This document shows, piece after piece, positions 1 through 33,447 of a stretch of DNA of 33,447 bases. A model generated the notes under the pieces. It saw only the letters and a list, made by a program, of their open reading frames with translations, was not told where the DNA came from and made no database searches. Origin of the DNA: Nitrobacter sp. 62-23 (GTDB taxonomy: Bacteria; Pseudomonadota; Alphaproteobacteria; Rhizobiales; Xanthobacteraceae); assembly GCF_001897285.1 (NCBI RefSeq), contig NZ_MKSM01000056.1, positions 1 to 33,447 of the forward strand. Direction: 5' to 3'. Each line of letters starts with the position of its first letter. The first letter of the stretch is position 1. Position numbers and translations under genes: made by a program.

Positions 1-2
1 AG

Positions 3-320
3 GCGCGCGAGCGGTCGGCGGAAGCGGAGGCCAAGGCGACGCGGATGGTGAGCGAGGCGATCGCCAAGGGAGACGTGGCGTCGCTGAACTACTTCATCGC
101 CGACAAATACATCAAGGCCTTCGGCCAGCTTGCCAACTCGCCGAACCAGAAGGTGGTGATGCTGCCGTTGGAGGCCACCAGCATGCTGGCCTCGCTGGGC
201 GGCATCGGCGAGATCGCCAAGGCGACTTTCGGTGAGAGCGCGGCGTCGGCTGCCGCCGTACGGCGGAGCGCGGTGCCGAATGCGGGCTCGCCGGCCCAGA
301 CCGTCCCGCCGCAGGGATAG
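3..320 (+). CDS. SPFH/band-7 (stomatin-like) protein, C-terminal fragment
   Basis: The reading frame is open from the left edge and ends in TAG at 318-320, so only the last 105 residues are present. The fragment starts in an Ala/Glu/Arg-rich helix typical of the coiled coil after an SPFH domain (RERSAEAEAKATRM). It continues with the segment VASLNYFIADKYIKAFGQLA and then QKVVMLPLEA, both familiar from the C-termini of bacterial stomatin/paraslipin proteins. A low-complexity Ala/Pro tail ends the protein. The nfeD gene begins 17 bp downstream; an SPFH gene followed by nfeD is a classic two-gene unit thought to act in membrane microdomain organisation or membrane protein quality control. The SPFH domain itself lies outside the window, so the family is inferred from the tail and the neighbour. 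Confidence 0.85.
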   Translation, partial: ARERSAEAEAKATRMVSEAIAKGDVASLNYFIADKYIKAFGQLANSPNQKVVMLPLEATSMLASLGGIGEIAKATFGESAASAAAVRRSAVPNAGSPAQTVPPQG

Positions 321-337
321 GATCAGGGAGCGTCTCT

Positions 338-784
338 ATGGCTGACATGTTTGCGTCACTCGGAACCTGGAACTGGCTCATCTTCGGTCTCATCCTGATG
401 GGACTCGAATTGTTGACGCCGGGCGTGTTCCTGTTCTGGCTCGGCCTCGCCGCGTTCCTGGTCGGCGTGTTGTCATTCGCCCTCGATCCGGCGTGGCAGA
501 TGCAGCTCCTGATGTTCGCGGTGTTCGCCGTCGCGGCAGTGCCGCTGTGGCGGCGCCTGGCGCGGGCCAAGCCGGGAGCCGCCGATAGCCCGTTCCTCAA
601 CAAGCGCGCCGACGCGCTGGTCGGTCGCGTCTTCACCCTGGAAAAGCCGATCGTCGACGGGACCGGCACCGTGCGCATCGACGATACCGTCTGGCGCGTG
701 ACGGGACCGGACGCGCCGGCGGGCAGCCGGGTGAAGGTCGTGAAGGCTGACGGCGCGCGTCTGACTGTGGCGGCAGCGCAGTAA
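338..784 (+). CDS. NfeD family membrane protein
   Basis: This 148-residue protein has a hydrophobic N-terminal half with about three membrane segments between residues 12 and 72, including LELLTPGVFLFWLGLAAFLV, which is characteristic of short NfeD proteins. Residues 88-148 form a small beta-rich domain (ADALVGRVFTL, then GTVRIDDTVWRV) matching the C-terminal OB-fold of the family. It lacks the N-terminal ClpP-like protease domain of long NfeD proteins, so it is the short form. It follows the SPFH gene by 17 bp, and GGGAG at about 326-330 can serve as ribosome binding site. It probably works with that SPFH protein in the inner membrane. It is convergent with the isomerase gene, with 15 bp between the two stop codons and no obvious terminator. 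Confidence 0.9.
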   Translation: MADMFASLGTWNWLIFGLILMGLELLTPGVFLFWLGLAAFLVGVLSFALDPAWQMQLLMFAVFAVAAVPLWRRLARAKPGAADSPFLNKRADALVGRVFTLEKPIVDGTGTVRIDDTVWRVTGPDAPAGSRVKVVKADGARLTVAAAQ

Positions 785-799
785 TCCTGCCCGCGGCGA

Positions 800-1813
800 T
801 TATGCCACGCCGGCGCGCAGCAGGTCGTGCAGATGCACGATGCCGACAGGCTTTTTTTCGTCGGTCACGATCAGTGCGGTGATCTTCGACGAATTGAGGA
901 TTTCCAGCGTCTCGCCGGCCAGAAGGTCGCGTCCGATCGTCTTCGGATTCGGGGTCATGACATCGTCGACGCGCGCGGTCATCAGGTCCGGGCGCATGTG
1001 ACGGCGCAGGTCGCCGTCGGTGACGATGCCGACGAGATGCCCCTGACCATCCACGATGCCGACGCAGCCGAAGCCCTTCGAGGTCATCTCGACCAGCGCC
1101 TCGGACATTTTGGTGCCGAGCGGCTTCAGCGGCACGGAGTCGCCGCTGTGCATGAGGTCGCGGGTGTATTTCAGCAGCGCACCGAGCTTGCCGCCCGGAT
1201 GCAGCACGCTGAAGTCGACCGAGGTGAAGCCGCGGCCCTCCAGCAACGCGATGGCGAGCGCATCGCCGAGCGCAAGCTGCATCAGCGACGACGTCGTCGG
1301 CGCGAGATTATGCGGGCAGGCTTCGCGCGCCTTGGGCTGCACCAGCACGACATCGGCGGCCTTGCCGAGCGTGGACTCGCGGTCGGCGGTCATGGCGATC
1401 AAGGCGATACGAAAGCGCTTGGCGTAGGTGATGAGGTTTTTCATCTCCGGCTGCTCGCCGGACCACGACATCGCCAGAATGACGTCGTCGGCGGTGATCA
1501 TGCCGAGGTCGCCGTGACTGGCTTCCGCGGCATGGACGAAAAAGGCCGGCGTGCCGGTCGAGGCGAAAGTCGCCGCGATCTTGCGGCCGATGTGGCCGGA
1601 CTTGCCGAGACCGGTGACAATCAGCCGCCCTTTGGCGCTGCGGATCATGTCGGCAGCAGCGGCGAATGCAGGACCGAGATCGGAATTCAGGGCCGCGGCA
1701 AGCGCAGTCACGCCGCCGGCCTCCGCTTCGAACGTTCGCAACGCGGACTCGATCGCGGCCGTCGCCTGATCGGTCATGGCGGATGTTGCCTGTCGTGATT
1801 TGAGCGAAGTCAT
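800..1813 (-). CDS. kdsD: KpsF/GutQ family D-arabinose-5-phosphate isomerase
   Basis: This 337-residue cytoplasmic enzyme interconverts D-ribulose 5-phosphate and D-arabinose 5-phosphate, the first step toward the KDO of lipopolysaccharide. An SIS domain occupies about residues 45-185, with TGLGKSGHIGRKIA at 67-80, EASHGDLGM at 97-105 and NLAPTTSS at 169-176. FSVLHPGGKLG at 201-211 is the usual linker. Two CBS domains follow (about 220-280 and 284-337; VGIVTDGDLRRHM and VGIVHLHDLLRAG). The length matches the family. An internal ATG at 1777 (residue 13, MTDQATAAIE) is a possible alternative start. The symbol rests on family resemblance; GutQ/KpsF paralogs cannot be separated from sequence alone. 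It is transcribed away from the beta-barrel gene across a 184-bp AT-richer spacer. Confidence 0.93.
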   Translation of the reverse strand: MTSLKSRQATSAMTDQATAAIESALRTFEAEAGGVTALAAALNSDLGPAFAAAADMIRSAKGRLIVTGLGKSGHIGRKIAATFASTGTPAFFVHAAEASHGDLGMITADDVILAMSWSGEQPEMKNLITYAKRFRIALIAMTADRESTLGKAADVVLVQPKAREACPHNLAPTTSSLMQLALGDALAIALLEGRGFTSVDFSVLHPGGKLGALLKYTRDLMHSGDSVPLKPLGTKMSEALVEMTSKGFGCVGIVDGQGHLVGIVTDGDLRRHMRPDLMTARVDDVMTPNPKTIGRDLLAGETLEILNSSKITALIVTDEKKPVGIVHLHDLLRAGVA

Positions 1814-1997
1814 GCCTGGTTCCGCGATGAGACGGATGAGCGCGTCGGGATCTGCTTAGCATGCCAACGCGTAGGATGCGATGCAGCATTCCGCTCTCAA
1901 CGGCCCATTAACCATAATTGTTTTAACTCCATTAACGATAGCCGCGCCTCACGGCGCGCCTTTGCAAGCATAAGTTCCTGCTGGAGTTTTTCGGGTC

Positions 1998-3701
1998 GTG
2001 ACTTTGGGTCCAGCGACGGGCCGCCGCCAGCGCGCATCAACATGGCGCGCGGTTTTGGCTTGCCTTGTCCTCATCGGCCCCGGATGTCTGGCGACTGAGG
2101 CGCAAACGCTCACCCGCGATCTGATGAATCCGGCGCGCGGCGGCTTCTTTCAGCCGCAGGACTCTTATCTGCGCCGGGTCAGCGATGCCGGCACGGACGA
2201 TGCCGCCCCTGACTCGTCGACAGCAGCAGCAGCGCCTTCACGCATCGGCCGGCTCCCCGATTACGGCGTATCCGCGGCAGTGGGTGCGGGCGACACCGGT
2301 TACGACTCGCTCAATCGCAAGCGCAAGAAGCCGCAGGCCTACCCTGGCGCGCCGAAACCGAAGCGGCCGCCGGGGCCGGGCAACTACGTCGCGGTTCCGC
2401 CGCCGCCGCCGTTGTCGGTGCCGCCGTCAGCGACCGCGAACAAACCTCCGGTCGCGCCGGCGATGGCGGGAAGCGTGGACGGACAACCCGCACGCCGCCG
2501 CCTGCGGCGTGACGACGATCCGTTCGGCGCCGTCGGCAATTATGTCGGCGGTTTCCTGGTCAAGTCGGCGGTGGAATTGTCCGGCGGCTACGATACCAAT
2601 CCAGGCCGGTTCAACACGCCCAAAGGTTCGGCGTTCTATATGGTGTCGCCCGAATTTGTGGCCGCCTCCGACTGGGCGCGTCATTCCCTGCTCGTCGATC
2701 TGCGCGGCTCGTTTACGGGCTACGAGAGGTCGTTTCCGCCCGGTGTCGATAATGCCGGACAGCCTGTCGCATCGCCGGTGCCGACCAACGTGGATCGGCC
2801 GGATTTCACCGGAAAGGTCGATGGCCGTCTCGACGTGACGCACGATACCCGCCTCAATTCGGAGCTGCGGCTGCGGATCGGCACCGACAATCCCGGCAGC
2901 CCCAATATCCAGGCCGGTCTCGCGCGGTATCCGCTTTTTGCGACCACCGGCGGGACGGCCGGCATCGAGCACGACTTCAACCGCCTGCAAGTCTCGTTGA
3001 ACGGGACCGTGGACCGCACGACGTATCAGGACTCGCGATTGACCGACGGCACATCGACGCCCAACGACGACCGCAACTTCAACCAGTACGGCGGCATCGC
3101 GCGCGTCAGCTACGATCTGCTGCCCGGGGTCAAGCCGTTCGCCGAGGTCGAAGCGGACACGCGCGTCCACGACACGCGGTTCGACCGCAGCGGTTTCCAG
3201 CGCGACTCCAGCGGTGGCTATGCCAAGGCCGGGACCAGCTTCGAATTCACGCGGCTGCTGATTGGCGAGGCCTCGATAGGCTATGCCGCGCGGAGCTACG
3301 CCGACCCGCGCCTCAACCAGTTGACCGGCCTGCTCACCAGCGCGTCGCTGGTGTGGTCGGCGACGCCGTTGACCACCGCGAAGTTCATCTCCGTCACCTC
3401 GGTGGATGAATCCACGCTCGCCGGCGTTTCCGGCGTGCTGACGCGCACCTATACCTTCGAGGTCGATCACGATTTCCGCCGCTGGCTGGGCGCGGTCGGC
3501 AGGTTCACCTACGGCACGCAGGATTATCAGGGTTCGACCCGCTCCGACGAGATCTACTCGATCTCCGGCGATCTCGTTTACAAGCTGACCCGCGAATTCC
3601 AGATCAAGGCCCAGGTGCGCCGCGATATTCTGAGTTCGAACATTCCCGGCGCGGGTTCGGCGTCGACCGTGGTGATGCTCGGCGTCCGGTTGCAGCGCTA
3701 G
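1998..3701 (+). CDS. Outer-membrane beta-barrel protein (BBP2_2/DUF2320-like)
   Basis: The protein has 567 residues and starts with GTG, preceded by CTGGAG at 1981-1986. Residues 15-35 form an export signal (LACLVLIGPGCLATEAQ). Residues 100-160 are Pro/Lys-rich and probably disordered. From about residue 175 on (NYVGGFLVKSAVELSGGYDTNPGR) the sequence shows alternating amphipathic strands with Gly/Tyr/Arg/Asp turns, the pattern of a large beta barrel. VELSGGYDTNPGR and the ending VMLGVRLQR fit the beta-barrel group called BBP2_2, which includes proteins linked to exopolysaccharide export. The exact role is unknown. It is divergent from the LPS-sugar isomerase gene, so an envelope function is reasonable. 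The TAG stop (3699-3701) lies inside the CTAG end of a palindromic repeat. The protein does not end in Phe/Trp as many barrels do. Confidence 0.78.
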   Translation: MTLGPATGRRQRASTWRAVLACLVLIGPGCLATEAQTLTRDLMNPARGGFFQPQDSYLRRVSDAGTDDAAPDSSTAAAAPSRIGRLPDYGVSAAVGAGDTGYDSLNRKRKKPQAYPGAPKPKRPPGPGNYVAVPPPPPLSVPPSATANKPPVAPAMAGSVDGQPARRRLRRDDDPFGAVGNYVGGFLVKSAVELSGGYDTNPGRFNTPKGSAFYMVSPEFVAASDWARHSLLVDLRGSFTGYERSFPPGVDNAGQPVASPVPTNVDRPDFTGKVDGRLDVTHDTRLNSELRLRIGTDNPGSPNIQAGLARYPLFATTGGTAGIEHDFNRLQVSLNGTVDRTTYQDSRLTDGTSTPNDDRNFNQYGGIARVSYDLLPGVKPFAEVEADTRVHDTRFDRSGFQRDSSGGYAKAGTSFEFTRLLIGEASIGYAARSYADPRLNQLTGLLTSASLVWSATPLTTAKFISVTSVDESTLAGVSGVLTRTYTFEVDHDFRRWLGAVGRFTYGTQDYQGSTRSDEIYSISGDLVYKLTREFQIKAQVRRDILSSNIPGAGSASTVVMLGVRLQR

Positions 3702-3866
3702 TGGAGTGAATTTGATATTCGCTACCCACTTTGCAGCGAACTTGTCAGGCGAATGTCAAATTCAAAACTCCACTAGAAACCTGATAGTTGCTAGTGGTCC
3801 TTTGATTCTAACATTTGCAGAAACTCCCTGCCGCAATGGGTGCAAATGTTAGAATCGGACCACTAG
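3698..3866 (+). repeat. Composite palindromic repeat, copy 1 (units A and B)
   Basis: This 169-bp element is nearly identical to 26765-26934. It consists of two imperfect palindromes that both begin and end with CTAG. Unit A (3698-3776) has arms CTAGTGGAGT / ACTCCACTAG, with inner arms ATTTGATATTCGC / GCGAATGTCAAAT. Unit B (3791-3866) has arms CTAGTGGTCC / GGACCACTAG, with inner arms ATTCTAACATTTGCA / TGCAAATGTTAGAAT. A 14-bp linker (3777-3790) joins them. Both units share the CTAGTGG end. The element fills the gap between two convergent genes and supplies the stop codon of the upstream one, so its transcript could act as a terminator for both. It has no coding capacity and resembles a MITE or BIME-type element. 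Confidence 0.93.
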
Positions 3867-3893
3867 TATAGGCTGGCGTTGTGTTGGTGTCCG

Positions 3894-5471
3894 TCACGCC
3901 AGCCGCGACAACGCTTGGCGATGCTCGTGCATCAACAGAAACGCGCGATAGCGGCGGTCGAAGAAATCGCGCGATGCGGGAGCTGGCCAAACGGTGCGGC
4001 CGATCCGGGTCATCGCCGCCGCGGCTGCCGTGAGCGACGGATAGAGCCCGCAGCCGGCAGCGGCGGCACATGCGGTACCCGAAAGCACGCCGTCGGGTTG
4101 TTTTGGGAGGGATACCGAGACCCCGGCGGCATCGGCGTAAAGCTGGACCAGCAGCGGGCTCGCGGCATGGCCGCCGGTCAACCGGATCTGGTCGATCGCG
4201 TAGCCGGCGTCGTTCAGGGCATCGATGATATGTCGGGTTCCGAGCGCGATGCCGATCGCGGTCGCGAAATAAAGCCGGGTCAGTGAATCGGCGGAGGCAT
4301 CGAGGCGCAGACCGTGGATCACGCCGACGGAATCGGGATCGGCGAGTGGGGAGCGGTTGCCGTGAAAATCCGGCAACACATGCAGGCCTTCGACGAACGC
4401 CAGGCCGCTCTCGGCCCGTGCGGCCTCGATCCGCACCGCCATTACAGCGTGGCGGTCCGCGCCGAGCGATTGTCCTTCGGCGTGAAGGTCGAGGATGTGA
4501 TCGAGCAGCGAGCCGGTGGCGGACTGGCCGGCCTCGTTGAGCCAGTAGCCCGGCAGCATCGCGTCGTAATAGGGACCCCATATGCCGGGAATTTGCCTCG
4601 GATCGGGAGAGGCCGCCATGTGGCATGAGGAGGTGCCGGCGATCATGGCGAGCGTCTCGTTTAGCGCGGCGGCGTCGAGCCCGCCGAGGACGCCGATGCC
4701 GCCAGCATGCGCATCGATCGCGCCGACGCCGACGATGCAGTCGCGGGGCAGTCCAAGTTCGGCTGCGCTTTGGGCTGTCAGGGGGCCCGCGCTCGTTCCG
4801 ATCGATTGCGTCGAGGCGGGAAGCGAGGCGCGATCCGGCAGGTCATCAAGGCCGATGCGCGACAGGAAATCGCTTTGCCAGCCCGGTTTCTCGTGGGCGA
4901 GATAAGTCCATTTGCACGTCACGGTGCAGGTGGAGACCGCGGCCCGTCCCGTCGCCTTCCATGTCAGGAAGTCGGTGAGGTCGAGCACAAGCCCGTAGCG
5001 ACGCCACGCATCCGGACGATGCCGCTTCAGCCAGAGCAACTTGGGGATTTCCATTTCCGGCGACATCACATTGCCGACATGGTCCAGCACCCGATGGCGG
5101 GTAGCCGTAATCTCTTCGGCTTCGGCGGTGGCGCGATGGTCGGCCCACATGATGACGTTCCAGCGATCCTCGCCGGTTACCGAAACCGTGACCGGCCGGC
5201 CGGCGCGGTCAAGGGCGACGAGCGAGCAGGTGGCGTCGAAGGCGATGCCCTTGACCTCTCCCGCGGCGATGCGTCCGGTCGCAACGGCTTCGCGCACCGC
5301 CTGGCAGACCGCGGTCCAGATTTCGTCCGAACTGTGCTCGGCATGATTTGGCTGGGGATGCGCGGTCGAAAACGGAGCTTCGGCGCGCGCAAGCAGGACG
5401 CCGCGCTTGTCGAACACGCCGGCGCGCGCGCTGCTCGATCCGACGTCTACCGCGATCACAAGATCTTGCAT
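3894..5471 (-). CDS. FGGY-family pentulose kinase (ribulokinase-like)
   Basis: This 525-residue cytoplasmic sugar kinase phosphorylates a pentulose or related ketose/polyol with ATP. The N-terminal phosphate-binding strand is VIAVDVGSSSARAGVFD (residues 5-21). WNVIMWADHRA (104-114) and the segment around TCKW (185-188) are typical of the FGGY pentulose kinase branch. The putative catalytic base is Asp253 in VGAIDAHAGG. The C-terminal adenine-binding segment is LTGGHAASPLLVQLYADAAG (about 440-460). The frame extends upstream to a TTG at 5507, but the ATG at 5471 places the conserved strand right at the N-terminus and is preferred. It lies downstream of the ModE-like and DUF2478 genes on the same strand. 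No sugar transporter is adjacent, so the substrate is open: D-ribulose or a related sugar is most likely. Confidence 0.88.
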   Translation of the reverse strand: MQDLVIAVDVGSSSARAGVFDKRGVLLARAEAPFSTAHPQPNHAEHSSDEIWTAVCQAVREAVATGRIAAGEVKGIAFDATCSLVALDRAGRPVTVSVTGEDRWNVIMWADHRATAEAEEITATRHRVLDHVGNVMSPEMEIPKLLWLKRHRPDAWRRYGLVLDLTDFLTWKATGRAAVSTCTVTCKWTYLAHEKPGWQSDFLSRIGLDDLPDRASLPASTQSIGTSAGPLTAQSAAELGLPRDCIVGVGAIDAHAGGIGVLGGLDAAALNETLAMIAGTSSCHMAASPDPRQIPGIWGPYYDAMLPGYWLNEAGQSATGSLLDHILDLHAEGQSLGADRHAVMAVRIEAARAESGLAFVEGLHVLPDFHGNRSPLADPDSVGVIHGLRLDASADSLTRLYFATAIGIALGTRHIIDALNDAGYAIDQIRLTGGHAASPLLVQLYADAAGVSVSLPKQPDGVLSGTACAAAAGCGLYPSLTAAAAAMTRIGRTVWPAPASRDFFDRRYRAFLLMHEHRQALSRLA

Positions 5472-5528
5472 GCGACCATCTACAGATGAAGGGCCGCGGT
5501 CGGTCAAGAACGTTATGACCGCGAGAGC

Positions 5529-6092
5529 TTATTTGAAGATCTCGCAGACCGTTGCGCGATCGTTTCGGCGCAGGCTGGCATTGCGGGCCGATACGAGACG
5601 CCACCACGCATCCAGCGATTCGCGGTCGCAGTGCAATTTGACGGTCATGCCGCTGGCGAACGTGATCCAGTCTGGAAAATGGTGGGTCGGCACCGCGATC
5701 ACGACCGGAATGTCGGCACCGAGCGCGTGTGCGACCAGGTGGGCAAGGCCCTTGCCCTCACGCTCCTGCCGGCCGAAGCGGTTGACGATCAGGATGTCCG
5801 CGCCTTCGTCGAGGATCCTCGCAATCCGCTCGCCGACGCCCGTCAACTGTCCGAGGTCGAGCCGGCACCCCGCCGAATAGGTGCTTCTGTCCTGAAATAG
5901 TTGAAATTGCTCGCCGGTAGGCACGAGCGTCGCCGACAGGCTGGCGTCGGGACAGTAACGACCGAGTTGAACGATGCCCACGGCCCGGTGGCCGTTGGCG
6001 TTCAGACCCGAGGCGAACTCATGCAGGATCGCGTCCGGATCCTGACCTTCCGTATAAACCAGGGCGGCAAGGTCGCATTGGGCGTCGAACAT
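5529..6092 (-). CDS. DUF2478 domain protein (putative NTPase, molybdenum-associated family)
   Basis: This protein has 187 residues. The ATG at 6092 is chosen because a strong GAGGAGG lies just upstream of it on the minus strand; ATGs further upstream read only MLAAMLRRRI. The N-terminus is DLAALVYTEGQDPDAILHEF, and EGADILIVNRFGRQEREGKG (about residues 95-115) resembles a Walker-B-like strand of a small P-loop-type fold. PVVIAVPTHHFPDW follows. This pattern matches DUF2478, a family I know from molybdate-transport and ModE neighbourhoods. I see no classical GxxxxGK[ST] Walker A, so nucleotide binding is inference. The ModE-like gene lies upstream on the same strand and a ModE-type operator candidate (6184-6207) lies in between. 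The pentulose kinase gene follows 57 bp downstream. Confidence 0.75.
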   Translation of the reverse strand: MFDAQCDLAALVYTEGQDPDAILHEFASGLNANGHRAVGIVQLGRYCPDASLSATLVPTGEQFQLFQDRSTYSAGCRLDLGQLTGVGERIARILDEGADILIVNRFGRQEREGKGLAHLVAHALGADIPVVIAVPTHHFPDWITFASGMTVKLHCDRESLDAWWRLVSARNASLRRNDRATVCEIFK

Positions 6093-6183
6093 GATTCGCC
6101 TCCTCAACATCGCGGCGAGCATTTCCTGACGGCTAAGCAGATTCCGCTTGGCCGGAAAATCGCGGGCCGGGCGTCCGCACCAA

Positions 6184-6207
6184 CGTTATAGCTATATGTA
6201 TATCACG
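6184..6207. promoter_or_regulatory. Candidate ModE-binding site (Mo-box) upstream of DUF2478
   Basis: The site reads CGTTAT-N12-ATCACG on the plus strand, in an otherwise GC-rich spacer. As I recall it, the enterobacterial ModE operator is CGTTAT-N12-ATAACG, so 11 of 12 arm positions agree. It lies 92 bp upstream of the DUF2478 start and downstream of the ModE-like gene. A second site (17931-17954, minus strand) upstream of the TonB receptor matches it at 18 of 24 positions, sharing CGTTATA, TATATG and ATAT in the same spacing. Confidence 0.65.
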
Positions 6208-6297
6208 TCCGGAAGGATCAGGCCAGAGCAGAGCGCTGCGGGCGGTCGACTGCTTCGGCTGAGCCTTGTCGGGCGCCCGACGTCACGGCGCTCCGGA

Positions 6298-6702
6298 TCA
6301 ACGAGCCCTGGTGTCTTTGTCTCGTTCCGCGCTTTTTTTTGGATGCCGGATGTCGTTACGCAGCGCCTCGAGTTCCTTGTGAACGGCGGTTGAGGCGTCG
6401 CGCTCGATCTTGCGATAGCGGGCGACCAGGGAGACCCCGAACGGCGTCAGGACCGCGCCGCCGCCATTCTTGCCGCCGGTCTGCCGCGCGACCGCGGCCT
6501 GCCGGCAGATGCGGTTTATTTCATCGACGAGATCCCAGGCGCGTTTGTAGGACATGTCCATGGCGCGTCCGGCGGCCGAAATCGAACCGCAAGCCTGTAT
6601 GCTCTCGAGTAACTCGATTTTGCCCGGTCCAATCCGGCCTTTTGAGTCGAGATCGATCCGCAAGCTCAATGAGGGGATTGATTTGTTGGATGAAGCCTGC
6701 AT
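6298..6702 (-). CDS. ModE-type winged-helix regulator, DNA-binding domain only
   Basis: This 134-residue protein matches the N-terminal LysR-like helix-turn-helix domain of ModE. RIDLDSKGRIGPGKIELLE (about 15-33) is followed by IQACGSISAAGRAMDMSYKRAWDLVDEIN (about 35-63), where SISAAGRAMDMSYKRAW is the recognition helix region conserved in ModE. A GG-rich wing follows (RQTGGKNGGGAVLTPFG). E. coli ModE has about 262 residues with a C-terminal pair of TOBE molybdate-binding domains; here the protein ends in a charged tail soon after the wing, so there is no molybdate sensor in cis. It may sense molybdenum through a partner or act as a constitutive repressor. The DUF2478 gene is next downstream with a Mo-box candidate between them. 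Regulation of molybdenum genes is inferred from family and context. Confidence 0.85.
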   Translation of the reverse strand: MQASSNKSIPSLSLRIDLDSKGRIGPGKIELLESIQACGSISAAGRAMDMSYKRAWDLVDEINRICRQAAVARQTGGKNGGGAVLTPFGVSLVARYRKIERDASTAVHKELEALRNDIRHPKKSAERDKDTRAR

Positions 6703-6712
6703 GTCACGCCCG

Positions 6713-6737
6713 ATAGTTCAATGGATATAGAAACTAT
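6713..6737. promoter_or_regulatory. Inverted repeat upstream of the ModE-like gene
   Basis: ATAGTT (6713-6718) and AACTAT (6732-6737) form a dyad with a 13-bp spacer, 11-35 bp upstream of the ModE-like start codon, in a local AT-rich patch. It sits where a promoter or autoregulatory operator would be. It does not match the CGTTAT-N12-ATnACG form of the two Mo-box candidates, so its binding protein is unknown. The left half belongs to a GATAGTTCAA decamer (6712-6721) that recurs at 21956 and, on the minus strand, at 28234-28225. Confidence 0.4.
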
Positions 6738-6807
6738 ACATCATTCCATGTTGAACGTCAGCTTTCGAATGATGCTATTAAGCGCGTTCGCCTTCGAGAA
6801 GAGCGGC

Positions 6808-6827
6808 GGTGATCGTCCACGATCACC
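6808..6827. promoter_or_regulatory. Perfect 9-bp-arm dyad between the channel and ModE-like genes
   Basis: GGTGATCGT and ACGATCACC form a perfect inverted repeat separated by only two bases. It lies 49 bp beyond the end of the MscS-like gene and about 105 bp upstream of the ModE-like gene. No T-tract follows on the minus strand, and a two-base loop is too tight for a full hairpin, so a protein-binding operator is more likely than a terminator. I cannot name the binder. Confidence 0.4.
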
Positions 6828-6875
6828 TTGCCGTGTTGGAAACGATTCGCGCGCAACAGTGGCCCCGAGAGCGCG

Positions 6876-9500
6876 CTATGGCGCAGCGGAGCGTTCGGTT
6901 CCGGGCAAACCTGCTCCGGCCAAATCTTGTCCGGCCAAGTCTTGTCTGGCCAAATCTCGTGCAGCCAGGTCTTTTGCAGCCAGGTCTCGCGCGGCCAGAT
7001 CTCGTCCAGCCAGATCTCGTCCAGCCAAGTCGCGAACCAGCGCTTCGATGCGGTCGAGATCCCGCACATGCAAATCCCGTTGAGGGTTCGGAAGGTTGAT
7101 TCCCTCCTTGCGGAAGCGTTTGAGTATCTGGAGCCTGACCTCGTTGGCGGCGCCGCCGTCGATGCCGATATGCGCGACGTGAAAGAACACCGTGAACTCC
7201 AGGGCGTCGGCGCCGAAATTGCCGAGAACGGCAAACGGCTCGGGGGATTTCAGCGCGCGCGGGTGCTGGGCGACAATGTCGAGCAGGATTTCGATGACCT
7301 TGTCCGGATCGGCGTCATAGGAGGTGCTGACCGCTACCGACAGGCGGGCCGAATAGCTGCCATGCATCCAGTTGACGACCTGTCCGCTGATCAGGTCCGC
7401 ATTCGGGACGATCACCGAGACGTTGTCGTAGGTCGCGATCTCGGTGGCGCGCACGTTGATGCGTTTCACGACGCCCATGCGGGCGCCGACCTCGATGCGA
7501 TCGCCGACCTTGATCGGGCGCTCCACAAGAAGGATCAGGCCGGAAACGAAGTTGTTGATGATGGATTGCAGTCCGAAGCCGATACCGACCGACAGCGCGC
7601 CGGCGACGATGGCGACGTTTTGCAGGTTGAGGCCGACATAGGACAGCGCGATCAGGGTGGCCAGAATGACGCCGGCATAGCCCGCGCCGGTGCCGATCGA
7701 ACTGCGAACGCCGACGTCGAGGCTGGTTTCCGGCAGGAAACGCTCCTCAAGCCAGCGCTTGAGCGCGCGCGTGGCCACGACACCGATGATAAAAACCGTA
7801 ACCGCGCCGAGAATCACGGACGGCGCGATGGTGATATTGCCGATCTGGATGCTGAAGAACGCCGTGGACATCGACGTGGCGAGGTCGTCGGAACGGATTC
7901 CCCAGGTTGTGAGCACAACGAAGGCCGTCAACCCGATCAGCGCCAGTTGAACGAGGCCGCCGAGCACCGCGGCGATCTGCCGGACCGCACTGCTGCCCAG
8001 ACCCGCGGTTTGCCGCAAGAAGCGGCCGACCGCGCCGTGAAACGCAAAAGTCGCATTGACGAGAACCGCGGCGAACCGGCTCAGCAGCACGAAGCTCATC
8101 AGCGCGGCGATCACCACCACCATTTCGATCGTGATAAACCGGCCCAAGGCGACATATCCCGCGAGCGGTCCGAGAATGGCGGCCGTGGCCATCACCCAGC
8201 CGACCGGAATCAACAGGCGCCACGCGGACTTGTTTACGGCGGTTGGCGGCGAGGGGGTGGTTTCGTCGTCGGCTTCGGTTGTGGCCGCAACGCGAAGCGC
8301 CCCCATGAAGAGCAGCGCCTTCGCAATGGCGATCATGCCCCGGCTTGCAATCGAAAGTTCGATCGGGGCTCTGATCGCGACGTTCACGGCGTCCACGACC
8401 ACGCCGAACGCGATGACCATGGCAAGCAGGACTGCGTAGGAAATCAGGCCGTCGGCAGCGGCATTGTCCATTTCGATCAGACGCCAGGTCGGACGTCCCG
8501 GCGCCAGCACCGCGATCGTCAGGCGGACAAAGAAGAAGCCGAAGGTGATGCCGATGAACAAGGCGCGAACGATCGGACTTACATCGTCGGGCAGCACTCC
8601 GAGCATCATGAGCGCCTGATAGAGCACGAGCAGCGCGACGGCGGTGAGCGCGGTGTCAGCAAGCACGATGACGGCGGCGGAGCCGGTTTTCCGCAGCGGG
8701 CTCGGGCTGGCAATCTCGGGGTCGCGTTTGGTCCAGCGCGACCACCAGCGCCGGCCCGGCGACAGGAAGAACCCGAGCACCACGACGGCTGCGATTGCGA
8801 AGCCCGACGCCGCGCGAAGCGGCTGTGATGCCAGCACCCGACCCCATTTGGAGAGGAGATCGGTCAAGTGGCTGGCGGCAACCGGAACGGCGTTTGCGGC
8901 GGTGATCCAGAACGTGGGATTGAGCAGGCTTGCAGAGCGCTGCAGCACCGAATCGTTGAACATCGCGCGCCGCCGATCGGAAATCGCCTCGATCGTTTGC
9001 TGAGCCCGCACATTGATGAGCTTGGCCTGCTGAATGATGCCCTGCCGCGCGGCGACTTCAGCCAGCAGCTTGGCGCGCTCGAGTTTCACGTCGTCAGATG
9101 GGGGAGCGGTCGCATCGGGACTTGGCGCGAGTTCGGCCGCCCGTGCAGTCGCGGCTTCGAGCGGAGGCGTGATTTCCGAGATCAGGTCGCGCGCTTCACT
9201 TTGCGTGGCTGTGGTCCGGTTTCGCAGATTATTCAATACGGCATCGTCGATCACATGGGCGCCGAGAACCGTTTCGATCTGATCGAGCGTCTGCTTCCAG
9301 CCGTCGAGTTTCGACTGTGCTTGAGGAAACTGCGGTGCCGGTACCGATGGCAGATCTTCAGCGGGAGCCGCCGGCGGAGGCGCGGTTGCCGGGCTTGCCG
9401 GCTTGGCGGTGCCGGCGTTTCCGGGAGCCGGTGTTCCGGCGTGCAACGGCATCCACGATAGAAACACGATGAAGAAAATTGCCGCGCGGATGATCTTCAT
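6876..9500 (-). CDS. MscS-family mechanosensitive channel with DUF3772-like N-terminus
   Basis: This 874-residue inner-membrane protein belongs to the large MscK/MscM-like subset of small-conductance channels that release solutes on osmotic downshock. Residues 1-22 are a signal peptide (IFFIVFLSWMPLHA), followed by a Pro/Ala-rich linker (22-60). A helical periplasmic domain of DUF3772 type covers about 65-190 (KLDGWKQTLDQIETVL). About ten hydrophobic segments follow. The MscS pore and beta domain lie at about 590-790: GIGFGLQSIINNFVSGL, then ERPIKVGDRIEV and NVSVIVPNADLISGQVVNW. The C-terminus (about 823-867) is nine pentads of the form [RKQ]DLA[GAR], encoded by a 15-bp tandem repeat and not typical of the family. 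It is transcribed alone. The start is the only sensible ATG before the signal peptide. Confidence 0.92.
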   Translation of the reverse strand: MKIIRAAIFFIVFLSWMPLHAGTPAPGNAGTAKPASPATAPPPAAPAEDLPSVPAPQFPQAQSKLDGWKQTLDQIETVLGAHVIDDAVLNNLRNRTTATQSEARDLISEITPPLEAATARAAELAPSPDATAPPSDDVKLERAKLLAEVAARQGIIQQAKLINVRAQQTIEAISDRRRAMFNDSVLQRSASLLNPTFWITAANAVPVAASHLTDLLSKWGRVLASQPLRAASGFAIAAVVVLGFFLSPGRRWWSRWTKRDPEIASPSPLRKTGSAAVIVLADTALTAVALLVLYQALMMLGVLPDDVSPIVRALFIGITFGFFFVRLTIAVLAPGRPTWRLIEMDNAAADGLISYAVLLAMVIAFGVVVDAVNVAIRAPIELSIASRGMIAIAKALLFMGALRVAATTEADDETTPSPPTAVNKSAWRLLIPVGWVMATAAILGPLAGYVALGRFITIEMVVVIAALMSFVLLSRFAAVLVNATFAFHGAVGRFLRQTAGLGSSAVRQIAAVLGGLVQLALIGLTAFVVLTTWGIRSDDLATSMSTAFFSIQIGNITIAPSVILGAVTVFIIGVVATRALKRWLEERFLPETSLDVGVRSSIGTGAGYAGVILATLIALSYVGLNLQNVAIVAGALSVGIGFGLQSIINNFVSGLILLVERPIKVGDRIEVGARMGVVKRINVRATEIATYDNVSVIVPNADLISGQVVNWMHGSYSARLSVAVSTSYDADPDKVIEILLDIVAQHPRALKSPEPFAVLGNFGADALEFTVFFHVAHIGIDGGAANEVRLQILKRFRKEGINLPNPQRDLHVRDLDRIEALVRDLAGRDLAGRDLAARDLAAKDLAARDLARQDLAGQDLAGAGLPGTERSAAP
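6904..7038 (-). repeat. 15-bp tandem repeat (minisatellite) inside the channel gene
   Basis: About nine tandem units of 15 bp are visible. On the plus strand they start with GCCAAATCTTGTCCG (6919-6933), and the two units at 6994-7023 are identical to each other (GCCAGATCTCGTCCA). The outer units are more degenerate. Since 15 is a multiple of 3, copy-number changes keep the frame, adding or removing one [RKQ]DLA[GAR] pentad each time. The array encodes the last part of the MscS-like protein just before a seven-residue tail. Confidence 0.9.
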
Positions 9501-9977
9501 GGCTCTCTTGCCTATCGAAACAGTGCTGAAATTGACGATGCAGCCAACCGGAACGGAAGGCGAAGCCGGCCATGATGGTTGTTGTCCGGCTATGCGATGC
9601 GCGTGAGGCGCGCCATTTTGGTTTGGCGGTACGATAGGCAGAAATCCGCCTATTGTATGTATTTCAGTTCAGCCGCTGCTTGCTTGAATGACAGGGTCAA
9701 CGGTGTCCCGTCAATGCTTGCATCCGCTCGTCATGCTTGGCGCGATCCGTTGGCGCGAATAGCCCAACCGAATTCCCAGCCTGTCCCCGTTGGGTTGACA
9801 TGCCCGCGGGGGGCTCCGGCGCGGCCGCGCGGGTAGATGGCCTACATCTTCTTGATATCGTTGTATTTTATTTTGTGTTTCGCTTGAGTGATGAGCCTCA
9901 CAGTTTCCCGGGCGCCGATGATCCAGGATGCGGCATCGACAATGGCCTCAGAGTCCACCGCAATCGAGGAGCCAAAG
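9501..9977. other. 477-bp intergenic region between channel gene and Cys-repeat gene
   Basis: This gap lies between divergent genes and no convincing coding region is visible. It must hold both promoters. A small dyad, ATAGGC (9634-9639) and GCCTAT (9648-9653), lies about 135 bp upstream of the channel start. An AT-rich tract at about 9850-9890 (TTGTATTTTATTTTGTG) is a plausible promoter area for the downstream gene. The frame of that gene stays open upstream to about 9888, but that stretch has no signal-like or conserved sequence. Confidence 0.5.
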
Positions 9978-10256
9978 ATGACCAGCGTTCGCACCGAGAT
10001 CGTCCGTCAGATAGCCGCGACCCTGGCTGTCGCAGTCTTCTTCGTCATGCCGGCCAGCGCGAGCCATGCCTTCACGGCCGAAGCGCAACGTCAGTGCACC
10101 GGCGATGCGTTCCGCCTGTGCAGCTCCGAAATTCCGGATATCGGACGGATTACCGCCTGCATGGTCAAGAACCGCTCCAGCCTCAGTTCGGGCTGCCGCG
10201 TCGAACTCGACAAAGGTCTGGCTGCTGCGACATTGCACAAGGTCGCCGAGCAGTAA
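9978..10256 (+). CDS. Small secreted protein with cysteine-rich repeat
   Basis: This protein has 92 residues. The ATG at 9978 follows CGAGGAG and leads straight into a signal peptide (IAATLAVAVFFVMPASASHA, about 11-31), so longer versions of the frame are rejected. The mature part carries four cysteines (40, 48, 61, 73) in QCTGDAFRLCSSEIPDIGRI, then ACMVKNRSSLSSGCRVEL. This spacing, C-x7-C-x12-C-x11-C with a CM and LS..C motif, resembles the cysteine-rich repeat of Golgi protein GLG1, which also occurs in small exported proteins of rhizobia. Two disulfides in the periplasm are likely. Function is unknown. The oxygenase gene starts 104 bp downstream on the same strand, but a common operon is not evident. 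Confidence 0.75.
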   Translation: MTSVRTEIVRQIAATLAVAVFFVMPASASHAFTAEAQRQCTGDAFRLCSSEIPDIGRITACMVKNRSSLSSGCRVELDKGLAAATLHKVAEQ

Positions 10257-10327
10257 GCCTTCGCCGGTTGCCATCGGTTGGTGATCCCCGTCATACTCGC
10301 CTATGATCGGGCAAGTACCGCAAGGTC

Positions 10328-10345
10328 GTCCGTTGCGCAGCGGAC
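10328..10345. promoter_or_regulatory. Near-perfect 18-bp palindrome upstream of the monooxygenase genes
   Basis: GTCCGTTGCGCAGCGGAC is palindromic except for one symmetric T/G pair (GTCCG-T-TGCGCA-G-CGGAC). It ends 15 bp before the ATG of the oxygenase gene. The position suits an operator for a TetR- or MarR-type repressor, or an mRNA hairpin just upstream of the ribosome binding site. No regulator gene is adjacent, so the binder is unknown. Confidence 0.42.
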
Positions 10346-10360
10346 AGTGAGGATAACCAG

Positions 10361-11584
10361 ATGGCAGGTATCAGCCCGCCTGCGAATCCGTCGTCAGAAC
10401 CGGATTACGGTGATAACTATGCCGCCATGATGGCGCGGGCACGGGCGCTCGTGCCGCAACTGCGCGAGCGGGCCGCAAGGACGGAAGAGCTGCGGCGGCT
10501 GCCACCGGAGACCGAGAAGGATTTTCATGCGGCCGGCCTGTTCAGGATTCTGCAGCCCAAGCGGGTCGGCGGCTCCGAATTCGACTACGTGGCGCTCGTC
10601 GACTTCGCCGAAGCGATCGCCATGGCCGACGCATCCGCGGCGTGGACGCTGGCGAACCTTGCGAGCCATCACTGGATGCTCGGCATGTTCGACAGCCGTG
10701 CGCAGGATGCCGTCTGGAGCAAGGATGCGACCGCATTGATCGCCTCCTCTTTCGTGTTTCCTTCCGGCCGCGCCAGGAAGGTCGACGGCGGCTACCGTTT
10801 GCAGGGCCACTGGCCGTTTTCGTCCGGTGTGGATTGCTGCGACTGGAACATGCTCGCGGGGCTCGTCTCATCCGATGATGAAGCCGACGGCATCGAATAC
10901 AGGATTTTCCTGCTTCCCCGCCAAGACTACCGCGTCATCGATATGTGGAACGCCGCCGGCCTGAAAGGCACGGGCTCGAACGACGTCGCCGTCGAAGACG
11001 TTTTCGTCGAAGACTGGAAAACGCTCTCGGTCGCGGAGATTGCCGGCGGTCCCTCGCCCGGCAGCGCCGCCAATCCGAACTCCCTTTATGCGCTGCCGGT
11101 GTTTGCACTGTTTCCCTTCGTGCTGTCCGGGGTGGCGCTCGGTAACGCCCAGGGCTGCCTCGAAGACTACATCGAGGTCGCACGCCATCGCGCAACCACC
11201 TACAGTCGCGCCATGCTCGGCGACCTTCAATCCACGCAGATCAAGATTGCCGAAGCGTCAGCGAAGATCGACGCCGCGCGGCTCGTCATGCGCTCGATCT
11301 GCATCAAAGCGATGGTGGAGGCGAGGCGTGGGCATATTCCCGACATGGCGGTCAAGACCGGATGGCGGCGCGACGGGGCTTATGCGGTGAACCTGTGTAC
11401 CGAGGCGGTGTCGCTGCTGGTTGCAGCGAGCGGGGCGCGGGGGTTGTCTGCGGGTTCTCCGCTGCAGCGGCAGTTCCGCGATGCGAACGCGATCAATTCC
11501 CACATCGCGTTCAGCTTCGATGCGGCGGGCACGGATTATGGCCGGGTTGCCCTTGGCCTGCCGTCAAAAAACCTGACGCTGTGA
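10361..11584 (+). CDS. Flavin-dependent monooxygenase, oxygenase component (acyl-CoA dehydrogenase fold)
   Basis: This protein has 407 residues. The fold is that of acyl-CoA dehydrogenases: a helical N-terminal domain (MARARALVPQLRERAARTEE, then LPPETEKDFHAAGLFRIL), a middle beta domain (FVFPSGRARKVDGGYRLQGHWPF split over about 128-150) and a helical C-terminal domain of the Acyl-CoA_dh_2 type. A flavin reductase gene follows 9 bp downstream, so this is more likely a group D two-component monooxygenase (HpaB/HsaA/DszC-like) that uses reduced flavin made by its partner than a true dehydrogenase. HWPFSSGVDCCDW and LKGTGSNDVAVEDVFV are typical of this branch. The substrate is not readable: no ring-cleavage or CoA-ligase genes are near. 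A palindrome at 10328-10345 may regulate it. Confidence 0.87.
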   Translation: MAGISPPANPSSEPDYGDNYAAMMARARALVPQLRERAARTEELRRLPPETEKDFHAAGLFRILQPKRVGGSEFDYVALVDFAEAIAMADASAAWTLANLASHHWMLGMFDSRAQDAVWSKDATALIASSFVFPSGRARKVDGGYRLQGHWPFSSGVDCCDWNMLAGLVSSDDEADGIEYRIFLLPRQDYRVIDMWNAAGLKGTGSNDVAVEDVFVEDWKTLSVAEIAGGPSPGSAANPNSLYALPVFALFPFVLSGVALGNAQGCLEDYIEVARHRATTYSRAMLGDLQSTQIKIAEASAKIDAARLVMRSICIKAMVEARRGHIPDMAVKTGWRRDGAYAVNLCTEAVSLLVAASGARGLSAGSPLQRQFRDANAINSHIAFSFDAAGTDYGRVALGLPSKNLTL

Positions 11585-11593
11585 GGTCGTCTG

Positions 11594-12136
11594 ATGACAG
11601 ACGGTCCTGACTTCCCCGGCGCGCCGGATCCGGCCAATGAACTCGCGAGCGACCAGTCGTCGCTCGATCCGCGCGACTTCCGCAACGCGCTCGGCACCTA
11701 TGCCACCGGCGTCACCATCATCACGGCCGCCGACCAGGCCGGACTCCCTTACGGGCTGACGTGCAACTCGTTCACGTCGGTCTCGCTGAACCCGCCGCTG
11801 GTGCTGTGGAGTCTGGTAGTTTATTCGCGGAACATGAGCGTCTTCCAGAACGCCAGCCATTTCGCCGTCAACGTGCTTGGCGCGTCGCAGCAGGAACTGG
11901 CCGTCAAATTTGCGATGCCGTCGAGCCGCAAGTTCGAAGGGGTCGCCTGGGCGCCAGGCCTCGGCGGCGCCCCGCTGCTGTCCGGCGGCGTTGCGAACTT
12001 TCAGTGTCGCACCGTCGATCGCTATTATGGCGGAGACCACGTCATCTTCCTCGGTGCCGTGGAGGCCTACAGCTACAACCGGGACGAATCGCTCTTGTTT
12101 GCCCGCGGCAAGTATGGCCGCTTCGTCGGCGAATGA
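11594..12136 (+). CDS. Flavin reductase family protein (HpaC/HsaB-like)
   Basis: This 180-residue protein belongs to the flavin reductase-like FMN-binding split-barrel family. Visible landmarks are FRNALGTYATGVTIITA (about 29-45), GLTCNSFTSVSLNPPLVLW (about 54-72), FAVNVLGASQQELAVKFA (about 90-107) and GGDHVIFLGAVEAY (about 146-159). It reduces FMN or FAD with NAD(P)H and supplies it to the oxygenase encoded 9 bp upstream; GAGG just before the start lies in that short spacer. The first 25 residues are a poorly conserved extension. The pair forms a two-gene operon. The transporter gene follows 47 bp later on the same strand and may be part of the same transcript. Confidence 0.92.
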   Translation: MTDGPDFPGAPDPANELASDQSSLDPRDFRNALGTYATGVTIITAADQAGLPYGLTCNSFTSVSLNPPLVLWSLVVYSRNMSVFQNASHFAVNVLGASQQELAVKFAMPSSRKFEGVAWAPGLGGAPLLSGGVANFQCRTVDRYYGGDHVIFLGAVEAYSYNRDESLLFARGKYGRFVGE

Positions 12137-12183
12137 CGCTTTGCCGGTGAGGGTTCTCCAAAATCTGCCGGAATGAGAGCGCG

Positions 12184-13404
12184 ATGACCGATCCGATCCT
12201 GATTGCTGGAATTCCCCTCGATTTCATTCTCTTCGGGTTCATTCTGCTCGGCATCGCGCTGTTTCATCGTCATACGCTTCCGATCGCGCTTGTCGGCCTC
12301 GTCGCCATCATCGGCTACAAAATCGGCTTCACCGGATTCAAGTCCGGCGCAGGGTGGAGCGGGTTCGGACGCCACATGGCGCACGAGTGGGTCACGCTGG
12401 CGAACCTGTTCCTGCTGCTGATGGGGTTTGCCATTCTGTCGCGACACTTCGAGGAAAGCCGGATACCGGACGAAATGCCGGCCGTGCTGCCCGATGACTG
12501 GAAAGGCGGCGTCCTCCTTCTCGTCATCGTTTTCGTGCTGTCGAGTTTTCTCGATAACATCGCCGGAGCGCTGATCGGGGGCACGGTCGCGCGTCACGTC
12601 TTTCGGGGGAAGGTCCATATCGGCTATCTCGTTGCGATCGTAGCGGCCTCCAACGCCGGCGGCTCCGGCAGCGTTGTCGGCGATACGACGACGACGATGA
12701 TGTGGATCGACGGCGTCAGTCCGCTCAGCGTCGTGGAGGCCTATGTCGCGGCCGTGGTGGCGCTCGCGATCTTCGCGGTTCCGGCCGCGATCAAGCAGCA
12801 TCGCTTTTCGCCGATCGTGAAGAAGCCGCCGAGCGGATCGCGCGTGGACGGCGCCCGGGTCTTCATCGTGGCAGCCATCCTGACCGCGGCATTGGTCGCA
12901 AACGTGACCGCGAACCTGAAATTTCCGGCACTGCTCGATACGCTTCCCGTGCTTGGGCTCGCAGTCTGGGCCGCGATTTTGCTGACCGCGTTCCTGCGCA
13001 CGCCGGACTGGAGCATCATGCCCGAAACCTTCAAGGGCACGATCTTTCTTCTGGCGCTCGTGACCGCCGCCTCCGTGATGCCGGTCGAGACATTGCCGTC
13101 GGCGTCATGGCAAACGACGCTCGGCCTCGGCTTTGTGTCGTCGGTGTTCGACAACATCCCGCTCACCGCGCTGGCGCTCAAGCAGGGCGGCTATGACTGG
13201 GGATTTCTTGCTTACGCCGTCGGCTTTGGCGGCTCGATGGTCTGGTTCGGCTCCTCCGCCGGCGTGGCGCTGTCGAACATGTATCCGGAGGCGAAGTCGG
13301 TGGGCTCATGGCTCAGGCACGGCTGGCCCGTTGCGGTCGCCTACGTTGCCGGCTTCTTCGTGATGCTCGCCGTTATCGGCTGGCATCCCGATCAGCCGCA
13401 TTGA
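12184..13404 (+). CDS. Ion transporter superfamily membrane protein (NhaD/ArsB/citrate-transporter type)
   Basis: This 406-residue protein is hydrophobic throughout, with about eleven membrane segments. Two inverted halves are visible: SSFLDNIAGALIGG followed by SNAGGSGSVVGDTTTTM (about 120-178), and SSVFDNIPLTALALKQGG followed by GFGGSMVWFGSSAGVALSN (about 318-365). The paired DN-I and GGS-x-G motifs are the substrate and ion sites of the IT superfamily, which includes NhaD sodium/proton antiporters, ArsB and citrate carriers. The real substrate cannot be read from sequence. It follows the flavin reductase gene by 47 bp, so it might move the monooxygenase substrate or product, but an independent cation antiporter is equally possible. 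It is convergent with pncB, with 14 bp between stop codons. Confidence 0.82.
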   Translation: MTDPILIAGIPLDFILFGFILLGIALFHRHTLPIALVGLVAIIGYKIGFTGFKSGAGWSGFGRHMAHEWVTLANLFLLLMGFAILSRHFEESRIPDEMPAVLPDDWKGGVLLLVIVFVLSSFLDNIAGALIGGTVARHVFRGKVHIGYLVAIVAASNAGGSGSVVGDTTTTMMWIDGVSPLSVVEAYVAAVVALAIFAVPAAIKQHRFSPIVKKPPSGSRVDGARVFIVAAILTAALVANVTANLKFPALLDTLPVLGLAVWAAILLTAFLRTPDWSIMPETFKGTIFLLALVTAASVMPVETLPSASWQTTLGLGFVSSVFDNIPLTALALKQGGYDWGFLAYAVGFGGSMVWFGSSAGVALSNMYPEAKSVGSWLRHGWPVAVAYVAGFFVMLAVIGWHPDQPH

Positions 13405-13418
13405 ATGCCAGTCTCAAC

Positions 13419-14723
13419 TCAAACATGGACCGGGGAATGAACGCGGCCGGCATGTCCGAACACCCGCAGGTAGCGTTCGATCTCCGAGGGCTCGCCGGTC
13501 GCCTTCTCGGGATTGTCCGACAGTTTCACTGCGGGACGGCCGTTGACCGATGTCACCTTGCAGACGATCGAGATCGGGTCGAGGTCGGCGGTGCCGTCGG
13601 GCGAACATCCCACGAAGTCGTTGGTCAGGTTGGTGCCCCAGCCGAAACTCACCCGGACGCGTCCGGCAAAATGCCGCTGCGTTTCCTCAATCGAATCGGC
13701 GTCCATGCCGTCGGAAAACACCAGCAGTTTTTCCCGAGGATCGCGGCCCTTCTGCTCCCACCACCTGATGATCTCCTCGCCGGCCGGGATCGGCGGCAGG
13801 CTGTCCGGGCGGAAGCCGGTCCAGTCCGCCACCCACTCCGGCGCGTCGCGCAGGAAAGCCTTGGTGCCGAAGGCGTCGGGCAGGGCGACCAGCAGGTTGC
13901 CTCCATAGGTGTGCCGCCATTGGTCGAGGATGCGATAGGGCGCCCGGCGGAGCGCGTCGTCGTCATCGGCGAGCGCGGCCGCGACCATGGGCAGTTCATG
14001 CGCGTTGGTGCCAATGGCTTCGAGATCGTTGTCCATCGCCAGCAGAACATTCGACGTGCCGGTGAAGGCGGGCCCCAATGCTTCCTTGGCGGCTTCCACG
14101 CACCAGCGCTGCCAGAGAAAGCCATGACGCCGCCGCGTTCCGAAGTCCGACAGCCGCAGGTCGTCGAGCTTGCGCAATCGTTCGAGTTTGCCCCACAGCT
14201 TTGCCTTGGCGCGCGCATACAGCACATCGAGCGCGAACCGGCCCTGACCCCTGGTCACCTGGCGCGACCGCAACTCGTTGAGAATGGCGAGCGCCGGAAT
14301 CTCCCACATCGTGGTGTGGGTCCATCGCCCATGGAAATGCAACTCGTACTGGCCATCGACTTTCCGCAATTCGTATTCAGGAAGCCGGAACGCCGCGAGC
14401 CAATTGATAAAGTCCGGCGTGAACATCTGGGTCTCGCCGTAGAACGTGTTGCCCGCGAGCCAGATCAGCTCCTTTTTACTGAAGGCGATGCTGCGGGCAT
14501 GGTCGAGCTGCGCCCGCAGTTCACCTTCGTCGATGACCTCGGCAAGCCGGACGTGGCGGCTGCGATTAATGACGGAAAACGTGACATGCTCGTTCGGATA
14601 GAATTCCCGGATCATCTGCAGCATGAGCAGCTTGTAGAAATCGGTATCGAGCAGGCTGCGCACGATCGGATCGAGGCGGAAGCCGTGGTTATAGGTTCGC
14701 GTCGCGATATCCGTAACGGTCAT
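13419..14723 (-). CDS. pncB: Nicotinate phosphoribosyltransferase
   Basis: This 434-residue enzyme converts nicotinate, PRPP and ATP to nicotinate mononucleotide in the Preiss-Handler salvage route to NAD. The N-terminus [18 protein letters not shown] (about 21-38) is diagnostic. FGTRRRH (194-200) binds the phosphoribosyl/nicotinate end. [24 protein letters not shown] (about 223-246) contains His242, the equivalent of the phosphohistidine that couples ATP hydrolysis. [17 protein letters not shown] and [13 protein letters not shown] lie in the C-terminal barrel. The length is normal for the proteobacterial type. It is a stand-alone gene, convergent with the transporter gene; 167 bp without a visible gene separate it from the ModA-like gene upstream. 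Confidence 0.96.
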
Positions 14724-14890
14724 GCCGCAAACTATAAGGCAGACGCGTGATCGCGAACAGGCCGGTCTGGTGTCGCGGCGGGTACGCGAAAGCTCAGACC
14801 CGGAAAGCTGGTCCGTCGACTATCCAGGTTTGCCGAGGCACCCCGTTGCACATCGGTCGTCGCTGAGGTGGCATCCGTTCCGGGCTCCGA

Positions 14891-15772
14891 CTAAAGCCCG
14901 CCGCTCGGAACGAAACCGTATTCCGGAAGGCGGCGTTGCGCATCCGGAGACACCAGGTAGAGCGCGAAGCGATACGCAGCCTCCCTGTGGCCCGCATCCT
15001 TGATTGTCGTCAGTATCGTCAGGCCATAATTGATGGGCATCGCGAGCGGCGGAGGCACTTCGACCCGCGTCAGCGGCAAATCCGACGGCTTTTCAGGTCC
15101 GGCGCTGATTTTCGTATGCGAACTGCAGTAACCGATGAAGGCGTCGGCCTCGTGCCGTGTAAAGAAATAGTGCACCGCCGTTTCGCCAGCCGGCAACTTG
15201 GGACTTGCTGGACCTCCAACCAGTTGATGCGCGTTTCTGATGAGAGTGTCCTTCGCGCCGGCGCGAACGGTCTCCGCGCGATCGAAGAACTGCCAGGCAT
15301 AGTCACCTCCGGGATCCGCGCCCGGCGTCGACGTGCCGATTTTTACTGACGGCTCAAGCAGCTTGTCGAGCAGAGTGGCTTGAGTGAGGCCAAGCTCCGC
15401 GCGGCCGGTCACGCAGAGTTGATTTCTGGCGAAGATGACAGGCCGCGTGCCGGCGCCTTCGAGGAAAAGTTGCTGCGGATGCTCCATGTTGGCGGACACG
15501 AAAATATCCGCGCCGCCTTCCTTGCGGATCCTGTTCAGCAGCAGTCCCGCCGGGCCGAATGTAAATTCAAACCTCTGGCCCGTCGTCCTGGCGTAATCCT
15601 CCGCAATTGCGGGGAGAATGCCTCGCGTGCTTCCGGCCGCGTAAACCCGCAGCGCCGGCGCCTGCTCCTCCGCTTCCGCCCGGCAGACCCATGAGCCGAC
15701 GATCCATGAGCCGACGATCGTCGTCAGAGCGAGGACGCCTGCATATGTGACCGCGATCGTCCGGTTCTTCAT
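14891..15772 (-). CDS. ModA-like periplasmic substrate-binding protein
   Basis: This protein has 293 residues, including an N-terminal export segment (about 8-35) ending near AEAEEQ. The body is a type II periplasmic binding fold of the ModA/COG0725 kind: LRVYAAGSTRGILPAIAEDY (about 41-60), GGADIFVSANMEHPQQL (about 85-101), STPGADPGGDYAWQFF (about 148-163) and a C-terminal RFALYLVSPDAQRRLPEYGF typical of ModA. In molybdate-binding ModA two serines contact the oxyanion; the second region here reads FGPAGLLLNRI, so that serine is apparently absent and the ligand may differ or be a complex. Its ATG overlaps the TGA of the TonB receptor (ATGA, 15769-15772), so the two are translationally coupled. 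No ABC permease or ATPase gene is adjacent. Molybdate-type oxyanion binding is inference. Confidence 0.85.
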   Translation of the reverse strand: MKNRTIAVTYAGVLALTTIVGSWIVGSWVCRAEAEEQAPALRVYAAGSTRGILPAIAEDYARTTGQRFEFTFGPAGLLLNRIRKEGGADIFVSANMEHPQQLFLEGAGTRPVIFARNQLCVTGRAELGLTQATLLDKLLEPSVKIGTSTPGADPGGDYAWQFFDRAETVRAGAKDTLIRNAHQLVGGPASPKLPAGETAVHYFFTRHEADAFIGYCSSHTKISAGPEKPSDLPLTRVEVPPPLAMPINYGLTILTTIKDAGHREAAYRFALYLVSPDAQRRLPEYGFVPSGGL

Positions 15773-17907
15773 AGCTCAACCTGCAACGAGGCGCGGAAAG
15801 TCCGCGGCGCGCCCAAAATGCCGGTCGCTGAACCTGTTGCGTTATACCCATTCTGAGCGGCCGGCGTCACGTTGGCCCAATAATGATCATCGGTGACATT
15901 GAAAGCATCGAACCTGAATGTGACCCGCTTGTCGGCAATGAGTTGAGCGTAACGCATGCCAAGATCGAGCACGGCATAGCCGGAAACGAATGACGTGTTC
16001 GCGTAATCCGTCGGCCGGTTCGTCGCGTAGGTGACGTTCCCGGTGAATGTCAGTCCTTGGACAGTGGGAACGTGATATTCGACCAGACAATTCGCCACGA
16101 ATTGAGATAAGCCCAAAATGCGTTGGCCGTCAGTTTGCGGCGAGCCCGTATTGTAGAGCCGTGGGTCAATGAACGTCATCCCGCTGAATACCGTCCATTC
16201 ATCGTTGATGGCGCCTGACGCCATCAGTTCAATTCCACGATTGATCTGCGTTCCTTTAACGGAAAAAACGTTATCCGTTCCGGTGTAAGCATAGGGCCGT
16301 TCGATTCTGTAGAGCGCGGCATTCAGGTTGAAACGCCCGAAATCGAATTTGACGCCAAGTTCATTTTGATTGCTTCGATACGGGGCCAGGGTCTGGCCCT
16401 GATTGGCGGTGCCAGCTGGTGCGCTATCGCCTTGCTGCAAACTATCGGCATAGGTGTAATAGGTCGTTATGTCTTTACGTGGCTTGAACATAATGCTGCC
16501 GAGCGGGCTCCATCCGGTAGCACTGGATGCGCTCGTGAGGCTGCCAACCGAATTGTAGTTGTGGGTATCGATCCAACTGTCGCTGATGGCGCCCAATACC
16601 GACCATTGGTCGTTGAAAGCAATGGTGTCACCCAAGGTAAGCGACTGCTGGAATGTGTTCACGGATCTGTAGCGGTTTTTGAAATCAGGAAAATTCGGCT
16701 CGGGATAGACCGACGGATTGTCGAGGCTGGCGCGTCCAGCGGTGATTGTTCCTCTCTGGAACGGCGTGTAGCGATCCCAGGAGAAACCATTGGTGGCGAG
16801 AACCAGATCGTGCTTGAGCGAACCCGTCTCGAAACGGCCGTTCAGAGCGGCTTGATTGCTGTTGACCGTATCTAGGCTATAGGTCGTTGTCGCCGCGGTG
16901 GTGACGTAATTTCCAGCGTTGTTCGTGATCGTATTTGTCGGAACGGTGGAGGCGCGATCGCTTGTATTGCGCGAGACGCCGGCGGAGAAGCTCCAGTTCT
17001 CGTTAAAATCGTGCTTGATGCGGCTACTCAAGAATGTTGTCGTATTGTCGTCTCCTCCCCACGGCTGGCCGTAACCAACCCTTGTCGGGTCGACCGCCGC
17101 CGGAAAGAGGACGCCCTTTGCAACGGCGAACGTTCCAGGAAATCCCTCCGTTTTGTAATGGTAGATGCTCGCATTCGTCTCGAGCACCGTGTCGGGACTG
17201 AAGTGGATATCGCCGCCGAAGCTGGCGAGTTGGCGCTTCAGCCGACTGTTGCGGACGTAGCTTTCGCCATCCTGATCGAGAAGGTTCAATCTATAGCCAA
17301 AACGATGCTCGGGATCGGCGAAGCCGCCGAGATCGGCATGCGCGAGCCACTGGCCCGTGGAAAGATAGCCTGCCGTCAAACGCTGCAATGGATCGACGGT
17401 CGGGCGCTTCATGACGTAATTGAAGGTTCCACCTGGTTGAGCCGGGCCAAACAACGCGCCGGCAATCCCGTTCAAGACGTCAATGCGTTGAAATTGCTCG
17501 ATCGGATATTCAGTGGTCGCGGCGATATTCAGCCCGTCGATGCGCGTATTTTGCACAACGCTTGCCTGAACACCGCGAGTCTGCGGACGGACGTTCTCGC
17601 CCTGAACCGAAGGAATGAAGCGAAATGCCTCGCGCACGCTTTGGATCTGCTGATTTTCGGCGAAACCTTCTGAAATCGTATTGACTGAGAAAGGCGTATC
17701 AATCAGCGGCTTCTTGCCCAGGGGGCCGAGTTCTATGCGGTTGACCTTGTAATCAGGAGTCACGTCGGCAGTTTGCGACGCATCGCTCCGGACATCGATT
17801 GTCGGAAGCATTTCTTGAGCCGATGCGCTTCCACACAGCGCTACCAAAATCGACAATGAAGGAACTCTGCGAAGGCGGTAACGCCTGGAACGACGGTCAG
17901 ACGACAT
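15769..17907 (-). CDS. TonB-dependent outer-membrane receptor (siderophore-receptor family)
   Basis: This protein has 712 residues. The signal peptide ends at about residue 30 (CGSASA|QE) and is followed by a TonB-box-like LPTIDV (34-39). The plug domain is clear: KKPLIDTPFSVNTISEGF, QSVREAFRFIPSVQG, TRGVQASVVQNTRIDGL, then the sequence up to NGIAGALFGPAQPGGTFNYVMKRP (about 145-168). The rest is a 22-strand-type barrel ending GAPRTFRASLQVEL, with a terminal Leu instead of the usual Phe. There is no N-terminal signalling (STN) domain, so it is not part of an ECF-sigma cascade. It is coupled to a ModA-like binding protein and preceded by a Mo-box candidate 24 bp upstream of its ATG, which argues for uptake of molybdate or a metal-ligand complex. 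By eye its base composition is less GC-rich than its neighbours. Confidence 0.92.
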   Translation of the reverse strand: MSSDRRSRRYRLRRVPSLSILVALCGSASAQEMLPTIDVRSDASQTADVTPDYKVNRIELGPLGKKPLIDTPFSVNTISEGFAENQQIQSVREAFRFIPSVQGENVRPQTRGVQASVVQNTRIDGLNIAATTEYPIEQFQRIDVLNGIAGALFGPAQPGGTFNYVMKRPTVDPLQRLTAGYLSTGQWLAHADLGGFADPEHRFGYRLNLLDQDGESYVRNSRLKRQLASFGGDIHFSPDTVLETNASIYHYKTEGFPGTFAVAKGVLFPAAVDPTRVGYGQPWGGDDNTTTFLSSRIKHDFNENWSFSAGVSRNTSDRASTVPTNTITNNAGNYVTTAATTTYSLDTVNSNQAALNGRFETGSLKHDLVLATNGFSWDRYTPFQRGTITAGRASLDNPSVYPEPNFPDFKNRYRSVNTFQQSLTLGDTIAFNDQWSVLGAISDSWIDTHNYNSVGSLTSASSATGWSPLGSIMFKPRKDITTYYTYADSLQQGDSAPAGTANQGQTLAPYRSNQNELGVKFDFGRFNLNAALYRIERPYAYTGTDNVFSVKGTQINRGIELMASGAINDEWTVFSGMTFIDPRLYNTGSPQTDGQRILGLSQFVANCLVEYHVPTVQGLTFTGNVTYATNRPTDYANTSFVSGYAVLDLGMRYAQLIADKRVTFRFDAFNVTDDHYWANVTPAAQNGYNATGSATGILGAPRTFRASLQVEL

Positions 17908-17930
17908 CTGGTCTCCTTAGCGGCAAAGAC

Positions 17931-17954
17931 TGATATATTCATATAAATATAACG
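17931..17954 (-). promoter_or_regulatory. Candidate ModE-binding site upstream of the TonB receptor
   Basis: On the minus strand the site reads CGTTAT-N12-ATATCA, ending 24 bp before the receptor ATG in a very AT-rich patch. It matches the site at 6184-6207 at 18 of 24 positions, sharing CGTTATA, TATATG and ATAT at the same spacing. The right arm is weaker against the classical ATAACG. The closeness to the start codon suits repression by overlap with the promoter or transcript start when molybdate is plentiful. Confidence 0.6.
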
Positions 17955-18361
17955 ATGGTGCTGCATAGGGTGAAAATGTCACAGTGTCAGACTCTGTGCT
18001 GAAGGCCGGTTGGTAAGTTCTCGAGGCCGTGTTCGCGGGAGGTGTTCCGCAGAGCCGACCCATGACATCATGCTGAGCGGACCTGGCGGTCTTCGGACGG
18101 AGTCCCGCATCTCGTGGATCTGACGGTGAGGTCCATCACGCGCACGATCGTGCCGAGGACACGATGGGAAGGGACCTGCGGCGCTGCCGGATATCCGTGA
18201 AGCGCATCCGGCGCTATAACCGGCCGGTGGTCGTTGTTGACGGCAAGGGAATTGACAGGAACGACGCGGTCACGACATCTGCTAGCATTGCGGTTGCGCG
18301 GCCGAACAGATCGCGCGGACTTTTCCATGGAACGCAGACCTGATTGCCCGGCAGGAGAGAT
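17955..18361. other. Intergenic region between the TonB receptor and lemA genes
   Basis: Together with the Mo-box this spans 454 bp between divergent genes. No convincing gene is visible. Both strands contain open stretches at about 18068-18360, but none has a recognised motif, and the longest minus-strand frame is partly the shadow of lemA. It should contain the lemA promoter; AGGAGAG at about 18353-18359 is the lemA ribosome binding site. Confidence 0.5.
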
Positions 18362-18976
18362 ATGATGCGGAAGTTTTTGACGGTGCTGGCGGCGCTCGCC
18401 ACCTTGAGCCTGACCAATTGCGGCTACAACGCCATCCAGTCGCAGGACGAGCAGATCAAGTCCGACTGGTCCGAGGTGGTCAATCAATACCAGCGCCGCG
18501 CCGACCTCGTGCCGAACCTCGTCAATTCAGTGAAGGGCTTCGCGCAACAGGAGAAGGACGTTCTGCTTGGCGTCACCAACGCGCGCGCCAAGGTCGGCAG
18601 CATCCAGGCGACGCCGGAAGTGCTCAATGACCCGGCTGCGTTCCAGAAATTCCAGGCCGCCCAGGGTGAACTCTCCAGCGCGCTGTCGCGCCTTCTGGTC
18701 GTCACCGAGAATTATCCGCAGCTCAAATCGGACACGCTGTTCCGCGACCTGATGAGCCAGCTCGAAGGCACCGAGAACCGCATCACCGTCGCGCGCAACC
18801 GCTACATCAAGGCGGTGCAGGACTATAACGTCACCGTCCGCTCGTTTCCCACCAACCTGACCGCCATGGCGCTGGGGTACAAGGCCAAGCCGAACTTCAC
18901 TGTCGACAACGAAAAGGACATCTCGACCGCGCCGAAAGTCGATTTCAACCCGGCGCCGGCCGCGCCCGCGAAGTAG
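18362..18976 (+). CDS. lemA: LemA family lipoprotein
   Basis: This protein has 204 residues. The ATG pair at 18362-18367 follows AGGAGAG, so the in-frame ATG at 18344 is rejected. The N-terminus is a lipoprotein signal: LAALATLSLTNCGYN with the lipid-modified Cys at about 20. The mature part is helical with the LemA hallmarks SDWSEVVNQYQRRADLVPNL (about 35-54), ENYPQLKSDTLFRDLMSQLE (about 115-134) and NRITVARNRYIKAVQDYN (about 137-154). A Pro/Ala-rich tail follows. The role of LemA proteins in bacteria is poorly defined. The genes for two TPM-domain proteins follow closely on the same strand, a widespread lemA-TPM arrangement linked to envelope maintenance. The 5' end of the next gene lies 21 bp away. 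Confidence 0.93.
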   Translation: MMRKFLTVLAALATLSLTNCGYNAIQSQDEQIKSDWSEVVNQYQRRADLVPNLVNSVKGFAQQEKDVLLGVTNARAKVGSIQATPEVLNDPAAFQKFQAAQGELSSALSRLLVVTENYPQLKSDTLFRDLMSQLEGTENRITVARNRYIKAVQDYNVTVRSFPTNLTAMALGYKAKPNFTVDNEKDISTAPKVDFNPAPAAPAK

Positions 18977-18997
18977 CCGGCACAGCCGGTGACGGCG

Positions 18998-19870
18998 ATG
19001 CGCATCCTGAAGGCGGCGCTGCTGGCGCTGATGCTGTGCTGGGTCGGCGCGGCAGCCGCCGATGTCGCGGTGCCGCCTTTGACCGGGCGCGTGGTCGATC
19101 TGACCGCAACGCTGAGCAGCGATCAGAAGGCGTCGCTCGAACAGGAACTGAAGGCGTTCGAGGATCGCAAGGGCAGTCAGGTCGCGGTGCTGATCGTGCC
19201 GACCACCGCGCCGGAAACGATCGAGCAGTATTCGATCCGCGTCGCCGACCAATGGAAGATCGGCCGCAAGAAGATCGATGACGGCGCAATCCTTGTCGTC
19301 GCCAAAGATGACCGCAAGCTCCGGATCGAGGTGGGTTATGGTCTCGAGGGCGCGCTGACCGATCTCACCTCGAAGCGCATCATCGACGAAGAGATCGTTC
19401 CGAAATTCCGCAACGGCGATTTCGCCGGCGGCATCTCCGCTGGCGTGGATCGCATGCTGCGCGTGATCGACGGCGAGCCGCTGCCCGCGCCAAAGCCGCA
19501 GGGGCAGTTTGCGAACAATTTCAGCGTCGAGGATCTCTTCAATCCGTTCGTCATTGTCGGCGTGCTTGTCTTCGGCGGGATCTTCCGGAGCATCCTGGGC
19601 CGGCTGGTCGGCTCGGTCGCGACCGGCGTTCTTGCCGGCGTCGCGACCTGGATATTCGTCGGCTCGTTGATGGTTGCCGGCATCGCCGCGGTGCTGGCGT
19701 TCGTTTTCACAGTGGTGGGCGACACAATTGTCTCGGGCGCGGGGCGAGGCCGAGGCGGCGGCACCTGGGTCGGCGGCGGCGGCCGGGGAGGCGGGTCGTT
19801 CTCCGGCGGCGGCGGATTCAGCGGTGGCGGCGGCGGCTTCGGCGGCGGCGGCGCATCGGGGAGCTGGTAG
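18998..19870 (+). CDS. TPM-domain membrane protein (YgcG family)
   Basis: This protein has 290 residues from the ATG at 18998; a GTG at 18989 is an alternative. A signal peptide covers about 1-22 (LLALMLCWVGAAAADVAVPP). The TPM domain spans about 25-150: LTGRVVDLTATLSSDQKASL, then GSQVAVLIVPTTAPETIEQYS and VEVGYGLEGALTDLTSKRII-like motifs (here RIEVGYGLEGALTD). One or two membrane segments follow (about 185-240). The tail is a long Gly-rich stretch ending GASGSW, a hallmark of YgcG-type proteins. The stop codon is one base from the start of the next TPM gene. It is probably anchored in the inner membrane with the TPM domain in the periplasm; the activity is uncertain (TPM domains have been called phosphatases in plants). 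Confidence 0.92.
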   Translation: MRILKAALLALMLCWVGAAAADVAVPPLTGRVVDLTATLSSDQKASLEQELKAFEDRKGSQVAVLIVPTTAPETIEQYSIRVADQWKIGRKKIDDGAILVVAKDDRKLRIEVGYGLEGALTDLTSKRIIDEEIVPKFRNGDFAGGISAGVDRMLRVIDGEPLPAPKPQGQFANNFSVEDLFNPFVIVGVLVFGGIFRSILGRLVGSVATGVLAGVATWIFVGSLMVAGIAAVLAFVFTVVGDTIVSGAGRGRGGGTWVGGGGRGGGSFSGGGGFSGGGGGFGGGGASGSW

Positions 19871-19871
19871 A

Positions 19872-20369
19872 ATGGGGATCGGCCGCATTGGCAGGCATCT
19901 GATCGGGCATCGCTGGCGGGTGCGAAAGCATTTTCCGCCGGACGTGATGGCCGCGATCGAACGGGCGATCCGCGCCGGCGAGACGACCCATTCGGGGCAG
20001 GTGGTGTTCGCGGTGGAAGGCGCGCTCGATGGCGTCCCGCTGTTCCGCGATCAGCCGGCGCGCGAGCGGGCGCTCGACGTGTTCGCGCATCTTCGGGTCT
20101 GGGATACGAAGCACAATAATGGCGTACTGATCTATCTGCTGCTCGCCGATCGCGACGTCGAGATCGTCGCCGATCGCGGCATTCATGCAAAGGTCGGCGC
20201 GGCGGTCTGGAAGAGTATCTGCGCCGCGATGGAGGCCGAGTTCAAGCGAGGCCGTTTCGAGGCCGGAGTCGTGAAAGGCATCGAAGCCGTTTCCCGGCAG
20301 CTTGCAGAACAGTTCCCGAAGCAAGGAGCCGGTCCGAACGAACTTCCCGACGCGCCGGTCGTGATCTGA
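19872..20369 (+). CDS. Soluble TPM-domain protein
   Basis: This protein has 165 residues. The ATG at 19872 comes one base after the stop of the preceding TPM gene, arguing for translational coupling and against the longer open frame upstream, which only shadows the Gly-rich tail. There is no signal peptide or membrane segment. AAIERAIRAGETTHSGQVVFAVE (about 27-49) opens the TPM domain, RALDVFAHLRVWDTKHNNGVLIYLLLADRDVEIVADRGIH (about 66-105, given here as landmarks RVWDTKHNNGVLIY and EIVADRGIH) is its core, and FKRGRFEAGVVKGIEAV is near the end. It is the cytoplasmic-looking partner in the lemA-TPM-TPM operon. Its biochemical role is not established. Confidence 0.88.
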   Translation: MGIGRIGRHLIGHRWRVRKHFPPDVMAAIERAIRAGETTHSGQVVFAVEGALDGVPLFRDQPARERALDVFAHLRVWDTKHNNGVLIYLLLADRDVEIVADRGIHAKVGAAVWKSICAAMEAEFKRGRFEAGVVKGIEAVSRQLAEQFPKQGAGPNELPDAPVVI

Positions 20370-20432
20370 AGGGGGCGTGGATGCCCCAACGTCGGCGGCA
20401 TGGTGCGTCGAATCCGATATCCGGCTCCCCCA

Positions 20433-21785
20433 TCAGTCATTCTTGTAGATCACGCCGTCCTTCATGATGACCTGAAAGTTTTTCTGCGGATCGGCGAGGA
20501 GGTCGATGTTGCTGAGCGGATCGCCGTCGACGAGGAGAAGGTCAGCGAGAGCGCCGACCTGCACAACGCCGAGCCTGCCGGGATAGGGTGCGCGCGGGCC
20601 GCTCAGCGCCAGGAGCTGCGCATTGTCGTAGGTCACCAGCCGGAGAATTTCGGCAGGGGAGAACCACTGCTTCAGCGACAGGATGAGGCGATTTTGTTCG
20701 GCGTTGAGCTCCGGCTCGAAAAGGATGTCCGTGCCCCATGCGAGCTTGACGCCGTACTTCTTCGCCAATGGCCAGATGCGGGCGTTGCCCTCGACTATGC
20801 CCTTGCGTTTCGCGCGCCGCTCCGCCGTCATGTTGGGCGAATCTGCAATCAGGTTCTGGGCGCTCAGCCAGATGCCTTTCTGAGCCATCAGCTTGACGGT
20901 CGGCTCGTCGAGCAATTGCCCGTGCTCGATGCATCTGACGCCCGCCTCCATCGCCCGGCGGACCGCGCGGGGCGTATAGGCGTGGACGGCGACGTAGGTA
21001 TTCCAGTCGGAGGCGGCATCGACGGCGGCTTTCATCTCGTCGAGCGTATATTGCGTGACGTCGATCGGATCGTAGGCCGACGACGTGCCGCCGCCGCCCA
21101 TGATCTTGATCTGGCTTGCGCCCATTCGCAGATTCTCGCGCGTCGCGGCCAGCACCTCGTCGCGGCCATCGGCGATAAAGGTCGCGCCTTCTTCCTCGGC
21201 GCGCGAAGGTTTTCCGAAGAAGCGGCGCGAGCGCTCGTCCGGCGTGCGGAAGTCGCCGTGCCCCGAGGTTTGCGAGATGATCGCACCCGACGGCCAGATC
21301 CGTGGCCCCCGAACCTTGCCGCTGTCGATCGCCCGCTTGAGCGGAAAGATCGGACCGCCCATGTCGCGCACGGCCGTAAAGCCGCGCAGCAGCATATCGG
21401 TCGCCGATTTCGCCGCGGCTGCGCCGAGCTGCTCGGCTGTCGTCTTCGGATCATAGAGATCGCTCAGCAAGACCGCGCCGAACGTCAGATGGACGTGAAC
21501 GTCGATCAGCCCCGGCATCAGCGTGCGACCCTTGCCGTCAATAATTTCGGCCTTGGAATCCGCAACGTCTGCAGATGGTCCGATTGCGGCGATGGTATTG
21601 CCGCGGATCACGACGCTGGTCGGCGGGCCGAGACGACCGTCGACCACGTCCAGCACGCGCACATTGCGGAAAATCGTCTCGGCGACAGGCTGCTGCGCCA
21701 CGGCCGGCACGGGGGACAGTGCGAGAAACGCGCTCAAGACCAGCGCGGCTCGACAAAAGTGATGGATGCGCAATTTATTCAACAT
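20433..21785 (-). CDS. Exported metal-dependent amidohydrolase
   Basis: This protein has about 450 residues. An in-frame TTG at 21791 is an alternative to the ATG at 21785; GGGGAG lies upstream of both. A signal peptide ends near PAVAQQ. The amidohydrolase barrel has all expected metal ligands: HxH in GLIDVHVHL, Lys in QIKIMGGGG (the carbamylated lysine position), His in VAVHAY, His in RCIEHG and Asp in AWGTDI (residues 99, 101, 229, 270, 290 and 355, numbered from the TTG). The family includes Xaa-Pro/Xaa-Lys/Arg dipeptidases and imidazolonepropionase-like enzymes. The export signal and motif set fit a periplasmic peptidase-like hydrolase, but the substrate is not readable. It is monocistronic and convergent with the TPM operon, with a weak GGGGC/GCCCC stem between them. 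Confidence 0.9.
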   Translation of the reverse strand: MLNKLRIHHFCRAALVLSAFLALSPVPAVAQQPVAETIFRNVRVLDVVDGRLGPPTSVVIRGNTIAAIGPSADVADSKAEIIDGKGRTLMPGLIDVHVHLTFGAVLLSDLYDPKTTAEQLGAAAAKSATDMLLRGFTAVRDMGGPIFPLKRAIDSGKVRGPRIWPSGAIISQTSGHGDFRTPDERSRRFFGKPSRAEEEGATFIADGRDEVLAATRENLRMGASQIKIMGGGGTSSAYDPIDVTQYTLDEMKAAVDAASDWNTYVAVHAYTPRAVRRAMEAGVRCIEHGQLLDEPTVKLMAQKGIWLSAQNLIADSPNMTAERRAKRKGIVEGNARIWPLAKKYGVKLAWGTDILFEPELNAEQNRLILSLKQWFSPAEILRLVTYDNAQLLALSGPRAPYPGRLGVVQVGALADLLLVDGDPLSNIDLLADPQKNFQVIMKDGVIYKND

Positions 21786-21985
21786 GCTCAATACGCTCCC
21801 CGCTTATGCTCTCTGTGGCCTTTTATTGCTGCGTTCAAGTCAGTTCGTGGCCCGTTTCGGCCGCTTCGGTTAAGCCGTTTTGTCGGTCGGAAAAAATCCT
21901 AAAATTTCCGCAATGGTGCCGAAGGTAACGATTTTGCAAGTCATGAAAAGATACCGATAGTTCAACCTTTATTGGAGTTTTTAAC

Positions 21986-23173
21986 GTGAGCGATCATTCG
22001 TCTGACCGGACCGATAGCGGCCCGGGTAACAAATTTACCGGCATGGACGCGTCGTCGCGCGCCACGGCTCCGGAGCTTGCGCCGGAGCAGGAATTGTCTG
22101 CGCCGCCGCCTGACGACATCGTGGCGCCGAGAGCCGAAGCATCCGAGCCTGAGGCCCCGAGGGTTGAAGCATCGGTGACCGAGCCTCGGCGTGAGGCCGA
22201 TGTGACGGAAGCGCCGTTGATCGAGCCGAAGATCGACGCCGACGCTCCGAAAATGGATGCATCTGTCATCGAGCCGAAGATCGAAGCCGGGACCGCGAAG
22301 GCGGAAACACCCCCGAGCGCGATTGAGCCCGCAGCTTCAAAGGCGGACGCGCCCATAATCGAGCCCGGGCTTGGGCGTGACGCTCCGAAAGCGGACGCGG
22401 TGCGGGAGACCGGCAGGATGATGATGGTGCCGCCATCCCGCAGCACGTCATGGGATCGCCCGGCGATCGACCGGGGAGCGGCGGGAGACGGCGATGCGCA
22501 GCGCTCCGGCAAGCGACGCCTTGCGGCGATCGCAGCCGTCGCAGTGTTGGCTGCGATCACCGGCGCCATTGGCGGTTCGCTGGCAACGTCAGGCCTCCGC
22601 CACGACGTTGCGAGCGAGCAGTCGTCGGCGACGGCTGGTCAGACCGAGGCTCTGGAGGCCACGATCAAGCAGCTCCAGTCCGAGGTTGCCACGCTGAAGG
22701 GGGGCATCGATCGCGCGGCCAAGGGCGACGCCGGCCAGTTCGCCAGGATCAACGATCGTCTGGATAAGGTTGAAAAAGCGCATGCCGAGTCGGCGGCCAA
22801 GCTGACCAGGCTTCACGAGACGCTCGACAAGCAGCATGCGGCCGTGGCGCCGGCCGCGTCTCCGGCGGCAGCATCTTCAACGTCCGCCGCGACGATCGTG
22901 ACAGGGTCGATACCAACAACTGCTGCTTCCACTGCCGCCACAGCTCCGGTGCCGCTGCCGGCGCCGAAGCCTGCTGTCGCGCGTCTGCCCGCGGTCGAAG
23001 GCTGGGTGTTGCGCGATATCACCGACGGCGGCGCGTTGATCGAAGGGCGCGGCGGTTTGTATGAGGTCTATGCCGGCGATCCGGTGCCCGGGCTCGGCCG
23101 CGTCAATGCGATTCGCAAGCAGGACGGCCGCTGGGTCGTGGTCACCAGCAGAGGTTTGATCGTCGCGCGCTGA
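21986..23173 (+). CDS. Single-span inner-membrane protein with coiled coil, unknown function
   Basis: This protein has 395 residues. It starts with GTG at 21986 after TTGGAG. Residues 1-175 are Ala/Pro/Glu-rich and probably disordered, with degenerate repeats around [IV]IEPKI[DE]A and DAPK[AM]DA. A single membrane helix spans about 179-200 (AAIAAVAVLAAITGAIGGSL). A heptad-rich coiled coil covers about 218-283 (TEALEATIKQLQSEVATLKG). After an Ala/Thr/Pro linker, a compact domain at about 335-395 (VEGWVLRDITDGGALIEG, VYAGDPVPGLGRVNAI, WVVVTSRGLIV) probably lies in the periplasm. That C-terminal domain recalls short beta domains of pilus or secretion accessory proteins, but I cannot assign it. 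The gene for a 55-residue membrane protein follows. Confidence 0.75.
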   Translation: MSDHSSDRTDSGPGNKFTGMDASSRATAPELAPEQELSAPPPDDIVAPRAEASEPEAPRVEASVTEPRREADVTEAPLIEPKIDADAPKMDASVIEPKIEAGTAKAETPPSAIEPAASKADAPIIEPGLGRDAPKADAVRETGRMMMVPPSRSTSWDRPAIDRGAAGDGDAQRSGKRRLAAIAAVAVLAAITGAIGGSLATSGLRHDVASEQSSATAGQTEALEATIKQLQSEVATLKGGIDRAAKGDAGQFARINDRLDKVEKAHAESAAKLTRLHETLDKQHAAVAPAASPAAASSTSAATIVTGSIPTTAASTAATAPVPLPAPKPAVARLPAVEGWVLRDITDGGALIEGRGGLYEVYAGDPVPGLGRVNAIRKQDGRWVVVTSRGLIVAR

Positions 23174-23271
23174 AGCCGAGCCGTCGCGGTTTCTCGGTTC
23201 GGATGAACGCACGGAACCATACGCTGCGAAATGATTTGTTGGCCTGACGTGTTATTCGCGCAGGTCAGCCG

Positions 23272-23439
23272 ATGCGAGAGCCGGAACAGAGCGAAAAAGA
23301 TCGCAATCGTGAGATCGCGCAAAACGAGCGCGAGCGCACGGCGGACAGCGCCGTGCGTGTGAGTTCGTGGGCGATAGGCATTGCCGTTATCCTGGGCCTG
23401 ATCGCGCTCGGACTCGCGTCGCCGTGGCTGGGCCGCTAG
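23272..23439 (+). CDS. 55-residue single-span membrane protein
   Basis: A short frame runs from ATG at 23272 to TAG at 23437-23439. The first 32 residues are very hydrophilic and charged (MREPEQSEKDRNREIAQNER onward). Residues about 33-52 form one membrane helix (WAIGIAVILGLIALGLASPW), ending LGR. This layout, a charged tail then one helix, is a believable small inner-membrane protein and unlikely by chance. No strong ribosome binding site is visible upstream. It lies 98 bp after the coiled-coil gene on the same strand. Its stop codon abuts a dispersed palindrome starting at 23439. I do not recognise a family. Confidence 0.55.
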   Translation: MREPEQSEKDRNREIAQNERERTADSAVRVSSWAIGIAVILGLIALGLASPWLGR

Positions 23440-23487
23440 AGTATGATCCCGAAAAGTGGAAACCGGTTTTCGGAAAAGATCATGCTC
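23439..23487. repeat. 49-bp dispersed palindromic element
   Basis: The outer arms are GAGTATGATC and GATCATGCTC and the inner arms are CCGAAAA and TTTTCGG around a short loop. It starts at the stop codon of the 55-residue gene. I recognise this GAGCATGATCC-GAAAA type of palindrome as a common intergenic element in Bradyrhizobium and Rhodopseudomonas relatives; that is memory, not a search. It could act as a terminator or RNA processing site. Confidence 0.75.
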
Positions 23488-23519
23488 AAACAAAAGACAA
23501 GCGACGAGTCTGGCTCCTT

Positions 23520-23627
23520 CGTTATTGCGGGGCGTTGCGAAGCGCGACGAACCCGGAATCCAGTAGTCTGATGATTCTTCGGATTTGCTGGATTCCGGAT
23601 AGCCGCCACGTGGCTTCCGGAATGACG
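23520..23627. repeat. 108-bp dispersed inverted-repeat element
   Basis: The outer ends are CGTTATTGCGG and (reverse complement) CGTCATTCCGG. The inner 11-bp arms CCGGAATCCAG (23553-23563) and CTGGATTCCGG (23588-23598) match perfectly around a 24-bp loop. It lies in the non-coding gap between the 55-residue gene and the 3' end of putA. Elements with CGTCATTCCGG ends are, to my knowledge, frequent in this bacterial family. No coding capacity is seen; the remaining bases to 23726 show nothing else. Confidence 0.75.
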
Positions 23628-23726
23628 ATGGAGAATTTTCGGTCATCGTTCGGGTAGAACTCGCGCTCGCCACCGTTCCCAGGCACGCAGCGATTTTGGC
23701 GTAGCGGTCGCTCCGGGGGACGTGGG

Positions 23727-26700
23727 TTACCCTTCTCCGCTCATCAATGCCGCGTTGCCGCCGGCGGCGGCGGTGTTCACCGTCACGGTCTGTTCGGTCG
23801 CGAAGCGCGCGAGATAATGCGGGCCGCCGGCCTTCGGTCCGGTCCCCGACAGGCCGTGGCCGCCGAACGGCTGAACGCCGACCACCGCTCCGATCATGTT
23901 GCGGTTGACGTAGATGTTGCCGACGTCGAGGCGGTCCACGATCGCTTCCACCGTGTCGTCGATGCGCGAATGGATGCCGAGCGTCAGGCCGTAGCCGGTA
24001 TCGGCGATCGAGCGCAGAACCGCATCGAGACCGGACGCGCGATAGCGCACGACGTGAAGGATCGGTCCGAACACTTCCTCGGTCAGTTGCCGGGCGTTCG
24101 CCAGCTCAAAGATATGCGGCGCGACGAAATTGCCGGACGCGGGCGCTCGCCCAGCGAAATGCACGCGGGCCTCGCGCGTCATGCGCGCGATATGCGTATC
24201 GAGCCGCTTCTTTGCCTCGCGGTCGATCACCCGGCCGACATGGGTGGCGGGATCGGACGGGTCTCCGATCTTCAGTTCGCGCGCGGCTCCCGCGATCGTC
24301 TCGATCATGCGGTCGGCCACGTCTTCCTGTACGAACAGCAGCCGCAACGCCGAACAGCGCTGCCCTGCCGAGCGAAACGCCGAGGTCACGACATCGTCGG
24401 CGACCTGCTCCGGCAACGCGGTGGCGTCGGCGATCATGGCGTTGATGCCGCCGGTCTCGGCGATCAGCGGCACGATGGGGCCGTCCTTGGCGGCGAGCGT
24501 GCGATTGATCGACCGCGCCACCTCTGTCGAACCGGTGAAGACGACGCCGGCGATGTCGCGGTGCGCGACAAGCGCCGCGCCTGTCCGTCCGTCGCCCTGA
24601 AGCAGATGAAGCGCCGTGGGCGGAATGCCGGCCTGGTGCAGCAGGCGCACGGCCTCCGTTGCGACCAGCGGCGTCTGCTCGGCGGGTTTCGCGACCACCG
24701 TGTTTCCCGCCATCAGCGCCGCCGTCACTTGTCCGGTGAAGATCGCCAGCGGAAAATTCCACGGCGAGATCGCGGCAAAAACGCCGCGCCCGCGCAGCTG
24801 CAGCGTGTTGCGCTCGCCGGTCGGCCCGGGCAATGGCTGCGCATTGCCGAACAGCTTGCGGCCCTCCGCGGCGTAGTAGCGGCAGAAGTCGGCCGCCTCG
24901 CGCACTTCGGAGACAGAATCGTCCAGCGTCTTGCCGCCTTCCCGCTGCAGCAGCGCGATGAAATGCGCCGATCGCTGCTCCAGCAAATCGGCTGCGCGTT
25001 CCAGGGCGGCTGCCCTTGCCGCAGCCGGCGTACGGCTCCACGCGGGAAAACCATCGCGCGCCGCTACAACTGTGCGGTTCACGTCCTCCGGCGCGTCCTG
25101 CCGCGCCGTGACGGTAGGTGTCTTTTCCGCCGCAACGTCGGCAACCAGCCGGTTCAGCGCCGCGCGCTCGCCGAATTCGATGCCGCGCGAATTCACCCGC
25201 TCGGGTTGGAGCAGATCTCGCGGCAGCGGGATCGTCGTGTTCGCCGCGCCGTCGGCATTGCCGACGATCTCGGCGGGCCGGCGAAGCAGCACGTCCGCCG
25301 GCACACCGGGATCGGAGGCCATTGCGACGAATGACGAGTTCGCACCGTTTTCGAGCAGGCGCCGCACCAGATAAGCGAGCAGGTCGCGGTGACTGCCGAC
25401 CGGCGCATAGATGCGACAGGGGATGCCCGGGCGATCCTTCGCGAGTTGCGCGTAAAGCGCTTCGCCCATGCCGTGCAGGCGCTGGAATTCATATCCCTCG
25501 TCGCCCTCGGTCAGATCAAGAAGCGTGGCGACGGTGAGGGCGTTGTGGGTCGCGAATTGCGGAAAAATCCGCGGCCGCAGCGCCAGCAGTTGCTTCGCGC
25601 AGGCGATGTAGTTCAGGTCGGTCATCGCCTTGCGGGTGAACACGGGATAGCCGTCAAGCCCGCGTTCCTGCGCTCGCTTGATCTCGGTGTCCCAATAAGC
25701 GCCTTTCACCAGGCGGACCATCATCCGCCGGTTCAGGCGTCGTGCAAGATCATCGATATAGTCGATCACCGCCGAGGCGCGCTTCTGATAGGCCTGGATG
25801 GCGAGGCCGAAGCCGCTCCAGCCGGAGAGCGAGGTCGCCGCGGCGACAGCGGCGATCACGTCGAGCGATAATTCCAGCCGGTCGGCTTCCTCCGCATCGA
25901 CCGTGAAGTTGAGATCGCGCGCCTTGGCGCGCGCGGCGAGATCGACAACGCGCGGCACTAATTCGGTCATCACTCGCGCACGGCTCACCGCCTCGAAGCG
26001 CGGATGCAGCGCCGATAGCTTGACGGAAATGCCGGGGCGGTCGGGCAGGGGGTTGGCGCCGGCGCGCTCGCCGATCGCCTTGATCGCGGCGGCGTAGGAG
26101 TTGAAATAGCGCTCTGCATCCGCTTTGGTGCGCGCGCCTTCGCCGAGCATGTCGAAGGAGTAGCGGGCGTGACCGGCCGAGTGTGCGTGTGCGCGCGCCA
26201 GCGCCGCCTCGATGGTCTCGCCGAGCACGAAATGGTTGCCCATCAGCCGCATCGCCTGTCGCGTCGCCGCTCGTACCGCCGGAACGCCGATCCGCTTGGC
26301 GAGCCGACCGATCGTCCCCTGCGGCGTCTCGCCTGGCTGGATGACGAGCGCGGACAGCCCGAGCGCCCAGGCGGATGCGTTGACAAGGAATGCGCTGGAC
26401 CTGGTCTCGTGATGGATGAAGTCGCCTTGTCCGAGCTTGTCCTCGATGAACCGGTCCGCTGTTTCGGCATCGGGCACGCGCAGCAGCGCTTCGGCGAGCA
26501 CCATCAGCGCGAGGCCTTCCTTGGTCGACAGTGAAAATTCGCGCAGCATGTCTTCGACGCCGCCGAGCGGATCGTCGTTCCGCCGGATGGCGTCGATCAG
26601 GCCGCGCGCGGTGCGATCGATCCGCGCCTCCCGTTCAGGCGTCAGCTGCGCCTCGGCCAGCATCCGCTTCGCCATTGCCCTGTCGTCTGGCGCATAGGGA

Positions 26701-26732
26701 GACGAAAACGGCGGTGGAAGCTGGGACGACAT
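23727..26732 (-). CDS. putA: Bifunctional proline dehydrogenase / L-glutamate gamma-semialdehyde dehydrogenase
   Basis: This 1001-residue enzyme oxidises proline to glutamate in two steps with a channelled intermediate. The N-terminal half (to about 470) is the FAD-binding proline dehydrogenase barrel, with FDMLGEGARTKADAERYF, LVKGAYWDTEIKRAQERGL and RIYAPVGSHRDLLAYLVRR. The C-terminal half (about 500-985) is the NAD-dependent aldehyde dehydrogenase: ISPWNFPLAIFTGQ, VVFTGSTEVARSINR, IAETGGINAMIAD (general-base Glu) and SAGQRCSALRLL with the catalytic Cys793. No N-terminal ribbon-helix-helix domain is present, so this is the short PutA type like the crystallised Bradyrhizobium enzyme of about 1000 residues. 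It therefore cannot autoregulate. The start has GAGGAA just upstream. No Lrp/PutR gene is adjacent; the divergent region carries the second composite repeat. Confidence 0.97.
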   Translation of the reverse strand: MSSQLPPPFSSPYAPDDRAMAKRMLAEAQLTPEREARIDRTARGLIDAIRRNDDPLGGVEDMLREFSLSTKEGLALMVLAEALLRVPDAETADRFIEDKLGQGDFIHHETRSSAFLVNASAWALGLSALVIQPGETPQGTIGRLAKRIGVPAVRAATRQAMRLMGNHFVLGETIEAALARAHAHSAGHARYSFDMLGEGARTKADAERYFNSYAAAIKAIGERAGANPLPDRPGISVKLSALHPRFEAVSRARVMTELVPRVVDLAARAKARDLNFTVDAEEADRLELSLDVIAAVAAATSLSGWSGFGLAIQAYQKRASAVIDYIDDLARRLNRRMMVRLVKGAYWDTEIKRAQERGLDGYPVFTRKAMTDLNYIACAKQLLALRPRIFPQFATHNALTVATLLDLTEGDEGYEFQRLHGMGEALYAQLAKDRPGIPCRIYAPVGSHRDLLAYLVRRLLENGANSSFVAMASDPGVPADVLLRRPAEIVGNADGAANTTIPLPRDLLQPERVNSRGIEFGERAALNRLVADVAAEKTPTVTARQDAPEDVNRTVVAARDGFPAWSRTPAAARAAALERAADLLEQRSAHFIALLQREGGKTLDDSVSEVREAADFCRYYAAEGRKLFGNAQPLPGPTGERNTLQLRGRGVFAAISPWNFPLAIFTGQVTAALMAGNTVVAKPAEQTPLVATEAVRLLHQAGIPPTALHLLQGDGRTGAALVAHRDIAGVVFTGSTEVARSINRTLAAKDGPIVPLIAETGGINAMIADATALPEQVADDVVTSAFRSAGQRCSALRLLFVQEDVADRMIETIAGAARELKIGDPSDPATHVGRVIDREAKKRLDTHIARMTREARVHFAGRAPASGNFVAPHIFELANARQLTEEVFGPILHVVRYRASGLDAVLRSIADTGYGLTLGIHSRIDDTVEAIVDRLDVGNIYVNRNMIGAVVGVQPFGGHGLSGTGPKAGGPHYLARFATEQTVTVNTAAAGGNAALMSGEG

Positions 26733-26764
26733 CGGCTATTCCTCGGCCTTCCGCAAAACTGCCG

Positions 26765-26934
26765 CTAGTGGAGTGAATTTGACATTCGCTACCCACTTTG
26801 CAGCGAACCTGTCAGGCGAATGTCAAATTCAAAACTCCACTAGAAACCTGATAGTTGCTAGTGGTCCTTTGATTCTAACATTTGCAAGGACTCCCTACGG
26901 CAACGGGATGCAAATGTTAGAATTGGACCACTAG
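26765..26934 (+). repeat. Composite palindromic repeat, copy 2
   Basis: This 170-bp element matches 3698-3866 in the same orientation. Unit A (26765-26843) differs from copy 1 at two positions only, and the 14-bp linker (26844-26857) is identical. Unit B (26858-26934) differs mainly in its central loop and at one arm position. It lies between the divergent putA and 27072 genes, 33 bp upstream of the putA start, unlike copy 1, which lies between convergent genes. The rest of this 339-bp gap (26935-27071) shows no other clear element. Flanking bases of the two copies share no obvious target duplication outside CTAG. Confidence 0.93.
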
Positions 26935-27071
26935 ATTATTTGGGCCGTCCGCGCGCGGCACGAATCTGACATGCTGTTGCGGTCGCGCGACCCTTTCTCC
27001 AACTGAACAAGCTAAGCTCGATCCGGCATGGAGCCAATGGGACGACTGTGCCCGTGAATGCATGAGGCGTG

Positions 27072-27740
27072 ATGGCGAGCTTTCCAAATCGGCGAACCGG
27101 CGGATCGCGCGCGTGCCGCGTCCCGTGGCTGTTTGCGGCGGCGGCGACGCTGCTCGCAACCCAAGCTGTGGACGACCCTGCCGTGGCGGCTGAACTCAGC
27201 CCCGGCATCGCGCAGCTCTACACCTCCGTTTCGATCTATCCGCCGAGCGCGAAATCCATGACGGTCTGCTACGGCTTCGTCTGCCGTCGCCGGGAGCCTC
27301 TCGATTTCACGTCTGCCGATCGTGGCGCGCTGACACGGATTCTGGCGGCAGGCCGGTCGTCGGCTGCCGCGGAGCGTCGGGCGGTTCAAAAGGCGGTTGT
27401 CTGGTTCGATCGCCGCATGGGACCGGTGCTCGGAACAGACAAGCGGGTGGCGCGGGCCGATTTCCGCGCCGGCGACGACAGCCACAACTTCGATTGCTGG
27501 GACACCACGCGCAACGTCACCAGCCTGTTGCTGGTTTTGCAGGACTGGGGATTATTCAAATATCACACCGTGGGGAATCCGCATTATCGCGGCAATACGC
27601 TCGCGCTGCAAACTCCACACAATACAGCGGTGCTGGTCGAGCGCGCCACGCATGCGGAATGGGTCGTCGACATGTGGCCACGGGGCTACGCGCAACTGCC
27701 CGACGTCATGCTCCTGGATCGATGGATCAAGGAAAATTGA
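27072..27740 (+). CDS. Secreted protein with possible transglutaminase-like Cys-His-Asp triad
   Basis: This protein has 222 residues from ATG 27072; the GTG just before (27069) is an alternative. An export signal is followed by the mature region near AVAAELSPG (about residue 40). The most ordered part is SHNFDCWDTTRNVTSLLLVL (about 137-156), TPHNTAVLVE (181-190) and AEWVVDMWPRGY (about 195-206). The order Cys142, His183, Asp200, with the Cys at a helix start and the His and Asp on strands, is that of transglutaminase-like or NlpC-like cysteine hydrolases. I do not recognise a named family, so this is a hypothesis. Cys66 and Cys71 (VCYGFVC) could form a disulfide. It stands alone, divergent from putA and convergent with the cold-shock gene, with a terminator candidate at 27862-27888. 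Confidence 0.72.
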   Translation: MASFPNRRTGGSRACRVPWLFAAAATLLATQAVDDPAVAAELSPGIAQLYTSVSIYPPSAKSMTVCYGFVCRRREPLDFTSADRGALTRILAAGRSSAAAERRAVQKAVVWFDRRMGPVLGTDKRVARADFRAGDDSHNFDCWDTTRNVTSLLLVLQDWGLFKYHTVGNPHYRGNTLALQTPHNTAVLVERATHAEWVVDMWPRGYAQLPDVMLLDRWIKEN

Positions 27741-27861
27741 TCGACGCGATGCCGCGCGATCGCCAGCTTGGCTGGCCGATTTTCGTCGCCGGCGGATCGA
27801 GTCTGCGCCGATGGCGTAGACCGGATTGCGTCGGCGGAGCCGATGTCGTTTGCCGCGGAGT

Positions 27862-27888
27862 GCGTCCCATGGTCGGGACGCGACTTTT
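27862..27888 (+). terminator. Candidate intrinsic terminator after the 27072 gene
   Basis: GCGTCCC (27862-27868) and GGGACGC (27875-27881) form a perfect 7-bp stem with a six-base loop, followed by GACTTTT. It lies 122 bp after the stop of the plus-strand gene and 28 bp beyond the end of the convergent cold-shock gene. The T-run is short, so strength is uncertain. Confidence 0.45.
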
Positions 27889-27915
27889 CCGGGGCGTGAG
27901 GATCGCGTCGTCGCG

Positions 27916-28116
27916 TCAAACCTTGAGGTTTTCGGCCGAGGTTTTGCCGCGGTTGGCGACTTCCTCGAATTCAACCGTCTGACCTTCGTTCAGCGTGGAA
28001 AGACCCGCTTTTTCGACGGCCGAAATATGGACGAATACATCCTTGCCGCCACCAGCCGGCTGAATGAATCCGTAACCTTTGGTCGGGTTGAACCACTTCA
28101 CAGTACCCTTAGCCAT
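27916..28116 (-). CDS. Cold-shock domain protein (CspA family)
   Basis: This is a 66-residue single-domain RNA/ssDNA-binding protein. The ATG at 28116 gives the canonical start [18 protein letters not shown]; the frame runs further upstream but only through 5' UTR. RNP1 (KGYGFIQP, about 14-21) and RNP2 (VFVHIS, about 28-33) are intact, and the ending [20 protein letters not shown] is typical of alphaproteobacterial CspA proteins. GGAG lies upstream of the ATG. It probably acts as an RNA chaperone in cold or stationary phase. The region upstream has a potential hairpin (28145-28176) and a perfect dyad (28210-28233), so a structured leader is likely. Confidence 0.96.
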
Positions 28117-28144
28117 TCCCAAGTCTCCGCAGAATTGAAATAGT

Positions 28145-28176
28145 CGTCGGCCCCCCGGAAACCGGCTCGTCCGACG
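28145..28176 (-). promoter_or_regulatory. Possible leader hairpin of the cold-shock gene
   Basis: CGTCGG (28145-28150) and CCGACG (28171-28176) can pair and enclose an inner CCGG/CCGG stem. It lies 29-60 bases before the cold-shock start codon, in what should be the 5' UTR. Cold-shock mRNAs often have structured leaders that change with temperature; this is only a structural candidate. Confidence 0.35.
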
Positions 28177-28209
28177 GTGGACAAGATACGCGGTCTCGGC
28201 CCGGCTTGG

Positions 28210-28233
28210 TAGTTCAAACACAAGGTTGAACTA
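28210..28233. promoter_or_regulatory. Perfect 8-bp-arm dyad upstream of the cold-shock gene
   Basis: TAGTTCAA and TTGAACTA flank an 8-bp spacer, giving a 24-bp operator-like dyad 94-117 bp upstream of the start codon. On the minus strand it contains GATAGTTCAACCTT, a 14-mer also found at 21956-21969 just before the GTG start at 21986. No known regulator is suggested by the sequence. Confidence 0.5.
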
Positions 28234-28285
28234 TCTGAACCAACTCTATCCGGAGACGGTGCAATTTTGCCACAATCCTGGGAAT

Positions 28286-28309
28286 TTCCTCGCCGGGGAC
28301 GGCGAGGAA
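28286..28309. terminator. Hairpin between sorB and the cold-shock promoter
   Basis: TTCCTCGCC and GGCGAGGAA form a perfect 9-bp stem around a six-base loop (GGGGAC). It lies 56 bp beyond the sorB stop. No T-tract follows on the minus strand, so it may be a weak or factor-assisted terminator, or simply protect the 3' end of the sorAB message. Confidence 0.38.
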
Positions 28310-28364
28310 GCGGTGATCTGACAGCCGAATCCCCCGGATCTCCGTGGAATGCGGTTCCCGAGGA

Positions 28365-28697
28365 TCAATAAGTTGCGGTCAGATAATCGACGATCTTGCC
28401 GACATCGGCCTCGGCGATCGGCGCGCCATACACCTTGATCATCTTGTTCACCTCCGCCTGCCAGAAATCCTTCTTGAATTTCGGGCCGCGCGGCTGGGTC
28501 TGGACGTAATCCGCCGAGTGACAGGCCGTGCAGTTGGCCTTCACCACGTCGAGATTGGGGCCCGGCTTGAATTCCACGGCCCTGTCCGGAAGCTTGTAGG
28601 AAATCGGCTTGGCGCCGGCGGTGGTAGGAGCGAAAGCGCCGCTCGCGGCGGCCAGCCCGATGATGGTTGCGAGCGCAAGGAGAACTGGACGCGTCAT
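28365..28697 (-). CDS. sorB: Periplasmic c-type cytochrome, sulfite dehydrogenase subunit (SorB-like)
   Basis: This protein has 110 residues. The ATG at 28697 follows GGGAGG and opens a signal peptide (LLALATIIGLAAASGAFA), so the longer open frame is rejected. One heme motif is present, CTACH at residues 56-60 in VVKANCTACHSADYVQTQPRG-like context, and Met86 (NKMIKVYG) is the likely sixth ligand. The length and the pairing with a molybdenum sulfite oxidase 11 bp upstream match SorB, which takes electrons from sulfite oxidation and passes them to a downstream cytochrome. It is the second gene of the sorAB operon. The symbol rests on this context as well as on sequence. Confidence 0.87.
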   Translation of the reverse strand: MTRPVLLALATIIGLAAASGAFAPTTAGAKPISYKLPDRAVEFKPGPNLDVVKANCTACHSADYVQTQPRGPKFKKDFWQAEVNKMIKVYGAPIAEADVGKIVDYLTATY

Positions 28698-28708
28698 GAA
28701 CACCTCCC

Positions 28709-29917
28709 TCAGGCCGCCGTCACGTGGACGGTCTCGATGACGTTGCGCATGTAACCGGCCGGATTCCATGTGGCCTCAGACGGCTGCACCTGGCCGCCGT
28801 TGCTGGTCGCGCGCACCTTCAGTTCGTGCGGACCGGCGGTGAGCTTGACCGGAATCTTCCATTCGCGGAACGAGTATTTGCCGTAGTCGCGGCCGAGCCG
28901 CGCGGTCTTCCAGGTCTTGCCGCCGTCGATCGATACCTCGACCTTCTTGATCCCGGTGCCGCCGTCGAATGCGATCCCCTTCAGAAGCTTGCCGCCGATT
29001 CCGACTTTCGCGCCGTCGGCGACATTGGTGATGAAGGAGCGGACGTTGAACCTGTTGATGGGAACCGTCGCCTTCGGCGCCGTGCCCGGCTCAACGCAGG
29101 CACAGGCATCGTCCGGAATGCGGTAGGCCGTCTTCATCCAGAAATTGTCGTAGATGCTGTCGATGACGGTGATCTCGTTGAGATGCTTGACCCAGTAGGT
29201 ACCGTAATATCCGGGAACGACGAGCCGGAGCGGAAAGCCGTTCAAAAACGGCAAATCCTGTCCGTTCATGAGATAGGCCAGCATGACCTCACCATCACGT
29301 GCGTGGTCGATGTCCAGCGCCTTGGCGAAATCCGGCGTCTTGTCGCTGACGGGGCCGTCCATGCCGCCGAACACCACCTGTTTCGCGCCCTGCTGCACGC
29401 CGGCCTGATCGAGCACGGTCTTGAGCGGCACGCCGCGCCAGCGCGCATTCCCCATCGCGCCGTTGCCGAGCTGGCCGCCGGCGACGCGCGGGTTGAAGAA
29501 CCCACGGCTGTTGCCCGAGCATTGATTGACGGCGACGATCTCCGTCGCCTTCATCTTTTTAATGTCCTTGAGCGACAGCTTGAGCGGATGATCGACCTTG
29601 CCCTTGATCTCCAGCGTGAACGTGTCGGGATCGACGTTGAGCGGAAGATCGGCGAGGTGATAGCGGACAAAGAAGGCGTCGTTCGGCGTGATCGGGCCTT
29701 CGTTGAAAACCGAGAACGGCGTTTCGAGTTGCGGCGGGCGGCTTGTCTGGCCGATCATCAGACGTTTCTGCGGATATTTCACCAGCGGACGTTCGCCGTT
29801 GTCGAACGGCAGGGTCACGCTGTCGAGCGCGAAAGCCTTGAAAGGGGTCAGGCTGGCGGTTGCGCCGAGCGCCAGTCCGGCGCCGACGCGTTTCAGCATC
29901 TCTCGTCTGTCGAGCAT
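28709..29917 (-). CDS. sorA: Molybdenum-cofactor sulfite dehydrogenase (SorA-like)
   Basis: This 402-residue periplasmic enzyme oxidises sulfite to sulfate. The ATG at 29917 follows GGAGGA closely and gives a Tat-type signal: LDRREMLKRVGAG with the twin Arg, then a hydrophobic stretch to AFA at about 30. The oxidoreductase domain carries VAVNQCSGNSRGFF (128-141) with the molybdenum-ligating Cys133. VPGYYGTYWVKHLNEI and a C-terminal Mo-co dimerisation domain (IKKVEVSIDGGKTWKTARLG, about 305-330) follow. The order sorA-sorB with an 11-bp gap supports SorAB over SoxC, which would sit in a sox cluster. It depends on molybdate supply, which links it to the ModE/Mo-box genes in the window, though no Mo-box is visible in its own upstream region. 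Confidence 0.92.
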   Translation of the reverse strand: MLDRREMLKRVGAGLALGATASLTPFKAFALDSVTLPFDNGERPLVKYPQKRLMIGQTSRPPQLETPFSVFNEGPITPNDAFFVRYHLADLPLNVDPDTFTLEIKGKVDHPLKLSLKDIKKMKATEIVAVNQCSGNSRGFFNPRVAGGQLGNGAMGNARWRGVPLKTVLDQAGVQQGAKQVVFGGMDGPVSDKTPDFAKALDIDHARDGEVMLAYLMNGQDLPFLNGFPLRLVVPGYYGTYWVKHLNEITVIDSIYDNFWMKTAYRIPDDACACVEPGTAPKATVPINRFNVRSFITNVADGAKVGIGGKLLKGIAFDGGTGIKKVEVSIDGGKTWKTARLGRDYGKYSFREWKIPVKLTAGPHELKVRATSNGGQVQPSEATWNPAGYMRNVIETVHVTAA

Positions 29918-30080
29918 GGCTTCCTCCGAAGCTTCACCGTCGAGGCCCGTCATCACGGGTCATCGATCTGCAAGTCTCGCACCGTCAGATCGCAAGTCAA
30001 TTGATGCTTTCGAGTGAGAGGACGCCAAATCGATTGCTTGCCCGCCTTCCGCGCGGGCAGATGATACCGCCGCCGACACG

Positions 30081-30112
30081 AAAGACCCCGGCTGCCGGGC
30101 AGCCGGGGTTTT
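30081..30112. terminator. Bidirectional intrinsic terminator
   Basis: A perfect 10-bp GC-rich stem, CCCCGGCTGC (30086-30095) and GCAGCCGGGG (30099-30108), encloses a three-base loop. It is followed by TTTT on the plus strand and TCTTTC on the minus strand. It lies 24 bp after the end of the His-rich gene, which it should terminate. It may also insulate sorAB from upstream transcription. This is the clearest terminator in the window. Confidence 0.85.
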
Positions 30113-30131
30113 GACTGAGTTAAAAAGCGGA

Positions 30132-30380
30132 TCAGTCGCAGACGTTGATGGTGCGCAGACGAAAGCCGAAGGGGGTCGGCACGCGCCGCACGACATAGCA
30201 GCCCTCGTCATAGCCGCCGACATAGGCGACGCCGAAGCCATGGCCGTAATGATGACCGAAATGACCAAAGTGGTGGTGGTGATGCCCGCCCCAACCGTGC
30301 GCGGAAGCGGCTGAGGACGCCAGCGCCATCGCACCGAGGGAAGCAGCGGCAACAAGTCCGAGAGCAAGTTTACGAGACAT
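30132..30380 (-). CDS. Small secreted His/Gly-rich protein
   Basis: This protein has 82 residues. The ATG at 30380 is preferred because AAGGAG lies 7 bp upstream and a signal peptide follows at once (LALGLVAAASLGAMALASSA, then ASA|HG). The mature N-terminus is extremely His/Gly-rich (HGWGGHHHHHFGHFGHHYGH, about 28-47), then a short conserved-looking domain, YDEGCYVVRRVPTPFGFRLR, with two Cys (61 and 81) that could pair. Such peptides are frequent in Bradyrhizobium relatives and their function is unknown. Metal binding (Zn, Cu or Ni) through the histidines is reasonable inference. A strong terminator follows at 30081-30112. Confidence 0.82.
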   Translation of the reverse strand: MSRKLALGLVAAASLGAMALASSAASAHGWGGHHHHHFGHFGHHYGHGFGVAYVGGYDEGCYVVRRVPTPFGFRLRTINVCD

Positions 30381-30712
30381 GAACATTCTCCTTAAATGAA
30401 GCGCGTGATGCGCAGGTTTCGATTTCAATTCGCGTTCTAAATTTCCGTTTTGCGGGCTCTTGCGTGCCCGTCGCAGGTTCGTCGCATGCTTTCAAAATGC
30501 GGTTCGAAGAATCCGGCGAAGTAAAACCGACAATTTTCTGAATGGGCGTTCAGACAAGCGGGAGTTTGGCCGGATGGGTGTGCGAAATCTCACACAGCGC
30601 GAACGCGTCCGGAAAATATGGGCGAACCGTGCGGCGCGCCAAGCCTGCCGCGGTGCCGGATTGACAGCGGAAGCCGAGTGGTCAAAAACCCGAGAAAGCT
30701 GTCCGGAGAGCC
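30381..30712. other. 332-bp intergenic region before the GT39 gene
   Basis: This gap lies between divergent genes and should contain both promoters. No gene is convincing. A CRP/FNR-like dyad, TGTGCGAAATCTCACA (30579-30594), is visible but has only one good half site. The rest shows no repeat or terminator. Confidence 0.45.
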
Positions 30713-32368
30713 ATGCGGGGATGTGCGCTGAGCGTTGTCCCCGACATCCATATGATAATCGCAGAACTCGATAAATCGGCGTTGCAACCGGAACGCCCAG
30801 TGCGTTCGTCGCTGCTGTGGGTCGCGGCATTGATCGCTGCGATGACCGTGATGCGATGCATCTTTGCCGCCACGCTGGATCTGCGCACCGACGAGGCCTA
30901 TTACTGGACCTGGTCAAAGGAAAGCGCGCTATCCTTCCTCGATCATCCGCCGATGATCGCGTGGTTCATTCGGTTCGGCACCGCGATCTTCGGCGACACC
31001 GATTTCGGCGTCAGGTTCGCCGGACTGCTGGCGATGCCGATCTCGCAATTGCTGCTCGCCGACATCGTCCGCCGCGTCACCCGCGACATCCGTGCCGCCG
31101 TGCTGGCGGTTCTGATGATGGAAGCGGCGTTGTATTACGGCCTGCTGATGGCGAAGGTCGCGCCCGACGTCGCGCTGATCCCGTTCGAACTGGCGATGGT
31201 GTGGTCGCTGGTGCGGCTCACCGAGAGCGGCGACGCGCGCTGGTGGCTTGCCGCGGGTTTCTTCGGCGGGCTGGCGCTATTGTCGAAGCTGACCGCATTG
31301 ATGCTGGTCCCCGCCGTTGTTCTTTTCATTGTCGTGCCGGATTGGCGCTCACGCTGGCTGCGCAGTCCATATCTCTGGGCCGCGCCATTGATTGCGGCTG
31401 CGGTGTTTTCGCCGGTCCTGATCTGGAATTGGATGCACGATTGGGCCTCGTTCAGGTTTCAGTTCGTTCGCGCCACCGCCGCGCATGACGTCACGCTGCG
31501 CACGCTCGGCGACTATCTCGGCCTCCAGTTCGGTCAGGTCGGGCCGATCCTGCTGCCCGTGGTGCTGTTTGGCGTGGCGGTTACGGCATGGCGCGCGTTT
31601 CGATATCGCGATCCGGTTTCCGTGTTGCTGTCGGCGGCCGTGCTGGTGCCGTTCGGCTATTTTTTCTGGAAATCGCTGACGCTTCGCGTCGGCGACACCT
31701 GGCCAATGTTCATCTGGCCGCTGGGATTCGCCGCGACCGCAATCGACATCGCGAAGCGATCGCGCGAAAAATGGCCGGCGTGGATCGCAAGATCGTCCGC
31801 CTTCTGGGTCAACGCCGCGATCGCGTCGGGTCTCGTCCTCGTCGTCGCGGTGTTCCTCTATTATATCGTCAGCCCCTGGAATTTCATCGGCAAGACCGAT
31901 CCGATCGGCGGCGAAGCCGGCTTCGCGCAGGTCGCGAGCCGCGCCGAAAGCGAATTGCAAACCTCCGGGGCGACATGGATCGCGACCGACGATTACCGGA
32001 TCTATGCAATGCTGCGCTGGCATCTGAAGGATCGCGTGCCGGTGATCCAGATCAACGAACGCAGCCGCTTTATGGGTTTCCGCGATCCCGGTCTTGCGCT
32101 GATTGCCGGGCATGCCGGGCTGTATATCGCCCGCGAACAGGACGGCGCATCCCTTCTGGCCTCGACCGGCGCGGTTCTGACGCCTTTGGGCCGGGTTCAG
32201 CGGACCTGGCGCGGCCGGATCATGGACACCTATGTTCTGGAAAAGATCACGGGCTGGACGCCCGATCTCTCGCCGCCGCCGGACTCGCGGTTCTACAAAT
32301 GGCGGCAACTGGCGGAAGACCAGACGAGTCGTCGTTATCTGACGCTCGCCGCCATCGTGGGGCGATAG
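30713..32368 (+). CDS. GT39-family membrane glycosyltransferase (ArnT/PMT-like)
   Basis: This protein has 551 residues. It is a polytopic inner-membrane enzyme using a polyprenyl-phosphate sugar donor. The first periplasmic loop carries LRTDEAYYWTWS (57-68) with the catalytic-type Asp60-Glu61, and SFLDHPPMIAWF (about 74-85) is the other hallmark of the GT39/GT83 fold. About eleven membrane segments follow up to about residue 390, then a soluble periplasmic C-terminal domain (about 400-551). The acceptor is unknown: lipid A, a polysaccharide or a protein. Two starts are possible: ATG 30713 with GGAG just upstream, or ATG 30752, which removes 13 unconserved residues. It ends one base before the convergent ycjF-like gene, with no terminator. 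Confidence 0.88.
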   Translation: MRGCALSVVPDIHMIIAELDKSALQPERPVRSSLLWVAALIAAMTVMRCIFAATLDLRTDEAYYWTWSKESALSFLDHPPMIAWFIRFGTAIFGDTDFGVRFAGLLAMPISQLLLADIVRRVTRDIRAAVLAVLMMEAALYYGLLMAKVAPDVALIPFELAMVWSLVRLTESGDARWWLAAGFFGGLALLSKLTALMLVPAVVLFIVVPDWRSRWLRSPYLWAAPLIAAAVFSPVLIWNWMHDWASFRFQFVRATAAHDVTLRTLGDYLGLQFGQVGPILLPVVLFGVAVTAWRAFRYRDPVSVLLSAAVLVPFGYFFWKSLTLRVGDTWPMFIWPLGFAATAIDIAKRSREKWPAWIARSSAFWVNAAIASGLVLVVAVFLYYIVSPWNFIGKTDPIGGEAGFAQVASRAESELQTSGATWIATDDYRIYAMLRWHLKDRVPVIQINERSRFMGFRDPGLALIAGHAGLYIAREQDGASLLASTGAVLTPLGRVQRTWRGRIMDTYVLEKITGWTPDLSPPPDSRFYKWRQLAEDQTSRRYLTLAAIVGR

Positions 32369-32369
32369 T

Positions 32370-33422
32370 TCAGTCTTTGCTCCCGCGCTTGCGCAACAGG
32401 TCTTTCACAAGATCGCCGAGCACCGGCCGCGGCAGCGCGGTGAAGGGCATCGGGCGGGTGACGTCGATCGCCGCCAGGCCGAGGCGCGCGGTCAATAGTC
32501 CGTTGAGAACGCCTTCGCCCAGACGCGTCGACAGCTTCGCGGCGATGCCCTGGCCGAGCATCTGCTGGATCAGGGTGTCGCTTGCCGCCATGCCGCCGGT
32601 GATCGCGAGATGCGCGATGACGTGGCGCATCAGGCGGATCATCCCGAGCGTGCCGGGCCGCCCGCCATAGAGCCGTGCAAGCTGCCGCACCAGCCGTATC
32701 GCCGCGGCGAAGACGAACAGCACATCCACCACGGCGCGGGGGCTGACCGCGGTCACGATCGACACGCGCTGCGCCGCCACCGACACCAGCCGGCGCGCTT
32801 CCTGATCCAGCGGCGCCATCAGCTCGCGCTCGGCGAGTCGCATCAGGTCCGCGCCGTCGATGATGTCGGTGCCGTGGCTCCGCAGCGCGGCTCGCGCCCG
32901 CGCGAGATGCGGATTGTCGTGGGCGAGTTTCACCAGATCGCGAACGACCGCTTTCGCTCCCGTGCGATCGTCGGCGGCGATGGCGGCCAGCGCGCGCCGA
33001 TGCAGGTTCTCGATGGTGGCCAGACGGGCGAGAGCGGCGATCTCGCGCGCCGCGATGACGATAGACGCAACCACGAACAGCGCCGCCAGCATCAGCCCGA
33101 GGAAACCCAGTCCCTCGCTGCGCGCGAACAGGTCGTGGATCAGGTTGACGGCGCCGAGCACGGTGCCAAGCGCGATGAAGCCGGCCAGCGACGACCAGAA
33201 CAGCACGCCCCAGCGAAATCCCTTTCGCGCCGGAACCGGAGCTATCTCGGGCGCCTCTTCCTCGGGCAGCAAGACGGGCTCGGGCTCCGGCTCGGCTTCC
33301 GGCGTGATGCTGATGCTGCCGCGCGCGGGCCGGCTCACCGCTTCTTCGGGATCCAGGACCACAACGAGCGGATCGTCGAGCTTGAATGTGACGGGGCGGC
33401 GCAGGCCGGAACGCTCACTCAT
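32370..33422 (-). CDS. YcjF family (UPF0283, TIGR01620) membrane protein
   Basis: This protein has 350 residues. The N-terminus is acidic and Pro-rich (PEAEPEPEPVLLPEEEAPEI, about 42-61). Two membrane helices follow, about 72-98 (VLFWSSLAGFIALGTVLGAV) and 105-128 (LGLMLAALFVVASIVIAA). The C-terminal half is a helical DUF697-like domain, with AVSPRAVVDVLFVFAAAIRL and RLMRHVIAHLAITGG, ending in a basic tail RKRGSKD. This matches the YcjF family, which partners the GTPase-like YcjX. The start overlaps the stop of an upstream frame by ATGA (33419-33422), and the last residues of that frame look like a YcjX end, so translational coupling of ycjX and ycjF is likely. Its function is probably linked to envelope stress; the details are unknown. 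Confidence 0.9.
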   Translation of the reverse strand: MSERSGLRRPVTFKLDDPLVVVLDPEEAVSRPARGSISITPEAEPEPEPVLLPEEEAPEIAPVPARKGFRWGVLFWSSLAGFIALGTVLGAVNLIHDLFARSEGLGFLGLMLAALFVVASIVIAAREIAALARLATIENLHRRALAAIAADDRTGAKAVVRDLVKLAHDNPHLARARAALRSHGTDIIDGADLMRLAERELMAPLDQEARRLVSVAAQRVSIVTAVSPRAVVDVLFVFAAAIRLVRQLARLYGGRPGTLGMIRLMRHVIAHLAITGGMAASDTLIQQMLGQGIAAKLSTRLGEGVLNGLLTARLGLAAIDVTRPMPFTALPRPVLGDLVKDLLRKRGSKD

Positions 33423-33447
33423 TGCAGTCGGTCTCCGATCAGAAACT
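33419..33447 (-). CDS. C-terminal tip of an upstream gene, probably YcjX
   Basis: A minus-strand frame enters from the right edge and ends in TGA at 33421-33419, overlapping the ycjF-like start by ATGA. Only the residues FLIGDRLQ are visible. This fits the kind of ending I expect for YcjX (DUF463), and the ycjX-ycjF order with overlapping ends is the usual one. Eight residues cannot prove identity, so the call leans on context. Confidence 0.5.

What the first reader, a model, noticed from the sequence alone, without database searches (positions are those of the whole stretch)
6184..17954. Two matching ModE-type operators link DUF2478 to a TonB receptor operon
Seen: 6184-6207 (plus) and 17931-17954 (minus) agree at 18 of 24 positions, both start CGTTATA and both sit upstream of a gene start in AT-rich patches within GC-rich DNA. 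Known, from memory: ModE operators have the form CGTTAT-N12-ATAACG. A ModE-type protein is encoded at 6298-6702. Inference: one regulon in which molybdate status controls DUF2478 and an outer-membrane receptor. This is the best candidate here for an uncharacterised system.
Basis: partly seen in the sequence, partly recalled or inferred. Interest (0 to 1): 0.85.

Follow-up and report, generated by a model that had tools for sequence, protein, structure and literature searches.

The report
ModE-controlled TonB receptor for molybdenum
A nitrite-oxidising bacterium (Nitrobacter) appears to switch on an outer-membrane receptor and a molybdate-type binding protein through molybdenum-regulator sites, which points to an energised outer-membrane route for molybdenum, a metal usually thought to leak in through pores.

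Summary
The two 24-bp sites agree at 18 of 24 positions and are the only two matches (up to 3 mismatches) to the published E. coli ModE consensus in the window; shuffles average 0.03. The closest named relatives are Nitrobacter. A box precedes 5 of 5 intact Nitrobacter receptor orthologues and 19 of 23 named homologues of at least 41% identity (16 of 20 without Nitrobacter), against 1 of 13 weaker homologues and 0 of 23 distant TonB receptors. DUF2478 keeps a box in 7 of 8 Nitrobacter genomes, even where it has moved away from modE. Best reading: a ModE regulon controls TonB-dependent import of molybdate or a molybdenum chelate. Binding, molybdate response and substrate are untested. Two twists: the local ModE is HTH-only, and four Nitrobacter genomes estimated 100% complete show no PF03459 TOBE match; nine modABC loci show no box of score 13 or more. 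Ten noisy library searches listed no paper on such a system.

The parts
17931..17954 (-). ModE-type operator (box B), 23 bases between it and the receptor start codon
   Evidence: box in 5 of 5 intact Nitrobacter orthologues with diverged spacers
15769..17907 (-). TonB-dependent receptor, 712 aa (plug plus barrel)
   Evidence: Pfam Plug and TonB_dep_Rec_b-barrel; TIGR01783 253.9 bits, above cut-off 223.5; nearest solved structures by sequence FemA and BauA
14891..15772 (-). ModA-like periplasmic substrate-binding protein, 293 aa; start overlaps the receptor stop by 4 bases
   Evidence: SBP_bac_11; NCBIfam molybdate-binding models at up to 231.5 bits, below the cut-off 288; AlphaFold model closest to ModA structures
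6184..6207 (+). ModE-type operator (box A), 91 bases before the likely DUF2478 start
   Evidence: box at this place in 6 of 6 Nitrobacter genomes with modE followed by DUF2478, and with the relocated gene in a seventh
5529..6092 (-). DUF2478 protein, 187 aa, THEP1-like fold without a Walker A motif (start revised from 6122)
   Evidence: PF10649 154.7 bits; AlphaFold model pLDDT 85.8, best PDB match THEP1 1ye8 E 7.3e-5; start; no Walker A in 20 of 20 aligned members
6298..6702 (-). ModE-type regulator, DNA-binding domain only, 134 aa
   Evidence: TIGR00637 90.2 bits over residues 23-110, below cut-off 98.5; the genome's two PF03459 matches lie on other contigs

Best explanation
The two sites are operators of one ModE regulon. 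SHOWN by sequence: conserved E. coli-type ModE boxes stand before (i) a receptor plus ModA-like operon and (ii) DUF2478. INFERRED: when molybdenum is plentiful a ModE-type protein sits on the boxes and represses; box B, 23 bases from the start codon, would block the promoter. When molybdenum is scarce the receptor is made and, powered by TonB, imports molybdate or (somewhat more likely, given the siderophore-receptor class) a molybdenum chelate across the outer membrane. The ModA-like protein then takes the oxyanion in the periplasm and passes it to an ABC importer: ModBC, or FecCD-type importers in lineages where the partner is a Peripla_BP_2 protein. DUF2478 is a cytoplasmic accessory of molybdenum handling with a THEP1-like fold and no usual ATP loop; its role is the least certain.
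For: Box upstream of 5 of 5 intact Nitrobacter receptor orthologues. Box of score 13 or more in the region from 300 bases before the reading frame to the match start in 19 of 23 named homologues of at least 41% identity, against 1 of 13 weaker homologues and 0 of 23 distant TonB receptors (narrower windows agree). The three Nitrobacter among the 23 are also among the five; without them 16 of 20. ModA-like gene directly downstream in 14 of the 23; of six others tested, five have a Peripla_BP_2 gene next (L111, L112, L115, L117, L131) and L118 a methyltransferase, with its Peripla_BP_2 gene further on. Herminiimonas has an HTH-type ModE gene divergent from the boxed receptor and ModA-like gene. 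DUF2478 box in 7 of 8 Nitrobacter, present at the relocated gene in G006; in N. winogradskyi a DUF2478 gene follows receptor and ModA-like in the same direction. ModA-like model matches ModA structures best; the tyrosine that hydrogen-bonds molybdate in A. baumannii ModA (passage) aligns with Y215, kept in 18 of 18 ModA-like sequences and in two canonical Nitrobacter-genus ModA. Nitrobacter lives by nitrite oxidoreductase, a molybdenum enzyme (recalled).
Against: No binding or expression data. The local ModE lacks the molybdate-binding domain and is below the TIGR00637 cut-off. The receptor scores as a siderophore receptor and its closest solved relatives carry iron-siderophores. The ModA-like protein is below the curated ModA cut-offs and 22% identical to the genome's own ModA. 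4 of 23 homologues lack a box of score 13 (L107, L109, L118, L123), and 5 of 7 other loci from the phylum scan have none. In the order only 1 of 30 DUF2478 loci scanned has a box, and that one has a ModE-like gene beside it. Reversed-pattern controls are high in some genomes (9 against 14 in G001).
Confidence: 0.7

Rival explanations
1. The receptor is an ordinary iron-siderophore receptor. Its ModE control serves iron-molybdenum cross-talk, and the ModA-like protein carries something else.
For: TIGR01783 siderophore receptor above cut-off; nearest solved structures by sequence are FemA and BauA.
Against: Boxes are concentrated in this family: 19 of 23 against 0 of 23 distant TonB receptors. 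Partner is ModA-like in 14 of 23 and its model matches ModA structures best. An HTH-type ModE gene is adjacent in Herminiimonas. No iron box was tested for.
Confidence: 0.15
2. The boxes are real ModE sites, but the acting protein is a full-length ModE encoded elsewhere (beside the molybdenum-storage-like genes), not the window's HTH-only protein.
For: G001 and G004 carry a ModE HTH plus two TOBE repeats in one reading frame next to mosAB-like genes; in G000 the HTH part sits at a contig end there.
Against: G002, G003, G005 and G006 show no PF03459 TOBE match yet hold boxes (22, 12, 15 and 18 sites against 8, 0, 4 and 7 control matches) and HTH-size ModE genes.
Confidence: 0.3
3. The substrate is another oxyanion or complex (tungstate, vanadate, or a catecholate shared with iron) and molybdenum control is incidental.
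For: ModA proteins also bind tungstate and chromate (passages, PMC9171197); a loop that reads AASS in the genome's own ModA reads GPAG here.
Against: The operators are of the molybdenum-regulator type and the molybdate-contacting tyrosine is kept.
Confidence: 0.12
4. The two matches are chance AT-rich promoter DNA.
For: Site A alone is a weak match, and the genome has 7 control matches of that grade or better.
Against: Shuffles; conserved half-sites with diverged spacers across species, and a box present at DUF2478 after it moved.
Confidence: 0.03

Closest known systems
ModE regulons of E. coli, P. aeruginosa and R. capsulatus (MopA/MopB)
   Same: Operator form (consensus in passages of PMC545781 and PMC2700814); repression of uptake genes when molybdenum is present (passages, PMC9171197, PMC6925177).
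   Different: Here boxes stand before outer-membrane and periplasmic genes; nine Nitrobacter modABC loci show no box of score 13 or more (best 12.0 at two; 160 to about 630 bases upstream of modA were covered); the local ModE is HTH-only.
HTH-only ModE of two Desulfovibrio species and D. psychrophila (passage, PMC545781)
   [quoted passage not shown] the passage calls the mechanism of molybdenum sensing in Desulfovibrio unclear.
   Different: The predicted Desulfovibrio motif differs (CGGTCACG-N14-CGTGACCG); Nitrobacter keeps the E. coli-type motif.
Molybdenum-siderophore (azotochelin, protochelin) uptake in nitrogen-fixing bacteria (passage in the review PMC10780190)
   Same: Outer-membrane receptor import of a molybdenum chelate, then ModA in the periplasm.
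   Different: The passage names no receptor. Here a specific receptor with a dedicated ModA-like partner and ModE boxes is proposed; no chelator genes were identified or searched for.
P. aeruginosa H2-T6SS / secreted ModA / IcmP (passages in PMC8602904 and PMC11734730)
   Same: A ModA protein working with an outer-membrane protein to acquire molybdate.
   [quoted passage not shown] here it is a TonB-dependent barrel co-encoded with a ModA-like protein.
MolABC of Haemophilus influenzae (recalled, not tested by a call)
   Same: FecCD-type ABC importer with a Peripla_BP_2 binding protein for molybdate; similar genes follow the receptor in Shewanella, Paracoccus and Citrobacter.
   Different: No TonB receptor is part of MolABC as I recall it.

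Membership tests
ModE operator (E. coli type) | CGNTATATA-N6-TATATANCG inverted repeat | tested here: met
   Both sites within 3 mismatches, only two in window, 0.03 expected
ModE operator (E. coli type) | Conserved upstream of orthologous genes | tested here: met
   5 of 5 intact Nitrobacter receptors; 19 of 23 named homologues; DUF2478 7 of 8
ModE operator (E. coli type) | Bound by ModE in a molybdate-dependent way | not testable with these tools
   Needs gel shift or footprint
ModE regulator | ModE N-terminal DNA-binding domain (TIGR00637) | tested here: inconclusive
   90.2 bits, E 7e-26, but below the curated cut-off 98.5; 0 of 9 Nitrobacter genomes pass that cut-off
ModE regulator | C-terminal molybdate-binding MOP/TOBE domains | tested here: not met
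   134-aa protein; no PF03459 match on contig C56
TonB-dependent transporter | Plug plus beta-barrel domains | tested here: met
   PF07715 and PF00593 above cut-off; TIGR01783 above cut-off
TonB-dependent transporter | Transport of molybdate or a molybdenum complex | not testable with these tools
   Inferred from regulation and partner genes
ModA (molybdate-binding protein) | ModA fold | tested here: met
   AlphaFold pLDDT 85.4; most of the top 40 PDB matches are ModA/WtpA-type, e.g. 1wod TM 0.65/0.81
ModA (molybdate-binding protein) | Curated ModA score | tested here: not met
   TIGR01256 56.5 vs 62.5; PRK03537.1-4 231.5 vs 288. The Burkholderia sp. S171 partner passes TIGR01256 (74.7)
ModA (molybdate-binding protein) | Oxyanion-contacting tyrosine | tested here: met
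   Y215 kept in 18 of 18 ModA-like sequences and aligned with the tyrosine of two canonical ModA; by alignment only
DUF2478 / THEP1-like NTPase | PF10649 domain and THEP1 fold | tested here: met
   154.7 bits; 1ye8 E 7.3e-5
DUF2478 / THEP1-like NTPase | Walker A (P-loop) motif | tested here: not met
   [AG]xxxxGK[ST] in 0 of 20 aligned members

The most novel reading that the evidence does not exclude
In Nitrobacter the ModE regulon has been rewired from the inner-membrane ModABC importer to the cell surface. HTH-only ModE, in four genomes without any PF03459 molybdate-binding domain match, governs a molybdenum-scavenging surface programme: the receptor plus ModA-like pair, further TonB receptors, FecCD importers, a porin, an MbnH-like enzyme and a TonB/ExbBD, two-partner and type II secretion cluster. 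That would be a TonB-dependent molybdenum import system with named genes, and a ModE that senses molybdenum through an unknown partner.
Probability: 0.35. Interest if true: 0.85.

Novelty: new variant of a known kind. Interest (0 to 1): 0.68.

Why it matters
Molybdate is usually thought to cross the outer membrane by diffusion through porins (recalled). A receptor family with ModE operators and a dedicated ModA-like partner would add molybdenum to the TonB substrates, give named candidate genes to the long-discussed uptake of molybdenum chelates, and suggest how nitrite oxidisers, which depend on a molybdenum enzyme, obtain a scarce metal. The HTH-only ModE raises a testable question: how can a ModE without its molybdate domain sense molybdenum?

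Tried and rejected
Studholme and Pau 2003 is not held. DUF2478 as a general ModE target: not supported outside Nitrobacter, since 1 of 30 loci scanned from the order has boxes of score 13 or more. DUF2478 as an ATPase: not supported, no Walker A motif in 20 of 20. ModE control of modABC in Nitrobacter: looked for and not found; best score 12.0 at two of nine loci, at most 11 at the other seven (the stretch upstream of modA is short in some loci, 160 bases in the shortest). An iron-type operator at site B was not tested. The second-look aligner was not available. The first receptor control measured from the match start, which in some controls lies inside the gene; one search repeats it from 300 bases before the reading frame, with the same 0 of 23. 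No expression data were found; passages of a transcriptome paper with N. winogradskyi (PMC10781756) show no molybdenum or TonB gene of Nitrobacter. Literature: searches listed no paper whose title or abstract start describes a ModE-controlled TonB receptor. They are weak: the term ModE also matches the word 'mode', several lists were capped (for example 30 of 93, 20 of 118), and most subscription papers are not held. In one search no listed paper held both DUF2478 and molybdenum. Of papers I saw passages only, of PMC2700814, PMC545781, PMC10781756, PMC6925177, PMC10780190, PMC9171197, PMC11734730, PMC8602904 and PMC4965479; a term search in PMC12914433 found nothing.
Full report
OBSERVATION. 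The sites are as described.

WHAT THE GENES ARE. 15769-17907 (-) is a TonB-dependent receptor. 6298-6702 (-) is the DNA-binding part of ModE only. 5529-6092 (-) is DUF2478; the start is moved from 6122 to 6092 because homologues begin there (MFDAQ in close relatives) and an AGGAGG precedes that codon. The window is a whole contig (C56) of a 142-contig, 3.79-Mb draft. Its closest named relatives are Nitrobacter.

CONSERVATION AT THE RECEPTOR. Scoring scale (mine): 16 positions of CGTTATAT-N8-ATATAACG, half credit for A/C (or T/G) at the variable base. All 5 intact Nitrobacter orthologues (G000, G001, G002, G003, G006; 82-100% identical) have a box of score 14.5 close upstream with different spacers; the sixth, in G005, matches only residues 290-712 and its locus has no box of score 12 or more. 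A scan of the species-genome collection with two short peptide patterns from seven receptors (so not exhaustive) returned 36 loci. Looking from 300 bases before the reading frame to the match start, 19 of the 23 with at least 41% identity have a box of score 13 or more (18 by a plain 300-base window, which misplaces the start of L120). In one search none of 60 shuffles of each upstream stretch reached the score in those 18. The misses are L107, L109, L118 and L123 (11.5-12.0). Of the 13 under 41%, 1 has a box, L119 (Shewanella mangrovi, 13.5). As control, 0 of 23 distant TonB receptors taken have one (best 11.5). In a FastTree tree (supports not inspected) boxes occur across the family, with box-less members inside boxed groups (L107, L109, L123, L118) and one wholly box-less branch (L205-L208, L210, L121, L122, L124) nested in it. 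The family is sparse: 6 of 398 genomes sampled from the phylum, ours included, match at E 1e-100 or better; of the 7 loci other than the window's, L204 and the genome's own paralogue L209 have upstream boxes of 13 or more.

PARTNERS. A ModA-like gene lies directly downstream in 14 of the 23. Of six of the other nine that were tested, the next gene is a Peripla_BP_2 protein in L111, L112, L115, L117 and L131 and a methyltransferase in L118; L113, L114 and L120 were not tested. FecCD and ATPase genes follow in Citrobacter, Paracoccus and Shewanella, with a methyltransferase in the last two. In Herminiimonas an HTH-size ModE gene (TIGR00637 81.3 bits) is divergent from the boxed receptor and ModA-like gene. 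In N. winogradskyi a DUF2478 gene follows receptor and ModA-like in the same direction, and a second box precedes a FecCD / receptor / Peripla_BP_2 run.

CONSERVATION AT DUF2478. A box of score 13.5 or more lies between modE and DUF2478 in 6 of 6 Nitrobacter genomes with modE followed by DUF2478. In G006 the gene is no longer beside modE and that gap has no box, but DUF2478 on contig C42 has a 14.5 box directly upstream. G008 has the gene in another arrangement without a box; G007 has no DUF2478 match. So 7 of 8. The second Nitrobacter DUF2478 has no box of 12 or more in 7 of 7 loci scanned, and of 30 DUF2478 loci from the order only L203, which also has a ModE-like gene beside it by eye, shows boxes. 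Neighbours there include what look by eye like a molybdopterin oxidoreductase and a FecCD run, not tested with family models.

MOLECULES. The ModA-like model (pLDDT 85.4) matches ModA structures best. Its Y215 aligns with the tyrosine whose side chain hydrogen-bonds molybdate in A. baumannii ModA (Y195, passage); it is kept in 18 of 18 ModA-like sequences, but another pocket loop differs (GPAG) and scores stay below curated cut-offs. DUF2478 (pLDDT 85.8) matches THEP1 nucleoside triphosphatases without a Walker A motif.

WIDER REGULON. In this genome further boxes stand near an SBP_bac_11 protein, a two-partner-secretion transporter and a type II secretin (C122), between a receptor paralogue and a FecCD importer (C135), before another receptor (C83) and near molybdenum-storage-like genes (C31; that identity is recalled, Pfam says amino-acid-kinase family). 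In other Nitrobacter: a Porin_2 gene, an Alginate_exp gene, a TonB/ExbBD set, and a receptor followed by an MbnH-family di-heme enzyme (273.7 bits, below its cut-off 362.85). Some boxes stand beside genes with no clear link (C39, C16, C104). Pattern counts against the reversed control are 19/7, 18/7, 14/9, 5/2, 2/1, 12/0, 22/3, 15/4 and 22/8 for G000, G006, G001, G008, G007, G003, G004, G005 and G002, so a third or more of single hits in some genomes may be chance. The modABC loci show no box of 13 or more in 9 of 9.

SENSING PUZZLE. G002, G003, G005 and G006 (estimated 100% complete) show no PF03459 TOBE match at E 0.001, while G000, G001, G004, G007 and G008 do; in G001 and G004 two TOBE repeats share a frame with a ModE HTH. 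Other TOBE families were not searched. So in four genomes boxes are kept with what looks like HTH-only ModE alone.

READING. Conservation, partner genes and motif make a ModE regulon for TonB-linked molybdenum uptake the best explanation (0.7). Whether the cargo is molybdate or a chelate is open; the siderophore-receptor class favours a chelate. Concepts close to this exist in print: outer-membrane receptors for molybdenum-siderophores (passage) and secreted ModA with IcmP in P. aeruginosa (passages). None of the ten search listings showed this system.

Noticed in passing
window 3894-5507 (-): An FGGY-family kinase gene begins 21 bases downstream of the DUF2478 gene in the same direction (longest-ORF start), possibly one transcript; in G005 (L151) the called gene next to DUF2478 runs the other way.
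   Followed up: partly
window 28365-29956 (-): SorA-type sulfite dehydrogenase (a molybdenum enzyme; NCBIfam SorA 696.8 bits) with a small cytochrome-like gene (by eye; no Pfam match); no box score of 11.5 or more there.
   Followed up: partly
window 6876-9500 (-): MscS/MscK-like channel with a C-terminal run of near-identical RDLAxRDLA repeats (roughly residues 820-865).
   Followed up: no
L056 and L057 (G000:C122): Boxes at contig positions 3752, 3786, 9864 and 22210 stand at or before an SBP_bac_11 protein, a TpsB-type transporter and a GspD secretin; looks like a molybdenum-linked secretion cluster.
   Followed up: partly
L138:13311-17205: Two tandem boxes before a TonB receptor followed by an unknown 213-aa protein and an MbnH-family di-heme enzyme, a pairing known from copper systems (recalled).
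   Followed up: partly
L141:8946-9025 (G003): Two similar boxes stand beside the flhA-like gene, where this receptor gene was not called, like vestigial operators.
   Followed up: no
L140:8108-8156 (G003): Two adjacent boxes (13.0 each) upstream of a Porin_2 gene (start 8349), which would tie porin expression to molybdenum.
   Followed up: partly
L118:8001-8825 and L119:10983-11813: A methyltransferase-like gene occurs in the receptor / FecCD clusters of both Paracoccus denitrificans and Shewanella mangrovi.
   Followed up: partly
L121, L122, L124, L205-L208, L210: A box-less branch of the receptor family, Acetobacter in the three named cases; regulator unknown.
   Followed up: no
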